Source: Planctomycetota bacterium (GTDB lineage Bacteria > Planctomycetota > Phycisphaerae > Phycisphaerales > Phycisphaeraceae). From it: 64,000 nucleotides of DNA. The notes beneath the pieces were generated by a model. It had not been told where the DNA came from, did no database searches, and saw only the letters and a list, made by a program, of their open reading frames with translations. The stretch lies in the NCBI GenBank assembly GCA_026386955.1, contig JAPLMQ010000313.1, positions 1-64,000 on the forward strand, in the 5' to 3' direction. Of this stretch, positions 1 to 64,000 are shown one piece after another (position 1 is the stretch's first letter; the number at the start of each line of letters is the position of its first letter). A program made the position numbers and the translations under genes.

Positions 1-6
1 GCGCTC

Positions 7-40
7 GGGGTTCCGTGTTCCGGGGTTCCGGGGTTTCGGG
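7..40 (+). repeat. TTCCGGGG-type degenerate intergenic repeat, copy 1
   Basis: This is a run of GGGGTTCC/GGGGTTTC units just upstream of the first gene. Closely similar strings occur at 22271-22305 (opposite orientation), 27018-27040 and 49850-49870, all outside coding regions. I see only the shared string; no function is evident. Confidence 0.45.
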
Positions 41-131
41 CGCTTTCGCACGCCCTCGCGCCCAAGCACATGCCACGAGTACGATGGCATGTGGCACCCA
101 GACTCCATTCGCCCCAAACCCGAGAACCCGC

Positions 132-2303
132 ATGTACCCCGACCCGATCACGCCCAAGGCCCATCCCGATCTGCTCCAGCGCCCCGACTACGACCCCTTC
201 GAGGTGATGCCGAGGATGACGGCCCAGCCGCGCGTCTTCACGACCGCGGGGCATCTCGCGCGGGCCAACGCGCGAGTCGCCGCGGGGGAGCCGATCGACG
301 TCGCGGCGCACAAGTCGATGTTGGAGAAGTGCGGGCTCGACAAGCCCTCGCCGGCGGTCCCCGCGCCGGTCGAGACGCACGGCTCGTTCCACGAGGCGCT
401 CCGCCCCGCGCTGCGCAACGCGGTCGCCTTCGCGCTCAACGCCCGCCCCGAGCACCGCCAGCGCGCCCTGGCCGCGATGCGGTCGCTCGCGCTGGGAGTC
501 CCCCGGCTGAAGTGGACCGGCTATGAATCCCAGGCGGTGCTCGCCCTCGCGCAGCTCTACGACCTGCTCGCCGCGTCGGGCCTCGAGCCCGCCGACGACG
601 CGCTCTTCCGCACCGCGCTGGCGGCCCTCCCGCGCGAGCTCGACCGCATCAGCCACCGCACCTGCAACAACCACAACGTCTTCAACATCCTCGCCCGGCT
701 CGCCATCGGCGTCGCCCTGGGCGACAAGCAAATCGCCCACGACGCCCTCTACGGCTGCATGCGCGAAAGCGGGTGGCGCTACGGCCTCATCCACCAGCTC
801 CGCCACGACCTGCTCGCCGACGGCATGCAGTGGGAGGGCACCACCGGCTACCACATGCTCGTGATGGGCGGGCTCTTCGAGACCGCGACGGTGCTCGACA
901 ACGCCGGCGTGAACATCTGGACGCGCGGGTTCCCTTCGCTCAACCAGGACGACGGCTTCGACCAGCACCGCGGCTGGGGGCCCAAAGGGCTCAAGCATCT
1001 CGCGGCAGGCCTCGACGCGATGATGTACCAGATGTTCTCCAACGGCGACTACTCCAACCTCCACGACCAGATCCTGGGCAACATCCGCGGGTCTTGGGTC
1101 TGGTGCCCGCTCTTCGCCCGCGGGTTCGAATTCTCCGGCGACCCTCGCTACGCATGGGTCATGCAACGCTCGATCGCGAGCTATCCCGGCGAGCCCGGAT
1201 CGCCGCTGCCGCCCTGGATGCGCAGCGCCGACGGCGACCTGGAGTTCATCCGCCTCGAAGGCCGGTCGTTCCCCGCGGGGGAGAACCCGCTCGCGAAGGA
1301 CGCCTCGATCTCGCTGGTCGGCAAGCACGTTGACGGCTGCTCGCTCTTCCCCGTCCACGGCTCCGCGATCCTCCGCTCCGACGCCGCGCGCGAGGATGCG
1401 CCCTGCGCCTACCTCTACTTCGGACCCGACTGGGCGGGGCACCGCTCGCCCGCGTCGCTGCATCTGGAGATCCACGCGGGGGGCAAGCGCTTCACGCACT
1501 CGCCCCACGTCTACGACGCGGGCTACGGCGACCCGCGCCACCTCAACTGGCACCGCGCGACGATCGCCCACAACACGCTCAGCGTCGACGAGGCCTCGCA
1601 GTTCCCCTTCGACTACGAGACCGACTCGCCTTGGGAGAGCGACTTCTGGCGCGACACGCTGAGCGACAGCGAACTCATTTCGTTCCAGCCCGGGAAGGGC
1701 TTCAGCGCGGCGGCGGCGACGAACGACAACGTCTACCAGGGCATGCGCATCACGCGCTCGGTGGCGCTGACGAAGGAGTTGCTGGTCGACGTCTTCCGGG
1801 CGGAGGGCGCGTCGCCGCGGCTGTATGACTGGTCGCTGCATTGCCACGGCGAGCCGGCGCGGCCGAGCGGTGCGCAGGCGATCGACCTGGGGCAGCGGCG
1901 GGGGTACCGCTACTTCACCGACGCGTGGGTGCATCCCGCGGCACGAGGCCCGATTGATTTGGGTTTCGATCCCGCGGGTGGGCCGAAGGTGCGGGGCAGG
2001 CTGTGGCTGCCGGAGGCCGAGGGGGCGAAGCTGATCGTGGCGAAGGACCCCGTGCCCGACAAGCGCACGCCGATCGGGGACCGCGAGGCGCCCCAGCCCC
2101 GGTCGGCGCTGATCGTGCGGGCGAAGGCGGCGAACGCGGTGTTCGTGTCGGTCTGGGCGCTTGATGGGCAAGCGGTGGACGCGGAGGCGGTCGTGGGGAA
2201 GGGCGACGGCGCGGAGGTGGTGGTGACCACCCGCAGCCGCGAGGGGGCGTGGCGCTGGCGCGTGCCGGCGCTGGGGAAGGTTTCGCGGGAGATGGTGAAG
2301 TAA
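132..2303 (+). CDS. heparinase II/III-like protein
   Basis: Predicted polysaccharide lyase-type protein of 723 aa. The N-terminal two thirds read as an alpha/alpha-toroid: long helical stretches with an NNHN motif after SHRTC, and GMQWEGTTGYH further on. The C-terminal part is a beta-sandwich in which HSPHVYDAGYGD and the RATIAHNTLSVDE segment match the heparinase II/III C-terminal domain. Such enzymes cleave acidic polysaccharides by beta-elimination; the substrate cannot be told. No signal peptide is visible, as in the other two heparinase-like genes of this window. The frame is open upstream to 15, but MYPDPITP at 132 is the most natural start. A strong hairpin follows the stop. Confidence 0.75.
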   Translation: MYPDPITPKAHPDLLQRPDYDPFEVMPRMTAQPRVFTTAGHLARANARVAAGEPIDVAAHKSMLEKCGLDKPSPAVPAPVETHGSFHEALRPALRNAVAFALNARPEHRQRALAAMRSLALGVPRLKWTGYESQAVLALAQLYDLLAASGLEPADDALFRTALAALPRELDRISHRTCNNHNVFNILARLAIGVALGDKQIAHDALYGCMRESGWRYGLIHQLRHDLLADGMQWEGTTGYHMLVMGGLFETATVLDNAGVNIWTRGFPSLNQDDGFDQHRGWGPKGLKHLAAGLDAMMYQMFSNGDYSNLHDQILGNIRGSWVWCPLFARGFEFSGDPRYAWVMQRSIASYPGEPGSPLPPWMRSADGDLEFIRLEGRSFPAGENPLAKDASISLVGKHVDGCSLFPVHGSAILRSDAAREDAPCAYLYFGPDWAGHRSPASLHLEIHAGGKRFTHSPHVYDAGYGDPRHLNWHRATIAHNTLSVDEASQFPFDYETDSPWESDFWRDTLSDSELISFQPGKGFSAAAATNDNVYQGMRITRSVALTKELLVDVFRAEGASPRLYDWSLHCHGEPARPSGAQAIDLGQRRGYRYFTDAWVHPAARGPIDLGFDPAGGPKVRGRLWLPEAEGAKLIVAKDPVPDKRTPIGDREAPQPRSALIVRAKAANAVFVSVWALDGQAVDAEAVVGKGDGAEVVVTTRSREGAWRWRVPALGKVSREMVK

Positions 2304-2323
2304 GGGACGAACGGTTGCTGCCG

Positions 2324-2356
2324 CTCTGCCCCTCTCCCTTCGGGAGAGGGGCAGAG
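2324..2356 (+). terminator. hairpin, probable terminator
   Basis: A perfect 15-bp inverted repeat (2324-2338 with 2342-2356) closes on a TTC loop about 20 bases after the stop of the heparinase-like gene. There is no T-tract, so it may instead be an RNA-stabilising or repeat-derived hairpin. Confidence 0.5.
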
Positions 2357-2430
2357 AGTGGCCCGCGTCGCTCGCCTTGGCCTCGTTCATCCTTGACGTC
2401 CCTCCACCCAGCGCTATAGGCTCGTCCACG

Positions 2431-2820
2431 ATGTCGCTCGCGCGCTTCCGCATCCCGGCCCTCCTGTGGATCTGCCTTTGGTACGGGCTGATCGTCCCCG
2501 CGCACCAGCGCGGGCAGATCACGCTGCCGGGCGCGACGATCTCCACGAGCTGCTGCGCGAACAAGGCGATGACGGGCGAATCGAAGGCTCCGTGCGCCCC
2601 ATCCACCCCCGCCGCCCCGTCGGAGGAGCGCATCCGGGCCTGCTTCGTCTGCTACATCGTGGGCGTCACACAGCCCGCGCCGGAGTTCCGCTTCACACCT
2701 CCGCCTTCGTACCTGCTGGCGGAGATCGAGCCCGCGCCTTTCCTCGCCCTCTCGGGCATCGACCTCGCGCCCCTCACCCGCGGGCGCGACCCGCCGCGGG
2801 CCCTCGCCCCCCTCGCGTGA
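2431..2820 (+). CDS. small Cys-rich exported protein, DUF2946-like
   Basis: A 129-aa protein with an N-terminal hydrophobic segment (residues about 5-20) after MSLARFR, so probably exported. It then has a CC pair, a single Cys and a CFVC motif in mid-protein, a Pro-rich region, and an RGRDPP element near the C-terminus. Cys pairs plus a terminal RGPP-like element resemble DUF2946 proteins, often found beside copper-related genes in other bacteria; that link is from memory and is inference here. The frame opens at 2377, but ATG 2431 places the hydrophobic segment at the N-terminus. It is followed on the same strand by a prepilin-like protein and a Cys-containing propeller. Confidence 0.5.
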   Translation: MSLARFRIPALLWICLWYGLIVPAHQRGQITLPGATISTSCCANKAMTGESKAPCAPSTPAAPSEERIRACFVCYIVGVTQPAPEFRFTPPPSYLLAEIEPAPFLALSGIDLAPLTRGRDPPRALAPLA

Positions 2821-3003
2821 CGGTCAACCCCATTCAAAACCACGCCTGACGCCCCCGCGCCAACGAACGCCCACGATGCGCCGCGACGGATCGAATCGAT
2901 CCACGTGGCTGCGTTGTGACTGCATTCGCGGGACCGCGATGCGTCGGCCTCCGCATCCTTCCCGTTCGGGCTTCGCTTTTCACATTGAATCGGATTTGTT
3001 CAC

Positions 3004-3756
3004 ATGGAACGGCTCAATAGTCGTCCGCATTGCGCGCCCGCCGCGCGCCCAGGCTTCACCCTCATCGAACTGCTCGTTGTCGTCTCGATCATCGCGCTCT
3101 TGATCGGCATCCTGCTGCCCACGCTGGGGCAGGCCCGCGAGTCGGCCAAGGACGCGATCTGCCTCTCGAACGTCAAGTATCTGGCCGCGTGCAACTACAA
3201 CTACGCGGTGGACAACACGGTCTTCATCGGGTTCTCGGCGGGGAACGACCGCAAGAAGGCGCTGCTGCCCTACGCCGGCGCGGGCGAGAACAACGCCGAC
3301 GCGGGCAAGTCGGTCTGGAACTGCCCGGGCAACAAGCGGCTGACCAACGTCGCCACCGGCGCCGCGCTGGAGGCGAGCTACGGCTTCAACACCACGACGA
3401 ACTGGCAGAAGATCGAGCGCGTGAACAAGCCGGGGGAGACGGTGCTGCTGGGCGACGGGGGAATCAACGACCGCGGGGACGCGATCGCCTCGACGCATTT
3501 GATGTCGCCGCAGTACGTCTTCTCGACGGGGCTGGCCCGGCCGAACCCGCGGCACCACGGGGGCGAGGGCTTCAACGTCGGGTGGGCCGACGGGCACGGG
3601 GCGTATGCGAAGATCGCTCCGCCGATCTATCCCGCGCTGCCTGATTACGCGTTGGGCGTGGGCGTCTCGCCTTCGTGGCGGCCGACGAGCGTGGCGGGCG
3701 TGATCACGGATGTGAACGACCCGGCCTACCTCGACACGTTGTGGGACCTGAAATGA
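3004..3756 (+). CDS. prepilin-like protein with H-X9-DG-type C-terminus
   Basis: A 250-aa type II/IV pseudopilin-like protein. The leader ends at PG|FTLIELLVV (about residue 18), the classic prepilin peptidase site, followed by a roughly 20-residue hydrophobic helix. A long globular domain ends with HGGEGFNVGWADGH, the planctomycete H-X9-DG signature with one extra residue in the spacing. Such proteins are abundant in Planctomycetota; whether they form fibres or are secreted by a T2SS-like machine is unknown. The stop overlaps the next start (ATGA at 3753-3756), so the two genes are translationally coupled. Confidence 0.8.
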   Translation: MERLNSRPHCAPAARPGFTLIELLVVVSIIALLIGILLPTLGQARESAKDAICLSNVKYLAACNYNYAVDNTVFIGFSAGNDRKKALLPYAGAGENNADAGKSVWNCPGNKRLTNVATGAALEASYGFNTTTNWQKIERVNKPGETVLLGDGGINDRGDAIASTHLMSPQYVFSTGLARPNPRHHGGEGFNVGWADGHGAYAKIAPPIYPALPDYALGVGVSPSWRPTSVAGVITDVNDPAYLDTLWDLK

Positions 3757-5222
3757 AGCCCCACACCTCGTCGCACGCATGGTTGGTCAATGCGACTGGT
3801 GCGCCTCGTTCCGGGGCGACGACGCGAACATCACCTGGCCCGACTGTCCGTCAAGGGCAGTCGGGCCGGGGCTTCGCGGCGGTTTGCGCGGCGCTGCTGT
3901 CGCTGGTGCTCTTCAATCCGGCTTTTGGGCAACTGAATCCGCAGACGGCGCCGGCCACCCAGCCCTCGGCGTCGTCGATCACCGCGCCCGAATTCCCCGG
4001 GAGCGTCGAGAGCCTCGACGTCTATGCCGATGTGGGCGAGTCGGGCACGGCCCTGCATCTGCTCGCGGGACTGCGCGCCCCTGTGGGCGGCGATCGGCCG
4101 ATGACGTTCCACCACGCCCGCTCGCTCGACGGCGGGAAGACGTGGTCCGCGCCGGTGCGCGTGGACGCCGGCGCGCCGGCGGGGCTTCGGCATCACCGCG
4201 GGAGCGACGCGCGGATCGTCGCGCGGGGCGAGGAGCTGCTGGCCGTGTGGACCACGCCCGGCGAGGGCGCGATGGGCACGGGGCTGCTGGCCTCGGCGCT
4301 CTCGGCCGACGGCGGGAGGACGTGGCGGCCGGGGCCCGACCCCGCGGCCACGCTCCGCCCGGGCGCGACGACGCGCCCGTCGGGCGACGCCGCGCAGCAC
4401 GGCTACCGCTTCGTCGCGCTGGCGGCGGACGGGCGGACGTTCCACTTGATTTGGCTCGATGCGAATGGGAAGGAGCGCAGCCTCTGGGCGACGCGCTCGC
4501 CCGACGCCGGGCGCACGTGGGAACCGGCGACGATGGTCGACCCGCTCATCTGCGCCTGCTGCTGGAACGCCGCGGCGACGGGGCCGGGCGGGCGCGTCTA
4601 CGCGCTTTACCGCGACTACAAGCCAAGCGACATGGGCCTCGCCCGCTCGCGCGACGGCGGAAAGGGTTGGCAGCAGGCGGGGCGCGTCGGCGCGTTCGGC
4701 TGGGAGTTCGAGGGCTGCCCGCATGTGGGCGGGGGGCTGGCCGTCGCGCCGCTGGCGGCGGGCGCCGACGCGCGGGCGGAGCCGGCCTTGCTCGCGACGG
4801 TCTGGACCGGCAAGGAGGGGCAGGCGGGGGTGCACGTGCTCGTCTCGCCCGACGGGGGCGCGACCTGGGGCGAGCCGACGCGCGTGGGCGGAGGCGCGAC
4901 GACGGGCTCGCGCCACAGCGACGCCGCGGCGCTGGATGCTCGTCGCATGGCGGTCACGTGGGACGCCGACGCGGGCTCCGACTCCGGGGAACGCGCCGGG
5001 GAAGGCCGGGCGATCTTCGCCTCGACCTCGCCCGACCGCGGGAAGACGTGGGGCCCTCCGCAAAAACTCTCAGTCGCGGAGGCCGTCGCGCCGACGCACC
5101 CGCGGCTGGCGGCGCTGCGGAGCGCGAACGGGGCGGAGGGGGGAGGCTTTGCGGTGTTCTGGACGGAGACGCAGGCCGGCGCCGCGAAACGGGGCGTCGT
5201 GCGCGCGGCGGTGCTGCGGTGA
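3753..5222 (+). CDS. exported BNR/sialidase-fold propeller with CxCC motif
   Basis: A 489-aa protein. After an unusual 45-residue polar N-terminus comes a hydrophobic signal-like segment ending about FNPAFGQ. Six Asp-box repeats follow (SLDGGKTW, SADGGRTW, SPDAGRTW, SRDGGKGW, SPDGGATW, SPDRGKTW), indicating a six-bladed sialidase-type propeller. No sialidase FRIP/arginine triad is evident. Instead there is a CACCW motif (C267, C269, C270) and a CPH motif (C322), suggesting metal binding or disulfides. The gene is coupled by ATGA to the prepilin-like gene. Generic sialidase naming is probably misleading; a role in metal handling is a guess from the cysteines and the upstream DUF2946-like gene. 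Confidence 0.65.
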   Translation: MKPHTSSHAWLVNATGAPRSGATTRTSPGPTVRQGQSGRGFAAVCAALLSLVLFNPAFGQLNPQTAPATQPSASSITAPEFPGSVESLDVYADVGESGTALHLLAGLRAPVGGDRPMTFHHARSLDGGKTWSAPVRVDAGAPAGLRHHRGSDARIVARGEELLAVWTTPGEGAMGTGLLASALSADGGRTWRPGPDPAATLRPGATTRPSGDAAQHGYRFVALAADGRTFHLIWLDANGKERSLWATRSPDAGRTWEPATMVDPLICACCWNAAATGPGGRVYALYRDYKPSDMGLARSRDGGKGWQQAGRVGAFGWEFEGCPHVGGGLAVAPLAAGADARAEPALLATVWTGKEGQAGVHVLVSPDGGATWGEPTRVGGGATTGSRHSDAAALDARRMAVTWDADAGSDSGERAGEGRAIFASTSPDRGKTWGPPQKLSVAEAVAPTHPRLAALRSANGAEGGGFAVFWTETQAGAAKRGVVRAAVLR

Positions 5223-5340
5223 CTCGGCCTTTTCACCATTGCGGACGGGCATTTGCACGCCGTTCATGCGAAATCGCGCCCTGCCCGCCCCGCCCATTCC
5301 ACCGGGCCTCTTCGCCGCGCTATTCCCTGCCGCGTCGCCT

Positions 5341-5349
5341 TGGTAAACT
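5341..5349 (+). promoter_or_regulatory. candidate extended -10 for dnaE
   Basis: TGG-TAAACT lies 64 bases before the dnaE start and fits an extended -10 (TGn plus a TATAAT-like hexamer). No good -35 is seen. Confidence 0.35.
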
Positions 5350-5412
5350 CGGACAGTCCCGCATCGCTTCATCTGCACCGCCCCTTCCCCGTCCGCCCGG
5401 AGCACGCCAGGG

Positions 5413-8400
5413 ATGGCGAACCCGTCCAGCCAATTCGTCCACCTGCACGTCCACAGCCAGTACAGCCTGCTGGACGGCGCCTGCCGCATCGGCGACCTGG
5501 TCCGCCGCGCGAAGGAGCTCGAGCAGCCGGCCGTCTCCATCACCGACCACGGCTGCCTCTTCGGGCTCGTCGACTTCTACAACACCTGCAAGGCCGAGGG
5601 CGTCAAGCCCCTCGTGGGCATCGAGGCCTACATGGCCCCCGGCGCCCGCGGCGACCGCACCTCCACCGGCCACAAGGACGGCGGCTACCACCTCGTCCTC
5701 CTCGCCCAAAACCGCGAGGGATACCAAAACCTCCTGAAGCTCGGCTCCATCGCCTACACCGAGGGCTTCTACTACAAGCCCCGCATCGACAAGGAGGTCC
5801 TCCAGCGCCACTCCGCGGGCCTCGTCGCCACCAGCGCCTGCCTGGGCGGCGAGATCCCCTCCGCGCTGATGCAGGACAACCGCAAGCGGGCCCGCGAGAT
5901 CGCCGAGCTCTACATCTCGATCTTCGGGGCCGACCGCTTCTTCATCGAGATCCAGAAGCACATCCCCGAGCAGGACAAGGTCAACCCCGAACTGATCGAC
6001 CTGGCCGACAAGCTGGGCGTGGGTGTGGTGGCGACCAACGACGTCCACTTCCTGCTCGAGGACGACCACGCCCCGCACGACGCGCTCTGCTGCATCTCCA
6101 CCGGCAAGCTGGTGAGCGACACCTCGCGGATGCACTACCCCACGCAGCTCTATTTGAAGAGCGGCGCGGAGATGTACGCCGCGTCGGACCACCGCCGCTG
6201 GCCCGAGGCCTGCGCCAACACGGTGCGCATCGCCCAGATGTGCGAGCTTCAACTGGATTTCAAGGTCAGTCATGCGCCGGTCGTGAAGATCGAGAAGCAG
6301 GCGCCCCCGGAAGTCCCCGCGGCGACGACTCGCAAATCCAAGGCCTCGCCGCTCGCGGAGCCCGCCCCCAGCGTCGGCTCCACCGCGTGGTACCAGGCCT
6401 TCTGCGCCCAGTTCCAGCTCCAGCCCTTCGACGAGATCCAGGACAAGGAAATCACGCCCGAGGTCCTGAAGGCCAAGTGCGACCAGGCCCTGCGCGAGCT
6501 GGCCGAGGCGGGGCTGATGTGGCGCTACGGGGCCGAGGGGATCACCGACGAGCACCGCACGCGCCTTGAGCGCGAGCTGAAGGTGCTGGCCGACAAGAAG
6601 ATTTCCGCCTACTTCCTGATCGTCTGGGACTTCGTCAACGAGGCCCGCCGCCGCGGCATCCCCGCCAACGCCCGTGGCTCGGGCGTCGGCACCATGGTCG
6701 GCTACTGCCTGGGCCTCTCCAACGCCTGCCCAGTGCGCTACGGCCTGCTCTTCGAGCGCTTCACCGACCCCGACCGCTCCGAATACCCCGACATCGACAT
6801 CGACATCTGCCAGGACGGCCGGCAGGCGATCATCGACTACGTCAAGCTCAAATACGGCCACGTCGCCCAGATCATCACCTTCGGGACGCTCAAGGCCCGG
6901 GCCGCGATCCGCGACGTCGGGCGCGTCCTCAACGTCCCGCTCGGCGAGGTCGACAAGGTCTGCAAGCTCGTGGGCGAGGCCCTGGGCACCACCATCGGCA
7001 AGGCGCTCGACCAAGAGCCCGAGTTGCGCAGGCTCTACGACGACAACCCGACCCACAAGCGGATGATCGACACCGCCCGCCGGCTCGAGGGGCTCGCGCG
7101 GCACGCGGGCGTCCACGCCGCGGGCGTCGTCATCGCCACCCAGCCGCTCGACAACATCATCCCGCTCTACAAGCCGCCCGGGACCGACCAGCTCGTCACC
7201 CAGTGGGACGGCCCGACGGTAGAGAAGGTCGGCCTGCTCAAGATGGACTTCCTGGGGCTCCGCACGCTCTCGATCATCGAGCGGGCCAAGAAGCTCATCC
7301 GCGAGACGCTCTCGACCCAGACCATCCGCGACACGGTCCTCGCCGGCACCGCGGTGCTCGCAGCCCAGAAAACCGCGGGGAAGTCTCCTGAATCCGCACC
7401 TGTCGAAGTCCCCGCCGACTACGACCCGCTCGACCTCGACCGCCTGCACTACGACGACCAGTCCGTGCTCGACCTCTTCCGCCGGGGCGAGACCGCGGGC
7501 GTGTTCCAGTTTGAATCGGGCGGCATGCGCAACCTGCTCATCGGGATGAAGCCCGACCGCCTCGAGGACCTCATCGCCGCCAACGCGCTCTTCCGCCCGG
7601 GTCCGATGGAGCTGATCCCCGACTACAACAACCGCAAGCACGGGCGCGAGGCCGTGCCCAAGGCCCACAAGATCGTCGAGCAGTACACGGGCGAGACCTA
7701 CGGGATCATGGTCTACCAGGAGCAGGTCATGCAGATCGTGCATGGCCTGGGCGGCATCCCGCTCCGCGCCGCCTACACGCTGATCAAGAACATCTCCAAG
7801 AAGAAGCAGAAGGACATCGACGCCGTGCGCCCCACCTTCGTCGAGGGCGCGGGCAAGCAGGGGCTCAGCAAGGCCCAGGCGGAGGAGCTCTTCGAGTTGA
7901 TCCTCAAGTTCGCCGGGTACGGCTTCAACAAGAGCCACTCGACGGGCTACGCGATCATCGCCTACCAAACCGCCTACCTGAAAACCTTCTTCCCAATCCA
8001 GTACATGGCGGCGGTGCTCACCTTCGAATCGGTGAGCATCGAGAAGGTCGTCGAGTACATCGACGAATGCCGCCGGGCCCTGCTGCCCGACGGCCGGCGG
8101 GGAATCGAGGTCCGCCCGCCCGACATCAACCTCTCCGACGTCGGCTTCACGGTGGTCTACGCCCCGGGCGAGAAGCGCGACGCCAACCGCGGGCACATCC
8201 GCTTCGGGCTCAGCGCCGTCAAGGGCGTGGGCGACAAGGCGATCGAGTCGATCATCAAGACCCGCGTCGAGGGCGGGGCCTTCAAGAGCCTCTTCGACTT
8301 CTGCGAGCGCGTCCCGCTGGGCTCGGTCAACCGCGCGACGATCGAGGCCCTCATCAAGTGCGGCGGGTTCGACTCCGTCCACGGGCAGAAGAGCCGGGCG

Positions 8401-9471
8401 GCGATGGTCGAGGCGCTCGACGGCGCGATCCAGTCCGGGCAGTCGCTCGCCGCCGACCGCGACTCGGGGCAGATGAGCTTCTTCGACTCCTTCGAGGCGG
8501 CGGCGCCCAAGGCGGGCGGCAAGGCCGCCGACAAAAACAGCGACAAAGGCGGGCCCGCGGCGCTCCCCAAGATCACCCCCTGGAGCGAGACCGAGACGCT
8601 CGACTTCGAGAAGAGCGTGCTGGGCTTCTACGCCTCGGCCCACCCGCTCGACCAGCACCGCGACACGCTCGCCCGCTTCGGCAGCGCAAGCGTCGCCGAC
8701 ATCAAGAAGCTGCGGGCCAACACCGAGGTGATCATCGGCGGGATGCTCACCCGCGTGCGCCCGACGATGGTGAAGAACGGGCGCAGCGCCGGGCAGAAGA
8801 TGGCGATGCTCACCATCGAGGACCCCACCGGCGCGATCGACGCCGTGGTCTTCTCCGATTCCTACGCCGTCGCCGCCCCGCTGATCGTCTCGGACGCGAT
8901 GGTCTTCCTGAAGGGCAAGGTCGACCGCCGCCGGGAGGAGCCGAGCATCATCGTCGACTCGGTGATCCCCATCGAGCAGGCGCCCAGCCAGCTCACGCAG
9001 GCGATCGAGATCGTCATCGCGGGCGACGACTTGCCGGCTCTCGCCTCGGCCCCCGGAAATGGAAACGGTAACACCTCCCCCGCGGCGACCGTCGCGGCCA
9101 CGTTCGTCGCCCCCCCGCCCAACGCCGCCCGCATCCTCAACGGCGAGCTCGGCCGGCTGCAGGACCTCTTGCGCCAAGGCTCGGCCTCGCGCAACGGAAG
9201 CGGCGCCCAGGTCATCCTCGAGATCCACCAACGCGGCCTGGTCGCCCGCATGCGCATCAACAGCCTGCGCGTCTCGGTCGACAACGACCTCCCCGCCCGC
9301 GTCGCCACCGTCCTCCACGCCCCGGGCTGCTGCCGGCTCGTCGGCCCCACCAAGATCCTCCAGACCCCCACCGGCTCGACCATGCTCCACCGCGACGACG
9401 CCCCGCGCAACATGCTCGTCAAGGCCGCCCCCGCCGACGAGGAGTTCTGCGAGAGCATCGACCGCTATTGA
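5413..9471 (+). CDS. dnaE: DNA polymerase III subunit alpha
   Basis: Replicative DNA polymerase of 1352 aa. The N-terminal PHP domain (about 1-280) keeps HLHVHSQYSLLDG and ITDHG, the metal-ligand motifs that are degenerate in E. coli, so intrinsic 3'-5' proofreading is plausible. The polymerase core has PDIDIDICQDGR (catalytic Asp around 460-464), FRPGPMELI (about 727) and the NKSHSTGYAIIAYQ region (about 840). A QMSFFD motif near 1020 is a good beta-clamp-binding candidate. An OB-fold (about 1105-1155) follows, then a Gly/Asn/Pro linker and a C-terminal domain. A Pro/Ala/Lys-rich insertion lies near residues 295-320. MANPSSQFVHLH is a standard DnaE start. Confidence 0.97.
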   Translation: MANPSSQFVHLHVHSQYSLLDGACRIGDLVRRAKELEQPAVSITDHGCLFGLVDFYNTCKAEGVKPLVGIEAYMAPGARGDRTSTGHKDGGYHLVLLAQNREGYQNLLKLGSIAYTEGFYYKPRIDKEVLQRHSAGLVATSACLGGEIPSALMQDNRKRAREIAELYISIFGADRFFIEIQKHIPEQDKVNPELIDLADKLGVGVVATNDVHFLLEDDHAPHDALCCISTGKLVSDTSRMHYPTQLYLKSGAEMYAASDHRRWPEACANTVRIAQMCELQLDFKVSHAPVVKIEKQAPPEVPAATTRKSKASPLAEPAPSVGSTAWYQAFCAQFQLQPFDEIQDKEITPEVLKAKCDQALRELAEAGLMWRYGAEGITDEHRTRLERELKVLADKKISAYFLIVWDFVNEARRRGIPANARGSGVGTMVGYCLGLSNACPVRYGLLFERFTDPDRSEYPDIDIDICQDGRQAIIDYVKLKYGHVAQIITFGTLKARAAIRDVGRVLNVPLGEVDKVCKLVGEALGTTIGKALDQEPELRRLYDDNPTHKRMIDTARRLEGLARHAGVHAAGVVIATQPLDNIIPLYKPPGTDQLVTQWDGPTVEKVGLLKMDFLGLRTLSIIERAKKLIRETLSTQTIRDTVLAGTAVLAAQKTAGKSPESAPVEVPADYDPLDLDRLHYDDQSVLDLFRRGETAGVFQFESGGMRNLLIGMKPDRLEDLIAANALFRPGPMELIPDYNNRKHGREAVPKAHKIVEQYTGETYGIMVYQEQVMQIVHGLGGIPLRAAYTLIKNISKKKQKDIDAVRPTFVEGAGKQGLSKAQAEELFELILKFAGYGFNKSHSTGYAIIAYQTAYLKTFFPIQYMAAVLTFESVSIEKVVEYIDECRRALLPDGRRGIEVRPPDINLSDVGFTVVYAPGEKRDANRGHIRFGLSAVKGVGDKAIESIIKTRVEGGAFKSLFDFCERVPLGSVNRATIEALIKCGGFDSVHGQKSRAAMVEALDGAIQSGQSLAADRDSGQMSFFDSFEAAAPKAGGKAADKNSDKGGPAALPKITPWSETETLDFEKSVLGFYASAHPLDQHRDTLARFGSASVADIKKLRANTEVIIGGMLTRVRPTMVKNGRSAGQKMAMLTIEDPTGAIDAVVFSDSYAVAAPLIVSDAMVFLKGKVDRRREEPSIIVDSVIPIEQAPSQLTQAIEIVIAGDDLPALASAPGNGNGNTSPAATVAATFVAPPPNAARILNGELGRLQDLLRQGSASRNGSGAQVILEIHQRGLVARMRINSLRVSVDNDLPARVATVLHAPGCCRLVGPTKILQTPTGSTMLHRDDAPRNMLVKAAPADEEFCESIDRY

Positions 9472-9505
9472 TCAGGGAGCCCCCTCCTCCCCTGGAACCT
9501 CCCCC

Positions 9506-10747
9506 ATGCCCCGCGTCACCCTCAGCGAACCCTTCGAACTCAGCGACGCCGGCTCCACCCGCGCCACCGCCTACCACATGACCAACAAGGCGGTCCGCAT
9601 CGGGCAGACCACGCACGTCACCTGGCTCGACGCGGTCGCCGGCGTGCGCGTCCGCAGCTTCGACCACGCCACCAGCCAATGGTCGGCCACGCTCGCGCTC
9701 GACGAGGGCTGCGACAACCACACCAATCCCGCCCTCTCTGCCGCGCCCGACGGCAGGCTCCGCATCGCCTACGGGCCCCACTCCTTCTGGGACCCGCTTG
9801 GCCGGCCCCCCTGGAACCACGGCCGCTTCAAGCTCCAGCAGACCCTCCGCCCCAACGACAGCACCCAATGGGAAGGCCTGAGCAACGCCGGCTACGGCGG
9901 AACCTACGCCAGCCTCAACACCGACCTGCAGGGGCGCGACCACCTGGTCTACCGCGGCGGCGTCGAGCCCCAAGGCACGTTCTACGAACGCCGCCTCCCC
10001 GGGCTGGGCTGGGACCTGACCACCAAGCTCTCCGTGCAGCGCATCCCGCCCGGGTACACCTTCACCGGCTCGACCCTGACCATCGCCCCCGACGGCACGC
10101 TCTTCTGCGGCTTCGAGTATTACCGCCTGCGCGACAACCGCAGCCTGGGCGTCTGCGGGCTCAAGTCCACCGACGGCGGGGAGACCTGGACCTCCATCGA
10201 CGGCCGACCCGCGCGGCTGCCCGCCGAGTATTCCGACGCCCTCGCCATCCCGCACCACGGTGACCGCCCCTCCATGGGCGGCCTGGCGATCGACACCAAC
10301 CGCGACCTCCTCGCCCTCACCCACGACGAAGGGGCCAGCCAGCTCGGCATGATCTTCAACCGCCTCCACGACGGGCGATGGGAGAGCCAAAAGCTGGCTT
10401 CATGCCTCCCGGGGTGGGACCTGCAGCGCGGCAACATGACCGTCGACGCGCAGGGGCGCATCCTCATCGCCGCGACGGCCGTCGCCCCAGGCACGCCCCA
10501 GGCGGAGCGCTGGGGCCACGCGTCGTGCGAGTGCTTCCTGCTCGCGTCCTACGACCGCGGGCAGACCTTCGAGGCCACGCCGGTGAGCAAGCCCTTCGCC
10601 GGCGCGGCCAATTGGCTCGCGACCCTCTCGCTGCCCGGGCCCAGCCGGGACATGTCGACGCCGCTGGTGCTCTACACGCAAGGCGGAGCCGGCGCGGGCT
10701 GCGCGCCGGGGGACAAGACGCGCGTCTTCGCGGTCTGGGTGGGGTGA
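9506..10747 (+). CDS. BNR-4 repeat-containing protein
   Basis: A 413-aa protein resembling BNR_4 proteins, a propeller family found in polysaccharide-utilisation contexts and related to some ulvan-lyase folds. Visible features are CDNHTNPALSAAPDGRLRIAYGPHS, WEGLSNAGYGGTYASLN, the Asp-box-like STDGGETW and FCGFEYYRLRDNRSLG. No signal peptide is seen; MPRVTLSEPFELSD starts directly into strand-rich sequence. The frame is open far upstream inside dnaE, but ATG 9506, 34 bases after the dnaE stop, fits best. Likely acts on a carbohydrate; substrate and reaction are unknown. Confidence 0.65.
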   Translation: MPRVTLSEPFELSDAGSTRATAYHMTNKAVRIGQTTHVTWLDAVAGVRVRSFDHATSQWSATLALDEGCDNHTNPALSAAPDGRLRIAYGPHSFWDPLGRPPWNHGRFKLQQTLRPNDSTQWEGLSNAGYGGTYASLNTDLQGRDHLVYRGGVEPQGTFYERRLPGLGWDLTTKLSVQRIPPGYTFTGSTLTIAPDGTLFCGFEYYRLRDNRSLGVCGLKSTDGGETWTSIDGRPARLPAEYSDALAIPHHGDRPSMGGLAIDTNRDLLALTHDEGASQLGMIFNRLHDGRWESQKLASCLPGWDLQRGNMTVDAQGRILIAATAVAPGTPQAERWGHASCECFLLASYDRGQTFEATPVSKPFAGAANWLATLSLPGPSRDMSTPLVLYTQGGAGAGCAPGDKTRVFAVWVG

Positions 10748-10855
10748 GCGCGACGACCCGAGGCGATGGCGGACGTCGTCTCCGGCGAGACGCTTGTCAG
10801 TGACGCGGCGCGGGGCGGTGATGCTTTCCATGGGGGGTGATGCTGTCTGCGGCGG

Positions 10856-10864
10856 TGTTATAGT
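10856..10864 (+). promoter_or_regulatory. extended -10 upstream of lipoprotein gene
   Basis: TGT-TATAGT is a near-consensus extended -10 element, 87 bases before the lipoprotein start. The -35 region is poor. Confidence 0.45.
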
Positions 10865-10951
10865 TCAACCCCATGCCCCGTTCTTTTCGGGCTTCGCCCG
10901 TCGCGCTACGTCGCGCGACGCGAACAAGCCCAGCCCCCTTGGGAGCCTCAC

Positions 10952-11404
10952 ATGCGCAACGCCCTGATCGTGGCCCTGATCGCCGGGTCGATTTCGGTCC
11001 TCGTGGCCTGCGAGAAGAAGGAGGAGGCGCCGGCCGCCGCAGCCCCCGCCGCCGCCGTGAAGTCCGCGGCCCCTGCGGCCCCCGAAGCCGCGACACCGGC
11101 GCCAACCACCCCCGCGATCCCCGCGGTTCCCGCCGCGCCTGAAGTCCCGGCCACGCCGTCCGCCCCAGCGGTGCCCGCCATGACTCCCGAGACGCCCGCC
11201 GCGGCCGCCAAGTCGCCCGACGAAGCCGCGACCGAATCCTTCGCCAAGATCCGCGAACTCATCGCCGCCGACAGCTTCGACGCCGCCCGCGCGATGCTCG
11301 ACGCGGTCGACAAGCAATCCGCCCAGCTCTCGGGCGTCAATCAAAACCAGATCGGCGTGCTGCGCGCCGATTTGGAGTCGAAGGCCGAAGCGAAGAAGAA
11401 ATGA
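10952..11404 (+). CDS. small Ala/Pro-rich lipoprotein
   Basis: A 150-aa predicted lipoprotein: MRNALIVALIAGSISVLVAC, with a lipobox-like LVAC cleavage site at Cys20. An EKKEE patch follows, then about 70 residues of Ala/Pro/Val-rich low-complexity tether, and a C-terminal helical domain (about 85-150) with QLSGVNQNQIGVLRADLESKAEAKKK. The architecture suggests a membrane-anchored spacer bearing a small helical domain. No family recognised. Confidence 0.7.
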   Translation: MRNALIVALIAGSISVLVACEKKEEAPAAAAPAAAVKSAAPAAPEAATPAPTTPAIPAVPAAPEVPATPSAPAVPAMTPETPAAAAKSPDEAATESFAKIRELIAADSFDAARAMLDAVDKQSAQLSGVNQNQIGVLRADLESKAEAKKK

Positions 11405-11472
11405 CCGCGGGCACGGCCGGCTCGCGGTCGATGGCTCTGGGCCAATGGCTCTGGGCCGACATTGATCCACCC

Positions 11473-11478
11473 TAAACT
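11473..11478 (+). promoter_or_regulatory. candidate -10 placing a near-leaderless start
   Basis: TAAACT ends nine bases before the ATG at 11487, so a transcript would start at or just before the start codon. The same spacing is seen before trxB and the terminal methyltransferase gene. Confidence 0.35.
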
Positions 11479-11486
11479 CTCCTCCC

Positions 11487-12587
11487 ATGTCCACCCTCGA
11501 ATCCCTCAACGTCGGCGTCGTCGGCGCCTGTGGCCGCGGCGGGTTCGCCACGCATCCCGTCCCGGGTGTCCGCCTCCATGCCCTCTGCGACATCAACCGC
11601 GAGGCCCTCGACGCCGCGGCCGCGAAATTCCCCGGCGTCGAGAGATGGGCCGACTTCGGCGAGATGATCGACAAGTCGAAGATCGACATGGTCGTCGTCG
11701 GCACGCCCATGCCGCTGCACGTGCCGCAGTCGATCGCCGCGCTCCGCCGCGGGCTGCACGTGATGAGCGAGGTCCCCGCCGGGGTCGGCATCGAGGAGTG
11801 CCGCGAGCTGGTCCTCGCCTGCCGCCAGGCCAAGGGCCTCTACATGATGGCGGAGAACATGAACTACTTCCGCCCGATGCGCATCGTGACGGAGATGGTC
11901 CGCCGCGGGCTCTTCGGGAAGACGTATTACGCCGAGGGCGAGTATCTCCACGAGCTGCGCGACCTGACCGAGCGCACGCCTTGGCGGCGGAAGTGGGCGC
12001 TGGGCACCAACGGCGTCACCTACGGCACGCACAGCCTCGGGCCGATCCTGCAATGGATGCCCGGCGACCGCGTGACGAGCGTCTGCTCCGTGGGCGCGGG
12101 ACAGCACCACGTCGACGCCGCGGGCAAGCCCTACGAACTCGAGGACTGCTGCGTGATGCTTTGCCGGATGCAGTCGGGCGGACTCGTGAAGATCCGCATG
12201 GACTTCACCTCCGACCGTCCCTCGGCCCACCGCTTCTGCCTGCAGGGGACCGACGGCTGCCTGGAGTCGTCCGCGGTGCTGCGCGACCCCGACCGCATTT
12301 GGCTGCGTTCGCGCTGCGAGGGACGCGCCTGGCGGACCGTCGAGGAATTCGCCGAGGAGCTGCTCCCCGAATCATGGAAGCGAGCCGAAGCCGACGCGAA
12401 GTCCGCAGGACACGGCGGGTCGGACTACATGCAATTGCTCGATTTCGTCACGGCGATCCGCACCAACGGCCCCTCGCCCATCGGCGTCCACGAGGCGATG
12501 GACATGACGCTTCCGGGGCTGGTCAGCCAGAAGTCGATCCTCGAGGCGGGGCGATGGCTCGACGTGCCGGACTCGCGGACGTGGTGA
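11487..12587 (+). CDS. Gfo/Idh/MocA family oxidoreductase
   Basis: A 366-aa NAD(P)-dependent sugar or sugar-acid dehydrogenase-like protein. The N-terminal Rossmann fold is NVGVVGACGRGGFA, with GxGxxG loosely kept as GACGRGG, then LCDINREAL, VVVGTPMPLHVP and HVMSEVPAG. The usual EKP lysine is replaced by EVP, which may alter catalysis. The C-terminal alpha/beta domain has ENMNYFRPM and TYGTHSLGPILQW, where the H of the THSLG segment corresponds to the family's catalytic-region His. The short GVVGACG start suggests cytoplasmic location. It precedes a palindromic element and converges on a heparinase-like gene. Confidence 0.85.
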   Translation: MSTLESLNVGVVGACGRGGFATHPVPGVRLHALCDINREALDAAAAKFPGVERWADFGEMIDKSKIDMVVVGTPMPLHVPQSIAALRRGLHVMSEVPAGVGIEECRELVLACRQAKGLYMMAENMNYFRPMRIVTEMVRRGLFGKTYYAEGEYLHELRDLTERTPWRRKWALGTNGVTYGTHSLGPILQWMPGDRVTSVCSVGAGQHHVDAAGKPYELEDCCVMLCRMQSGGLVKIRMDFTSDRPSAHRFCLQGTDGCLESSAVLRDPDRIWLRSRCEGRAWRTVEEFAEELLPESWKRAEADAKSAGHGGSDYMQLLDFVTAIRTNGPSPIGVHEAMDMTLPGLVSQKSILEAGRWLDVPDSRTW

Positions 12588-12626
12588 GCCGCGGAGAAAG
12601 GTTCGCCTTCTCCCATCAGGCGCAGC

Positions 12627-12850
12627 CTGATCCGAGACGGACACTGTGTGTCCGACTACAGGGCGAGGCGGTACTCCGCCGCGCGAATCGTCGGCCGCCA
12701 TGAACCTCTTGGCTTCACGCGAAGCCTGCGCGAAAAGACTTGGTTCCGGAAGCGTCCCGTGCTCTTGATGCCGTCAACGACGCCCGCACGTCGCGCGGCG
12801 GAGTACCGCTGCGCCCGTTCTTCGGCGACACAGTCGCCGTCTCTGACCAG
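12627..12850. mobile_element. MITE-like palindromic element, copy 1 (right arm decayed)
   Basis: A 224-bp element with imperfect terminal inverted repeats: the left end begins CTGATCCGAGACGGACACTG and the right end finishes CCGTCTCTGACCAG. Inside each arm are nested hairpins (CGGACAC-TGT-GTGTCCG; GCGG-TACT-CCGC against GCGGAGTACCGC). A better-preserved copy lies at 60572-60800. Both sit between convergent genes, 40 and 7 bases from them here. There is no internal ORF. It is probably non-autonomous, or a folded intergenic repeat that also ends transcription. Confidence 0.65.
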
Positions 12851-12856
12851 AAAGAG

Positions 12857-14812
12857 CTACCCCTCGTACACCACCCCGTTGCACCTCACGCGACCCGCCT
12901 CCGCCCGCACGCCCGTCGCCGTCCCGCTGAAGCGCACCGTCAAACCGCCGTCCTTCTCCCACTCCGCCTCCGGCGCCTGCTCGTCCGTGCGCGACGGCAC
13001 CAGCACCGCCGTCGCCGCGGCGCCCTTGATCGACACCGCCGCGCGCAGCGTGCCGCCCGGCTTGCCTTCCAGCGTGCCCGCGGAGATCGCCGCCTGCGCG
13101 GGCGTCTCGACGAAGAAGACGTCCAGCCGTGCGCCGGGGCGCGTCAGCCGCAGATGCCTGCCGTCGACCGACCAGCTCGCCGCGCCGTCGGCGTTGTACC
13201 CGTGCAGCAGCCAGGTCAGTTCGGCGCAACCGCCGCGAACGCGGTCGGCGACGACGAAGAGGCTCGGGCGCAGGAAGACCACGCGCCGGCGGCATTGCTT
13301 GACGCCCTCGTAGCACATCCCCGCCTCGGCCAGCAGCGTGGAGACCTCGCCCTCGTCGCGGTGCTCGAGGATCTTCCCCGCCAGCGGGCGCGTGTTGTCG
13401 CCCACCTGCCCGCGCCCGTCGATGAGCACGCAGTTGTGGGCTGCGGTCTCAAAGAAGTTCGCCCCGTAACTTCCGCTGCTGTAGCGGCTGTCGCCCGAGT
13501 CGACGACGAGCGGCTCGCCGTGGGCCCAGAGGAAGAGGCTGTTGCGGTCGCGGTGCTGGTGGGCCCCACCATGCGCGCCGGACTTGAGCGAGAAGAGGAC
13601 GCCCAGTTCGCCGGGCCCCATCTGGCCGTTCAAATGCTCGTGCTCCTCCCGGCCGGTGCGCCAATTGACCGTCCCCGTGTGCCGATAGTGCGCCGCCCGA
13701 GGCAGCTCGACCGCGGCCGCGGGCAGCTCCGGGCGCAGGCCCAGCAGCAGCATCGCGCTGGCCTCCTCCTTGCTCCGCGCCACCGCGTCGAGCGTGATCG
13801 CCTGCGTCTGCGGGTCGCCGCCCTGCGACGCGACGTGGGCGAAGAGCGGGAGCGCGACGCGCCCCTCGAGCGTGCTGTCGTTGAAGTTCGCCGCCGCCGA
13901 GGAGCCGATCTCCCCCGCGTACTGGTTCCGGGCCCAGCGCGGCAGCGCCAGCACGCCCTGGGGCCAGCGGGCCATCCGCCCCGTGCGCTGCAGCGCCGCC
14001 ATCGCGTAGACCAGCGCCTCGCCCGCGTATCCCGCGTAGTTCACGCCCTCGCCGAAGTCGCCGTCGGGCCCGAGCTGGCTGGCGATCGCGGTCTCGATCC
14101 GCTCTTGGGCGACGCCCTTCCACCGCTCGATCCGCGCCGCGTCGAGCGAGAAGCCGGTGTCGAAGCAGGTGCCCCACTCGAGCTTGGGCCACGACGCCTC
14201 GGGCTTGAGGTAGGCCCGCTCCGCCACGCACGCGGCCAAGTAGAGCCCGGTGGCGAACCAGATGTCCCAGTTGTTCACCTGCTCGAAGACCGGGTGGAGG
14301 CAGTTCGGGTCGGCCTTGTCGAGCCGGCGCATCGTCAGCAGCCTGCCGCGCCCGTCGCCCGGGTCGCGCGTGCCTTCGGGCGTGCGCGTGAGGTTCTCGA
14401 CGCCCTGCGCGATGAGTCCCTGCACCAGCGCCTCGCGCCGGTCGCGCCCGATCACCGGCCAAAGCCAGTCGATCACCAGGGCGATCTCGAGCGTGTGGTG
14501 CCCGCCCGAGAGGGACATGCATCCCGCGTCGCGGTGGATCCACCCGGACGCCCCCGCCGCCGGCATGCGCACCATCTCCACGGCCCGCTCGACGGCCCGG
14601 CCCGCCCAGTCCGCCCGCCGCTCCACCGCGGCCGCGAGGGCCAGCTCGGGCAGCGGGAGGTTCTTGTCGTTCTGCGCGCGGTGCGCCAGCCCGCCCCACA
14701 GCGGCGCCATCAGACCCGCGCCCTTCGCGCGCCGCAGCCGCTCGAAATTCTCGGGGCCTCCCGCGAGTCCCACCGCGACGTCGTGGCCCAGGCCCGATGC
14801 TTCAGAACCCAT
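12857..14812 (-). CDS. heparinase II/III-like protein
   Basis: A 651-aa polysaccharide-lyase-like protein. The N-terminal toroid has SLSGGHHTLEIALVIDW and CLHPVFEQVNNWDIWFATG. The C-terminal heparinase II/III domain has GAHGGAHQHRDRNSLFLWAHGEPLVVDSG and HNCVLIDGRGQ, typical of the family's His/Asp-rich metal and active-site region. No signal peptide is seen at the MGSEASGLGHD start, so it may be cytosolic and act on imported oligosaccharides, or the start may be elsewhere. The gene ends seven bases from the palindromic element and is the second of three heparinase-like genes. Confidence 0.8.
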   Translation of the reverse strand: MGSEASGLGHDVAVGLAGGPENFERLRRAKGAGLMAPLWGGLAHRAQNDKNLPLPELALAAAVERRADWAGRAVERAVEMVRMPAAGASGWIHRDAGCMSLSGGHHTLEIALVIDWLWPVIGRDRREALVQGLIAQGVENLTRTPEGTRDPGDGRGRLLTMRRLDKADPNCLHPVFEQVNNWDIWFATGLYLAACVAERAYLKPEASWPKLEWGTCFDTGFSLDAARIERWKGVAQERIETAIASQLGPDGDFGEGVNYAGYAGEALVYAMAALQRTGRMARWPQGVLALPRWARNQYAGEIGSSAAANFNDSTLEGRVALPLFAHVASQGGDPQTQAITLDAVARSKEEASAMLLLGLRPELPAAAVELPRAAHYRHTGTVNWRTGREEHEHLNGQMGPGELGVLFSLKSGAHGGAHQHRDRNSLFLWAHGEPLVVDSGDSRYSSGSYGANFFETAAHNCVLIDGRGQVGDNTRPLAGKILEHRDEGEVSTLLAEAGMCYEGVKQCRRRVVFLRPSLFVVADRVRGGCAELTWLLHGYNADGAASWSVDGRHLRLTRPGARLDVFFVETPAQAAISAGTLEGKPGGTLRAAVSIKGAAATAVLVPSRTDEQAPEAEWEKDGGLTVRFSGTATGVRAEAGRVRCNGVVYEG

Positions 14813-14897
14813 GTGGTTTCCAATCGCGAACGAAACACCGAATCACGATCCATCGCGCACAGAATCCCATCGATCCTCGCGCTCGACATCAAGGCCG

Positions 14898-14925
14898 AGG
14901 GTGGGCAACTCAAGTTGCCCACCCT
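14898..14925. repeat. short palindromic repeat, GGGTGGGCAACT type
   Basis: Arms 14898-14910 and 14913-14925 pair perfectly (AGGGTGGGCAACT with AGTTGCCCACCCT). It lies between the start of the minus-strand heparinase-like gene and the end of the MBL-fold gene, where it could terminate or protect the latter's transcript. A relative is at 57432-57453. Confidence 0.6.
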
Positions 14926-14964
14926 TGAGATGAGGATGGGGACTCACTTCGATCGGAATGCCTC

Positions 14965-15957
14965 TCACCCGCGCGTGAGCCATTGCCCGTAGGCCATGCG
15001 CGTGAAGATCGGCGACTGCAAAAACCCCTTGCCCCATTGGGCGTCGAGCCCCGCCAGCGGCGCAGCCTTGAGCACCTCGTCCATCGGCCTCTTCTTCTCG
15101 CCGTAGGGGGCGAGCAGTTCGCGCACCTTCAGGAGCAGCTCGTGCTGGGCCTTGAGCGGCTCGCGCGAGCCGAGGGGCCCGTGCCCGGGGACCACGCGCG
15201 TCTTGTCGTCGCACATCCCGTGGAGTTGCTTCGACGAGGCGATCATCCCGTCGAGCGAGCCGCCCGACGAGCGGTCGATCACCGGGAACATGCCCGAGAA
15301 GAGCAGGTCGCCGGTGTGGAGCACGTTCTGCTTCTCGAAGAGGAGCACGGCGTCGGTGTCGGTGTGGGCGGGGGCGATCTTGGTCACCGCGACGGGCGAG
15401 GGCTCGTAGAGCTTGAGCTTGTCGTCGAAGGTCACCGAGGGGCGGGCCGCGTCGGGCGAGGGCTCCATCGTCATGCCCATGTCCTCGAAGACGATCTTCT
15501 GCCCCATGCGGGCCCGGCAGGCGCCGCTGCCGACGACGGTGAAGCCCGCCTTGACGAAGTCGCCGTTGCCGCCGGTGTGGTCGAAGTGCCAATGGGTGTT
15601 GAACAAGGTCTTCCCCGCACCCGCAGCGGCCGCCGCCGGCGCGAGCTTCATCGCGGCTGCGAGCAGGTCGGCCCCACGTTTGGGCACGCCCGAGTCGACC
15701 ACGAGGAGGCGGTCGCCCTCGAACATCGCCACTGAGTTGCCCCCCGCGCCGTCGAGGAGGAAGAGGCCGTCCTCGATGCGCGTCGCGACGATCGGCCCGC
15801 TGAACCACTCCGGCGCCTTGTCGGCCGATTTTTCGGCGGACTTGTCGGCCGGCTTCGCGGCAGCGGCCTTCTCCTCCGCGTCGGCGAGCCCCGGCAGCGC
15901 GCCCAGCGCCAGCAGCCCGGCAGAGAACTGGAGAAATCCGCGGCGAGAGGTGTTCAT
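14965..15957 (-). CDS. exported MBL-fold metallo-hydrolase
   Basis: A 330-aa protein. The N-terminus NTSRRGFLQFSAGLLALGALPGLADA is a Tat-type signal, implying export after folding with its metals. An Ala/Lys-rich linker follows, then the metallo-beta-lactamase fold with THWHFDHTGGN (the HxHxDH ligand signature), HTDTDAV, NVLHTGDLLFSG and VVPGHGPLG, so a dinuclear zinc site looks complete. It resembles planctomycete MBL hydrolases with an SRRxFL leader; the substrate is unknown. The frame continues to 16821 without a better start. GGAG lies upstream of ATG 15957, and TAAAGT at 15983-15988 (minus) could be its -10. Confidence 0.85.
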   Translation of the reverse strand: MNTSRRGFLQFSAGLLALGALPGLADAEEKAAAAKPADKSAEKSADKAPEWFSGPIVATRIEDGLFLLDGAGGNSVAMFEGDRLLVVDSGVPKRGADLLAAAMKLAPAAAAAGAGKTLFNTHWHFDHTGGNGDFVKAGFTVVGSGACRARMGQKIVFEDMGMTMEPSPDAARPSVTFDDKLKLYEPSPVAVTKIAPAHTDTDAVLLFEKQNVLHTGDLLFSGMFPVIDRSSGGSLDGMIASSKQLHGMCDDKTRVVPGHGPLGSREPLKAQHELLLKVRELLAPYGEKKRPMDEVLKAAPLAGLDAQWGKGFLQSPIFTRMAYGQWLTRG

Positions 15958-16440
15958 GGCAAAACTCCAAGGGGTGGCGATCACTTTATCAAACCTGTTA
16001 TCCCAAGAGCCGCGGGCGCGGGCGGGCCGAACGAGGAATTCATTTCCCCGATGCGGATAAATGGATGCGAACTCGAGCTGAACGGCGATCCGGAGACGTG
16101 CTCCGAAAGGGGCGGAGCAGAGGCGGCCAATCAGACCACAAAACGGACCGGCGCTGGGCCCGGCGGTGGATGTCGCCGGCACTTCGGCGGACACAATTAA
16201 GGGCAATTTCGGACACGCCACCCTCGTTTTCAGGCCAAAAACGCAACTGGAATTCCGGAGAAAAATGTTCCCCGCAGTGAAAGACAAGGAGTTGCGCGCG
16301 GCCCCCGGGCGGTTTGTCCGGATTTGGCCGGACACTTGTGCGGGTCTTACAGGAGAGACACTTTTTTTCTCCACTCCCTCGGCGCTTTCCCTTTTTCCCC
16401 TTGCACCGCCCGGCGGTTTTGCATAGCCTGCGGTCTTGGT
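15958..16440. other. divergent intergenic region upstream of the riboswitch
   Basis: No convincing gene is seen. Short open frames on the plus strand (16065-16280, 16166-16426) have no recognisable protein content. The part near 15980 probably carries the minus-strand MBL-gene promoter; the part near 16411-16440, with TTGCAC followed by TAGCCT at 17-base spacing, may carry the plus-strand promoter for the riboswitch transcript, but the match is weak. Confidence 0.5.
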
Positions 16441-16703
16441 TCGACAGGTGCCCGGTCGGCCCCGAGTTTGTCGGGAGTCGCACCGGGTGAAAAGGGAAGT
16501 GGGGTGCGGAGGTCGCGAGGCGGGTCGTCCTGACCCGGCCGAACGAACCTCCAACTCCCCCGCGGACGCGCCGCCGTAATGGGTTGGTCCCGATCGTCGG
16601 GACCGGCGGCCCGCACACCAAGCCACTGTGCCGCTCGCAACGAGCGCACGGGAAGGCCGTGCGGGCAATCGCCAAGCCCTGAGCCGGAAGACCTGCCTGT
16701 CGA
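16441..16703 (+). ncRNA. cobalamin (vitamin B12) riboswitch
   Basis: A complete-looking cobalamin aptamer. The closing P1 stem pairs TCGACAGG (16441-16448) with CCTGTCGA (16696-16703). In order follow AGGTGCCCGG paired with CACCGGGTG, GGGAAGTGGGGTGCGG, CCCCCGCGGACGC...CCGTAA, the AAGCCACTGTGC segment, CACGGGAAGGCCGTG, and the B12 box GAGCCGGAAGACCTGCC (16681-16697), close to the canonical GAGCCAGGAGACCTGCC. Known members bind adenosylcobalamin or related corrinoids and switch off downstream genes. The next gene starts 160 bases on, leaving room for an expression platform. Confidence 0.92.
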
Positions 16704-16833
16704 GTGCCGTTGTTGTCCTCGCGATTTGGGACACGGCGGGCTCGATCTGTTCTTGCTCCCCCGGGAACAGCCCTCGCCCTCCGCTCCCATCCCGAACGCC
16801 TGGACGTTGTCGCCCCTCCACCCCTCGGGGGAG

Positions 16834-16858
16834 GCCCTGCGCGAATCAGGGCAAGGAG
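16834..16858 (+). promoter_or_regulatory. hairpin abutting a Shine-Dalgarno site (expression platform candidate)
   Basis: GCCCTG (16834-16839) pairs with CAGGGC (16847-16852), ending directly at AAGGAG (16853-16858), a good ribosome-binding site five bases before ATG 16864. This layout suits translational control by the riboswitch. Earlier hairpins around 16757-16830 are also possible; the real switch was not modelled. Confidence 0.4.
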
Positions 16859-16863
16859 CCTGC

Positions 16864-17745
16864 ATGCCGCGTCCGCCCGTTATGACGTCATTCCTCTCTT
16901 CCGTCCTCGCCTCCAGCCTCGGGCTCGCCCTCCTCGGCGCGAGCCCCGCACTCGCCGGGCCCTACGCACCCGCCGCCGGGCAGCCCGGCTCGACCGCGAT
17001 CGACAAGGACAGCCCGCTCTTCAGCGGGTGGGCCAACCAGGTCGTCTCCTTCACCCGCGCGCCGTGGGACATCAACGTCCCCGCGGGCCCCACCGCCAGC
17101 TTCGGCGTGGCCGCCAACGCGCTGGGCCACGCCACCAGCGACCCGCTCGACTCCGTCTCGCTCGGCGACGGCGGGCAGATCACCCTGGGCTTCGCCACGC
17201 CCATCGCCAACGGCGCCGGGGCCGACCTCGCGGTCTTCGAAAACGGCTTCGGCGACACCTTCCTCGAGCTCGCCTTCGTCGAGGTCAGCACCGACGGCTC
17301 GCACTTCCTGCGCTTCCCCAGCGTCTCGCTCACGCCCACCACGACTCAGGTCGCCCCCTTCGGCACGCTCGACCCGACCAACCTCGACGGCCTCGCGGGC
17401 AAGTACCGCGGCGGGTTCGGCACGCCCTTCGACCTCCAGGACCTCGCGGCGCAGGCCAGCGGCAATCCCGACATCGACCTCAACGACATCCGCTTCGTCC
17501 GCGTGGTCGACGTCGTCGGGCGCATCACCGCCGCCCCGGGCAACCCCGGCTGGTCGCCCTCGGTCGATTCGCAGAACCACATCGTCAACGACCCCTACGC
17601 GACGAACTTCGCCGCGGGTGGGTTCGACATCGACTCCGTGGGCGTGATCAACGCCGCGGCCGTCAACACGCCCGAGCCCGCGTCGCTGGGGTTGCTGACG
17701 CTCGCCGGCACGGGGCTGATTGCGCGCCGGCGCCGCACGGCCTGA
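16864..17745 (+). CDS. B12-riboswitch-controlled PEP-CTERM surface protein
   Basis: A 293-aa secreted protein. The signal peptide is about residues 7-35 (FLSSVLASSLGLALLGASPALAG). The mature part has DSPLFSGWANQVVSF, LGHATSDPLDSVSLGDGGQI, ADLAVFENGFGDTFLELAFVEVS, FGTLDPTNLDGLAGKYRGGFGTPFDL and VDSQNHIVNDPYATNFAAGGFDIDSVGV. It ends in a PEP-CTERM tail (TPEPASLGLLTLAGTG then IARRRRTA) for exosortase sorting. Similar surface proteins without a PEP tail sit in Bacteroidetes B12-uptake loci (from memory). It is first after the riboswitch and has a clear AAGGAG site, so it probably serves corrinoid capture; that role is inferred. Confidence 0.8.
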   Translation: MPRPPVMTSFLSSVLASSLGLALLGASPALAGPYAPAAGQPGSTAIDKDSPLFSGWANQVVSFTRAPWDINVPAGPTASFGVAANALGHATSDPLDSVSLGDGGQITLGFATPIANGAGADLAVFENGFGDTFLELAFVEVSTDGSHFLRFPSVSLTPTTTQVAPFGTLDPTNLDGLAGKYRGGFGTPFDLQDLAAQASGNPDIDLNDIRFVRVVDVVGRITAAPGNPGWSPSVDSQNHIVNDPYATNFAAGGFDIDSVGVINAAAVNTPEPASLGLLTLAGTGLIARRRRTA

Positions 17746-17854
17746 AGCGCACAGCGCGACGATCGCCCCCCGCCCACGACTCCATCAACCACACGACCAC
17801 AATCCTCCGCGTCCATCCGCCTTCTTCGTTTCACCTGAATTCCACGAGAAAAAC

Positions 17855-18682
17855 ATGCCCTCCTTCCTCCGCCTCTCCGCTCTCCTGACGCTCCTCCTCT
17901 GCGCCGCCGCGCAGGCCAACATCACCGTCGACCTCGAGGACCACGCCCTCGCCCCCAACTCCTTCTTCAACGGCGACACCGGCCTCTCCAACAACGACGG
18001 CTTCTCCTCCCACGGCGGCTTCTTCAACAACTCCTTCAGCACCGACTTCGGCGGCTACTGGTCCGGCTGGGCCCTCTCCAACATCGTTGACAAGACCACC
18101 CCTGGCTTCGGCAACCAATACGCCGCTTACCCCGGCGGCGGGGCCGGCAACGGTTCGGCCGCCTTCGCGGGCGGGAACTACGCCGTCACCTTCATCCCCT
18201 ACCCCAACGGCTCGTTCATCGACCTCCCCTCGGGCTACGCGGTGACCTCCACCCGCGTCGCCAACACCACCTACACCGCCCTCTCCATGCGCGACGGCGA
18301 CTCCTTCGCCAAGAAGTTCGGCGGCCCCACCGGCAACGACCCCGACTTCTTCTCCCTCACCATCACCGGCTTTTCCCAGCCCGGCGCGGGCGGTGCCGTC
18401 ACCGGCTCGGCGACGATCGTCCTCGCCGATTACCGCGCCGCCGACAACGCGCTCGACTTCATCCTCGCCGACTGGAGTCTGCTCGATCTCTCCGGCCTGG
18501 GCCACGCGCGGTCGCTGGGCTTCTCCGTCGACTCCAGCGACATGGGCCCGTTCGGGGTCAACACGCCCGCCTACGTGGCGCTCGACAACCTCGAGCTCAA
18601 GGCCGTGCCCGAGCCCGCGTCGGCGGGGCTGCTGGCGCTGGGCCTCGCCGGCGTCCTGGTCCGCCGTCGCCGCCAAGGCTGA
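17855..18682 (+). CDS. DUF4465-type PEP-CTERM protein, putative corrinoid-binding
   Basis: A 275-aa secreted protein. A signal peptide (MPSFLRLSALLTLLLCAAAQA) is followed by the DUF4465 pattern: DLEDHALAPNSFFNG, SWxGWALSN-like YWSGWALSNIVDKTTPG, NQYAAYPGGG, KKFGGPTGNDPDFFSLTITG, LADYRAADNALDFILADW and FGVNTPAYVALDNL. The tail is PEP-CTERM (VPEPASAGLLALGLAGVLV then RRRRQG). The family occurs in B12-regulated loci, and I recall Bacteroides BtuH, a B12-binding surface lipoprotein, as related; this needs checking. Here a PEP-CTERM anchor replaces the lipid. It lies 109 bases after its partner with no promoter seen between, and a terminator follows, making a two-gene riboswitch operon. Confidence 0.82.
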   Translation: MPSFLRLSALLTLLLCAAAQANITVDLEDHALAPNSFFNGDTGLSNNDGFSSHGGFFNNSFSTDFGGYWSGWALSNIVDKTTPGFGNQYAAYPGGGAGNGSAAFAGGNYAVTFIPYPNGSFIDLPSGYAVTSTRVANTTYTALSMRDGDSFAKKFGGPTGNDPDFFSLTITGFSQPGAGGAVTGSATIVLADYRAADNALDFILADWSLLDLSGLGHARSLGFSVDSSDMGPFGVNTPAYVALDNLELKAVPEPASAGLLALGLAGVLVRRRRQG

Positions 18683-18697
18683 GCATTGAACTTCCAC

Positions 18698-18735
18698 CCG
18701 GGCGGGCGCGGAGGGGCGCCCGCCCGGACATTTTT
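18698..18735 (+). terminator. Rho-independent terminator of the B12 operon
   Basis: A perfect 12-bp GC stem (18698-18709 with 18716-18727) and six-base loop are followed by ACATTTTT. It sits 16 bases after the DUF4465 stop and closes the riboswitch operon. Confidence 0.85.
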
Positions 18736-18765
18736 CCGCCGCAAAGCCCTCGAACGGAGCATCCC

Positions 18766-19644
18766 ATGAAGCGCACATCACCCGCCCACGCCTGCGGCTT
18801 CACGCTCATCGAGCTGCTCGTGGTCGTCTCGATCATCGGCCTGCTCATCGGCATCCTGCTTCCCGCCTTGGGCAAGGCCCGGCGGACCGCGCAGGCGATG
18901 GTCTGCTCGTCCAACATCCGCGGGATCGCCGAGAGCAACATCAACTACGCCCACGACAACGCCATGCGTTTCGTCCTCGCCCAAGCCGACGTGAGCACCA
19001 CCAACCTCCACCGCTGGCACGGCGTGCGCAACGCCAACCCGCAGACCACCCCCGGGCTGCCCCAGAGCGACTACGTCTTCGACCCGGGGCGTAGCCCGCT
19101 GCTCAACTACCTCGGGCCCGACGGGAAGATCAAGGCCTGCCCGACCTTCGAAAACTACCTGAAAAACAGCGGGATGACCTCGTACGAGCAGGGCAACGGC
19201 GGCTACGGCTACAACGCCACCTACGTCGGCGGCCGGCTCGATTTCTTCGACAGCGCCGACGTCAACTACATGGACGAGGCCTACGGCACGAGCATCTCCC
19301 TCGACCACCTGCTCCACGCCTCGGCCACGGTCATGTTCACCGACGCCGGCTTCGCCACGATCTCCGGCGGGCAGAACGTGGTCATCGAGTATTCCTTCTG
19401 CGAGGCCCCGCTCTTCCAGTGGGGCCAAGGCGCGCCTTCGGGCCAGGCCTCGCCGTCGATCGCCTTCCGGCATGAGTCGGGCAAGGCCAACGTCGCCTGG
19501 GCGGACGGGCATGTCGACGCGCAGAAATGGGCCTTCAGCAGCGACGACTACTCCTTCGCCGGGACGGTCTCGACTGCCGACGTGCAGGCGCTGGGCATCG
19601 GCTGGTTCGGGCCCAACGACAACTCGCTCTTCGTGGCGCACTGA
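18766..19644 (+). CDS. prepilin-like protein with H-X9-DG-type C-terminus
   Basis: A 292-aa pseudopilin-like protein. The leader ACG|FTLIELLVVVSIIGLLIGILLPALG has the prepilin methylation/cleavage site with Gly at -1 and Glu at +5. A large globular region follows, and FRHESGKANVAWADGHVD near the C-terminus is the planctomycete H-X9-DG signature. It lies behind the terminator of the B12 operon, so co-regulation is doubtful. It resembles the 3004 gene in architecture but not closely in sequence after the N-terminal helix. Confidence 0.8.
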   Translation: MKRTSPAHACGFTLIELLVVVSIIGLLIGILLPALGKARRTAQAMVCSSNIRGIAESNINYAHDNAMRFVLAQADVSTTNLHRWHGVRNANPQTTPGLPQSDYVFDPGRSPLLNYLGPDGKIKACPTFENYLKNSGMTSYEQGNGGYGYNATYVGGRLDFFDSADVNYMDEAYGTSISLDHLLHASATVMFTDAGFATISGGQNVVIEYSFCEAPLFQWGQGAPSGQASPSIAFRHESGKANVAWADGHVDAQKWAFSSDDYSFAGTVSTADVQALGIGWFGPNDNSLFVAH

Positions 19645-19665
19645 GTTCGTTTGCCGAGGCCCGCC

Positions 19666-19908
19666 ATGAGCTCCATCCGCGTCGACCGCTGCCTCTGCAC
19701 GCGCCAGACGTTCGCGAAGCTGTTGCCCGCGGCGCGGGCGGCAGGCGTTACCACGTCCGAGGAGCTGGGCAGGCTCACCGGTGCGGGTACCCATTGCGGG
19801 ATGTGCCGGCCATATTTGTGCCGCGGGCTCAAGACCGGGGAAACCTACTTCACGTCACTGCTGGCACAGGGTCAGCTGGAAGCAGTGAAGCCAGATGCCA
19901 ACGACTGA
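19666..19908 (+). CDS. BFD-like [2Fe-2S]-binding protein
   Basis: An 80-aa protein built on the bacterioferritin-associated-ferredoxin pattern: CLC near residue 9-11 and GAGTHCGMCRPYLC further on, giving the C-x-C...C-x2-C ligand set of a [2Fe-2S] cluster, with TSEELGRLTGAG between. BFD-like proteins deliver electrons, for example for iron release from bacterioferritin, or serve as nitrite-reductase-type modules. No bacterioferritin gene is in the window. It begins 21 bases after the prepilin-like gene and may share its transcript. ATG 19666 is preferred over an upstream TTG. Confidence 0.75.
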   Translation: MSSIRVDRCLCTRQTFAKLLPAARAAGVTTSEELGRLTGAGTHCGMCRPYLCRGLKTGETYFTSLLAQGQLEAVKPDAND

Positions 19909-19920
19909 CTCGGATGAATC

Positions 19921-20340
19921 TCACTTCAGAAGTAGCCGGCGAATCCACAGGATCAGGCGGTCCCATGCCATGGCCGGCCGGCCATCAAGACGCAGCCCGC
20001 GCATATTGACCCGATCCGCATCGAGATGAGGTGATTTCATCGCGATCCAAGCGTCGTTTGGGGCGAATTCATTGAACTCCCTGTTGCGCAATCGAACACC
20101 AAACCCGGAGTCCGTGCAGACCTTCGCCCAGAACTCGTCGGTGAGCAGTTGGGCTCTCATCGCAGGATCTTCGGTCACGAAATCAATGCGGTAGTTGAAC
20201 CAGAACTGAGATGCTTCGTTCCATACCACGTCAACAAGCACCGCGATCGGCTCTCCGCGCAATTCGGCAACCCATCCGGCGTTGCGACCATAATTGGTCT
20301 CCCAGATTCGAAGAAGCCGTCGATACCCCGGTGTGAACAT
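19921..20340 (-). CDS. hypothetical protein of lower GC content
   Basis: A 139-aa protein of unknown function, mixed alpha/beta in appearance, with TPGYRRLLRIWETNYGRNAGWVAELRGEPIAVLVD at the N-terminus and a NREFNEFAP segment. I have an impression of similar small proteins in other planctomycetes but cannot name a family. Start ATG 20340 is chosen for a GGAGAGG site seven bases upstream; the frame could begin at 20382. Its coding sequence is clearly less GC-rich than its neighbours by eye, which may mean recent acquisition. It converges on the BFD-like gene. Confidence 0.55.
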   Translation of the reverse strand: MFTPGYRRLLRIWETNYGRNAGWVAELRGEPIAVLVDVVWNEASQFWFNYRIDFVTEDPAMRAQLLTDEFWAKVCTDSGFGVRLRNREFNEFAPNDAWIAMKSPHLDADRVNMRGLRLDGRPAMAWDRLILWIRRLLLK

Positions 20341-20410
20341 GCCGTTGCCTCTCCATCGCCGCGGCGAATGGCTGGAATTCATCTGCTGATGCCTCCCGCC
20401 CGCGTTGCCT

Positions 20411-20419
20411 TGCTATCAT
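20411..20419 (+). promoter_or_regulatory. extended -10 promoter for trxB
   Basis: TGC-TATCAT is a good extended -10 ending eleven bases before ATG 20430. Transcription would begin within a few bases of the start codon, suggesting a leaderless or nearly leaderless mRNA. No ribosome-binding site is present. Confidence 0.5.
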
Positions 20420-20429
20420 TCTCTCCCCT

Positions 20430-21419
20430 ATGACCCACAGCACCACCCCCGTCGAAAAAGTCGTCATCATTGGCTCAGGTCCCGCGGGCTGGACCGCCGC
20501 GATCTACGCCGCCCGCGCCAACCTCCAGCCGCTGGTCCTCGAAGGCGTCGCCAAGAGCACGCCCACCATCCAGCTCCCCGGCGGGCAGCTCATGCTCACC
20601 ACCGAGGTCGAGAACTACCCCGGCTTCCCCAAGGGCATCACCGGCCCGGAGATGATGCAGGACTTCCGCAAGCAGGCGGAGCGCTTCGGCACCCGCATCG
20701 AGGGCGTCGACGTCGAGCGCTGCGACTTCTCTAAACGCCCCATGGAGCTCCACACCTCCGAGGGCACGGTCGTCCGCACGCACTCGGTCATCATCGCCAC
20801 CGGGGCCAGCGCCAACTGGATCGGGCTGCCCAACGAGATGCGCCTGGCCAAGAGCGCGGGGGGCGTCTCGGCCTGCGCCGTCTGCGACGGCGCGCTGCCT
20901 GTCTTCCGCAACAAGCCGCTGGCGGTGGTGGGCGGGGGCGACACGGCGATGGAGGAGGCGAGCTACCTCACCAAGTTCGCCTCGATGGTCTACGTCATCC
21001 ACCGCCGCGACGAGTTCCGCGCCAGCAAGGTGATGCAGAAGCGCATCCTCGAGAGCCCCAAGGCCAAGCCGGTCTGGGACAGCGTGGTCGTCGACGTGCT
21101 CGGCGACGAGATGATCACCGGCCTGCAGCTCAAGAACGTCAAGACCGGGGCCGTCTCGACCCTCGAGGTCGGTGGGCTCTTCGTCGCCATCGGGCACACG
21201 CCCAACACGCACTTCCTCGCCGGCTCGGGCCTGGAGCTCGACGCCAAGGGCTACATCAAGCTCGTGGACGGCTTCCGTTCGCTGACGAACCTGGAGGGCG
21301 TATTCGCCGCGGGCGACGTGGCCGACCAAGTCTACCGCCAGGCCGTCACGGCGGCGGGCATGGGCTGCAAGTCCGCGATCGACGCGGAGCGCTGGCTGGC
21401 GGAGAAGGGCGTGCATTGA
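20430..21419 (+). CDS. trxB: thioredoxin-disulfide reductase
   Basis: A 329-aa cytosolic flavoenzyme that reduces thioredoxin with NADPH. The FAD-binding motif GSGPAGWTAAIYAARA is at about residues 14-29, the redox-active CAVC at C149-C152 is followed by DGALP, the NADPH motif is VVGGGDTAMEEA, and the C-terminal FAD motif is GVFAAGDVADQVYRQAVTAAGMGC. The usual CATCDG is CAVCDG here, a common variant. Length is normal. It is convergent with a transglutaminase-like gene 25 bases away. Confidence 0.95.
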   Translation: MTHSTTPVEKVVIIGSGPAGWTAAIYAARANLQPLVLEGVAKSTPTIQLPGGQLMLTTEVENYPGFPKGITGPEMMQDFRKQAERFGTRIEGVDVERCDFSKRPMELHTSEGTVVRTHSVIIATGASANWIGLPNEMRLAKSAGGVSACAVCDGALPVFRNKPLAVVGGGDTAMEEASYLTKFASMVYVIHRRDEFRASKVMQKRILESPKAKPVWDSVVVDVLGDEMITGLQLKNVKTGAVSTLEVGGLFVAIGHTPNTHFLAGSGLELDAKGYIKLVDGFRSLTNLEGVFAAGDVADQVYRQAVTAAGMGCKSAIDAERWLAEKGVH

Positions 21420-21444
21420 GCACGGGCCCGGACTGACTGTGCGC

Positions 21445-22230
21445 TCAAACCGCCTCGACGCCCTCGACGATGTAGTTGCAGATTCCCAGATGCCCCAGCA
21501 GCTCGCCGCCCGCCTCGGGCTTCGGGCGGTCGGCGCTGCGCCAGCCGGGGCAGCTCTCCACATACGGCTGGACCTTCGCGAAATAGGCCTCGAGCTTCGG
21601 GCGATAGGCCGCGTGTGCCAAGGCGCGGTGCGTGATGGAGAGCTCCAAGCCCGTCGCCGGTCGGCCGTCGGGCAGGTCTACCATCACGTCGAAGGTGACG
21701 TCGACGAAGGCCCAGCGTCCGTCGAAGAAGACCTCCGTCGCGGTGTGGCCGCAGCGGAGGTTGTCGTGCACGAGGAAGCAGAGCCGGGCGGGCAGGCCCA
21801 TGACCTCGCAGAGTGCGATGAAGACTCGCGACTGCTCGTTGCACCAGCCGATGCCCGAGTCGATCAGCGCCTCCTCGCTCAGCCCGCGGTCGGGCGCGAG
21901 GTTGCGCAGCAGGTGCGGATGGACGACGGTGGAGGTGACCCACTGGATGGCCGCGCGGATCTTCTGCCGCGGCGACGCCCCGGCCGGCGCGAGCGATTTC
22001 GCGATCGCCTCGAGCCGCGGGCGCGACCCGGCACGGTAGCGCACGCCGGTGGGAGAGTAGGCTTCGCTTGGGGCCTTTCCGGGGCCGTAGAGCGCGTCGC
22101 GCGTCTCGGGGCAGAGGCGGACCATGCCCTGCGTCTGCTGGCGGTCGATCCCCTTGACGGGAACCTCGGCGATGTCGCGGTCGATGTTGCCGGGGAATCC
22201 ACGGCCGATGTAGGGCTTCAGGTCGATCAA
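21445..22230 (-). CDS. transglutaminase-like domain protein
   Basis: A 261-aa protein with the papain-like transglutaminase triad: Cys130 in DSGIGWCNEQS, His162 in CGHTATEV and Asp177 in WAFVDVT. No signal peptide is seen. Family members act as cysteine proteases, peptide N-glycanases or cross-linking enzymes; the role here cannot be told. It is transcribed divergently from the SGNH hydrolase, with a TTCCGGGG-type repeat in the shared upstream region. Confidence 0.8.
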   Translation of the reverse strand: MIDLKPYIGRGFPGNIDRDIAEVPVKGIDRQQTQGMVRLCPETRDALYGPGKAPSEAYSPTGVRYRAGSRPRLEAIAKSLAPAGASPRQKIRAAIQWVTSTVVHPHLLRNLAPDRGLSEEALIDSGIGWCNEQSRVFIALCEVMGLPARLCFLVHDNLRCGHTATEVFFDGRWAFVDVTFDVMVDLPDGRPATGLELSITHRALAHAAYRPKLEAYFAKVQPYVESCPGWRSADRPKPEAGGELLGHLGICNYIVEGVEAV

Positions 22231-22270
22231 GGTTGTGGTCTCGCGTGGCGGGCTTGATAAGATGACGCAC

Positions 22271-22305
22271 CCCCGGAATTCCCCGGAACCCGGCCTCGGA
22301 ATCCG
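22271..22305 (-). repeat. TTCCGGGG-type degenerate intergenic repeat, copy 2
   Basis: Read on the minus strand this gives CCGGATTCCGAGG, GGTTCCGGGG and AATTCCGGGG in series. It lies between divergent gene starts. Confidence 0.4.
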
Positions 22306-22392
22306 GCGAAACTAGCATCGCGCGCCGGCGCGGTCAACGAAGCGCAGACCGTCGACCCAACCCTTCGCACCCAACCTCGGAGCAAGCGTCTC

Positions 22393-23037
22393 ATGGAGAA
22401 GTCCCCCTTTGTCGTCGTCGTCTGGGGCGATTCAATCGCCGCCGCGGGCTGGCCCGCGATGGCGGAGACCACACACAACGTCTCGATGAACGTCGGGCGG
22501 TCGATCAAGGTGATCAACGAGGCCCAGGGCGGCATGCCCGCGGCCCTGGCCCGCACGCAGTTCGACCAGCGCGTCGCCCGGCACAGCTGCGACCTGGTGG
22601 TGATCCAGTTCGGGTTCAACGACCTGCGCTACGACGGCTCGCGCGACGGCCTCCCGCTCTCGACTCCCGAGGAGTTCGCCGGCCACCTGCGCGACATGGC
22701 GACCCGCTGCCGCACCGAGTGCAGCGCCAAGGTCCTGCTGCTGGGCAACCACCGCGCCCGCCGCCCGCACATCATGCCCACCGGAAAGCTCTACGACCAC
22801 GCCCGCGCGGCCTACAACCAGGTCACGCAGTCGGTGGCGTCGGAACTGGGGCTGCCCTACATCGACATGTCGCAGGCGATCCTCACGCCGGGCATTTCGT
22901 ACAGCGAGTACGTCAACGAGGACGGCGTGCACCTCTCACCCCTGGGGCTGCACGCCTACGCCGCGGTCGTCGGCTCGGCGATCGGCCAGATCGTCCGCGG
23001 CGAGCCGGTGGTGCTGGTGAGCACGGACGGGCCTTGA
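22393..23037 (+). CDS. SGNH/GDSL-family hydrolase
   Basis: A 214-aa esterase-like protein. Block I is VVVVWGDSIAA with the nucleophile Ser14, block II contains a Gly in INEAQGGMP, block III is FGFND, and block V is DGVHLSPLG with the Asp-x-x-His pair. All four SGNH residues appear present. No signal peptide is visible. Such enzymes deacetylate sugars or hydrolyse lipids; in this gene set a carbohydrate esterase is plausible but unproven. Confidence 0.85.
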   Translation: MEKSPFVVVVWGDSIAAAGWPAMAETTHNVSMNVGRSIKVINEAQGGMPAALARTQFDQRVARHSCDLVVIQFGFNDLRYDGSRDGLPLSTPEEFAGHLRDMATRCRTECSAKVLLLGNHRARRPHIMPTGKLYDHARAAYNQVTQSVASELGLPYIDMSQAILTPGISYSEYVNEDGVHLSPLGLHAYAAVVGSAIGQIVRGEPVVLVSTDGP

Positions 23038-23071
23038 TCACCGCGGGCCGGGAACAAGCAGGAAATCGCGA

Positions 23072-25699
23072 TCACTCCCGGTCGAGCGTCCCCGCAGTCA
23101 CGCCGAGCTGGCTGAGCACGCGCAGCGACCGGCGGACCTCGCGGATGTCCTCGATCCCCGCCAACACGCGGGCGTAGCGGTCGAGCACCAAGTGGGTATC
23201 GCCCGCGTTCTCGCGCAAAAGCTCCACGCGGAAGTGGCGCAGCCCCATCTCGCGCATCCGAGGGACGTACTCGGCCGCGGACTGCGCCTGGGCGTTGAAG
23301 ACCGTGTTGCGGCAGCCCACGTCGGCGACCAGCGGGTGCTCCTGGCCAACGCGGTCGCGCAGGCTGACCTTGTGGCTCTCGCACGGCCTGCCGCAGTCGT
23401 GGAAGTCCTTGCCGTTCGAGAGCGTCGCCGCGAAGACACAGTGCTCCATGTGGAACATCGGCATGTGCTGGTGGACGACCGCCTCGAACCACGCGGGGTC
23501 GAACTTCCCGAACATCGCCCGCATCTGCGTCCACGAGAGGTCGTAGCTGGGGGCCATGCGGACCACGCCCCGCTGCGCCATCGCGGCCGCGGTCAACTCG
23601 TTGGCGATGTTGAGCGAATAGTCGGCGATGAGCGGCATCGCGGGCATCTGCTCGCGGAAGAAGCTCAGCCCCGCGAGGTTGCGGACCAGCACGGCGTCGG
23701 GCCCGCTGTCGGCGATGTGCTGGAGCAGCCCCTCCTCGGCCGGCTTGATGATGCGCAGGGTCGCGACGGCGACGGGCATCCCGGCGGCGCGGGCCCGGGC
23801 GACGGCATCCTTGTATCGCCGGACGTCCTCGAAATCGCAGTAGACCATCGCAGGGCGGGGCAGGCCGTCGGTGGGGGTCCAAGCGAGCACGGCGTCGAGC
23901 TGCTCGTCGGTGCGGGCGAGCACGTAGAGCGTCGGCGTCGTTGCGGATGAAGCGGTCGATGCAGCGATGCTTGCGGCCTCGGTGCGCAGGCGCTCCAGCG
24001 CGTCGGCCTCGCCCGGGTTGGCCGTCGCGGGATGGCTCCGCGACGCGAGCAGCCGCTCGACCGCGACGCGACGCAGATCATTGAGCACGCTCTTGGGCGT
24101 CATCGCCTCCACCGCCTCGACGCTCGGCCCATCGGCCGACGCCCGCAGCGCGACGCTCGCCAGCGCGAAAGGCGTCTCGCCCAGGCGCGCGAACTGCTCG
24201 CGCAGGACCGTCGCGCTCAGCGGGTGCTTGAGCGCCTTCTCGAGTGGCTTCTCCCACGAGGCCTCGCCGGTGTTCCCTTGCTCGTCGCGGGCACGCACGA
24301 GCAGGAGCCCGCCCAGTGGGGCGACGGCCTCGAAGTGCAGCGGGGCCCGCTTGACGACGGTGTCGCGGGCGAAGCTCTGCTCCAGCCGACGGCGGAGGGC
24401 GGGGTCGTCCGTCTTCCAGACGATGCTCCCCTCGGCGACGGCGGCGAGATTCACGTCCCCGTGCCCGAAGGCGACTTCGATGCGGATCGGCTGCCCCGTG
24501 CCGGGGCGCTGCGCGAATCCCGCGCCGATGGGGCGTACTTCGAAGACGCGCCCCCCCTGCTCGTCCTGCTCGGGGTGGCCTTCGTCGAAGACCACACCGT
24601 CGCCGGGCTTGAGCGACGCCGGGACGGGCGTCGGCGCAGGCATGTGCGGCTTGGGCGATTTGAGGGCGGGGGCGGCCTCGTTGCCGAGTTCGATGACCAG
24701 GCCGCGCTCGGTGTGCCCCACGACGGTGCCGACGCGCAGGCCCCGGCTCTTGGGGAACCGCCCGGGCACGAGCGTCTGGTGGTTCGCCCCGCCCAGGAAG
24801 CCCTGTCCGAACCCGCGCGAGAAGCTCTGCTGCAGGTCCTGCCTCTGCTGAGCGGGGAGGCTGAAGGGCGTGTGGGCGATCGCCGCGTCGAGGGCGGCCC
24901 GATAGGCCTGCGTCGTCGCAGCGACGTAATGGGCGCTCTTGAGCCGGCCCTCGATTTTGAGGCTGTGCACGCCCCGGCCGATCAGGTCGTCGACCAGGTC
25001 GTGAGCCGCGAGATCCTGCGGGCTGAGCAGGTAGGCCTTGTCGCCCAGCGGGCGGAGTTGGCCGTCGACGATCAGGTCGTAGGGCAGCCGGCAGGCCTGG
25101 GCGCATTGCCCTCGGTTGGCACTGCGCCCGCCGAGCGACTCGCTGGTGAGGCATTGGCCCGAGTAAGCGACGCAGAGGGCCCCGTGGACGAAGACCTCGA
25201 CGGGCAGCCCGGTCTCCGAGGCGATGCGCCCGACCTCCGGCGCGGAGAGCTCGCGGGCGAGGACGACGCGGGCGACGCCCATGTCGCGCACGAGGCGCAC
25301 GCCGCGGGGCTCGGTGAGCGTCATCTGCGTGGAGCCGTGGACGGCCAATCCGGGCGCGAGCCGGCGGATGAGGCCGACGAGGCCCAGGTCCTGGACGATC
25401 ACCGCGTCGACGCCCGCCTGGGCGATGGCGCGGAGCGTCTCGGCGGCGCGGGGCAGCTCGTCCGAGAAGATCAGGGTGTTGAAGGTGACGTAGCCGCGGA
25501 CGTTGTGCCCGTGGAGGTAGGCGACGACGGTCGGGAGCTCTTCGAGGGTGAAGTTGGTGGCGCGGTGGCGGGCGTTGAAGTCGCCGAGTCCGAAATAAAC
25601 GGCGTCGGCGCCGTTGGCGACGGCGGCCTTCATGGCTTCCCAGTCGCCGGCGGGGGCGAGGAGCTCGGGGCGAGACGAGGTGGGGGCGGGGTTAGTCAC
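23072..25699 (-). CDS. U32 family protein with two U32-like domains (RlhA-like)
   Basis: An 875-aa protein. Residues about 10-270 form a U32 domain (ELLAPAGDWEAMKAAVANGADAVYFG; EVFVHGALCVAYSGQC), with cysteines in CLTSESLGGR and RGQCAQACRLPY that fit an Fe-S site. A DUF3656-like middle region follows, then a second U32-like domain with MEHCVFA, DCGRPCES and VGCRNT. This layout resembles RlhA/YdcP-type enzymes that hydroxylate 23S rRNA C2501, though longer. GTG 25699 is chosen because further upstream the frame reads tandem repeats (RRHRRHRRH). The old peptidase name is probably wrong in function. Confidence 0.8.
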   Translation of the reverse strand: MTNPAPTSSRPELLAPAGDWEAMKAAVANGADAVYFGLGDFNARHRATNFTLEELPTVVAYLHGHNVRGYVTFNTLIFSDELPRAAETLRAIAQAGVDAVIVQDLGLVGLIRRLAPGLAVHGSTQMTLTEPRGVRLVRDMGVARVVLARELSAPEVGRIASETGLPVEVFVHGALCVAYSGQCLTSESLGGRSANRGQCAQACRLPYDLIVDGQLRPLGDKAYLLSPQDLAAHDLVDDLIGRGVHSLKIEGRLKSAHYVAATTQAYRAALDAAIAHTPFSLPAQQRQDLQQSFSRGFGQGFLGGANHQTLVPGRFPKSRGLRVGTVVGHTERGLVIELGNEAAPALKSPKPHMPAPTPVPASLKPGDGVVFDEGHPEQDEQGGRVFEVRPIGAGFAQRPGTGQPIRIEVAFGHGDVNLAAVAEGSIVWKTDDPALRRRLEQSFARDTVVKRAPLHFEAVAPLGGLLLVRARDEQGNTGEASWEKPLEKALKHPLSATVLREQFARLGETPFALASVALRASADGPSVEAVEAMTPKSVLNDLRRVAVERLLASRSHPATANPGEADALERLRTEAASIAASTASSATTPTLYVLARTDEQLDAVLAWTPTDGLPRPAMVYCDFEDVRRYKDAVARARAAGMPVAVATLRIIKPAEEGLLQHIADSGPDAVLVRNLAGLSFFREQMPAMPLIADYSLNIANELTAAAMAQRGVVRMAPSYDLSWTQMRAMFGKFDPAWFEAVVHQHMPMFHMEHCVFAATLSNGKDFHDCGRPCESHKVSLRDRVGQEHPLVADVGCRNTVFNAQAQSAAEYVPRMREMGLRHFRVELLRENAGDTHLVLDRYARVLAGIEDIREVRRSLRVLSQLGVTAGTLDRE

Positions 25700-25749
25700 A
25701 GCGGTAGTGTAGCCGGATGGGGCGGGGTCCGGCCTGTGACGCCCATGAC

Positions 25750-25776
25750 GTCTGTGCCGTCTGTGCCGTCTGTGAC
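25750..25776 (+). repeat. 9-bp tandem repeat between divergent genes
   Basis: Three copies of GTCTGTGCC (the last GTCTGTGAC) lie between the U32 gene start and pilT. This is a simple-sequence tract that could vary in copy number. Confidence 0.6.
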
Positions 25777-25908
25777 GACTGGGCCAACGTGAAAATCTGG
25801 GTCGGCCTCTTATGGAGGGCGGAGGCCCGGACGATAAGAGCAAGGGCGCGGCGGATGTTCGCCTCGCCGCGCGATGGCTGTTGCCCCGGACTCTCCGCGA
25901 GACCCTCC

Positions 25909-26964
25909 ATGGACATCGACTCGATTCTCAAGGCGGCGCTTCAGACGGGTGCGTCGGACATCCACATCGTCGCGGGCCACCCGCCGATGGTCCGCGTCCA
26001 CACGGAGATGGCGGCCCTGGACTTCCCCGTCGTGACGCCCGAGAGCGCCATGCGGATGTTCCGGCACATGTGCCACGAGGAGCACGTCGCCCGGTTCGAG
26101 AAGATCAAGGACACGGACTTCTCCTACGAGATCCCCGGCCTGGGGCGCTTCCGCGTGAACGCCCACATGCAGCGGCAGAGCGTCGCGATCGCGATGCGAG
26201 CCATCAAGGAGAAGATCCCCGCGTTCAAGGACCTCAACCTCCCCGAGGTCTGCCACCGCCTGACCTACCTCCCCCGCGGGCTGATCCTGGTCACGGGCGA
26301 CACCGGCTCGGGCAAGTCGACCTCGCTGGCGGCGATGATCCAGTCGATGAACGACCGGTACCACGCCCACATCATCACCCTCGAAGACCCCATCGAATAC
26401 AAGCTGGTCAGCAACAAGTGCGTCATCGAGCAGCGCGAGCTGGGCGACGACACGCCGAGCTTCGCCAGCGGCCTGAGGCACGTGCTGCGGCAGGACCCGG
26501 ACATCATCCTCGTCGGCGAAATGCGCGACCTGGAGACCACCGCGGCCGCGATCACCGCCGCCGAGACCGGCCACCTGGTGCTCAGCACGCTGCACACGGT
26601 CAACGCCTCGCAGACGGTCGAGCGCATCATCGACATGTACCCCAGCGACCAGCAGAACCAGATCCGCTCGATGCTGGCGAACACGCTGCAGGCGGTGATC
26701 AGCCAGACGCTCTTCAAGCGCACCGACAAGAAGGGGATGGTGCCCGCGGTGGAGGTGATGCTCTGCACGCCCGCCGTGCGCAACCTGATCCGCGAGAACC
26801 GCGCGTTCGAAATTCCCAACGTGATCGAGACCAACCGCGCCCTGGGCATGAACAGCCTCGACAACGCGATCGCCGAGCTCTACTTCAATGGCATGATCAG
26901 CCGCGAGGACGCCGTCGCCCAGGCCGCGTATCCCGACAAGCTCGAACGGATGCTCGCCGCCTGA
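25909..26964 (+). CDS. pilT: type IV pilus retraction ATPase PilT
   Basis: A 351-aa hexameric ATPase of the PilT/GspE superfamily. The N-terminal PAS-like domain has GASDIHIVAGHPPMVR. Walker A is GDTGSGKST at about residues 130-138, the Asp box is TLEDPIEY, Walker B is DPDIILVGEMRDLET, and the His box is TGHLVLSTLHT. PilT powers pilus disassembly and twitching. Start MDIDSILK at 25909 is the family start; the frame runs upstream to 25717 without homology. It heads a pilus cluster. No PilB assembly ATPase is in the window. Confidence 0.93.
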   Translation: MDIDSILKAALQTGASDIHIVAGHPPMVRVHTEMAALDFPVVTPESAMRMFRHMCHEEHVARFEKIKDTDFSYEIPGLGRFRVNAHMQRQSVAIAMRAIKEKIPAFKDLNLPEVCHRLTYLPRGLILVTGDTGSGKSTSLAAMIQSMNDRYHAHIITLEDPIEYKLVSNKCVIEQRELGDDTPSFASGLRHVLRQDPDIILVGEMRDLETTAAAITAAETGHLVLSTLHTVNASQTVERIIDMYPSDQQNQIRSMLANTLQAVISQTLFKRTDKKGMVPAVEVMLCTPAVRNLIRENRAFEIPNVIETNRALGMNSLDNAIAELYFNGMISREDAVAQAAYPDKLERMLAA

Positions 26965-27017
26965 GCGGGCCCGCCGCGCCGGGAGCGCGGCCGGTCTCCG
27001 CGCCCACCGAAGCGAAT

Positions 27018-27040
27018 TTCCGGGGTTTCCGGGATTCCGG
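27018..27040 (+). repeat. TTCCGGGG-type degenerate intergenic repeat, copy 3
   Basis: TTCCGGGGTTTCCGGGATTCCGG lies in the 270-base gap between pilT and pilC. The rest of the gap shows no gene or clear hairpin. Confidence 0.4.
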
Positions 27041-27235
27041 AGGACGACGGGGCGGAGGAGGAGAAAGCCCACCCCGCGGGACGCGGGAGAACGGACGACT
27101 CCCGGCGCCGGGCCCGGCAGGCGAAGGACAAGACGGAGCGACAGGACGCAGAGGCAGGACACGGACAGGACCAGGCGAGAAGGTCACGACGAAGCGGGAA
27201 GCGAAAGCCGCCCGACTCGAAGCTGAGGCAAACCC

Positions 27236-28459
27236 ATGCCCGACTATCGGTATCAGATGCGGACGTCCGGCGGGCAGACCACGGTGGGCATCGTCGCCGC
27301 CGCCAACGCGATGGCGGCCGCCCAGGCCCTGCGCAGCCAAGGCAACCAGGTCCTCCAGCTCATCCCCGTCGCCCACGGGTCGAAGTCGATCTTCTCGCGG
27401 ATCAAGGACCTCAACTACCAGTCCGGCCCGTCGTCCCGCGACATCCTGAACTTCACCTCGCAGCTCGCGGTCATGATCCGCGCCGGCATCACCCTGCGCG
27501 CCGCCGTCGAGGGCATCGCCGAGCAGACCGAGAACGCCCGCTTCCGCCAGATGCTCATGCAGATCAAGCAGGACGTGGAGTCCGGCAAGCAGTTCAGCGA
27601 GGCGCTGGCGCGGCACCCCAAGCACTTCGGCCCGCTCTACATCAACATGGTCCGGGCCTCGGAGATGTCGGGCAGCTTCTCGCAGATGCTCGACCGCATC
27701 GCCGCCTACCTCGCCCAGCAGATCGAGACCCGCAACCTGGTCGTGGGCGCGATGATCTACCCGGGCGTGATCGCCTCCTTGGCGGTCTGCGTCACCATCT
27801 TCCTGCTCACCTTCGTGCTGCCCAAGTTCGCCGCGGTCTTCCAGGGCAAGGAGTCGGCCATGCCTTGGCCGACGATCTTCCTGATGAACCTCAGCGCCTT
27901 CATGGTGCTCTACTGGTACCTGGTGGTGATGGGCCTGGTCGCGGCCGCGGTCGCCTTCGCCTTCTTCATCCGCACCGAGGTCGGCGGGTGGTGGTGCGAC
28001 CGCATGCTCCTGACCGTCCCGATCTTCAAGAAGCTCTTCCGCGCCCTGTACATCAGCCGCTCGCTCCACACCATGGGCGAGCTGGTCAACGCGGGCGTCC
28101 CCATGCTCGACACGCTCGCCATCACCGGCGAGATCTCCGGCAACCGGCTCTACAAGCGGATGTGGCGGTCGGTCTACGCGTCGGTGAAGACCGGCAAGAA
28201 GATCGCCCAGCCCCTGCAGAAGAGCACGCTGCTCCCCCGCGCGGTCGTGCAGATGGTCAGCGCCGGCGAGGAGTCAGGCAAGCTCGGGGAGGTGCTCGAC
28301 GAGGTCAGCACCTTCTACGCCAAGCAGCTCCGCGAGGTCATCAAGCTCGTCACCTCGATGATCGAGCCCATCATGATCATCATCATGGGCTCCATCGTCG
28401 GGTTCATCGCGATGGCGATCATCCTGCCGATCTTCAAGCTCTCGACCTTGGTGAAGTGA
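27236..28459 (+). CDS. pilC: type II secretion/type IV pilus inner-membrane platform protein PilC/GspF
   Basis: A 407-aa polytopic protein with two T2SSF domains (about 70-195 and 275-397). Each starts with an FTSQLAVMIRAG or ISRSLHTMGELVNAG segment and contains a family AGEESG/ASEMSG motif. Transmembrane stretches are near 170-200 (IASLAVCVTIFLLTFVLP), 220-245 and at the C-terminus (IIIMGSIVGFIAMAIILP). It is the platform on which pilus ATPases act. It follows pilT and precedes three minor-pilin genes. Confidence 0.93.
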   Translation: MPDYRYQMRTSGGQTTVGIVAAANAMAAAQALRSQGNQVLQLIPVAHGSKSIFSRIKDLNYQSGPSSRDILNFTSQLAVMIRAGITLRAAVEGIAEQTENARFRQMLMQIKQDVESGKQFSEALARHPKHFGPLYINMVRASEMSGSFSQMLDRIAAYLAQQIETRNLVVGAMIYPGVIASLAVCVTIFLLTFVLPKFAAVFQGKESAMPWPTIFLMNLSAFMVLYWYLVVMGLVAAAVAFAFFIRTEVGGWWCDRMLLTVPIFKKLFRALYISRSLHTMGELVNAGVPMLDTLAITGEISGNRLYKRMWRSVYASVKTGKKIAQPLQKSTLLPRAVVQMVSAGEESGKLGEVLDEVSTFYAKQLREVIKLVTSMIEPIMIIIMGSIVGFIAMAIILPIFKLSTLVK

Positions 28460-28545
28460 GACGGCCAAGTGAGGCAGGCAAGCGAGACGGTCCGAAAACC
28501 CGGCGCGCCGACTTGCCTGGAGGCCGCCTGAATCGTTTGGTTGAG

Positions 28546-29169
28546 ATGGAGAGCCTTATGGGACCGAGCCAAACCCCGCCGCCAAGCCAACCCGGACAGC
28601 CCGGCGCGTCCCCCCGCGCCGCGGGCCTGCGCCGCCGGCGACGCCGCTCGGGCTTCACGCTCATCGAGGCGGCCCTGACCACGGTCATCGTGGGCACGGG
28701 CGTGCTCTCGATCGTCGCCGCCCAGCAGGCCTATCACCGCAAGAACGACTGGTCGCAGAAGGTCGGCACCGCCGTGCTGCTCGCCAATGAGCTGCGCGAG
28801 CTGACGCTCTCGCTGCCGGTCTACGACCCGCTCAACGGCACCGCGACGCTGGGCCCGCGGTCGGACCAGACCACGGTCGCCAGCTACGACGACGTCTGCG
28901 ACTTCGCGGGAGCCGTCACCTCGGGCGTCGGCGCGGGGCTGACCTTCAACCCGCCCATCAACGCCCTGCGCCAGCCGATCTCCAACATGGCAGGCTGGTC
29001 GCAGCAGATCAAGGTCGCCAACGTCCTTCCCGACAACATCGGCTCGACCTTCACGCAGCCGCTGGGCACGACCGACCTGGTGCGCGTGACCGTCACGATC
29101 AACTACACGAATCCCAACAACAACCAGACCATGACGCTGCTGACCACCTCCTGGGTGGTCGGCAAATGA
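28546..29169 (+). CDS. PilV-like minor prepilin
   Basis: A 207-aa protein with a long Pro/Arg-rich cytoplasmic leader (residues 1-33) ending SG|FTLIEAALTTVIVGTGVLSIVAAQQAY, the prepilin peptidase site and hydrophobic helix. The globular part has RVTVTINYTNPNNNQTMTLLTTSWVVGK, like the C-terminal strands of PilV-type minor pilins. ATG 28546 or 28558 could be used. Its stop overlaps the next start (ATGA), so it is coupled to the PilX-like gene. Confidence 0.75.
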   Translation: MESLMGPSQTPPPSQPGQPGASPRAAGLRRRRRRSGFTLIEAALTTVIVGTGVLSIVAAQQAYHRKNDWSQKVGTAVLLANELRELTLSLPVYDPLNGTATLGPRSDQTTVASYDDVCDFAGAVTSGVGAGLTFNPPINALRQPISNMAGWSQQIKVANVLPDNIGSTFTQPLGTTDLVRVTVTINYTNPNNNQTMTLLTTSWVVGK

Positions 29170-31523
29170 ATGTCCCCGGGCGGCCGATCGCCCGGCGGGT
29201 GGGAGCCTCGGTGAGACGATCCAAGGGGCACGCAAGGACTCAAGCCATGAGCCATCGCAGCGCCTCGGAAACCCAGACGCCGGCCTCGCCGGCGCAATCC
29301 CGCCTGGCGCAGCCCCGCCCGGCTGCGCGCCGCCGCGCCCGCGCACGCCAATCCGGTGCCGCGGCCATCCTCGCGATGATGTTCCTGGTGATCTTCGCCT
29401 CCCTGGCGGCGGCGATGTCGATCGTCGCCCAGGGCAACCTCTCCTCCGCCGACAGCAACTACAAGGTCCAGCGCTCGCTCGCCTCCGCGGAGACCGGCCT
29501 GCGATTCCTGATCTACCGCATCAACAAGGTCTCCACCGGCGTCACCACGACCAAGGGCGCAGTCACCTCCGCCAACGCCACCACCTTGTGGACCCAGCTC
29601 GCCACCTCGCTCTCGACCTCGCTCTCGGGCGAGCTGAACAACCTCGCCGAGCCGACGCTGAGCAACGGCGTCCTCTCCATTGGGCCGATCTCCGTCGCCT
29701 CGGGCCAGCCCACGTTCCGGGCCACGCTCACGCCCCACCCGATCGCCGGCGAGAACTACAGCAGCGCCTACTACCAGCGGCCGCCCTACAGCCAGATGAC
29801 CCCGGCCGTCTCCGCGGCGGCGCCGCTCGACGCGACCTGGGTCCGCGTCAAGGTCTGGTCCGCCGACGGCGCGACCGGCCACCAGGTCACCCGCTCGATC
29901 CAGGTCGACTTCAAGCTCGACAAGAAGATCAAGTACGCCCTGCTCTCCAAGAGCCGCGTCATGATCGGGCGCAACGTCATGATCTCCGGCCCGGTGGGCA
30001 GCAAGTTCACCGAGACCAACCTGACCAACGGTCACCCGATCCAGGTCCTCAGCGACTTCGGCGGGCTCGACAGCACCCTCGACGCCTCGCTGGCGACCTT
30101 CTACAACACGCTCACCACCAACGACAAGAACGGCGACAACCGCATCAACCTCGCCGACGCCAACGAGACCGCCGGCATCACCAACCCCACCCAGTACGAC
30201 ACCAACGGCGACGGCTTCATCGACGACTACGACTTCTTCCTCGCCCGCTTCGACTCCAACGGCGACAAGAAGCTCTCCTCCACCGAGCTCAACACCGCCA
30301 GCAACGTCACCGCCGCCCAGCTCATGGCGATGATCGACAAGTTCGGCGCCACCACCCGCGCCGGCTACAACGACGGCTTCATCGACAACAGCGACCGCTA
30401 CGCCAAGATCCAGGGGCAGGTCCTCCTCACCGCCGACATGGCCTCCTGGCAGGCCGGCGCCGCGGCGGGGAGCTACCACAACTACGTGCAGGGCCCCATC
30501 GTCCCCGACCGCAACGCCTCCCCGATCGTCTTCCAGTCCTCCGACCTCAACCAGTGGAACCTCAACGCCTCGGACTTCGACGTCTCGAGCTTCCGCACGC
30601 TCGCTTCGGGCGACCTGGCCGCCCAGGCGACCCAGCAGGCGGCGCAGTACGACGCCAACAACCCCAACTCCCCGCGCCCGCTGGGCACGCAGGTCCACGA
30701 GTCCGTGCCCTACGGCGCCGCCCACCCCTACGACTACTACGACCGCCCCGTCTACGAGAACATGACCTTCACCGACGTGAAGATCCCCAAGGGCTCCAAC
30801 GCCCTGTTCAAGAACTGCAAGTTCATCGGCTGCACCTTCGTCGAGACCACCACCGCCAACACCGACCCGAACTTCAACTACGTCGGCATGCAGCTCGCCG
30901 ATGGCACGCTCAAGCACGCCGACAAGTCCGCCACCGTCGGCGGGCAGACCGTCACCGACACCAAGCCCCTGAGCAACAACATCCGCTTCGACAGCTGCAA
31001 GTTCGAGGGCGCGGTCGTCACCGACGTGACCGACACCTTCACCGTCGCCCGCAACAAGCTCAGCTTCACCGGCCAGACGACCTTCGACCCCGCCGCGGCC
31101 AGCCTCTCGTCCACGCAGAAGGCCCTCTACGCCAAGTCGTCGCTGATGGCCCCGAACTACTCGGTCGAGATCGGCACGTTCAACAACCCCGCCGACGCCG
31201 GGCAGAACGTCACGCTCACCGGCACGATCGTCGGCGGCGTGATCGACATGCGTGGCCAGGTCACCGTCGACGGCACGCTGCTGACGACCTTCCAGCCCGT
31301 GAGCAACACCGGGCCGGTCCTGGGCAGCACGAGCCCGAACTACAATACCACGCTGGGCTACTTCCCCTCGGCCACGGGCGACCTCGAGGCCGAGGCCCCC
31401 ACTGGCCCGGGCCTGGGCAACATCCGCATCCGCTACAACGCAACCCGTGCGCTGCCCGACGGGATCAACGGCCCCATCCAGTTCACCCCGACCTACACCA
31501 CCTACGTCGAAGGCGGCAACTGA
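29166..31523 (+). CDS. large PilX-like pilus protein with EF-hand-type calcium loops
   Basis: A 785-aa protein. After a basic leader, SGAAAILAMMFLVIFASLAAAMSIVAQGNL (about 62-90) is a PilX-type N-terminal membrane helix lacking the classic FTLIE. Residues about 318-410 hold at least three D-x-N-G-D loops (DKNGDNRINLAD, DTNGDGFIDDYD, DSNGDKKLSSTE) and a fourth weaker NDGFIDNSD, as in EF-hand or dockerin calcium sites. The C-terminal half reads as beta-helix/pentapeptide-like (FKNCKFIGCTFVE, IRFDSCKFEGAVVTD). It may be a calcium-responsive pilus-tip or priming protein. It is four-base coupled to the PilV-like gene. An internal start at 29247 is also possible. Confidence 0.7.
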   Translation: MNVPGRPIARRVGASVRRSKGHARTQAMSHRSASETQTPASPAQSRLAQPRPAARRRARARQSGAAAILAMMFLVIFASLAAAMSIVAQGNLSSADSNYKVQRSLASAETGLRFLIYRINKVSTGVTTTKGAVTSANATTLWTQLATSLSTSLSGELNNLAEPTLSNGVLSIGPISVASGQPTFRATLTPHPIAGENYSSAYYQRPPYSQMTPAVSAAAPLDATWVRVKVWSADGATGHQVTRSIQVDFKLDKKIKYALLSKSRVMIGRNVMISGPVGSKFTETNLTNGHPIQVLSDFGGLDSTLDASLATFYNTLTTNDKNGDNRINLADANETAGITNPTQYDTNGDGFIDDYDFFLARFDSNGDKKLSSTELNTASNVTAAQLMAMIDKFGATTRAGYNDGFIDNSDRYAKIQGQVLLTADMASWQAGAAAGSYHNYVQGPIVPDRNASPIVFQSSDLNQWNLNASDFDVSSFRTLASGDLAAQATQQAAQYDANNPNSPRPLGTQVHESVPYGAAHPYDYYDRPVYENMTFTDVKIPKGSNALFKNCKFIGCTFVETTTANTDPNFNYVGMQLADGTLKHADKSATVGGQTVTDTKPLSNNIRFDSCKFEGAVVTDVTDTFTVARNKLSFTGQTTFDPAAASLSSTQKALYAKSSLMAPNYSVEIGTFNNPADAGQNVTLTGTIVGGVIDMRGQVTVDGTLLTTFQPVSNTGPVLGSTSPNYNTTLGYFPSATGDLEAEAPTGPGLGNIRIRYNATRALPDGINGPIQFTPTYTTYVEGGN

Positions 31524-31588
31524 CCCACGCCCCGCGGAGCCCGCTCCGCCGGGACCGCCGCCGCACGACGAACAAGGCCTCGAGCACG

Positions 31589-32203
31589 ATGAGCACGACG
31601 ATCGACAACCTCCGCCGCCCGCGTCCCCGCCGCGCCGCCGGCCTGAGCCTGGTGGAGTTGCTCGTCGCCCTGGCGATCACCGCCATGCTGCTGACCGCGA
31701 CGATGGTCGCGCTCGACGCGAGCTTCAAGGCCTACGCCGACATCGCCGAGCAGAGCAGCGCCCAGGCCTCCACGCGCCTGGTCACGCAGCGGCTGCTGCA
31801 GCTCATCCGCACCAGCACCGCGCAGGGCCCGCTCGACAACGACACCACCGTCACGCCCAACGCCGTGCTCAGCGGCACGACCATCACCAGCCCCTACGTC
31901 GAGCTGATCGACTCCAAGGGCAACCTGGTCCGCGTCGAGCACCGCGCCGCGAGCAAGGAGCTCTGGCTGGTCACCACGCCCCTGGGCACGACCACCGCGC
32001 AGGCCCAGCCGCTGATGAGCGGCGTGACCGCGGCGACGTTCACCAACCGCCGCCGGCAGGACGATTCGGGCCTCTGGGTGCTCGAGCGCTCGACGATGGA
32101 CGTGACCGTCATGCCCGGCGCCGATGCGACGATGTCGATCGAGAACCGCACGCCCCAGCCGATCCGCATCATCGCCTCGACCGTCCCGCGCAAGCTCAAC
32201 TGA
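31589..32203 (+). CDS. PilW-like minor prepilin
   Basis: A 204-aa protein with a basic leader and AAG|LSLVELLVALAITAMLLTATMVALDASF, a prepilin site with Gly at -1 and Glu at +5, then a globular domain ending in IENRTPQPIRIIASTVPRKLN. Its place after PilV- and PilX-like genes matches the usual minor-pilin order. The 179 bases after it contain a weak GC hairpin before CTTTTC (about 32311-32329) but no gene. Confidence 0.78.
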   Translation: MSTTIDNLRRPRPRRAAGLSLVELLVALAITAMLLTATMVALDASFKAYADIAEQSSAQASTRLVTQRLLQLIRTSTAQGPLDNDTTVTPNAVLSGTTITSPYVELIDSKGNLVRVEHRAASKELWLVTTPLGTTTAQAQPLMSGVTAATFTNRRRQDDSGLWVLERSTMDVTVMPGADATMSIENRTPQPIRIIASTVPRKLN

Positions 32204-32382
32204 GTCCGCCCCCGCCCCGGCCTTGGCCGGCCACGATCCCCGCCTCAATCCCGGCTCATCCAGCCCATCGAACACAACGCCAAAGGCTCACGGCGTCGCG
32301 CTCGACCCCGGCGCGGCGCCGCTTTTCATTGGAGACCGCTGGATGTCCTCGTCCCATCGCGCGACCGGCCCGCCGGGTCCGC

Positions 32383-35280
32383 TCAGGTCCCCGCGTTGGG
32401 CTGCAGGATCATGTCGGCCGATTGGCCGTTGGGCAGCTTGAAGGCACCCTCCCACGAACCATTGGCTTGGGGAAGCAGGTCGATGGCGTTGACGACCTTG
32501 TCGATCGAGAGCTTGTTGATCTGGTCGTTGTTGAAGTTGCGCAGCTCGCCGGGCTTCTCGACGCGGATCGCCAGCTTGGCGTCCGGCACGCTCAGGGTCA
32601 AGCTCTGCGGGCCCAGGCGGATGCCCGAGGAGTCGGCCTTGAGCTCGACGATGCCCAGCGAGAGGTCGCCCGCGGGGACGGGCTCCTTGATCCCGGCTGA
32701 GGGGCCGGGGCGGATGATCAGGCGGTAGGCGCCGGCGGCCCGCCGCAGCCTCTCGGCGAAGATCTCCTTGCGGACCGACGCCCACTGGGAGAGAAGATTG
32801 GCGGGCGACTGGTCGGGGAGGTCGCGGAAGCGCTTGACGTAGTTGACCAGGATGCGGTCGTCCCCGCCCGCGGACCAGATGAGGGCCGAGACGGCTCCCA
32901 TCGCCACGTCGCCGTCGCTGGAGGTGACCAATTCGAGGATCTTCTCGTCCCCGCCGAACTCCTTGACCCAGAGCGTGGGCGAGGGCAAGGCGCCGGCGCC
33001 GATCGACTTGCCCAGCCACGCGGGAAGCGGGCTGTTGTCGACGCGGAGGCGCAGGAGGGCGGTGACGGCCGGGGCGCTCTGGGAATTGACGTTCTCGTAG
33101 ACGCGCCCGGCGAAGGCATGCCGGTCGCCGTAGGAGAGGTTGAGGATCGCCTTGTCGATCGGCCAAGCGCCGCGGGAGCGGAGCAGGGCGCGGGTCGCCT
33201 GGATGGAGACTTGGTCGGATGCCTTGACGACCAGGACGACCAGCGAGTCGGCGACGCGGGCGTATTCGCGCTGGCGGACGAGGAAGTCGACGACCTGGGG
33301 CGGGGTGTTCTGCTGGGCGAGGGCGGCTTCGACGAGGGTCTGGTAGACGTCGTTCTGCTCCACCAGCGAACTGACGGCCTCGACCGCGCTTCCGGCGGCG
33401 GCGGCCACCGCGGCAGCGGCCCCGGCAGCGCCTCCCGCGGGGGGAGCGGCGGGAGCGGCCGCGGGCGCGGCAGGCGGCGGGGCGAAGGCGAAGCGGGAGA
33501 GCGACCGCCAAGCCATCGTCCGCAACGCCGGGTCGCCGGCGCGGAGCAGGTTGAAGATCGCGTGGTTCGACGACGAGATCGGCACCGGGCCCTTGAGGTT
33601 CGGCACGGGGCGGACGCCTTGGTCGGCCTTGGTCTTGGCGGGGCCCAGCACGACGTCGAGCGCGGAGTCGACGACCCCGCCGAACGCGTTGGCGGAGGTG
33701 CCCGCGAGATTGAGCGTCTCGAGCGAACGGCGGACGAGGCGTTGGTCGACCGCGCCCAGGAGCTGGCGGTCGAGCCACCCGCCGGCGAGCGCGCTTTCGG
33801 GCGCCTGCTCGATGACATAGGCGATCGCCTGGTTGAGGCGGCTGTTGGGGTTGGTGGCGCTGTCGGGGATGTTCTCGAAGTGGACGCCGTTGACCAGCAC
33901 GCCCACGAGCTCGGGGTGGGCCTTGGTCGTCTCGAGCACCGGCGCGAGCACCTCGGCGGGCGAAGGCCCGGAGGCCTCGGCGAGCGTCTTGTTGGTGGAG
34001 GCGACCACGTTGCCCATGGCGGCGGGGTCTTCGGCGATGCGCTTGAGGTCGCTCTTGAGGCCCTCGACGACCATGGTCGGGGCCATGTCCTGTGCGGCGA
34101 TCTTCAGCAGCGCCGCGGTCTGGAGCGAGGGCAAGGTGTGGAAGAGCTCCTTGGTGATGATGTTGCGGGCCTCGGAATCGACCGACTTGAGGACCGCTTC
34201 GGCGCAGGCATAGAGCCGCTTGTCGACGTTGACGCGGGGGACCATCTCCGCGCGGGACATGACGTTGGCGACCAATCGCGGCGTCAGGGGGTTCTTGTCC
34301 CCGGCGAGGTCCACCATCATGGGCAGGATCTTGTCGAGATAGCCTGGGAGGCGGAGCTTGTTGTCCGGCCCGGTGTCGAGCGTCAGGGTCTTCATCCCTT
34401 GGCGCAGGTCCTTGAGGCTGTCGAACCGGATCTTCCAAGGAAAGGGCGGGGGGCCCTCGGAGATCTCGAGCTCCTCCTGGTTGACCACGACGTCGATCAT
34501 GACCCAGACCAACGGTGAGATGGGCTCGGCGAACTCCTCCGGAGCGGCTTTGACCTTCTTCTGCAGTTCGTTGAACTCCTCGGTCTTCTGCCGGCTGGTT
34601 TCGGCAGCCTCCTTCTTGCGGTCGTAGAAGTTGGCGGCGCTCTCCAAGGGCGCCTTCACGAGCGCGCCCAGCGCGGGAGGGCGCTTGGCCTGGAGCGCGG
34701 GCGGGTTGAGCTTGAAGATGTACAACCGCTCGCTGGGCTTGACCACGCCCGTGAGCATGGTCTTCTCCAGCTTCCACTTCATCGTGCCGTTGGGCAGGAT
34801 GGTCACCAGGCGCGTCACCCGCGGCGGGTCGTCGAGGGGGACGGCGGTCGCGGCCTCCTGCCGGGCCTTCTGGTTCGAGGCTTGGATCTCCATGCGGTCG
34901 CTGAAGCGGTAACCCAGGATCCGCCCGCCCTTGATGCGCAGGAAGCTGCCGTCGAGGTCGTAGGGGTCCTTGCTGGGCTTGACGACCAAGGGAATCTGGA
35001 TCAGCTTGCGGTTGGGGCCGGCGGAGATGGTCCAGAACGCGTCGGAGTTGATCGGCGCCTCGAAGACGTCGGGCTGCTCGAGGAGGGAGAGGCAATCGAG
35101 CTCGATGGATGGAGCGCCCTTGACGACGGCCTTGCCGCCGGTGGTGCGCTCGATCGGACGGCCCGCGGGCCGGGTCGCGGCCGGGTTGTCGCCCGCCGGG
35201 GCGGCGTCCTGGGCGGGGAGGGGCGGCGTGGCGGCGGCGAGGAAGAGGCCGACCGCGGCGGCCGCGAACCACCGGCCCAT
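32383..35280 (-). CDS. large exported protein of unknown function
   Basis: A 965-aa protein. The N-terminus MGRWFAAAAVGLFLAAATPPLPAQ is a signal peptide. The N-terminal domain (about 60-260) is strand-rich (DLDGSFLRIKGGRILGYRFSDRMEI). A charged, likely coiled stretch follows (NFYDRKKEAAETSRQKTEEFNELQKKVKAAPEEF), then a long alpha-helical region resembling HEAT-type repeats, broken by an Ala/Pro low-complexity tract near 597-632, and a C-terminal strand-rich domain. No catalytic motif or family is recognised. Start 35280 gives the best signal peptide; the frame extends to 35490. It lies between the pilus and polysaccharide clusters, convergent with the former. Confidence 0.7.
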   Translation of the reverse strand: MGRWFAAAAVGLFLAAATPPLPAQDAAPAGDNPAATRPAGRPIERTTGGKAVVKGAPSIELDCLSLLEQPDVFEAPINSDAFWTISAGPNRKLIQIPLVVKPSKDPYDLDGSFLRIKGGRILGYRFSDRMEIQASNQKARQEAATAVPLDDPPRVTRLVTILPNGTMKWKLEKTMLTGVVKPSERLYIFKLNPPALQAKRPPALGALVKAPLESAANFYDRKKEAAETSRQKTEEFNELQKKVKAAPEEFAEPISPLVWVMIDVVVNQEELEISEGPPPFPWKIRFDSLKDLRQGMKTLTLDTGPDNKLRLPGYLDKILPMMVDLAGDKNPLTPRLVANVMSRAEMVPRVNVDKRLYACAEAVLKSVDSEARNIITKELFHTLPSLQTAALLKIAAQDMAPTMVVEGLKSDLKRIAEDPAAMGNVVASTNKTLAEASGPSPAEVLAPVLETTKAHPELVGVLVNGVHFENIPDSATNPNSRLNQAIAYVIEQAPESALAGGWLDRQLLGAVDQRLVRRSLETLNLAGTSANAFGGVVDSALDVVLGPAKTKADQGVRPVPNLKGPVPISSSNHAIFNLLRAGDPALRTMAWRSLSRFAFAPPPAAPAAAPAAPPAGGAAGAAAAVAAAAGSAVEAVSSLVEQNDVYQTLVEAALAQQNTPPQVVDFLVRQREYARVADSLVVLVVKASDQVSIQATRALLRSRGAWPIDKAILNLSYGDRHAFAGRVYENVNSQSAPAVTALLRLRVDNSPLPAWLGKSIGAGALPSPTLWVKEFGGDEKILELVTSSDGDVAMGAVSALIWSAGGDDRILVNYVKRFRDLPDQSPANLLSQWASVRKEIFAERLRRAAGAYRLIIRPGPSAGIKEPVPAGDLSLGIVELKADSSGIRLGPQSLTLSVPDAKLAIRVEKPGELRNFNNDQINKLSIDKVVNAIDLLPQANGSWEGAFKLPNGQSADMILQPNAGT

Positions 35281-35790
35281 GCCTTGGACGGGCCCGCTGG
35301 GGCGGCGCCGGGAATTCCGGGGGGGCCGCGCCGAGCCGCTCCGACGTGGGGTCTCTTGCGGTTGCGATGTCAAGGCGAACCCTCGCTTTGGGGTTGATCG
35401 GGGATCGAGGCGGGCCACCGTTCGGACGTCGGGCCGATGCTTCGCGGGCGAGAACTCCGCGGCGTCCCCCGGGAACTGGGCTCGCAACACGGTCTTGAGC
35501 TCACGCCGATCCGGACCTGTCGCTCCCCTGCCCTGTCGGCGCGTCCGGAATCAGCCCAGCCTTGGCATAGTACCCGCCCGGGTGCCATCCTTCCACCCTT
35601 TTGGCCTAGCCCCGCCCAATCGCTTGGGGGATGTGAACATTGGGTTTGCGCGCCGGGACGGGGGAAGTCTCAAGCCGCCGGGCTGGGGTGCCGATCTGAT
35701 TGTCAGGCTCGCTCCGCGCCCGTATCCGCGCCTACGATCGCTCGTCGCCCGCGGAACGCCATCCGCCGCGGGCAGGGATGATGTCTCTTC
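35281..35790. other. divergent promoter region between exported protein and polymerase
   Basis: The first 210 bases are an open but unlikely N-terminal extension of the minus-strand gene. Around 35566-35572 the sequence reads as TGG-CATAGT on the plus strand and as TACTAT on the minus strand, the latter with TGGAAG 17 bases upstream, so both directions may start here. The long plus leader to 35790 shows no riboswitch I recognise. Confidence 0.4.
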
Positions 35791-37377
35791 ATGACGACCG
35801 TGACCGCCCCCATCGCCGCCCGCCTCCAGCCCCCCGTGGCCGCGGCCGACGCCTTCGGCTACCTCCCGCGGTCGCGCTGGATGCCCTTGGCCTTCGCCCT
35901 CCCCGCGGCGATCTGCGGCCTCTCCTGGGCCGCCGACGGCGAGACCTCCATCACCGATGCGGGCATGCTCCTCCTCACCGTCCTGTGCATCTTCTACTTC
36001 ATCCTCGAAGTCTTCTGCTTCCCCAAGCGGTTCGGCATCGGCGGCATGCTCGTCTTCGGCGGCACGCTCGTCTGGTTCTGCCACGACTACCTCACCCACT
36101 GGTACGGCACCGACCCCGCCCTCCAGGGCGACGGCTTCACCTCCGCCACCCTTGCCAAGGCCGGGTTCTACTACAGCCTCTGGGTCATGCTCATGACCAT
36201 CGGGCTGCTCGTGCCCGTCCACCGCTGGGCGACCAAGCCGCTCTCGGTCGTCCCCGAGACCGGGTCCGACGGCTTCTACTTCATCATCATCATCGCCTGC
36301 TTCATCCTGGGCCTCTTCCCCTACATGTTCCTCGCCGTCGAGCCCATGCACCTGGCGATCTACCACCAGATGACCGGCGGGCGCAACTTCAGCACCGAAT
36401 GGATCGTCGGCCGGTCGGGCAACGCCAACTACAACTGGGGCGCCTACTTCACGCTCTTCTTCGACGCGGCGATGGGCGGCGTGCAGGTCGCCGCGTTCTA
36501 CGCCTTCTTCTTCCGGGCCAGCCTCGCCCGCAAGCTGGTCTGCTGGGCGATCTGGTTCTTCTGGCTGGCGATGAACGTCGGCACGGGCACCCGCGGGCTG
36601 GTCGTCGCGATGGTCGTGCCGGTGATGGCGATGATCTTCCTGAAATACCAGGCCCGCGCCGCCGCCATGCGGGTCATCGTCAAGCGGGCCTACATCTACA
36701 CCGGCATCGTCGCCCTGCTCCTGCTCCTGCTCGTCCAGATGCAGATCAAGTACCGCAACACCGGGTTCAACAACTTCTCCGTCAACGACGCCGTGGAGAA
36801 CAAGGTCGCGGGCAACATGATGTTCAGCGAGGGGCTCACCGCGATGCAGCTCGTCCCCTCGCAGCACGACTTCTTCTCCGACCTCTTCCCGGGCGCCAAG
36901 TTCATCCTGCCCATCCCCGACCTGGCCTACCGCCTCCTCATCACGCCCATCCCCCGCGCCCTCTGGCACGACAAGCCCATCGCGCCCGACCGCTCCTTCG
37001 CCTGGTACAACCTCATGGTCACCGGCGGCACCGGCGACGGCGTCGAGGGCACCACCTGCTCGGCCAGCGTCGTCGGGCAGTTCTACATGAACTACGGCAT
37101 CTGGGGCGTCATCCAAGGCGGGCTGCTCATGGGCTGGATCATCCGCGTCGTCGAGAAGGGGCTGCAGGAGGCCCAGGGACGACCGATGACCATCATCCTG
37201 AGCCTCGGCGCCGCCGCCTGGCTCTTCCGCTGTTTCCGCACGCTCAACTTCAACAACATCATCGGGCTGATCCTCTTCGCCATGCTCTTGGCCGTGGTCA
37301 GCGCCGCCTACAAGCAGTTCTTCGTCACCGGCGGGTCGAACGAGTCCCCCGGCGGCCTCGTGGACGTGCGCCGGTGA
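35791..37377 (+). CDS. Wzy-like polysaccharide polymerase, polytopic membrane protein
   Basis: A 528-aa protein with about 10-12 hydrophobic segments, e.g. LAFALPAAICGLSWA, LLLTVLCIFYFILEVF, FYFIIIIACFILGLFPYMF, AYIYTGIVALLLLLLVQM and a final pair near 440-510. A large loop carries NVGTGTRGLVVAM and TPIPRALWHDKPIAPD; such R-rich periplasmic loops and the PR-x-W-x-x-K element are seen in O-antigen polymerase-like proteins. It probably joins repeat units of an exopolysaccharide in the inner membrane. Its stop overlaps the GTG start of the glycosyltransferase, so they are coupled. Confidence 0.7.
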   Translation: MTTVTAPIAARLQPPVAAADAFGYLPRSRWMPLAFALPAAICGLSWAADGETSITDAGMLLLTVLCIFYFILEVFCFPKRFGIGGMLVFGGTLVWFCHDYLTHWYGTDPALQGDGFTSATLAKAGFYYSLWVMLMTIGLLVPVHRWATKPLSVVPETGSDGFYFIIIIACFILGLFPYMFLAVEPMHLAIYHQMTGGRNFSTEWIVGRSGNANYNWGAYFTLFFDAAMGGVQVAAFYAFFFRASLARKLVCWAIWFFWLAMNVGTGTRGLVVAMVVPVMAMIFLKYQARAAAMRVIVKRAYIYTGIVALLLLLLVQMQIKYRNTGFNNFSVNDAVENKVAGNMMFSEGLTAMQLVPSQHDFFSDLFPGAKFILPIPDLAYRLLITPIPRALWHDKPIAPDRSFAWYNLMVTGGTGDGVEGTTCSASVVGQFYMNYGIWGVIQGGLLMGWIIRVVEKGLQEAQGRPMTIILSLGAAAWLFRCFRTLNFNNIIGLILFAMLLAVVSAAYKQFFVTGGSNESPGGLVDVRR

Positions 37378-38570
37378 ACTGGATCGTCAGCCAGATCGGC
37401 CGGCGTCAGCACTACGCCATCCCCCGCGCCCTGCTTCGCCGGGGCATGCTCTCCCGCTTCTACACCGACGCCTGGGTCGACGCCTCGCGCCCGCTGCTCG
37501 CCCGCGCGCCCGGCGGGCTCCGCGCCTTGGCGAGCCGGCATCACCCCGAGATGCCCCGCGGCAAGGTCGTCGGCTTCACCGCCCACTCCGTCTACGACGC
37601 GGTCTACGACCGGCTCAAAAACCCCTACGCCACGCCCGCCTCCGCCTCGCTCCGCTACCGCGACCTCGGCCGGCGCTTCGCCCTCGCCACCGCCAGGCAC
37701 ATCCTCGCCCGCAAGTTCGACCCGGCGCAGACCGTCTTCTTCGGCTTCAACACCAGCAGCCTCGAAGTCATCCGCCCGCTCCGCGAGCGAGGCGTGCTCA
37801 CCATCGTCGACCAGATCGACCCCGCGAAGGTCGAGGAGGACCTGCTCATCGCCGAAGGGGAGAAATGGCCGGGATGGGAAGCGACCCCCGGCCGGGCGTC
37901 GGACGAATACTGGGCACGCATGCGCGACGAATGGGCTGCGGCCCACGTGGTCTACGTCAATTCGCTCTGGACCAAGTCGGCCCTGCTCAAGCAGGGCGTC
38001 CCCGCGGAGAAGATCGTCGTCGTCCCCATCGCCTTCGAGGCGCACGGCGCCGGTTCTGATTCCGGGGGCGGCAACGAGCCCGCGCCGGCTTCGCGCGCCG
38101 CCGACCGCGACCGCCCGTTGGTCGTGCTCTGGCTGGGCGCCGTGGTCATCCGCAAGGGCATCCAGTACCTCATCGAGGCCGCCCGCCGGCTCAAGGACGC
38201 CAATATCCGCTTCGAGATCTTCGCCGGGCGGGCCTTCGGCGACCAGGTCGCCGCCGCCTACCGCCAGGCCGACGTCTTTGTCCTCCCCACGCTCTCGGAC
38301 GGCTTCGCCATCACGCAGCTCGAGGCGATGGGCCACGGGTTGCCGGTGGTCACCACGGGGAACTGCGGCGAGGTCGTGGAGGACGGCGTGGACGGGCTGA
38401 TCGTCCCCGCGGGCGACGGCGAAGCCCTCGCCGCGGCGTTCGCCAAGCTCGAGGCCGACCGCCCGCGCATCCGCGAGATGTCGCAGAACGCCTTGAAGAA
38501 GGCGGGTTGCTTCACGCTCGACCGGATCGGCGCGGCGCTGGAGGAGATCGCCCGCACGCGCAAGGTTTGA
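37374..38570 (+). CDS. GT4-family glycosyltransferase
   Basis: A 398-aa GT-B glycosyltransferase starting at GTG 37374 (GTGA overlap with the polymerase stop). The C-terminal nucleotide-sugar domain has VLWLGAVVIRKGIQYLIEAARRL, ADVFVLPTLSDGFAITQLEAMGHGLPVVTT and the E-x7-E-like region. Between FEIF and GRAFGDQ (near 38218) the stretch normally carrying a VGP-type strand and about 20 more residues seems missing, which could be a deletion or lineage variation. It probably adds a sugar to the exopolysaccharide repeat unit at the cytoplasmic face. Confidence 0.82.
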   Translation: MNWIVSQIGRRQHYAIPRALLRRGMLSRFYTDAWVDASRPLLARAPGGLRALASRHHPEMPRGKVVGFTAHSVYDAVYDRLKNPYATPASASLRYRDLGRRFALATARHILARKFDPAQTVFFGFNTSSLEVIRPLRERGVLTIVDQIDPAKVEEDLLIAEGEKWPGWEATPGRASDEYWARMRDEWAAAHVVYVNSLWTKSALLKQGVPAEKIVVVPIAFEAHGAGSDSGGGNEPAPASRAADRDRPLVVLWLGAVVIRKGIQYLIEAARRLKDANIRFEIFAGRAFGDQVAAAYRQADVFVLPTLSDGFAITQLEAMGHGLPVVTTGNCGEVVEDGVDGLIVPAGDGEALAAAFAKLEADRPRIREMSQNALKKAGCFTLDRIGAALEEIARTRKV

Positions 38571-38582
38571 GCGTTCTCGAAA

Positions 38583-38603
38583 CCCAGGCACGCGGTGCCT
38601 GGG
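38583..38603. terminator. bidirectional terminator between convergent genes
   Basis: A perfect 9-bp stem (CCCAGGCAC, 38583-38591, with GTGCCTGGG, 38595-38603) is flanked by GAAA and CTTT, so either strand could use it. It sits 12 bases after the glycosyltransferase and 15 bases from the acyltransferase end. Confidence 0.7.
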
Positions 38604-38618
38604 CTTTGCGGCGCGGGT

Positions 38619-39854
38619 TCAGTTCGGAGCTGTCTGCGGCGCTGAAACCTTCTTCTTGGTCGGGCGCGTGAACGGCCACTCCACCACGAAGTGCGCCAGC
38701 CACGCGAAGAGCAAAATCCCCCCCACGCATGGCAGCAGGTAGCCGAAGTGCTCGGGCAGATGCCCCGTCGGCGACCGGCTCATCAGCCAGCCCGCGAGGA
38801 AGACCAGGATCGGCATGTGGCAGACGTAGAGCGTGTACGACATGTCGCCCAGCGGCTTGAGCACGTGGAGGACCCACAGCGACCCGTCTCGCTGCTGCCA
38901 CGCGAAGCCTGAGGCGATCAACCCCACGAAGCCCAGGGCCCAGCAGGTGTCGGGCAACACCCACGCCACGCTGGCCGGGAGCAACAGGACCAACGGCGCC
39001 AGCGCCGCCATCGGCACGCGGATGCGGCCTGCTTGGATGCGCCCGGCGTAGACCTCCGCGAGCAGCACGCCCATCCACCAGATGCCCATCATCGTCATCA
39101 CCTGTTGGGGCAGCTTCAGCGGCCAATATTCCGGATGCGCGCTGCCCAGCACCAAGGCCGCCATCAGCGCCGTCGCCGCGGGGATCGACCGTCGCGTGAC
39201 CCACCAGAAGAGCGGGAAGAACATGTAGAACCACCACTCGTACATCAGCGACCAGAGCGGGCCGTCGGAGCCGTAGGTCCGCACGTAGACGCCCATCGTG
39301 AAGGCGAGGTTGCCCAGCAGCGTGGTCGCCCGCAGGTCGGGGCCGGGGACCACGGCGTCGGGCGGGGCGAGCGTCGCGTTGATGTTGAGGTAAGGCGTCT
39401 GGGCGGAGTAGATCGCGTAGCCCTTGGCCGCGCCCGCGGAATCGAGCGCGAAGGTCAGCAGGAGCGCCAGCAGCATCGGCGGGTAAAGCCGTTTGGCCCG
39501 GCGGTAGACGTAGCCCACGTAGCCGAACTTCGCCCTGGCCGGGTCGGCCGCGAATTCGCGGGCGTAGCGCAGGTGGATCACGAAGCCCGAGAGGACGAAG
39601 AAGAAGAGCACGCCCTCGTGCCCGTAGCGGAAGGCCGAGAGGGCATAGAAGACCGCCTTGGAGAAGGCCGAATAACGCTCGGGGTGGAGCTGAAAGCCGT
39701 AGGGCGAGCCCTCGTGGAGGAGGTAGCGCGCGTGGTGGAGCAGGACGTAGAAGGCCGCGAGCCCGCGGAGCCCGTCGAGGAAGGCCGTCGGCGACGGCTT
39801 GGGCGGGGTTGGCTTCGATTGGCCTGGATTGGATTGGCTTGGATGGGTGGTCAT
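38619..39854 (-). CDS. acyltransferase 3 family membrane protein (OafA-like)
   Basis: A 411-aa polytopic protein of the acyltransferase-3 family that O-acetylates or otherwise acylates surface sugars. The start region AFLDGLRGLAAFYVLLHHARY holds the conserved H, and FFFVLSGFVIHLRYAREF contains the FVLSGF motif with the basic stretch after it. LWSLMYEWWFYMFFPLFWW matches the family's SL-x-x-E-x-x-FY-x-x-FP block. About ten transmembrane segments are seen. ATG 39854 is preferred. The Pro/Ser-rich N-terminus is encoded by a low-complexity TTGG-rich tract at 39811-39850. Confidence 0.88.
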   Translation of the reverse strand: MTTHPSQSNPGQSKPTPPKPSPTAFLDGLRGLAAFYVLLHHARYLLHEGSPYGFQLHPERYSAFSKAVFYALSAFRYGHEGVLFFFVLSGFVIHLRYAREFAADPARAKFGYVGYVYRRAKRLYPPMLLALLLTFALDSAGAAKGYAIYSAQTPYLNINATLAPPDAVVPGPDLRATTLLGNLAFTMGVYVRTYGSDGPLWSLMYEWWFYMFFPLFWWVTRRSIPAATALMAALVLGSAHPEYWPLKLPQQVMTMMGIWWMGVLLAEVYAGRIQAGRIRVPMAALAPLVLLLPASVAWVLPDTCWALGFVGLIASGFAWQQRDGSLWVLHVLKPLGDMSYTLYVCHMPILVFLAGWLMSRSPTGHLPEHFGYLLPCVGGILLFAWLAHFVVEWPFTRPTKKKVSAPQTAPN

Positions 39855-39900
39855 GCGCCCGGCCGAGTCCTTCGCGAAGCAGGTCGGCCCGCACGCCGCG

Positions 39901-41793
39901 TCATCGCCACCAGTTGGTGGCAGGGTCCACATAACGATCGGTCATCGACCGCATCAGGCCCGATTTGGCCTTGATGTCCCACCACGAAACCATCGGCAGA
40001 ATCTTCTCGCGCATGCAGAACTGCCAGACCGCCTCCGGGGGCTGGCTGGCCCGCACCTGGGCGATCGCGACCATGCCGGGCATCAGCCAGCGCATGATCC
40101 GCACGTCCTCGAGGTTCGTGTAGGGGCCGAAGTCGAGCATGCGCTTCTGTTCGTCATATCGGACCTCGGTGTAGAAGCCCGAGTAGGGCAGCATCACGTC
40201 GACGCCGAACTCGGCGTAGGTGAGGCAGTTCACGCCCTTCTCGCGCATCTTCTGGCGGAGCAGGGCCATGATCCTCACGTCGTCGGGCATGTTGCCGAAG
40301 GTGTCGAGGTAGAAGTCGGTGACGCCCATGTCGATCACCGTGTTGAAGCGGCTCCACATCGCCTCCATCGCCGCGGCGTCGGTCGAGCTGACGCGCCGGG
40401 TGGTGTCCTGCGTCGCCGAGGCGGGCACGACCACGTCGCCCGGGCGCCCGAGCATCCCGACCTTGAGCCCGCGCGACTTCATGCCCGCGATCAGGGCCGG
40501 CACGTTGGCCTTCACCGACGCGGGGAAGACGTCGAAGTCCGGGCGGTACATCGCCCCGCGGGTGTTGAAGCCCTGCATGTCCCAGAAAATGCAGCCCTGG
40601 GCCCCCGCCATCTGCAGCGGGTCGCCCACGCCCGTGAGGAACTGCCTCACGCCCGAGTCGAGGTCGAAGCGCGTCATGTCCGCGGCGAAGCCCAGCGGGT
40701 TCGCGGGCGTGATCCGCTTGTCGGCGCTGGCGGCGCACATCCCCACCGGCCGGGCGTCGCCCGTGTAGAACGCCTGCGGAAACGTCTTGTCGAACTCGGC
40801 CTTGTAGGGCTCGAGCAGGTGCGACCATTCGCCGTTGGCGCTCAGGCGGAGCGTCATGCGCACAACCCCCGCCTGCCCCGCGTCGATGCCCTGGCGGATC
40901 ATGTAGATCAGCCTCCAGCTCTTCGAACCGGTGGTGTCGTAGTTGCCCATGAGGAGCTTGCTGGCCATCGCCGCGTCGAGCGGGACGAAGGCGAGGTTGA
41001 CCGTGCCGCCGCGGAGCATCCACGCGCCGAGTGGGCTGTAATACGACGGATGGGCGATGTCCCACTGGCGCGACTGGAAGTAGGACGGGTGGCGCCGGCT
41101 GACGCGCGTGTCGGCCGGGTTTTCAGGAAGCCGCACCGTCAGCCCCGAGAAGGTCATGTGCTTCAGCGCCTTCCCGTTCGCGCTATGGTTGGTCACCTCG
41201 ACGCGCACGGTCATGTCCTCGCCGCGGGCGACGTAGTCGTACACGGCCTTCACGTCGCGGTGCTCGTGCACGACGCGCCAGGTGTCGTTGCCCAGCGCCT
41301 CGACGGTCGAGCGCAGCACCGGCCCGACGGCGACGGCCTGGGCGTCGGCGGGGAAATACTCCGCCGCGTCGACGAGGCTCCACCCGCCGTCGGCGACGGC
41401 CTGGCCGTTGAGTTGGACCGAGGCGATGCCCGCGGCGGTCACCTCGTAACGCACGGCCGAAACGACGGAGGCCCGCGAGACGGATGCAGCGGCGGGGATG
41501 ATGCTGGCGGAGGCGTTCGTCGGGACCGGGGCGGATTTGTCGGGCGAAGCGGCGGGCATGGTGACGACGATCGGAGCCGGATTGGGGCGCGCTGCTTCAG
41601 GCGCGGTGGGCTGCCGCGCCGTGACCGGCGAAGGCGTCGACCCCGCGGGATCGGGCCACGGAACCACCTCCGGCCTGGAAAAGACCATGGAAACGCAGCC
41701 CGGCAGCGCGGCAAGCGTCGCCAGCAATGCGAACGAGCAGACAAGCACCGAGAGGCCGAGCGTCCGGCGAACGCGGCGGGGGCGATGGGTCAT
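39901..41793 (-). CDS. exported lipoprotein, paralogue A of an unknown glycosidase-like family
   Basis: A 630-aa protein. The lipobox LAALPGC (Cys about 33) predicts a lipoprotein. A Pro/Ala-rich linker follows, then a beta-rich N-terminal domain (YEVTAAGIASVQLNGQ; AVYDYVARGEDMTVRVEV), then a likely TIM-barrel half with QGCIFWDMQGFNTRGAMYRPDFDVFP, GLKVGMLGRPGDVV and MGVTDFYLDTFGNMPDD (about residue 493). D-x-Y-L-D at a barrel strand end recalls GH27/31/36 nucleophile strands, but no family is matched. The next gene upstream is a clear paralogue. It lies in the polysaccharide cluster, so a sugar-processing role is inferred. Confidence 0.7.
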   Translation of the reverse strand: MTHRPRRVRRTLGLSVLVCSFALLATLAALPGCVSMVFSRPEVVPWPDPAGSTPSPVTARQPTAPEAARPNPAPIVVTMPAASPDKSAPVPTNASASIIPAAASVSRASVVSAVRYEVTAAGIASVQLNGQAVADGGWSLVDAAEYFPADAQAVAVGPVLRSTVEALGNDTWRVVHEHRDVKAVYDYVARGEDMTVRVEVTNHSANGKALKHMTFSGLTVRLPENPADTRVSRRHPSYFQSRQWDIAHPSYYSPLGAWMLRGGTVNLAFVPLDAAMASKLLMGNYDTTGSKSWRLIYMIRQGIDAGQAGVVRMTLRLSANGEWSHLLEPYKAEFDKTFPQAFYTGDARPVGMCAASADKRITPANPLGFAADMTRFDLDSGVRQFLTGVGDPLQMAGAQGCIFWDMQGFNTRGAMYRPDFDVFPASVKANVPALIAGMKSRGLKVGMLGRPGDVVVPASATQDTTRRVSSTDAAAMEAMWSRFNTVIDMGVTDFYLDTFGNMPDDVRIMALLRQKMREKGVNCLTYAEFGVDVMLPYSGFYTEVRYDEQKRMLDFGPYTNLEDVRIMRWLMPGMVAIAQVRASQPPEAVWQFCMREKILPMVSWWDIKAKSGLMRSMTDRYVDPATNWWR

Positions 41794-41933
41794 GGCGGCT
41801 TCCTCGGGCGACGGGGCGCGAACGCATGCGCTTCGGTCGACCGGCAAGTTTAGCACCATGGCCATGCGAAGGACGAAATGAATCGGACGGACCATGCTCG
41901 ACCGAAGATCGCCTCAAGCCCCCAAAAGCGCCA

Positions 41934-41964
41934 CCGGCCCGGACAGGGCGTCTGTCCGGGCCGG
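41934..41964 (-). terminator. terminator after paralogue B
   Basis: A perfect 13-bp GC stem (41934-41946 with 41952-41964), read on the minus strand, is followed by TGGCGCTTTT. It lies 77 bases after the stop of the 42041 gene, separating the two paralogues transcriptionally. Confidence 0.7.
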
Positions 41965-42040
41965 GGTCGCATGGTGCTGGGCCGGGCCTCGTGGGCCCGG
42001 AGTGATTTCGCGTGGGTCAGGCGGACTCGATCCTCGCCGC

Positions 42041-44041
42041 TCAGTCGAACAGCGGAGCCACTTCCGCGACCTGGGGCGTGTTGGGCGTCAGGTCCTTCCA
42101 CCAGTTGGTCGTCGGGTCGACGAACTCGGCGGTGATGCTCTTGAGCAGCTCGTTCTTGGCCTTGGCGTCCCAGTAGGGCACCAGGGGAAGGACCTTCTCC
42201 TGGAGGCAGAAGCGGTAGACGTCGGCCGCGGGGCGGTCCGACGCGCGGACCTGGGCCATGGTGATCATGTTGGGCATGAGCCAGCGGAAGATGCGCATGT
42301 CCTCGAGCCCGATGTAGGGGCCGAAGACGAACTGCTGGGCGCCGGTGTCCCAGGAGCACTCGGTGTAGAAGCCGGTGTAGGGGAGCATCACGTCGACGCC
42401 GAACTCGGCGAAGGTCTGGATGTTCTGCCCGGTGGCGTTCAGCTTGGCGCGGATCTGGCGCATGATGTTCACGTCGTCGGGCATGTTGCCGAAGGTGTCG
42501 AGGTAGAAGTCGGTGACGCCCCAGCCGATGACGGTGTTGAAGCGGTTCCACATGGCCGCCATCTGCGCGGAGTCCTTCGAGGAGATGCGCTGGGTGGTGT
42601 CGGTGGTGGGCGAGGCGGGCACGACGATCTCGCCCGGGCGGGCGAGCATGCCCACGCGCAGGCCCTTGGCATTCATGCCGGCGATGAGCTTGGGCACGTT
42701 GGCGGCCACCTCGGGGGGGAAGACGTCGAAGTCCGGGCGGTACATCGCCCCGCGGGGGTTGAAGCCCTGCATGTCCCAGAAGATCACGCCCTGCGCGCCC
42801 GCGGCCTGGAGCCAGGGCGTGTAGTTGTTGAGGTAGGCCCCGACGCCCTTGGTCACGCCCTGGTCAAGGTCGAAGCGCGTGCCCGGGCCGGCGAAGCCGT
42901 GCGGGTTGTCGGGCGTGATGCGCGACATCGCCGAGCAGGCGGTCATGCCCAGCGGGCGGGCGTCGCCTTGGTAGTGCGTCTGCGTGAAGGTCTGCTGGTA
43001 GTCGTTCTTGTACGGCTCGAGCATGTGGGCCCACGCGCCGTTGCTGCTGAAGCGCATGGTCATCTTCACCGTCCGGCTCTCGCCCGCGGGGATGTCCTGG
43101 TCGATCAGGTAGATCAGGCTCCACTTGGTGAAGTCGGTCGCGTCATAGTTCGAGACCAGCACCTTGGGCGTGAAGGGGATGCCCAGCGGGGCGAACGAGA
43201 AGTTCACGGGCCCGGCGCGGAGCATCCAAGCGCCCAGCGGGTTGTAGTACGAGGGATGGGCGATGTCCCACCCGCGCGTGCGGAAATAGGACCAGAAATG
43301 CCGGTCGACGCGCTTGTCGACCGGGACGCTGGGGAACTTCAGGGTCAGGCCCTTGAAGGCCATGTGCTTCATCGGCTTGCCGTCGAGGCTCTGGTTGGCG
43401 ACGTTCGCGGTGACGGTGATGTCCTCGCCGTTGGCGACGTAGTCGTAGACGACCTGCACTTCCTTGAACTTGTGGACGACGCGCCAGGTGGTCGGGCTGG
43501 TCTGCTGGGACGAGACCTGCTGGACGGCCCCGAGCGTGACCGCGCCGGAGTCGGGCGCGAAGTATTCGTTGGAGTCCCAGAACGTCCACCCGCCGGTGGC
43601 GACCGAGAGGCCGTTGAGCTCGACCGCGGCGAGCCCGGCCCCGGTGACGGTGAAATTCACCGAATCGGTCGAGGCCTCGGGCGTGGGGCCGCCGGAGGGG
43701 AGGACGGTCGGGGTCGTGGTGGGCGGCGGGGCGACGACGTTCATGGACGACGGCGGCGCGACGGGGGGAGCGCCGATGACCATCGCCCGCGAGGGGGCGA
43801 TGGGCGGGGCGGCGATGACGACGGCGGCGTTGGCGGCGATGCGCGGGGTGGGCTGCGTCGTGGGGGCGACCGGAGCGTAGTTGCTTTGGCTCTTCACGAA
43901 GGCGGGGCCGGAGCGCAGCGGCGGGTTGGACTGGGCCAACGCCGCGGGTTGCCCCACGAGCGCCAGCGCCACGAGGCCTGCGGCGACCCACCCGGCCTTC
44001 CAGCGCCCCATCGTTCGACTTCGATGATTCTGAATCGCCAT
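42041..44041 (-). CDS. exported protein, paralogue B of the same glycosidase-like family
   Basis: A 666-aa protein with a signal peptide (WKAGWVAAGLVALALVGQPAALAQ) rather than a lipobox, so secreted or periplasmic. A low-complexity Pro/Ala/Thr linker precedes the same domains as its neighbour: VYDYVANGEDITV, GWDIAHPSYYNPLGAWMLRAG, QGVIFWDMQGFNPRGAMYRPDFDVFP and WGVTDFYLDTFGNMPDD (about residue 509). A strong AGGAGG site precedes ATG 44041, unusual in this window, suggesting high translation. The pair arose by duplication, and one copy gained or lost a lipid anchor. Confidence 0.7.
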   Translation of the reverse strand: MAIQNHRSRTMGRWKAGWVAAGLVALALVGQPAALAQSNPPLRSGPAFVKSQSNYAPVAPTTQPTPRIAANAAVVIAAPPIAPSRAMVIGAPPVAPPSSMNVVAPPPTTTPTVLPSGGPTPEASTDSVNFTVTGAGLAAVELNGLSVATGGWTFWDSNEYFAPDSGAVTLGAVQQVSSQQTSPTTWRVVHKFKEVQVVYDYVANGEDITVTANVANQSLDGKPMKHMAFKGLTLKFPSVPVDKRVDRHFWSYFRTRGWDIAHPSYYNPLGAWMLRAGPVNFSFAPLGIPFTPKVLVSNYDATDFTKWSLIYLIDQDIPAGESRTVKMTMRFSSNGAWAHMLEPYKNDYQQTFTQTHYQGDARPLGMTACSAMSRITPDNPHGFAGPGTRFDLDQGVTKGVGAYLNNYTPWLQAAGAQGVIFWDMQGFNPRGAMYRPDFDVFPPEVAANVPKLIAGMNAKGLRVGMLARPGEIVVPASPTTDTTQRISSKDSAQMAAMWNRFNTVIGWGVTDFYLDTFGNMPDDVNIMRQIRAKLNATGQNIQTFAEFGVDVMLPYTGFYTECSWDTGAQQFVFGPYIGLEDMRIFRWLMPNMITMAQVRASDRPAADVYRFCLQEKVLPLVPYWDAKAKNELLKSITAEFVDPTTNWWKDLTPNTPQVAEVAPLFD

Positions 44042-44375
44042 GGTTTCCTCCTGCCGACACAAAGTCCCTGGTCGTCCCTGGTTTGCCTGTCCACAGGCAC
44101 GTCATAGCCAACGATACGGACCGGCGAATTCCCAATCCGCCGACGACAATCTCTCGGTTTCCCCCGATGCCCGGGTCTGCCGAATCGGCGCAACCGGAGC
44201 CGGCGGCGCAACCCGTGCCGGCCGGCGCAGACGGCCACCTGAACCCATGGGATAGGAGTGTGCGGAGGGCGAAATTATCGCGCCGCCGCCGAGAGGCGCT
44301 GTTCGGGCCTGGATGAGGTTGGACAAATTTTTCGGGCTTTGGCGGGAAAAGGCTTGCACCACACCGGCGCGTCGC
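44042..44375. other. intergenic region upstream of paralogue B
   Basis: No gene is seen in 334 bases. It must contain the minus-strand promoter of the 42041 gene; GATAAT read on the minus strand near 44271-44276 is one weak -10 candidate. Confidence 0.35.
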
Positions 44376-45416
44376 TCAGCCCTTCGCGGCCTTGCGGTCA
44401 AGATGCTTCTGGAAAGCCGCGGCCAGCGAACGAGCCGACTGCTCCCACGTGAGGTTGGCCAGGACGTGCTTCTGCAACTCTCCCGTGCGCGGCTGGTCCC
44501 ACGCCTTCTTCAACGCCTCGCGGATCGACGGGACGCTGTAAGGATCCACATACTGCGTCCAAGGGCCGAAATAATCGGGCGGGCCGCCCATCTTCGTGAT
44601 CACCACCGACGCCCCTTGCGCCGCGGCCTCGAGCGCCACCAGCCCGGTGCCCTCGTTGTGCGAAGGCAGGGCAAAGACCTTGCACGCGGCGTAGAGGTCC
44701 TGCAGCGTCGTGTACTCGACGAAGCCCATGAGCCGGACGCGCGGGTTCTTCGCCGCCAAGGCCTTGATCCTCTCCAGTTCCTTCCCGGGCACCGCCCGCC
44801 CCGCGATCACCAGCGGGTAAGGCGTCTGGTTGATCGCCTCGATGAGCCGCAGGAGGTTCTTGCGCGCGTCGGTGTAGACGCTCACGTGCAGCACGTAGTC
44901 CTCGGCGAAGCCCAGGCGCTGGCGGGCCTGCGCGGCGTCGAGCGGCGTCGGGGGGGTCATGCCGTTGAGCACGATCTCGATGCCGGTCTTCGCCGGGTCG
45001 ATGCCCAGGCCGTGGATGAGCCGCTGCTTCTCGCTCTCCGACCGGGCGATCACCAGGTCGCTCCGCCGCGACTGCATGCGGTGCACGCCCTGGTTGGTCA
45101 GCAGGTTGCCGGTGAGCGAGCCGGCGACCGCGGCGGCGCGGTAGAGCCAGTAGGGCGTGTTGGAGTCGAGCGCGGGGACGAGGGAGACCACGCCGACCTT
45201 CGGCGGCCGGCGGTAGGCGCCGACGATGTTGCCGAACGCGCCCTCGAAGATGTGCAGCACGTCGAGTCCGTCGGGGAACTCGTTCCAGGGGCTCAGGCGC
45301 ACGACTTCGTGCCCGAGGGCCTCGAGCGCCGCCACTTGGTGCAGGGCCTGGACCTTGCGCCCGTCGCCGCGCGGGACGACCGCGTATCCCCCGGGCATCA
45401 GCCAGCCGATCTTCAT
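44376..45416 (-). CDS. GT4-family glycosyltransferase
   Basis: A 346-aa GT-B enzyme. The N-terminal domain MKIGWLMPGGYAVVPRGDGRKVQALHQVAALEALGHEVV is a typical acceptor-side start. The C-terminal domain has YVLHVSVYTDARKNLLRLIEAI, LVIAGRAVPG and ACKVFALPSHNEGTGLVALEAAAQGASVV, the E-x7-E region binding the nucleotide sugar. Start 45416 (MKIGWL) is preferred to the ORF's upstream Met. It follows the next glycosyltransferase on the same strand by 81 bases and probably belongs to the same polysaccharide pathway. Confidence 0.88.
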   Translation of the reverse strand: MKIGWLMPGGYAVVPRGDGRKVQALHQVAALEALGHEVVRLSPWNEFPDGLDVLHIFEGAFGNIVGAYRRPPKVGVVSLVPALDSNTPYWLYRAAAVAGSLTGNLLTNQGVHRMQSRRSDLVIARSESEKQRLIHGLGIDPAKTGIEIVLNGMTPPTPLDAAQARQRLGFAEDYVLHVSVYTDARKNLLRLIEAINQTPYPLVIAGRAVPGKELERIKALAAKNPRVRLMGFVEYTTLQDLYAACKVFALPSHNEGTGLVALEAAAQGASVVITKMGGPPDYFGPWTQYVDPYSVPSIREALKKAWDQPRTGELQKHVLANLTWEQSARSLAAAFQKHLDRKAAKG

Positions 45417-45497
45417 TGCCGCCCGTTTCCCGCCGCGGCCGGACCCTTCAAGCAAGGGTGGGGGCGCGGCGAACTCATCCGCCGCGGGCCAGGCCCG

Positions 45498-46787
45498 TCA
45501 CGCTACCGGCTCGGGCTGCTTCGCCCCGCCGCTGGCGGACATCCTCGCCCTGCGCGCGCTGAGCACGCTTTCGACTGCCTCGCGCACCGTGCGCTCGACA
45601 CGGGGGAAAGTGTAATGAAGTTTGACCTGCTCGTAACCGCGGCGGGCCATCGCCTGGCGGGCGGGGAAATCGTTCAGCAGGCGGACGACCTCGCGGGCGA
45701 ACTCCTTGGGGTCGTCCGCGATCGCGATCGCCTCGCCCTTGGGGAGCGTCGCCTCGTACCCGCGCCAGGAGTGCGAAGTGGAGACGCAGGCGCGCCCGTG
45801 CAGGAGCGACTCGATCACCTTGATCTTCGTTCCAGCGCCGTCGTTGACCGGGGAGACCGTCAGGGCCGAGGCGGCGTAGGCGGCGCCGACGCTGTCGACC
45901 CGTCCGACGGGCTCGAGGCCGGGCGTCGCCTTGCAGCGCTGGAGCAGGTCGGGGCTCATCCCGCCCCCGACGGTGCGGAAGACCGTCGCGGGCCTGAGCC
46001 GGCGGATCTCGGGCCAGACCAGGTCGAGGAACCACTCCAGCCCGCGGATGTTGGGGCGGTGGCCCATCGAGGCGACGTAGGTGACGACGTTCGACGCGGC
46101 GGAGTCGGGCGCGACCGGGGCGTCGGCCAACTCGGGGGGGAACGGGATGTTGGGAAGCGTGCTGACGCGGTTGTGCCCGATCAACTCGCGGTCGCGGTCG
46201 CTGGCGACGAAGACGTGGGCGCACTGGCGGAGCAGCCGGGCCTCGATCGCCTCGATCTGCGTGAGCTGTCGCCCCAAGGCCCAATCATGGATCGGCCCGC
46301 GGGCCCCGGCGGCGCGGCGGGAACGGTAGACCACCGTGTCGAGGTCGTCCGCGTCGAGGATCACCGGCGCGATGTCGAACGAGCCCGCCTGCGCGGTGAT
46401 GCGCAGGAAACGCCCGACGATCAGGTCGTACGGCTTCTCCAGCGCCCGGCGGCGGACCCAGGAGGAGACGTTGGGATCGGGCTGGTAGTAGAGGCCTTGG
46501 TGGCCAAGGTGATGGGCCAACGTGGCGACGACCCGCGGGTGGAGCGGACGGATCGCCCGCCAAGGCCAGTGCATCGACCGCCTGATCGGGGCGATCTTGG
46601 CGGCCAGGTCCCAATCGCGGCGGAGGACATCCTCCACCTCGGGCGTGATGCGATCGGGCGGGACGAGCAGGAGCATCTCGACGTCGCCGCAGGCGCGCAA
46701 CGCGCGCTGGATATTCGTGCTCCGCTGGGCCCCGCCGTAATCCGTCGGCCAGGGGGGATTGTCCGTCACATACAAAATGCGGGTCAT
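45498..46787 (-). CDS. GT4/GT1-type glycosyltransferase
   Basis: A 429-aa GT-B enzyme. TRILYVTDNPPWPTDYGGAQRSTNIQRAL is the N-terminal Rossmann start with the Gly-rich acceptor loop, VILDADDLDTVVYRSRR lies at mid-protein, and VSPVNDGAGTKIKVIESLLHGRACVST is the donor-binding motif typical of PEP-CTERM/XrtA-associated and exopolysaccharide glycosyltransferases. GGGGAG precedes the ATG. It is the first gene of a two-gene minus-strand set with the 44376 gene. Confidence 0.88.
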   Translation of the reverse strand: MTRILYVTDNPPWPTDYGGAQRSTNIQRALRACGDVEMLLLVPPDRITPEVEDVLRRDWDLAAKIAPIRRSMHWPWRAIRPLHPRVVATLAHHLGHQGLYYQPDPNVSSWVRRRALEKPYDLIVGRFLRITAQAGSFDIAPVILDADDLDTVVYRSRRAAGARGPIHDWALGRQLTQIEAIEARLLRQCAHVFVASDRDRELIGHNRVSTLPNIPFPPELADAPVAPDSAASNVVTYVASMGHRPNIRGLEWFLDLVWPEIRRLRPATVFRTVGGGMSPDLLQRCKATPGLEPVGRVDSVGAAYAASALTVSPVNDGAGTKIKVIESLLHGRACVSTSHSWRGYEATLPKGEAIAIADDPKEFAREVVRLLNDFPARQAMARRGYEQVKLHYTFPRVERTVREAVESVLSARRARMSASGGAKQPEPVA

Positions 46788-47120
46788 TCACTCCCCGACC
46801 GGTGTCGCCGGCCGGACTCCTGCAACAAATTGGAATTCGGCGGTGACTCGATGGATGGTAGGCCCATCATCTGCCGGAATGCGTTTCATTCCAAATGTCG
46901 GGGGAGAATTGCAAACCATGTGCCGCACGTTCGATCCTTGGGTGAACAGGGTCCGTCAGCATGGCGCAATCAAAAAACCGCGGCCTTTCGGTCGCGGTTC
47001 GCAAGTTTTGGGAAGTGAGAAGGCTTGGAGGGGTTGCCGGGAATGCGCAGAGATCGCGCGGCCGGGCAGGGCGCGAGGCATCGACAACTGCATCAGGGCA
47101 CGGAATTCGGGGTGCGGAGC
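46788..47120. other. intergenic region between glycosyltransferase and epimerase
   Basis: Apart from the terminator at 46972-46999 no feature was recognised in 333 bases. The part next to 46787 should hold the glycosyltransferase promoter; no clear hexamers are seen. Confidence 0.4.
46972..46999 (-). terminator. Rho-independent terminator of the epimerase gene
   Basis: On the minus strand a stem AACCGCG/CGCGGTT (arms 46993-46999 and 46976-46982), with an inner CC/GG pair and a GAAA-type loop, is followed by TTTTTT (46977 down to 46972). It lies about 120 bases after the epimerase stop. Confidence 0.75.
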
Positions 47121-48134
47121 TCAGCCGGCGGACTTCAGGCCCGAAGCGGTGCGGGTGCCGTACTTGGCCCGGTAGCGGTCGTAGATCCAGGCGTAGGTGC
47201 GCTCCAGCCCGTCGCGCAGGCGGGTCGAGGGCTCCCAACCCAGGTGCTGCTGGATCAGCGTGTTGTCGGAGTTCCGCCCCGCGACGCCCTTGGGGGCCGA
47301 GAGGTCGTAATGGCGCTCCAGCCGGATGCCCGCGATCTCCTCGACGATGTCGACCAACTGGTTGATGCTCACCAGTTCGCTCGAGCCGAGGTTCAACGGC
47401 TCGACGATGTCGCTGGCGGTGATGCGGGCGATGCCTTCGAGGCAGTCGTCGACGTACATGAACGAGCGCGTCTGGTTGCCGTCGCCCCAGATCTCGATCC
47501 GCCGGTTGTTGGTGAAGACGGAGTGGATCACCTTGCGGCAGATCGCGGCCGGCGCCTTCTCGCGCCCGCCCTCCCAGGTGCCGAAGGGGCCGTAGACGTT
47601 GTGGAACCGCGCGATCCGCGTGGCGAAGCCGAAGTCCTCGCGGAAGTGGCGGCACATGCGCTCGGAGAAGAGCTTCTCCCAGCCGTAGCCGTCCTCGGGC
47701 ATGGCGGGGTAGGCGTCGGCCTCGCGCAGGGGGGTGACGTTGGCGTCGCGCTGCTTCTCGGCGTTGTAGACGCAGGCCGAGGAGGCGTAGAAGTAGCGCT
47801 CGACCCCCGCGTTCCGCGAGGCGAGCAGCAGGTGCGTGTTGATCAGCACCGAGAGCATGCACAGGGCCTTGTTGTTCTCGATGAAGCCCATGCCGCCCAT
47901 GTCGGCCGCGAGGTTGTAGACCTCGCCCGCGCCGCGCACGGCCTCGACGCAGTCCTCGCGCCGGCCCAGGTCGAGGCAGATGTTCTCCGCCCCGTTGAAG
48001 CGCTGGAACCACTCGCCCATGGGCTTGACGTCGACGGCCCGCACCGGCCCGCGGTTCTGCCGAAGCAGGTCCGAAACCAGGTGGCCGCCGATGAATCCGC
48101 CCGCGCCGCAGACGACGATGTATTTTTCCGCCAT
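47121..48134 (-). CDS. GDP-mannose 3,5-epimerase-like NAD-dependent epimerase
   Basis: A 337-aa extended short-chain dehydrogenase. VVCGAGGFIGGHLV is the NAD-binding GxxGxxG. MGGMGFIENNKA, SSACVYNAEKQ (with the Cys proposed as acid/base in plant enzymes) and the YGWEKLFSE Y-x3-K are hallmarks of GDP-D-mannose 3,5-epimerase, which makes GDP-L-galactose and GDP-L-gulose. WGDGNQTRSFMYVDDC is the sugar-binding region. It probably supplies a rare L-sugar donor to the adjacent glycosyltransferases. A related UDP- or GDP-sugar epimerase remains possible. Confidence 0.82.
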   Translation of the reverse strand: MAEKYIVVCGAGGFIGGHLVSDLLRQNRGPVRAVDVKPMGEWFQRFNGAENICLDLGRREDCVEAVRGAGEVYNLAADMGGMGFIENNKALCMLSVLINTHLLLASRNAGVERYFYASSACVYNAEKQRDANVTPLREADAYPAMPEDGYGWEKLFSERMCRHFREDFGFATRIARFHNVYGPFGTWEGGREKAPAAICRKVIHSVFTNNRRIEIWGDGNQTRSFMYVDDCLEGIARITASDIVEPLNLGSSELVSINQLVDIVEEIAGIRLERHYDLSAPKGVAGRNSDNTLIQQHLGWEPSTRLRDGLERTYAWIYDRYRAKYGTRTASGLKSAG

Positions 48135-48342
48135 GGTGCGATCCAGGTTGCGCCCGCGGCCCGTCCAACCGCCCCAGCCGGCCGCCCCTTTGGCGGCCGC
48201 GCATTCCCAGGACGGGCCTTCCGCGCCATGGATTTATCGGCCATCGCGGGCGGCGGACCCGAAGAATCACGCCATGTCCGGTAACTTTGTGGGTTTCCCC
48301 GATGCGCCTGGCGATCGCGGAAAGACCACCCCCTCGCCCGGC

Positions 48343-48834
48343 TCAGCCCTTCGCCAGCGGCCTGCCCGCGGTGGTGTAGAGGAGCCCCGTGAGCTTCTCC
48401 TTCAATACGACCTCCGCGCGGCAGTGACGGCAGAGCAGTCGGCGGCGGGTGACGCGGTGGCGGTCGGCCCACCAGTCGCAGACCTTGCACCCGATGAGGA
48501 ACGGCGCGGGGCGGGCGGGCGGGGCGTTGACCGACTTCTCGTCGTAGCAGCGCTCGGGCTTGGCGCCGACGCGCAGGCAGGCGGCCCGCCAGCGCTTCCC
48601 GTGCCCGTCGCCGGGCGTGAGGGCGTGGGCGATCTCGTGGAGGATCGTCTCGCTGACCTGCTCGGGCCCGTTGAGGAAGGTGAGCCACTTGGAGAGCGTG
48701 ATGACCTTGCGGGAGGGTTGGCAGGAGCCGAAACGGCGGCGGGCGTGGTCGAAGGTGAACGTCCAATCCGCCAGCCCGTATTGGGCGAGGAGTTCGACGG
48801 CCAACTTCCGTGCGGCGTGGGGTTCCATCCGCAA
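48343..48834 (-). CDS. SprT-like zinc-dependent domain protein
   Basis: A 163-aa SprT/Spartan-like protein. The metalloprotease motif HEIAHAL (about 66-72) with a downstream H/W region (GHGKRWRAAC) supplies zinc ligands, and a C-terminal zinc ribbon is formed by CKVC and CRHC. SprT domains in eukaryotic Spartan cleave DNA-protein crosslinks; the bacterial role is poorly defined. The start may be 48834 or MEPH at 48828. It is divergent from the YqgE gene. Confidence 0.85.
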   Translation of the reverse strand: MRMEPHAARKLAVELLAQYGLADWTFTFDHARRRFGSCQPSRKVITLSKWLTFLNGPEQVSETILHEIAHALTPGDGHGKRWRAACLRVGAKPERCYDEKSVNAPPARPAPFLIGCKVCDWWADRHRVTRRRLLCRHCRAEVVLKEKLTGLLYTTAGRPLAKG

Positions 48835-48960
48835 TCATTAAAGAGGGCCGTGGAGCGCGAGGCAAGCGGCCGCGGCCTCGCCCGGCGCTTCTCGCTTGGA
48901 CGCCGGTGCGTCGAAGGGGACAATGGCTGGGTCGGCGGTTGCGGCCGACACGGAGGCTCG

Positions 48961-49524
48961 ATGAATTCGCTCAAGGGACAACTGCTGATCGCCTCGCCCG
49001 AGCTGGCGGACCCGAACTTCGCCAAGACGGTCTCGCTGATCATCCAGCACGACGCCGACGGGGCTCTGGCCTTGGTGCTGAACCAGGCGACGACACAGTC
49101 GCTCAAGGAGGGATGGGAGCCGCTGGACCTCGGGCCTTGCGAGGCCCAGGGGCTGATCTACCGCGGCGGGCCCTGCGGCGGGCCGCTGATGGTGCTCCAC
49201 GCGCAGGAGGAGGCGTCGCAGGTGGAGGTGATCCAAGACGTCCACTTTTCGGCGGAAAAGGAGAAGGTCGCGTGGCTGGTGGGCCACCCGCAGGGGCCGG
49301 CGAAATACGTGGTGGGCTACGCGGGCTGGGCGCCGGGGCAGCTCGAGGCCGAGTTCGAATCCGACTCGTGGCTGACGCACCCCGCGACGGCGGAGACGGT
49401 CTTCGCGTCGGCCGACCCGGGCAAGGATTTCTGGGAGGCGATGTCGTCGATCTGCCGGTGGGCGCCGATGGGCGTGCGTTCGCTGCGCCCGAGCTTGGTC
49501 CCGCCCGACCCGTCTCTCAACTGA
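48961..49524 (+). CDS. YqgE/AlgH family protein
   Basis: A 187-aa DUF179 protein. LKGQLLIASPELADPNFAKTVSLIIQHDADGALALVLNQ is the diagnostic N-terminus and IYRGGPCGGPLMVLH the mid-motif; VGYAGWAPGQLEAEFESDSWL completes the family fold. AlgH was linked to alginate regulation in Pseudomonas, but its biochemical role is unresolved. Length is normal. It is convergent with a small acidic hypothetical gene. Confidence 0.93.
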   Translation: MNSLKGQLLIASPELADPNFAKTVSLIIQHDADGALALVLNQATTQSLKEGWEPLDLGPCEAQGLIYRGGPCGGPLMVLHAQEEASQVEVIQDVHFSAEKEKVAWLVGHPQGPAKYVVGYAGWAPGQLEAEFESDSWLTHPATAETVFASADPGKDFWEAMSSICRWAPMGVRSLRPSLVPPDPSLN

Positions 49525-49575
49525 TGACTCGCGTGCTGTCAGCTCGCGTGCCCCGCGGAAGGGCGCACGCGGCGA

Positions 49576-49842
49576 TCATTCCTCATCTTCTTCCAGCAGC
49601 AGCGTGATGCCGAAGACGGTGTCGTCGCCGGTGTCGCCCGACTGGGCCTCGCCGTTGGCGTCGTTGCCCGTGGCTTCGGGCTGGGCCGCCTCGGGCGTCG
49701 TCGCGGTCGGTTTCGCCGCCGCGGCCATGGAGGCCGAGGTGGGCGGGGCCTTGCCCGCGTGCGCGGCCGACATCAGCTCGTCCCAACCCTCGTCCATCTG
49801 ATCGAGCACGCGCGGCTGCTTGACGAAGAAGGCGATGTCCAT
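49576..49842 (-). CDS. small acidic hypothetical protein
   Basis: An 88-aa protein starting MDIAFFVKQPRVLDQMDEGWDELM, followed by an Ala/Thr/Pro-rich linker and an acidic tail ending LLLEEDEE. No family recognised. The longer frame to 49998 is rejected because its first 52 residues are Arg/Pro-rich repeat-derived sequence. A TTCCGGGG-type repeat lies just upstream. Confidence 0.45.
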   Translation of the reverse strand: MDIAFFVKQPRVLDQMDEGWDELMSAAHAGKAPPTSASMAAAAKPTATTPEAAQPEATGNDANGEAQSGDTGDDTVFGITLLLEEDEE

Positions 49843-49849
49843 GGATGGC

Positions 49850-49870
49850 GTTCCGGGGTTTCGGGGGTTT
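49850..49870 (+). repeat. TTCCGGGG-type degenerate intergenic repeat, copy 4
   Basis: GTTCCGGGGTTTCGGGGGTTT, nearly the same string as at the left end of the window, directly upstream of the small acidic gene. Confidence 0.45.
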
Positions 49871-50107
49871 GTCGTTCGCGTTGACGCGGGGGCGCACCAA
49901 GGCCCATGCGCGGGCCACGAAGGTGATCGACGCGCCGAACCGGCCCCCTGAGGGCGACAGCCTCGCAAACCGATAACAAGCGCGGATTCGCGCCTCACGG
50001 GCGATACAGACGTGTCTTTCGGACCTTGTGAAGCGGCGGAGAAGATGACGTGAGGTTCATTGAACCCACGCGCGAGCGACGCCAGCGGCGCGTCCGCAAA
50101 CGGGATG

Positions 50108-51139
50108 TCACTCGACTACGGGCATCCAGTTGGGCGAATCCGCCGCGGCGCGGGCGGCGAGCAGCACGCGGGCCATCTCCAACGACGCGGCCGTGCCGTA
50201 GAGCGAATCGTCCTGCCCCAGCAGCCCCGCGAGCATCTCGCGGTGGCCCGGCAGCGGCGAGGCTTGGTCGGTGATGTCGGCCTCGGGCGCGTCGTGCGTG
50301 GTGAGCTTGCAGCGCCCGTCGCGGATCTCCAGCAGCCCCTTGCTGCCCGCGAGGCGGAGGCGGTCGTCGCCGTGGGTCGCCGCCTTGGCGGGCCGGCAGT
50401 AGTCGGCGTGGACCACCGCATGCACACCGCCCTCGAGCTGGAGCAGCGAGATGGTATGGTCCTCCATCGAGCCGAAGGCGGGCTTGCCGAGGTTGCCCTG
50501 CGCGCCGGCGACGGCGCGGACGCGCAGGCCGGTGGTGAAACGCACGGCGTCGATGGCGTGGCTGGCGACCCAGAGGATCGTCCCGCCATAGAGCGAGCGG
50601 TCGGCGTACCACGCGGGGCGGGCCCCGGGGCCGGCGTTGCCGTCGGCGCTGAAGCGGTAGCTCTTCTGGGCCGTGGCGAGGACGAGCTGCCCCAGCCGGC
50701 CGTCGGCGACGGCGTCGCGCGCGGCGCGGAACGCGGCCTGCGAGCGGTACTCGAACTCGGTGACGATCACCCGCTTGGGGTTCGCGCGGGAGAGGCGTTC
50801 AAGCCGCTGCAACTGCTCGGCCGTCGCGGCGATCGGCTTGTCGCTGATGACCGGCAGGTCGCGCTCCAGCGCCGCGGCAACCCAGTCGCCGTTCTTCGCG
50901 TAGACCGCGCCGACGCTCACCGCCTCGGGCTTGAACGCGTCGAACATCGCGCGGGCGTCGTCGAACCACTTCGCCCCGGCGGCGTCGCGCGTCATCCCCG
51001 CGTGCAGCCGGCGGGCGGCCTCGTCGTTGCACCCGTCGCCCGCGACGGCGACCTCGTGCGGCCCCGGCAAGGCCGCCTCGTCGCGCAGCGCGCCCGCGAG
51101 TTTGTGGTGCCCGTTCCCGCCGATGAAGGCGATCCGCAT
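50108..51139 (-). CDS. Gfo/Idh/MocA family oxidoreductase
   Basis: A 343-aa predicted NAD(P)-dependent dehydrogenase. The N-terminus RIAFIGGNGHHKLAG is a Rossmann start with an unusual HHK in place of the GxG continuation. VISDKPIAAT carries the catalytic-region DKP lysine, and LWVASHAIDAVRF holds the family's His/Asp pair, so the active site looks intact. The substrate is unknown. It lies 33 bases after argG on the same strand and may be co-transcribed. Confidence 0.82.
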   Translation of the reverse strand: MRIAFIGGNGHHKLAGALRDEAALPGPHEVAVAGDGCNDEAARRLHAGMTRDAAGAKWFDDARAMFDAFKPEAVSVGAVYAKNGDWVAAALERDLPVISDKPIAATAEQLQRLERLSRANPKRVIVTEFEYRSQAAFRAARDAVADGRLGQLVLATAQKSYRFSADGNAGPGARPAWYADRSLYGGTILWVASHAIDAVRFTTGLRVRAVAGAQGNLGKPAFGSMEDHTISLLQLEGGVHAVVHADYCRPAKAATHGDDRLRLAGSKGLLEIRDGRCKLTTHDAPEADITDQASPLPGHREMLAGLLGQDDSLYGTAASLEMARVLLAARAAADSPNWMPVVE

Positions 51140-51172
51140 GGCGATGCCCGCCCTCTGCTCAACCTGGAGCGC

Positions 51173-52426
51173 TCAGCCCTTGACCTTCTGCTTCATCCCC
51201 CGCACCTTCATGGGCAGCCCGAAGAGGTCGATGAACCCGCGGGCCGCGGTCACGTCGTACCCGCTCATCGCGAAGCTCGCGAGCTTCGTGTCGTAGAGGC
51301 TGTTTGGCGAGTTCGCGCCGACCGCCAGGGCCCGCCCCTTGAAGAGCTTCACGCGCACCGTGCCGGTGACGACCTTGTTCGCCTCGTCGACGAAGACCTG
51401 CAGCGCCTCGCGGAGCGGGTGGAACCACTGCCCGTAATAGACCAGCTCGGCGTAGCGCAGGGCGACCTGCTGCTTGTAGTGGAAGAGGTCGCGCTCGAGG
51501 CAGAGCTGCTCGAGGGCCTTGTGCGCTTCGTAGAGGATCGTCCCGCCCGGCGTCTCGTAGAGCCCGCGGCTCTTCATGCCCACCAAGCGGTTCTCGACCA
51601 GCACGGTCTGCCCCACGGCGTGCTTCCCGCCGATGGTGTTGAGCAGGGCGATCAGGTCCGCGCCCGAGAGCTTCTTCCCGTCGACCGAGACGGGAACGCC
51701 CTTGGCGAAGCCGACCTCGACGTACTGCGGCTTGGCGGGGGCCTTGCTCAGGGGGACGGTCATGGTGAGCGAGTGCTCGAGCGGCTCGGCCGCGGGATCC
51801 TCGATCTCGCCGCCCTCGTGGGAGATGTGCCAGAGGTTGCGGTCCTGCGAGTAGATCTTCTTCTTCGAGGCGACGATGGGGATCTTGTGCGCGTGGGCGT
51901 ACTCGATCGCGGTCTCGCGGTCGTTGAGCCCGTCGGCGAGGAAGACGGGGTCCTTCCACGGGGCGATGATCTGCAGCTTGGGGTCGAGGGCCATGTAGGT
52001 CAGCTCGAAGCGGACTTGGTCGTTCCCCTTGCCCGTCGCGCCGTGGCCGACGGCGTCGGCCTTGGTCTGGTGGGCGACGAGCACCTGGTGCTTGGCGATC
52101 AGCGGGCGGGCGATGCTGGTGCCCAGGAGGTAGTCGCCCTCGTAGGTGGCGTGGGCGCGGAGCATCGGGAAGCAGTAGTCGCGGGCGAACTCGTCGCGGA
52201 GGTCCTTGACGACGACTTCGTCGGCCCCGCTGGCGTAGGCCTTTTTCTCGATGTTCTTGAGCTCGTCGCCCTGGCCCAGCTCGGCCGCGAAGGCGACGAG
52301 CTTCACGCCCGGGTAGCGCTTCTTGAGCCAGGGGAGGATGACCGAGGTGTCGAGCCCGCCGGAGTAGGCGAGGACGATCTTCTTGGGCGATTTGGGTTGG
52401 GCGGTTCCGGGGGGGGCGGTGGCCAT
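51173..52426 (-). CDS. argG: argininosuccinate synthase
   Basis: A 417-aa cytosolic enzyme of arginine synthesis joining citrulline and aspartate with ATP. The PP-loop LAYSGGLDTSVILPWLKKRY is near the N-terminus, and GATGKGNDQVRFELTYMAL, SQDRNLWHISHEGGEIEDP and RGLYETPGGTILYEAHKALE are family blocks. ATG 52426 gives a normal start (MATAPPGTAQPKSPKKIVLAYSGG is slightly extended). No other arg gene is in the window. Confidence 0.96.
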   Translation of the reverse strand: MATAPPGTAQPKSPKKIVLAYSGGLDTSVILPWLKKRYPGVKLVAFAAELGQGDELKNIEKKAYASGADEVVVKDLRDEFARDYCFPMLRAHATYEGDYLLGTSIARPLIAKHQVLVAHQTKADAVGHGATGKGNDQVRFELTYMALDPKLQIIAPWKDPVFLADGLNDRETAIEYAHAHKIPIVASKKKIYSQDRNLWHISHEGGEIEDPAAEPLEHSLTMTVPLSKAPAKPQYVEVGFAKGVPVSVDGKKLSGADLIALLNTIGGKHAVGQTVLVENRLVGMKSRGLYETPGGTILYEAHKALEQLCLERDLFHYKQQVALRYAELVYYGQWFHPLREALQVFVDEANKVVTGTVRVKLFKGRALAVGANSPNSLYDTKLASFAMSGYDVTAARGFIDLFGLPMKVRGMKQKVKG

Positions 52427-52651
52427 GGGGACGAATCCTCGCGGAGGGGTGCTGGGGAGCACAGCAAAATAGCAGGGAGGTGGGGCGCGGGCAAAGACGG
52501 GCGCGCGAAAGCGATCGTCCCGAGCGGAGCCGCGGCGCGGGCGAAGCGAGGCCAAGGAAAATGAAAAAGGCGACGACTCTGGAGAATCGCCGCCCGGAGG
52601 GAAAAGAGCCGTGGAGGCCAGCGGGCCCGCGTCATTCGCGCGGGCGCGGGC

Positions 52652-53578
52652 TCAGATGCCGTCGGAGAGCAGCGTCGTCGCCTCCGCCATCGCGGGCGGC
52701 AGGGCGACCTTCACCTCATCCAGCATCGCGGGCGTGAGGTTCAGCGAGGCCAGGAGTTCGTCGGAGACGGTCTGCGACTCCACCGTGCGCGAGTAGCCCA
52801 GTTGCAGGTTCGACGCCAGGATGTCTGCGATGTGCACCAGCGCGGTGAGCGTGCGGTTCGACTCGGCCAGCTCGAGCGGGCGGTGGTGGAAGCCCGTGAC
52901 GTAGGCGAAGCTCAGCGGGAACTTCCAGGCCTTGCAGAGCGCGGCGCCGAACTGCTCGTGCGTCGCGCCGATCACGGCCAGCTCGGCCTGGCGCAGCGTC
53001 ACGGAGCCCTGCCCGGCGTCGAGCTTCTCCATCGTCTCGGTGAACTTGGCCCGGCGGGCCTGCATCTCGACCATGATGCCCAGGTCGTGGATCAGCCCCG
53101 CGAGGAAGGCCTCGTCGGGCAGGCCCAGGTTGACCTTCTTGGCCAGCAGGCGGGTGCCCGTGCCGACGGCGATGGAGTGGGTCCAGAGATCCTTGGCGTT
53201 GAAGGTCGGGCAGACCTGCCCGCCGCGGAAGAGCTTGGTCAAGCTCGCGGCGATGGCGATGTTCTTCACGGCGTTGAGGCCCAGGAGGACGATGGCGCGG
53301 TTGATCGAGCCGATCTGCCCGGGCAGGCCGTAGAACGCGCTGTTGACCACCTTGAGCACGCGGGCGCCCAGGGCGGGGTCGTTGCTGATGATCTTGTTGA
53401 GGTCCTGGGCGGTGGAGTCCGGGTCCTCGACCAGGCGAATGATCTTGAGGGTGATCTCCGGGAGGGTCGCGATGTGGCTGATCTCGAGGATCGCGCTCTG
53501 GATGAGCGCTTCCTGGGCGGCCTCGGGGGAGACCGCGGGCTTGCCGTTCGCGTTGGCGGGAGTAACCACTTGTGTCAT
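52652..53578 (-). CDS. HDOD domain protein
   Basis: A 308-aa cytosolic signalling protein. The HDOD domain (about 35-235) shows SHIATLPEITLKIIRLVEDP, ISNDPALGARVLKVVNSAFYG, SINRAIVLLGLNAVKNIAIA and AFLAGLIHDLGIMV; the HD-like residues are mostly degenerate, as usual. Such proteins relay cyclic-di-GMP or stress signals and can control motility, fitting a pilus-bearing cell. A strong AGGAGG site lies eight bases before the ATG. A possible -10 reads on the minus strand near 53660. Confidence 0.9.
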   Translation of the reverse strand: MTQVVTPANANGKPAVSPEAAQEALIQSAILEISHIATLPEITLKIIRLVEDPDSTAQDLNKIISNDPALGARVLKVVNSAFYGLPGQIGSINRAIVLLGLNAVKNIAIAASLTKLFRGGQVCPTFNAKDLWTHSIAVGTGTRLLAKKVNLGLPDEAFLAGLIHDLGIMVEMQARRAKFTETMEKLDAGQGSVTLRQAELAVIGATHEQFGAALCKAWKFPLSFAYVTGFHHRPLELAESNRTLTALVHIADILASNLQLGYSRTVESQTVSDELLASLNLTPAMLDEVKVALPPAMAEATTLLSDGI

Positions 53579-53738
53579 CGCAAATCCCTCCTAAAGAGCC
53601 TGCTTGGGTTGATATCGGCGACGGTTGGGCGTCACTTGAGGGTGCGGGCAGGCCCAGGCGCTAATAATGTCGCCACCGGCGCGGATGGGCGTGGGCGTTG
53701 CCGTCGGCACAAACGGGGGAAGGTGGGGGAAATGAATA

Positions 53739-53768
53739 GGCCCCACCCCGCTCGTGCGGGATGGGGCC
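53739..53768 (-). terminator. strong hairpin after the OsmC gene
   Basis: A 13-bp stem (53739-53751 with 53756-53768, one A/C mismatch) closes on TCGT. On the minus strand it follows the osmC-like stop by 61 bases and is followed by TATTCATTT, so it probably terminates that gene. Confidence 0.65.
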
Positions 53769-53829
53769 GTCTTAACGCACTTCAGTGGCGTTGCTTCGCC
53801 GTCTTCAGCGTCTTGGCGCCGTCATGGCG

Positions 53830-54423
53830 TCACCCGACCTCCAGCTCGCTCTCCACCTTGATCGCCCGGGTGATGTTGAAGTAGTTCGGGCTGGTGCGGT
53901 GGACCATCTCATGCATCTTGGCGAACTGCGCGGGCGTGCCGTCGCCGGCGATGTGGACCACCTGCTTGAGCCGGTCGTACCCAGCGGGCACCGCGGGGTC
54001 GAGCCCGAGGAAGCCGCGGAGGTCGATGTCGCCCGTGGTCTCGATCTCGAGCCGGGTGAGCTTGACGCCCATGGCCGTCGCGGCGGCGGCGTAGCCCACC
54101 AGCATGCAGGCGTTGAGCCCCGCGAGCAGGTACTCCTGCGGGTTGGGGTAGGCGTCGGTCCCGATCAGCTCGCGCGGCTCGTCGGCCTTCATCACGAAGG
54201 ACCGCGGCACGTGCTGCCCGCCCATGCCGAACCCGTCCACCGCGTGGTCGCTGCGCGTCCCGCCCTTCCACTGGCTGCGCACCGTCCAGTTCGTCACGCC
54301 GTTCTTCGGGTCGGCCTTGATGGCCTCCATCGCCCCGCGGAGGGCGGGCAGGTTGATGCCGTTGAGGTGGGTGGTCTGCGTCTTGGCTTCCATCGTCGCT
54401 TGCGTAGCCGCTTGAGTCGTCAT
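53830..54423 (-). CDS. OsmC family protein
   Basis: A 197-aa OsmC/Ohr-superfamily protein. GGQHVPRSFVMKADEPRELIGTDAYPNPQEYLLAGLNACMLVGY contains the conserved E (in PQEYLLAGL) and the peroxidatic-type Cys. A second conserved Cys of Ohr proteins is not evident, so this is an OsmC-like subfamily protein rather than true Ohr. It may detoxify organic peroxides or bind small thiols. It is divergent from a TetR regulator with an inverted repeat between, suggesting regulation by that protein. Confidence 0.85.
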   Translation of the reverse strand: MTTQAATQATMEAKTQTTHLNGINLPALRGAMEAIKADPKNGVTNWTVRSQWKGGTRSDHAVDGFGMGGQHVPRSFVMKADEPRELIGTDAYPNPQEYLLAGLNACMLVGYAAAATAMGVKLTRLEIETTGDIDLRGFLGLDPAVPAGYDRLKQVVHIAGDGTPAQFAKMHEMVHRTSPNYFNITRAIKVESELEVG

Positions 54424-54523
54424 GGCCTCGTTCCTTTCGATTTTCATCCTGCCGGAACCGTTCCGGCGACACGATGGATTAAACGCCACGAACACCGGCG
54501 CGGATAGAGCACTTCAAGTACAC

Positions 54524-54550
54524 CCGGGGTTGACTTGAGGTACACCCCGG
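54524..54550. promoter_or_regulatory. inverted-repeat operator candidate between osmC-like and tetR-like genes
   Basis: CCGGGGT (54524-54530) and ACCCCGG (54544-54550) form an inverted repeat with a 13-base centre, overlapping TTGACT (54530-54535), a good -35. TACACCC also recurs as a direct repeat (54519 and 54541). This is the likely binding site of the TetR-like protein. Confidence 0.55.
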
Positions 54551-54564
54551 TTGAGGATTTCGGC

Positions 54565-55191
54565 GTGACCAAGACGCCACGAACCAAGTCGGCGGTGGAG
54601 CTTCTGGGCGTGCGGGCCCAGCCCAAGAACGCGCGCGACCGGCTGCTCAACCACGCCATCGACCTCTGCTACACCCGCGGGTTCAACGCGGTGGGGCTCG
54701 ACCAGATCATCGCCGCGGCGGGCGTGACCAAGACCACCTTCTACAAGCACTTCGCCGGCAAGGACGAGCTGCTGATCGAGGCGATCACCCTGCGGCACGA
54801 GTGGGAGGGCAAGGCCTGGGCCCGGGCGGTGAAGCGCCTGGCGGGCGAGGACCCGCGGGCCCAGTTGCTCGGGCTCTTCGACGTGCTCGACCTCTGGTTC
54901 AACGGCCCGGAGTTCGGCGGTTGCCTCTTCCTCAACGCCGCGGGCGAGTTCCCCAACCCCAGCGACCCGGTGCACCAGGTCGCGGCCAAGCACAAGCGCG
55001 CGACCCGCGAGTGGTTCCGCGGGCTGGCGAAACGGGCGGGCGTGGCCGACGCCGGCACGTTCGCCGACCTCTACACCACGCTCGTCGAGGGGACGCTGGT
55101 GATGCGCCACGTCCACGGCCGCGACGACGCCGCCAAGCTCACCCGGCCGATGGTCGAGCGGCTGCTCGAGCAGTTCGGCTCGCCGGGATGA
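54565..55191 (+). CDS. TetR family transcriptional regulator
   Basis: A 208-aa regulator. The N-terminal helix-turn-helix reads ARDRLLNHAIDLCYTRGFNAVGLDQIIAAAGVTKTTFYKHFAGKDELLIEAI (about 25-75). The ligand domain has FGGCLFLNAAGEF. GTG 54565 is chosen over an upstream TTG; if the -35 at 54530 is used, transcription would start about at this GTG, giving a leaderless mRNA. It most likely represses itself and the divergent OsmC gene. Confidence 0.9.
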   Translation: MTKTPRTKSAVELLGVRAQPKNARDRLLNHAIDLCYTRGFNAVGLDQIIAAAGVTKTTFYKHFAGKDELLIEAITLRHEWEGKAWARAVKRLAGEDPRAQLLGLFDVLDLWFNGPEFGGCLFLNAAGEFPNPSDPVHQVAAKHKRATREWFRGLAKRAGVADAGTFADLYTTLVEGTLVMRHVHGRDDAAKLTRPMVERLLEQFGSPG

Positions 55192-55356
55192 GGCAGCTTG
55201 CCGTCAAACCGCCAGCTCCGCCCTCCCCCGCTCCTTGCGTGACGCCCCCGCCCGCCGCATGATGGTGGGGCATTTCCTTTCGTTTTCAGGCCTTTCGCGC
55301 GGGCCGATAGGGGTTCTCTGCAAGGCGCGGCCCGTCCCCGGCACGAGGTCATCCCC

Positions 55357-56430
55357 ATGCCCGCGACCTATCTGCCCAAAGACCTGCGCCAGTCCTGGCC
55401 GCGCCCAAGCGACCCGCGGCCGATCGTGGTCATCGGCGCCGGCGGGATCGTCAACGACGCCCACCTCCCCGCCTACGCCAAGGCCGGCTTCACCGTCGCG
55501 GGGATCTACGACCTCGATCCCGCCCGCGCCCAAGCCACCGCCGCGAAGTTCAAGATCCCGCGCGTCTTCGACTCGCTCCCCCAGGCGGCGGCGACGCCCG
55601 ATTGCGTCTTCGACATCGCCGTCCCGCCCGAGGCCGAGTTGGCCGTCGCCTCCAAGCTGCCCGAGGGCTCGGTCGTGCTGCTGCAGAAGCCGATGGGGCC
55701 CAACCTCGTCGAGGCCCGCAGGATCCGCGACCTCTGCCGGCAGCGCGGGCTCATCGCGGCCGTGAATTTCCAGCTCCGCTTCGCCCCGATGATGCTGGTG
55801 ATCCGCGACGCGCTCGACCGCGGGCTGCTGGGCGAGATCCTCGACGTCGAGGTCCGACTGCACGTGCGGACGCCTTGGGAGCTCTTCCCGTTCCTCAAGA
55901 AGCTCCCGCGCGTCGAGATCGCCGTCCACAGCGTCCATTACCTCGACTTGATCCGCGGCTTCCTGGGCGAGCCCCGCGGGGTCTACGCCAAGACCATCGG
56001 GCACCCCGAGGCCGCCGGGCTCGCCAACACCCGCAGCAGCGTGATCCTCGACTACGGCCAGGCCACGCGGGTCAGCCTGGCGATCAACCACCACAGCCTT
56101 CTTGCCCCCGAGAACGAGGTGGCCGACGTCACCCTGCAGGGCACGCGCGGGAGCGCCTCGGCCAGCCTGGGGCTGCTGATGGATTACCCCAAGGGCAAGG
56201 CCGAGACCGCGCGGATCTGCGCCCGGGGCGAGCCGTGGGAGGACGTGCCGCTCCAAGGGCGCTGGTTTCCCGACGGGTTTGTGGGGACGATGTCGAACCT
56301 GCAGCGGTTCGTCGCGGGGCAGGACGACAAGCTGATGACCCACTTCGAGGACGCGTTCCGGACAATGGCGGTGGTCGAGGCGGCGTACGAGTCGGACCGC
56401 CAGGGTGGAATTCCGCCTGCGAATGAGTAA
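55357..56430 (+). CDS. Gfo/Idh/MocA family oxidoreductase
   Basis: A 357-aa NAD(P)-dependent dehydrogenase-like protein. IVVIGAGGIVNDAHLPAYAKAGF is the Rossmann start, VVLLQKPMGPN carries the conserved KP, NFQLRFAPMMLVIRDAL follows, and EIAVHSVHYLDLIRGFLG holds the H-x3-D-type catalytic pair. It begins the group of catabolic genes that continues with RraA-like, amidohydrolase and heparinase-like proteins, though a terminator-like hairpin follows it. Probable role: oxidising a sugar or sugar acid released by lyases. Confidence 0.85.
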   Translation: MPATYLPKDLRQSWPRPSDPRPIVVIGAGGIVNDAHLPAYAKAGFTVAGIYDLDPARAQATAAKFKIPRVFDSLPQAAATPDCVFDIAVPPEAELAVASKLPEGSVVLLQKPMGPNLVEARRIRDLCRQRGLIAAVNFQLRFAPMMLVIRDALDRGLLGEILDVEVRLHVRTPWELFPFLKKLPRVEIAVHSVHYLDLIRGFLGEPRGVYAKTIGHPEAAGLANTRSSVILDYGQATRVSLAINHHSLLAPENEVADVTLQGTRGSASASLGLLMDYPKGKAETARICARGEPWEDVPLQGRWFPDGFVGTMSNLQRFVAGQDDKLMTHFEDAFRTMAVVEAAYESDRQGGIPPANE

Positions 56431-56484
56431 AAGTGGGTAAAGTGGTGTTTGGCAATCGGGCCGCGACGCCCGTATCGGTTGTGC

Positions 56485-56504
56485 CCCCGCGGATGGCCGC
56501 GGGG
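56485..56504 (+). terminator. hairpin terminator after Gfo/Idh gene
   Basis: A perfect stem CCCCGCGG/CCGCGGGG with ATGG loop, followed by CCCTTTCT, lies 55 bases after the stop. It would separate this gene from the next transcript. Confidence 0.6.
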
Positions 56505-56634
56505 CCCTTTCTGGCGGAGCATCTCGCGGCGGTTTCGAGTGCGAACCTGTTTTGATGCGGTGCATCCTCACACGACCGGTCTGACCCCTTGCCGCGGCCA
56601 AGGCATTTGAGGCCGCCTACCAGCGGAGCCTGCG

Positions 56635-57396
56635 ATGACCCAGACGCCCACTGAAACCCCCACCCCGACCACCGCGCCCGCGGCCAGCGCGAGTCCTGCG
56701 GCTCCCGCGGCGACCCCCGCCAGCGCCGCCGCCAACGACGCGGCGTCGATCGAGGCGCTCGCCGACCGGCTGGTCCACTGCTACAGCGGCGCGGTCTACG
56801 ACGTCATGCGCTCCATGGGCTTGTCCAACGGCGTCCTGCCCAACGCGCTCCGCCCGCTCGACCCCTCGCGCAAGGTCGCCGGCATCGCCTACACCGTCGC
56901 CGGCAAGCGCCGCGACGGGCTCAGCGCCCACGAGTCGCTCCTCGCCTGGACCGCCCTGCTCTCCCGCGCCCCGCGCAACAGCGTCGTGGTCTGCCAGCCG
57001 CACGACACCCATCTGGCCCACATGGGTGAGCTCTCCTCCGAAGCGCTCCACCACCGCGGCATCCGCGGGTACATCGTCGACGGCGGCTGCCGCGACAGCG
57101 ACTTCATCTTCCGCCTGGGCTTCCCCGTCTGGTGCCGCTACTTCACCCCCGTCGACATCGTCGGCCGCTGGGTGGCCGACTCCTTCGGCGAGTCCATCGA
57201 GATCGGCGGCGTGGTCATCCGCACCGGCGACGCGATCCTCGCCGACCGCGACGGCGTGATCGCCATCCCGCAGGCCAAGGTCGCCGAGGTCGTCGACAAG
57301 GTCGAGGAGGTCATGCGCACGGAGAACAAGGTCCGCGCCGCGATCCTCCAAGGCACCGACCCGCAAGAGGCCTACCTGCTGCACGGGAAGTTCTGA
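56635..57396 (+). CDS. RraA-like aldolase family protein
   Basis: A 253-aa protein. After an Ala/Thr/Pro-rich N-terminal tail of about 35 residues comes the RraA/HMG-aldolase fold: GAVYDVMRSMGL, VAGIAYTV, GYIVDGGCRDSDFIFRLGFPVW (G-x-R-D metal site) and GDAILADRDGVIAIP. Relatives are 4-hydroxy-4-methyl-2-oxoglutarate or oxaloacetate lyases; true RNase E inhibitors lack the catalytic set. With its neighbours it probably cleaves a 2-keto acid in sugar-acid breakdown. A small inverted repeat GATGC-GGT-GCATC at 56554-56566 upstream could be an operator. Confidence 0.85.
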   Translation: MTQTPTETPTPTTAPAASASPAAPAATPASAAANDAASIEALADRLVHCYSGAVYDVMRSMGLSNGVLPNALRPLDPSRKVAGIAYTVAGKRRDGLSAHESLLAWTALLSRAPRNSVVVCQPHDTHLAHMGELSSEALHHRGIRGYIVDGGCRDSDFIFRLGFPVWCRYFTPVDIVGRWVADSFGESIEIGGVVIRTGDAILADRDGVIAIPQAKVAEVVDKVEEVMRTENKVRAAILQGTDPQEAYLLHGKF

Positions 57397-57431
57397 GCGT
57401 TCCAGCCCACGGGTGAGCCCCCGACTCAAGG

Positions 57432-57453
57432 GTGGACAGCTTAAGCTGTCCAC
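57432..57453. repeat. perfect 22-bp palindrome, relative of the 14898 repeat
   Basis: GTGGACAGCTT and AAGCTGTCCAC form a perfect palindrome in the gap between the RraA-like and amidohydrolase genes, within a GGGTGGACAG context like the GGGTGGGCAA repeat at 14898-14925. Confidence 0.6.
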
Positions 57454-57514
57454 TTTCGGCTTCCATCCACACGCGATTCCGAATTAGGATGTCCCGTCCA
57501 CGGAGATCCTGACC

Positions 57515-58390
57515 ATGGACATCATCGACACGCACCAGCACCTCTGGGACCCCGCGAAGCTCTCCTATTCGTGGTGCGCCGGCATCCCGGTCCTCAACCG
57601 CGCCTTCCTCCCCGACGACTACCAGGCCGCGGTCTCGGACCTCCCGGACGGGGTCCGCATCGTGCAGTCCGTGCACGTCGAGGCCGACGTCGATGAACCC
57701 TTCATGGCCGACGAGACGCGCTGGATCCTCAGCGTCGCCGAAGACCCGAAGCGCCTGACCAAGGCCGTGGTCGCCCCGTGCCGCCCCGAGCTCGACAACT
57801 TCGACGCCTACCTCGACGCCATCGCCCACCCGCGCCTCAAGGGCGTCCGCCGCGTGCTGCACACGATGCCGGACGACCACTCGCGCGGCGAACTCTTCGT
57901 GAGGAACGTCGGCTCGCTCCATCGCCGCGGACTGACCTTCGACCTCTGCGTCAAGGCGACGCAGTTGCCCGCCGCGATCGACCTCGTCCGTCGCTGCCCC
58001 GACACCCGCTTCATCCTCGACCACTGCGGCGTGCCCGACGTCAAGGCAAAGGCGCTCGACCCCTGGCGCGACCGCATCCGCGAGATCGCCAAGCTCCCCA
58101 ACGTCGTCGCCTGCAAGATCTCCGGCCTCGTAGCCTACGCCGACCCCCAGCATTGGACCGCCAACGACCTCCGCCCCTTCATCGACCACGCCATCGCCTC
58201 CTTCGGCTACGACCGCGTGATGTTCGGCTCGGACTGGCCGGTCTGCACCCTCTCCGCCCCGCTCCGCGGCTGGCTCGCCGCCCTCCTCGACCTCACCGCC
58301 TCCGCCTCGCCCGATGAGCGTGACCGGCTCTTCCGGCGCAACGCCATCAAGGTCTACCGCCTCGATCCCACCCCCCGCGAAACCGCATGA
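57515..58390 (+). CDS. amidohydrolase_2 family lactonase-like protein
   Basis: A 291-aa TIM-barrel metal hydrolase. IIDTHQHLWDP carries the HxH ligands, KGVRRVLHT follows, FILDHCGVPD supplies a barrel His, and MFGSDWPVCTL supplies the catalytic Asp. The order and the THQHLWDP start match L-fuconolactonase/L-rhamnono-lactonase-like enzymes that open sugar lactones, fitting sugar-acid catabolism with the preceding RraA-like gene. ATGA overlap with the following heparinase-like gene shows translational coupling. Confidence 0.9.
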   Translation: MDIIDTHQHLWDPAKLSYSWCAGIPVLNRAFLPDDYQAAVSDLPDGVRIVQSVHVEADVDEPFMADETRWILSVAEDPKRLTKAVVAPCRPELDNFDAYLDAIAHPRLKGVRRVLHTMPDDHSRGELFVRNVGSLHRRGLTFDLCVKATQLPAAIDLVRRCPDTRFILDHCGVPDVKAKALDPWRDRIREIAKLPNVVACKISGLVAYADPQHWTANDLRPFIDHAIASFGYDRVMFGSDWPVCTLSAPLRGWLAALLDLTASASPDERDRLFRRNAIKVYRLDPTPRETA

Positions 58391-60546
58391 CCACCACCCA
58401 CGCTCCGTACCGGCGTCTCTTCGTCGAGAACATCCACCCCCGCGTCCTGGTCAGCCCCGATGAGCTGCCCGCGCTCAAGGCCCGCGCCAAGACGGGCCTC
58501 AACGCCCGCGCCTTGGCCGAGGTCGTCCGCCGATCGCACCTCTGGACCGACCCCGACTCGCCCCAGCGCATCGATCCCGCGCTGGGCCTCGAGGCCGCCA
58601 AGAAGCGCTCCGACCCCGTGCTCGGCGGCGAGCTGCACCAGGCGATCCACGCCCTGGGCTTCGCCTACGCCTTCACCGGCAACAAGCTCTGGGCCGATCG
58701 CGCCGTGCCGCTGCTCCGCATGATGTGCGCCAAGGGCGTCGACGAGACCGACTTCTACGCCACGACCTCCGACGGCGCGCTGCCCATCGCCTACGACCTG
58801 CTCGCCCCCGGCCTCTCCGCCGACGACCGCCGCTTCGTGGAGGTTTACCTTCGCCGCGGCATCGAGCTCTACGAGGCCGGCGTCCTGAACCGCACCGGCA
58901 CGCTCTGGGGCCTGGGCACCAACCTCTTCTTCCACACCTTCGAGCTCTACGTCATGCAGCTCGCGGCCGTGTTCGACAACGTCACCGACTGGCCCCGGCT
59001 CGACAAGATCAACGAGCTGATCCGCATGGGCATCCACCACGGGCTCGACGAAGGCGGGGCGATCTACGAAGGCCCCAGCTACGGCACGGGCGACGCGGCG
59101 TGGATCTCCACCGTCGCCGAGGTCCTGCTCCGCGCGGGCGTGGCCGACCTCTGGACCGAGGAGCCCAAGTTCGCCGCGATGGTCCGCCACTGGGCCTACC
59201 TCATCCTCCCGGGCATGCGCGGGCAGAACCCCATCGGCGACGCGTGGCGCTACAAGAAGGGGCACCCGCACTGGGCCGCGGCCCTGCACGCCGCGCGGCT
59301 CAACGACGACGCGCTCTGGTGGGTCTGGGAGCAGATGCGCAGCCGCACGACCCAGGGCCCGCCCGGCGAAGAGCAGCCGATGCCCGAGTTCATCGAGTAC
59401 CGCCTCGGGTGGACGCTGCTCTACGAGAACGAGGCCGCCCGCGTGGTCACCCCCGGGCAGGCCGGGTGGCCCTCGGCCCGCAACTCAGGCTCGTTCGGCG
59501 TCATCACCATGCGCAGCGGCTGGCAGGACGACGACCTCTACTTCAGCCTCCTGGCCGCGGGACGCACCCCCGGCTGCTGCATCCACCAGCACGTCGACGC
59601 CGGCCATTTCTCCCTCTTCGCCCTGGGCGAGGCCTTCAGCATCGACACCGGCTACGGCGACGCCATGGGCAAGTTCCACTCCGTGCTGATGCCCTACGGC
59701 GACGAGCCGCGGGCGGCGCCGCACGGGTTCGACCACATGTGGAACGGCGGGCGCGTGCAGTCCTTCGCCGCGGGCAAGAAGGCCGACTACGCCTGCGTCG
59801 ACGTCCACGACGCCTGGGAATGCCGCTGGGCCCTCCGCGGGGCGCTGACGGTTCGGGCCGCGGGTGCCGAGCCCTACGTGCTGATCCTCGACGACTTCAA
59901 CCCCTCGCCCACGCTGGCGAGCTTCCTGTGGCTGATGAACTCCGAGCCGGGCAACCGCGTGGAGATCGACGCCCAGGCCGAGCGCGTGACGGTGCAGGGC
60001 AAGAGGAACCGGCTCGAACTCGCCTGGTCGCACCCCGGCCCGGCCGACTACCCCGTCGAGCACCGCGTCGAGCTCGACACCGACACCATCGACTCCATGG
60101 GCCTGCCCCACCGCACCGAGGGCGTGAACTACTTCCACGGCAGCGCCGGGGCCTCCTGGCCCCGCGGCGGCGGCCGCTGGGGCGCGGGCATGCGCCCGCG
60201 CGTCAAGGCCCTGCTCTACGGCTACAACGGGCAGCTCCTCACCGCCCTGCTCCCCCGCCGCGCAGGCACGCCCGCCGTCGGCGTCCAACGCATCTTCGCC
60301 CCCGCGCAGTTCGGCCTCACCCTCGACCACGGCAACGGCGTCATCGACACCGTCGTCGCCAGCCCCATCAGCAGCGGGCTCGACATCGGCGGCATCACGG
60401 GCGAGGCGCGCCTCGCGGTCGTCCGCCGTGATGGCAGCGGCAAGGTCGTCTGGTGGGCCGCGGCCGAGGCGTTCACGCTCGCGATCGACGGGAAGACGGT
60501 GCTGCCGCGAAGGGGCGAGGTCCGCACGTTGGTGGAGTCGGCGTGA
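58387..60546 (+). CDS. heparinase II/III-like protein
   Basis: A 719-aa lyase-like protein starting within the stop of the amidohydrolase gene. The toroid region has HPRVLVSPDELPALKARA, LGTNLFFHTFELYVMQ and EGPSYGTGDAAW. The heparinase II/III C-terminal domain has CIHQHVDAGHFSLFALGEAFSIDTGYGD, with the His cluster and D-x-GYG expected at the active site. No signal peptide is seen, so it may act on imported oligouronides. The tight operon with lactonase and RraA-like genes argues for uronate-containing substrates; this is inference. Confidence 0.83.
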   Translation: MTTTHAPYRRLFVENIHPRVLVSPDELPALKARAKTGLNARALAEVVRRSHLWTDPDSPQRIDPALGLEAAKKRSDPVLGGELHQAIHALGFAYAFTGNKLWADRAVPLLRMMCAKGVDETDFYATTSDGALPIAYDLLAPGLSADDRRFVEVYLRRGIELYEAGVLNRTGTLWGLGTNLFFHTFELYVMQLAAVFDNVTDWPRLDKINELIRMGIHHGLDEGGAIYEGPSYGTGDAAWISTVAEVLLRAGVADLWTEEPKFAAMVRHWAYLILPGMRGQNPIGDAWRYKKGHPHWAAALHAARLNDDALWWVWEQMRSRTTQGPPGEEQPMPEFIEYRLGWTLLYENEAARVVTPGQAGWPSARNSGSFGVITMRSGWQDDDLYFSLLAAGRTPGCCIHQHVDAGHFSLFALGEAFSIDTGYGDAMGKFHSVLMPYGDEPRAAPHGFDHMWNGGRVQSFAAGKKADYACVDVHDAWECRWALRGALTVRAAGAEPYVLILDDFNPSPTLASFLWLMNSEPGNRVEIDAQAERVTVQGKRNRLELAWSHPGPADYPVEHRVELDTDTIDSMGLPHRTEGVNYFHGSAGASWPRGGGRWGAGMRPRVKALLYGYNGQLLTALLPRRAGTPAVGVQRIFAPAQFGLTLDHGNGVIDTVVASPISSGLDIGGITGEARLAVVRRDGSGKVVWWAAAEAFTLAIDGKTVLPRRGEVRTLVESA

Positions 60547-60571
60547 CGAAGGCGGTCTGGACGACATCGAT

Positions 60572-60800
60572 CTGATCAGAGCCGGACACTGTGTGTCCGT
60601 TGCTCAGGCGCTAGGCGGTACTCCGCCGCGCGCGAAGTGCCGCACTCGCAGGCGCGCCACGATTCACGTCGAAGCGGCATCGACAGCCTTCCGCCGGCGG
60701 CGTCATCGGCTTTCTGTGTCACGAGGGCTCCTGACGATTCGCGCGAGCGGAGTACCGCTTTCGCCCGATCGACGGACACACAGTGTCCGGCTCTGACCAG
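60572..60800. mobile_element. MITE-like palindromic element, copy 2 (well preserved)
   Basis: A 229-bp element. The left end CTGATCAGAGCCGGACACTG and right end CAGTGTCCGGCTCTGACCAG are inverted repeats that stay near-perfect for about 29 bases. Inside lie GCGGTACTCCGC on the left and GCGGAGTACCGC on the right, each a small hairpin. There is no ORF or transposase. It fills the gap between convergent genes, 25 bases from one stop and 31 from the other. Copy 1 is at 12627-12850. Confidence 0.75.
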
Positions 60801-60831
60801 ACGCGCCTTCGCGCCGCGCCCGCGCTACTTC

Positions 60832-61806
60832 TCAAAACGCCGGATGCTCCGGCTTCCGCCCCTCCAGCACCGCCACCACGTCGCGGACGACCCAGCTCAT
60901 GTTCTCCATGGCGGGGCCCGTGCGCGAGGCCAGGTGCGGGAGCAAGCGCACATTCGCCATCCCCCAGAACGGATACTCCGCGGGGATCGGCTCGGGCTCG
61001 TGGACGTCGAGGATCAACCGCCCGCCCTTGGCCGCATTCGCCTTCGCCCAGGCCGCGAGGGCGGCGTTGTCGACCAGCATCCCGCGGGCGGCGTTGATGA
61101 ACAAGCAGTCGGGCTTCAGCCTCGCCAACAAGGCGGCGTCGACCAGCCCGCGGTTCTCCGGGCGGCCGTCGACGTGCACCGACAAAACGTCGCTGCGGGC
61201 GAAGAGCTCCTCCTTGCCGACGAACTCGATCCCCGCCGTCAGGTCGGGCCCACCTTCCTTCGCCAGCGCCGCCCGCAGCTCGGCCGCGGGCAGGATGTCG
61301 TTCGCGATCACGCGGATGCCCATCGCCCGCGCCGCCCTTCCCAATCGCTTACCGATCCGCCCCAGCCCCAGGATGCCCAGGGTCAGCTCATCGAGCTGCC
61401 GTCCGACCTGCTCCTTGCGCAGCTTGTGGAACGTCGCCGCGTCGACCGGCTTGTCGAGCGAATAGCGCGGGCGGATCGCGTCGAAGACCAAGGCGAAGAT
61501 GTACTCCACCACCGCCTGCGTGTTCGCGTCGGGCGTGGAGACGACCACCACGCCCCGCCTCTTGCAGGCCTCGAGGTCGATGTTGTCCAGCCCGACGCCG
61601 GCCCGCCCCACCACCCGCACCCGCGGCGCCATCGCCAACAGCGCGTCGTTCACCTGCGTGTAGGTCCGCACGACCAAGCCGTCCGCCGTCGCGAGCTTCT
61701 TGGGCAGGTCGGCGTGGTCATGCGCGCACCAGACCGCCTCGACGCGCTCGCCCAGCCACTTGGCGGGTCGCGGGTCAAGCGTCTCGGTGATCAGCACGGT
61801 GGGCAT
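60832..61806 (-). CDS. D-2-hydroxyacid dehydrogenase family protein
   Basis: A 324-aa NAD-dependent dehydrogenase. VGRAGVGLDNIDLEAC is the substrate-domain motif, LGILGLGRIGKRLGRAARAMGIRVIANDI the NAD fold, DVLSVHVDGRPENRGLVD and FINAARGMLVDNAAL the catalytic Arg region (NAARG), LDVHEPEPIP holds the Glu, and LLPHLASRTG the catalytic His. Like SerA/GhrA relatives it could reduce 2-keto acids from the convergent catabolic operon; 3-phosphoglycerate dehydrogenase is less likely as no ACT domain is present. Confidence 0.9.
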   Translation of the reverse strand: MPTVLITETLDPRPAKWLGERVEAVWCAHDHADLPKKLATADGLVVRTYTQVNDALLAMAPRVRVVGRAGVGLDNIDLEACKRRGVVVVSTPDANTQAVVEYIFALVFDAIRPRYSLDKPVDAATFHKLRKEQVGRQLDELTLGILGLGRIGKRLGRAARAMGIRVIANDILPAAELRAALAKEGGPDLTAGIEFVGKEELFARSDVLSVHVDGRPENRGLVDAALLARLKPDCLFINAARGMLVDNAALAAWAKANAAKGGRLILDVHEPEPIPAEYPFWGMANVRLLPHLASRTGPAMENMSWVVRDVVAVLEGRKPEHPAF

Positions 61807-61816
61807 GGCGTGAAGT

Positions 61817-62083
61817 CTACTTCTTGTTCTTGAAATAGGCCGCGTTCATTTCGATGTAGGACGCCCATTCGGGGGGCAGGTCCTCTTCGGGGAAGATCGC
61901 CTTCACGGGGCACTCGCCGACGCACAGGCAGCAGCAGATGCATTGGTCCGGCTTGATGTAGAGCTGCGTCGCGGTGGCGAAATCAGGCTCGTCCTTGGTG
62001 GGATGGATGCAGTCGACGGGACAGACCGCCACGCAGGCGGTGTCCTTCGTTCGAACACAGGGCTCGGCGATGACGATGGCCAT
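61817..62083 (-). CDS. 7Fe-type ferredoxin, divergent third copy
   Basis: An 88-aa ferredoxin. C9...C17-x3-C21-x3-C25 with Thr at position 12 resembles FdxA-type proteins in which one cluster is [3Fe-4S]. The second motif reads CICCCLCVGEC (48-58): residues 50 and 52, Asp and Gly in the sister copies, are Cys here, adding two thiols at the cluster. An AAAGGAG site precedes the ATG. It is the last of three tandem copies and the most divergent. Confidence 0.85.
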   Translation of the reverse strand: MAIVIAEPCVRTKDTACVAVCPVDCIHPTKDEPDFATATQLYIKPDQCICCCLCVGECPVKAIFPEEDLPPEWASYIEMNAAYFKNKK

Positions 62084-62250
62084 GATGCGACTCCTTTCGT
62101 GGAGTGATCTTTGAAGGACTCGGTGCACATGATCGCCAAAGCTCCCCGCGCCGCCTTCACTCCGAGGCGGGACGGGAATCCAGGGGGATCAGGACACGCG
62201 GTCATGGCACGGGGCCGGAATGTCGGTCAGGGCGCCGCCGCTTGCGGGCT

Positions 62251-62511
62251 TCACTTCTTGAAGTAGGCCGCGTTGGTCTCGACGTACGAGGCCCATTCCG
62301 AGGGCAGGTCCTCCTCGGGGAAGATCGCCTTCACGGGGCACTCGTCGACGCACAGCCCGCAGTCGATGCAGGGGTCGGGGTCGATGTAGAGCTGCTTGAC
62401 CGTCGCGAACTCCGCCTCCTCCTTCGTCGGATGGATGCAGTCGACGGGGCAGTTCACCACGCAGGCGGTGTCCTTGGTTCCGATGCAGGGCTCGGCGATG
62501 ACATAGGCCAT
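62251..62511 (-). CDS. 7Fe-type ferredoxin, middle copy
   Basis: An 86-aa ferredoxin, nearly identical in length and layout to its neighbours: CIGTKDTACVVNCPVDCIHPTK, then CIDCGLCVDECPVKAIFPEEDLPSEW. Cluster motifs are intact and FdxA-like. The longer frame upstream is Arg-rich noncoding sequence. The spacers on both sides share a GTCATGGCACGGGGCCGGAAT-type stretch with each other, evidence of tandem segmental duplication. Confidence 0.9.
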   Translation of the reverse strand: MAYVIAEPCIGTKDTACVVNCPVDCIHPTKEEAEFATVKQLYIDPDPCIDCGLCVDECPVKAIFPEEDLPSEWASYVETNAAYFKK

Positions 62512-62667
62512 GACGCGACTCCTGGCTGAGGTGTTTCGGATCAAGTCCGATGCACGCGATCGCCGCGGGCGCAGGCTCCGCCGAGGGCGGGGCAGGCGTC
62601 TGCGGGATCGATTCAGCGGTCGTGGCACGGGGCCGGAATATCGGTCAAGGCGCCGCCGCTCGCGGGC

Positions 62668-62928
62668 TCACTTCTTGAAGTGGGCCGCGTTGGTCTCGAC
62701 GTACGAGGCCCACTCCGACGGCAGGTCCTCCTCGGGGAAGATCGCCTTCACGGGGCACTCGTCGACGCACAACCCGCAGTCGATGCAGGTGTCGGGATCG
62801 ATGTAGAGCTGCTTGGCGGTCGCGAACTCGGCCTCGTCCTTGGTGGGATGGATGCAGTCCACGGGGCAGACGGCGACGCAAGCGGTGTCCTTCGTTCCGA
62901 CACACGGCTCGGCGATGATGTGGGCCAT
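62668..62928 (-). CDS. 7Fe-type ferredoxin, promoter-proximal copy
   Basis: An 86-aa ferredoxin: CVGTKDTACVAVCPVDC (C9, C17, C21, C25) and CIDCGLCVDECP (C48, C51, C54, C58). Such proteins shuttle electrons at low potential. It is the first of three tandem genes and has a good promoter upstream on the minus strand. AAGGAATC precedes ATG 62928. Confidence 0.92.
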   Translation of the reverse strand: MAHIIAEPCVGTKDTACVAVCPVDCIHPTKDEAEFATAKQLYIDPDTCIDCGLCVDECPVKAIFPEEDLPSEWASYVETNAAHFKK

Positions 62929-62966
62929 GACGCGATTCCTTGGCGAGAAACAATCGAACCGTCAGC

Positions 62967-62994
62967 AGTATAGGGGAACGCCCGGAGGGCTCAA
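62967..62994 (-). promoter_or_regulatory. sigma-70-type promoter of the ferredoxin cluster
   Basis: On the minus strand TTGAGC (62994-62989) and TATACT (62972-62967) are separated by 16 bases, about 39 bases before the first ferredoxin ATG. Both hexamers are close to consensus. Confidence 0.6.
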
Positions 62995-63045
62995 GTCGAA
63001 GGGTTGTCGGGCTGGGGCGACAATGCCAGCGGGGGATTCGGACCG

Positions 63046-63054
63046 TGTTAGAAT
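63046..63054 (+). promoter_or_regulatory. extended -10 for the methyltransferase gene
   Basis: TGT-TAGAAT ends ten bases before ATG 63064, again implying a start of transcription at or near the start codon. Confidence 0.45.
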
Positions 63055-63063
63055 CCCCCCCGC

Positions 63064-64000
63064 ATGACCAAGCCCGCCCCCACGCTCCCGCTCCAGCGCG
63101 TCGCCGTCGGCGATTGCCTCGACCTCATGGCCAACTGGCCCGAGGGGAGCGTCGACCTGATCTTCGCCGACCCGCCCTACAACATCGGCTACAAGTACGA
63201 CCAATACGAGGATTCCCAGGACGACAACGCCTACATCGCCTGGACCGAGAAATGGGTCCGCGCCTGCGCCCGCCTGCTCAAGCCCACCGGCAGCTTCTAT
63301 CTCCTCATCGGCGATGAATACGCCGCCGAAACGCGCCTGATGTTCAAGGCCCTCGAGCGCGAGCGCAAGCTGGTCTTCCGCAACTGGATCATCTGGCACT
63401 ACACCTTCGGGCAGAACTGCAAGATCAAGTTCAACCGCTCGCACGCCCACCTGTTCTACGCCGTGGGCCCCGGCGCCTTCGGGAAGATCAACGTGCAGGA
63501 CCCGCCGTTCGTCTTCAACCGGCTCGACGTCGCCGTGCCCAGCGCCCGGCAGACGACCTACAACGACCAACGGGCCAACCCCACGGGCAAGCTGCCCGAC
63601 GACACGTGGTACCTCCGCCCGCAGTCGGCCGAGGGCGACTACTTCAGGCCCGGCGAGGACACGTGGTACCACTCGCGCCTCTGCGGGACCTTCAAGGAGC
63701 GGCAGGGCTGGCACCCGTGCCAACTGCCCGAGTCGCTGCTCGAGCGGATCATCAAGCTCTCGAGCAACCCTGGGCAGGTGGTCTTCGACCCCTTCACCGG
63801 CAGCGGGACGACGCTCGCCGTCGCAGGCCGATTGGGCCGGCAGTGGGTGGGCACCGAGATGAGCGAGGAATACGCCGCGAAGGCGCAGGAGCGCGTCCTG
63901 CACGCGCAGGAGACGGGGACCGCCAAGACCACGACCTACGCCCAGAAGGGGATCACGCGCGGGCAGCCGAAGAAGAAGGCCGAGCCGAGGCGCTCGCCGA
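63064..64000 (+). CDS. DNA adenine/cytosine-N4 methyltransferase, truncated by the window edge
   Basis: At least 312 codons, with no stop before the end of the window. GDCLDLMANWPEGSVDLIFADPPYNIGYKY holds the catalytic DPPY (36-39). FDPFTGSGTTLAVAGRLGRQWVGTEM (from about 241) is the SAM-binding motif I. The order catalytic motif then SAM motif marks a beta-class N6-adenine or N4-cytosine methyltransferase. The C-terminus becomes Lys/Arg-rich. No restriction endonuclease is visible on this side, so it may be an orphan epigenetic regulator or the start of a restriction system. Confidence 0.88.
   Translation, partial: MTKPAPTLPLQRVAVGDCLDLMANWPEGSVDLIFADPPYNIGYKYDQYEDSQDDNAYIAWTEKWVRACARLLKPTGSFYLLIGDEYAAETRLMFKALERERKLVFRNWIIWHYTFGQNCKIKFNRSHAHLFYAVGPGAFGKINVQDPPFVFNRLDVAVPSARQTTYNDQRANPTGKLPDDTWYLRPQSAEGDYFRPGEDTWYHSRLCGTFKERQGWHPCQLPESLLERIIKLSSNPGQVVFDPFTGSGTTLAVAGRLGRQWVGTEMSEEYAAKAQERVLHAQETGTAKTTTYAQKGITRGQPKKKAEPRRSP

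Follow-up and report, generated by a model that had tools for sequence, protein, structure and literature searches.

In enzymes of glycoside hydrolase family GH13 an Arg stands two residues before the nucleophile, and in GH101/GH129 (GHL1) an Asp is followed by a Glu about 31–33 residues further on. The barrel of GH101/GH129 is GH13-like (PMC8106489), while GH27 and GH31 carry their proton donor on beta6 (PMC1249566). The gene of the hydrolase PelA belongs to an exopolysaccharide operon (PMC9894940), and the enzyme has Asp160 and Glu223 (or Glu218) about 60 residues apart (PMC9894940, PMC12054363), and the published Asp/Glu pairs of the endo-galactosaminidases GH166, GH114, GH135 and GH191 are 26–69 residues apart (PMC12054363). 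The locus described here lies in a window of 64,000 nucleotides, the whole stretch of the planctomycete contig that was analysed, and encodes two proteins, P0001 and P0002. Their family is undescribed, and its members are probably alpha-glycosidases of a new, retaining type.

P0001 and P0002 are two co-directional open reading frames of the minus strand, as are all features below unless marked plus, and both are present in the sequence. The P0002 frame spans 42041–44062; the ATG at 44041, with the Shine-Dalgarno sequence AGGAGGA (44046–44052) ahead of it, is the most likely real start and yields 666 aa (42041–44041) made up of a signal peptide, a Pro-rich linker and a GH-like domain. The P0001 frame spans 39901–41895 and likely starts at the ATG at 41793 (MTHRPRRVRR...), with GAGGAAG ahead of it, giving 630 aa (39901–41793) with an export signal, a Pro-rich linker and a domain of the P0002 type. 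Codon-position GC values of 0.63/0.50/0.92 and 0.59/0.48/0.96 for the pair follow the pattern of real genes; a promoter and terminator scan of 38500–47300 returned background level only. The proteins are 56% identical over P0002 residues 69–657 (E 1.5e-215, far above chance) and have in common the motifs VYDYVA-GED, WDIAHPSYY-PLGAWMLR, FWDMQGFN-RGAMYRPDFDVFP and VTDFYLDTFGNMPDD, P0001 reading QWDIAHPSYY where P0002 reads GWDIAHPSYY. The tandem paralogues of the original prediction, with these motifs, were thus borne out.

The signal peptide of P0002 (43934–44041; MAIQNHRSRTMGRWKAGWVAAGLVALALVGQPAALA before Q) was read directly from the translation, cleavage being placed by eye between KAGWVAAGLVALALVGQPAALA and Q. 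It is followed by a Pro/Ala/Thr-rich linker (43661–43933, from the translation) that is missing from most relatives. The export signal of P0001 (41695–41793) ends in LPGC67, an off-consensus lipobox: ALPGC has the Cys, but fails the pattern [LVI][ASTVI][GAS]C with Pro at -2. A firm lipoprotein assignment of P0001 was rejected on this account, and on its sequence the protein is a possible lipoprotein. A signal peptide and a strong ribosome binding site had been predicted for one copy and are those of P0002. The lipobox predicted for the other stood as to export signal and Cys and fell as to the consensus, and with so weak a lipobox (LPGC) the proposed anchored and free forms were not upheld.

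The Pfam, NCBIfam and PDB sequence libraries were searched and contained no match to the P0001/P0002 domain, as expected of a family previously called unrecognised. Invariance was counted in A3, an alignment of 21 sequences. At E<=1 no Pfam Melibiase match was obtained with P0001, P0002 or any A3 member, and the same proteins gave no Pfam Alpha-amylase match. GH114 was the sole glycoside hydrolase family matched by A3 members in Pfam at E<=1, in one member and at noise level (E 0.26); GH101/GH129 were not among the matches. A third, divergent copy is located elsewhere in the same genome. Relatives (21–34% identity) are found in Planctomycetota as well as in MAGs labelled Armatimonadota, Abditibacteriota, Omnitrophota and Verrucomicrobiota, and a remoter set, linked to the family by hhalign (99.7%), fills Phycisphaerales. 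One homologue, L035, comes from the cultured strain syqfu. P0002 alone retrieved no relative from genome contigs because single-protein patterns were too specific; alignment A2 did, and no part of alignment A1 was sufficiently conserved to be scanned with.

The AlphaFold2 model (pLDDT 87.1, pTM 0.87) places an N-terminal beta-supersandwich domain at residues 135–340 of P0002 (43043–43660) and a (beta/alpha)8 barrel, recovered in AlphaFold2 models and by Foldseek, at residues 371–647 (42122–42952). When the whole model was compared with the PDB using Foldseek, GH36, GH31 and GH97 ranked first (E 1e-13 to 1e-9, about 10% identity), with TM 0.51/0.52 for the GH36 enzyme 1zy9 and moderate TM-scores of 0.4–0.6 overall. 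The barrel alone matched GH13, GH36, GH31 and PelA GH166 at E 5e-8 to 5e-6, the best match being the GH13-type amylase AmyB (4gkl, E 4.9e-8) and matches 2–4 PelA; by this search the bare barrel is no less like GH13 than like GH36/GH31. Profile comparison by hhalign preferred GH36 (a profile made for this analysis; score 43, E 3.5e-4, probability 37%, 134 columns over beta2–beta5; reversed control 22) over GH13 (score 25.9, probability 0.9%, noise level). In each family's set of 20 block-shuffled controls one scored unaccountably high (133 and 137), and another GH13 block-shuffle reached 30 against the real 25.9. A viral fold search gave partial matches only, to GH65/GH95-type viral proteins. 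The guess of a GH27/31/36-like protein is supported by the predicted fold, a TIM barrel in a GH-D/GH31-like architecture; the comparison turned up neither a fold free of a TIM barrel nor a known non-hydrolytic family.

Nine residues never vary in A3: W429, R437, R442, R475, D488, D497, D522, E553 and D557. The catalytic, beta-to-alpha face of the barrel is enriched in invariant residues, carrying 19 of 29 (p 0.0014); alpha-to-beta loops carry 2. D522 (codon 42497–42499; 21/21), the putative nucleophile, directly follows model strand 391–394 at the predicted C-terminal end of beta4. E553 (42404–42406), the putative acid/base, is placed at the C-terminal end of model strand 422–425 (beta5), and D557 (42392–42394) is a third carboxylate after beta5; both are invariant in 21/21 and in 19 remote relatives. 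The corresponding residues of P0001 are D531 (40303–40305), E562 (40210–40212) and D566 (40198–40200). The hhalign alignment with GH13, of noise-level score, pairs D522 with the nucleophile Asp and E553 with the Glu of beta5. Tyr520, at -2 from the putative nucleophile (FYLD), is invariant. No acid of beta6 or of the stretch behind it is invariant among the 21 A3 sequences, the distant set has none conserved at beta6, and the alignment has no conserved acid after beta7. Since E553 and D557 at beta5 are invariant and a conserved beta6 acid is lacking, the active site is more likely a GH13-style pair of beta4 Asp and beta5 Glu than one with a beta6 donor of the GH27/GH31 type. The Asp of D-x-Y-L-D, proposed as a GH27/31/36-type nucleophile, keeps its end-of-beta4 position and its invariance, and nothing conserved corresponds to the beta6 proton donor of GH27/GH31; the Asp pair sought in homologues reduces to the beta4 Asp, with E553/D557 at beta5 in place of its partner.

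Judged by the predicted fold and by the acidic residues that never vary, P0001 and P0002 are likely enzymes that cut sugar chains, probably at alpha-linked sugars. D522 would attack the anomeric carbon with E553 as acid/base, D557, R475 and W429 with the YRPDFDV loop (beta2-alpha2; 42722–42742) would shape the -1 subsite, and an alpha-type glycosidic bond would be cut by a retaining mechanism. The place of action would be outside the cytoplasm and the target a polysaccharide, possibly the polymer of the flanking glycosyltransferase and acyltransferase genes, as Pel is for PelA. We therefore favour, with some confidence, exported members of an undescribed glycoside hydrolase (or transglycosidase) family of alpha-galactosidase-superfamily build, with D522/E553 performing retaining alpha cleavage, possibly of the strain's own polysaccharide.

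The exopolysaccharide is suggested as a possible substrate by the gene context of this one locus. A GT4 glycosyltransferase (44376–45455, PF00534) is upstream on the same strand, a second (45498–46787, PF13692) and an NAD-dependent epimerase/dehydratase (47121–48134, PF01370) lie beyond it, and an acyltransferase-3 membrane protein (38619–39932, PF01757, E 5.6e-29) is downstream. On the plus strand are a polytopic membrane protein, Wzy/O-antigen-polymerase-like by eye and with no Pfam match (35791–37377), and a GT4 glycosyltransferase (37434–38570, PF13692). Relatives have other neighbours, and several of them lie in sugar-degradation loci: that of an Omnitrophota MAG (L041) belongs to a run with GH35-, GH123- and GH2-like and MocA genes, matched in gene lengths by locus L052; two others adjoin a heparinase-like (L046) and a pectate-lyase-like gene (L048); and the third copy of the same genome is near a sialate esterase and MocA. 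These settings, which also speak for a glycoside hydrolase, make it quite plausible, if a little less than evenly so, that the pair scavenges environmental polysaccharide and merely adjoins glycosyltransferase genes, an account that competes with the substrate part only; against it, the two genes stand inside the same-strand run epimerase-GT4-GT4-P0002-P0001-acyltransferase, and no catabolic gene was found adjoining them in the window.

A true clan GH-D-like enzyme, in which the beta4 Asp is the nucleophile and some acid besides E553 donates the proton (e.g. a subfamily-specific beta6-region acid such as E568, or D488/D497 of the beta3 loop), would suit the whole-model Foldseek ranking and the hhalign preference for GH36. 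E568, on the YxET strand, is kept in 15/21 sequences, but the L034–L039 clade, with six sequences, has N, I, V, S or R there, and with no beta6 acid conserved in the distant set and E553 and D557 invariant throughout, we consider this unlikely. Remodelling of the polymer by transglycosidase or branching-type enzymes, instead of cutting, is permitted by a retaining architecture, and CGTase, GlgE and the Agd31B transglucosylase are among the GH13/GH31 fold matches; sequence does not separate transfer from hydrolysis, yet most matches are hydrolases, and this reading also appears improbable. Non-catalytic, sugar-binding or pseudoenzyme paralogues, suggested by a Gly at the D522 position in two distant members (L018 and L021), are very unlikely here, both window copies keeping every invariant residue despite 44% divergence.

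The favoured glycosidase reading would turn proteins without a Pfam or NCBIfam match into a candidate CAZy family with named putative catalytic residues; the importance lies in a family spread over several bacterial phyla with no Pfam or NCBIfam entry or PDB match. Should its target be the strain's own polysaccharide, the pair would be the planctomycete counterpart of the PelA/PslG-type hydrolases of exopolysaccharide loci; if not, the degradative repertoire of Planctomycetota, large and unassigned, would gain an unrecorded activity. A beta4/beta5 pair in an alpha-galactosidase-like architecture, if true, would bear on the relationship of clans GH-D and GH-H.

Among known families, GH36 (clan GH-D; Thermotoga maritima GalA 1zy9, L. 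brevis 3mi6) is alike in its N-terminal beta-supersandwich followed by a (beta/alpha)8 barrel, in the position of an Asp at the end of beta4 and in weak profile similarity over beta2–beta5. Identity to it is about 10%, and the P0002 barrel ends near the C-terminus, the model having no C-terminal beta-domain; filing under GH-D was rejected for want of a Melibiase match and a conserved beta6 acid and for the hhalign probability of 37%. GH13 (clan GH-H) is alike in its barrel and its beta4-Asp/beta5-Glu pair, whereas the P0002 family has Tyr in place of Arg at -2 and no conserved beta7 Asp; on these grounds, with no Pfam match and hhalign at 0.9%, filing under GH13 was also rejected. GH101/GH129 come close to the Asp-Glu spacing of 31 found here, but have no sequence match and are absent among the best 50 Foldseek matches. 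The PelA hydrolase domain (GH166) resembles the P0002 barrel, and TM1410/GH191 gives a weak profile match over the beta4 strand (E 0.13); neither aligned a counterpart of the N-terminal supersandwich, and the spacing of 31 compares with about 60 in PelA and 26–69 in GH166/GH114/GH135/GH191. GH31 and GH97 share the two-domain order and the beta4 Asp, without a sequence match and with a different second carboxylate, and the loss of that Asp in a few family members parallels GH97a/e (Naumoff 2005, PMC1249566). We tentatively propose a new glycoside hydrolase family, which might even found a new clan and would combine the alpha-galactosidase-type two-domain architecture with a GH13-type beta4-Asp/beta5-Glu site. 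It would extend across Planctomycetota and MAGs of several other phyla and, in Phycisphaerales, include a remote branch of much greater diversity.

The two proteins originally described were read in the window sequence, encoded by adjacent minus-strand genes: P0002 (42041-44041), whose ATG is preceded by AGGAGGA at a distance of four bases, and P0001 (39901-41793), both with GC content per codon position of the coding type. The proteins were 56% identical over a span of about 590 residues, and all four motifs described as common to the pair were found, with P0001 one letter off in one motif. Of the export features proposed, the signal peptide of P0002 was present; P0001 carries an export signal, but its ending, LPGC, lies outside the usual lipobox pattern, so that the proposed pair of anchored and free forms is only a possibility. 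In both proteins a long Pro/Ala/Thr-rich linker separates the signal from the domain. The gap between the genes contains a strong GC-rich hairpin (41925-41975, minus strand; CCCGGACAGACGCCCTGTCCGGG, then GGTGGCGCTTTT), possibly a terminator or attenuator.

The genes lie in a same-strand run of epimerase, GT4, GT4, P0002, P0001 and acyltransferase-3, which faces a GT4 gene and a gene for a polytopic membrane protein resembling Wzy polymerase. Since the gaps on the two sides of P0002 are about 335 and 247 bases, the run is not established as one operon. The context would fit exopolysaccharide processing of the PelA kind, and operons for exopolysaccharides commonly include a hydrolase or lyase gene (PMC9894940). 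Other relatives adjoin GH35-, GH2-, GH123-, heparinase- or pectate-lyase-like genes, catabolic neighbors that would fit a scavenging role. In relative L035 the family gene follows a methyltransferase gene beside recJ, a layout matched in L034 and L036. Elsewhere in the window were a heparinase II/III-like polysaccharide lyase gene (12857-14812, minus strand; PF07940) about 25 kb from the pair, a DUF4465 protein with a PEP-CTERM sorting signal (17720-18682, plus strand), and, 3' of T2SSE and T2SSF genes, a 785-aa pilus-assembly-like protein (29166-31523, plus strand) with an EF-hand/dockerin-like Ca-binding stretch (DKNGDNRINLADANE...DTNGDGFIDDYD).

Neither protein matched Pfam, NCBIfam or PDB sequences, and the family is real and, as had been proposed, unrecorded in these libraries. 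Members were present in 6 of 51 genomes of the same taxonomic family as the source, 41 of 400 of the same order and 12 of 392 of the same phylum (E 1e-10). When the species-representative genome collection was scanned with the alignment of close members, 19 loci were obtained, among them MAGs of Phycisphaeraceae, Pirellulales, Armatimonadota, Abditibacteriota, Omnitrophota and Verrucomicrobiota, plus 'Planctomycetes bacterium syqfu', whose chromosome is finished. Some of the MAG taxon labels may be mistaken; L050, assigned to Nealsonbacteria, had a Pirellulales sequence as its tree neighbor. P0001 and P0002 were sisters (support 100/99), joined at 99/99 by a third, divergent copy from the source genome on a long branch (L003, G000:C67:59898-61103; also L071), near which lie sialate acetylesterase-like, alkaline-ceramidase-like and MocA oxidoreductase genes. 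A remote Phycisphaerales set aligned with the family by hhalign (probability 99.7%, E 3e-27, 405 columns). Distant members form adjacent pairs spaced about 2.2-2.5 kb apart in several genomes (G076:C171, G209:C29, G334:C101, G338:C275); the superfamily has thus undergone tandem duplication repeatedly. A 2242-aa protein (L039:4090-10815) carries the family domain C-terminally, together with repeats resembling a beta-propeller and bacterial Ig-like domains.

The AlphaFold2 model of P0002 128-673, made with 21 sequences (pLDDT 87.1, pTM 0.87), comprised a beta-supersandwich followed by a (beta/alpha)8 barrel. The best 12 Foldseek matches in the PDB, at E 1.2e-13 to 3.5e-11, were GH36 alpha-galactosidases and related galactosaminidases (TM for 1zy9, 0.51/0.52); GH31, GH97 and GH13 ranked next. 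With a barrel-only model (pLDDT 86, pTM 0.87), amylase AmyB ranked first (E 4.9e-8), then PelA GH166, TVA-II, GH36, GH31 and GlgE. The predicted fold and its matches thus support the glycoside hydrolase-like nature originally proposed, rather than a fold lacking a TIM barrel or a known non-hydrolytic family.

A GH36 profile made from planctomycete sequences aligned with the family over beta2-beta5 (score 43, E 3.5e-4; reversed profile, 22); at beta4 a gap blurs the register, but the family FYLD overlaps GH36 FRLD. The GH13 profile placed D522 (P0002 numbering) opposite the nucleophile Asp and E553 opposite the beta5 Glu in both near and remote sets, at noise-level scores. In the imperfect shuffled control for GH36 and GH13, one of 20 shuffles per family scored above 130, unexplained, and a further shuffle exceeded the real GH13 score of 25.9. 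Because of these scores and this control, the GH13 register is suggestive only.

W429, R437, Y441, R442, R475, D488, D497, R507, D522, E553 and D557 were unchanged in the 21-sequence alignment. Invariant residues were enriched on the beta-to-alpha face (19 of 29 against 11 expected, p 0.0014, with face limits hand-set from DSSP); two lay in alpha-to-beta loops. In the model, D522 directly follows beta4 and E553 follows beta5. In GH27 and GH31 the nucleophile lies on beta4 and beta6 carries the donor (PMC1249566). Of the GH27/31/36-type active site originally proposed, the beta4 Asp was retained and the beta6 donor was not, position 568 being Glu in only 15 of 21 sequences; the parallel should shift towards a beta4-Asp/beta5-Glu pair. 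The protein is most likely a retaining glycosidase, in which D522 would be the nucleophile, E553 the acid/base and D557 a third carboxylate. An alpha-linkage is predicted because the GH13, GH31, GH36 and GH166 lookalikes mostly act on linkages of the alpha-D type. The genes, the family, the predicted fold and the residue invariance are direct results, and catalysis, stereochemistry and substrate are inferred from them. The beta5 Glu and following Asp were kept in all 19 remote relatives, including two (L018:850-3456 and L021:544-2856) in which Gly replaces the beta4 Asp, a loss that recalls GH97a/e versus GH97b-d (Naumoff 2005).
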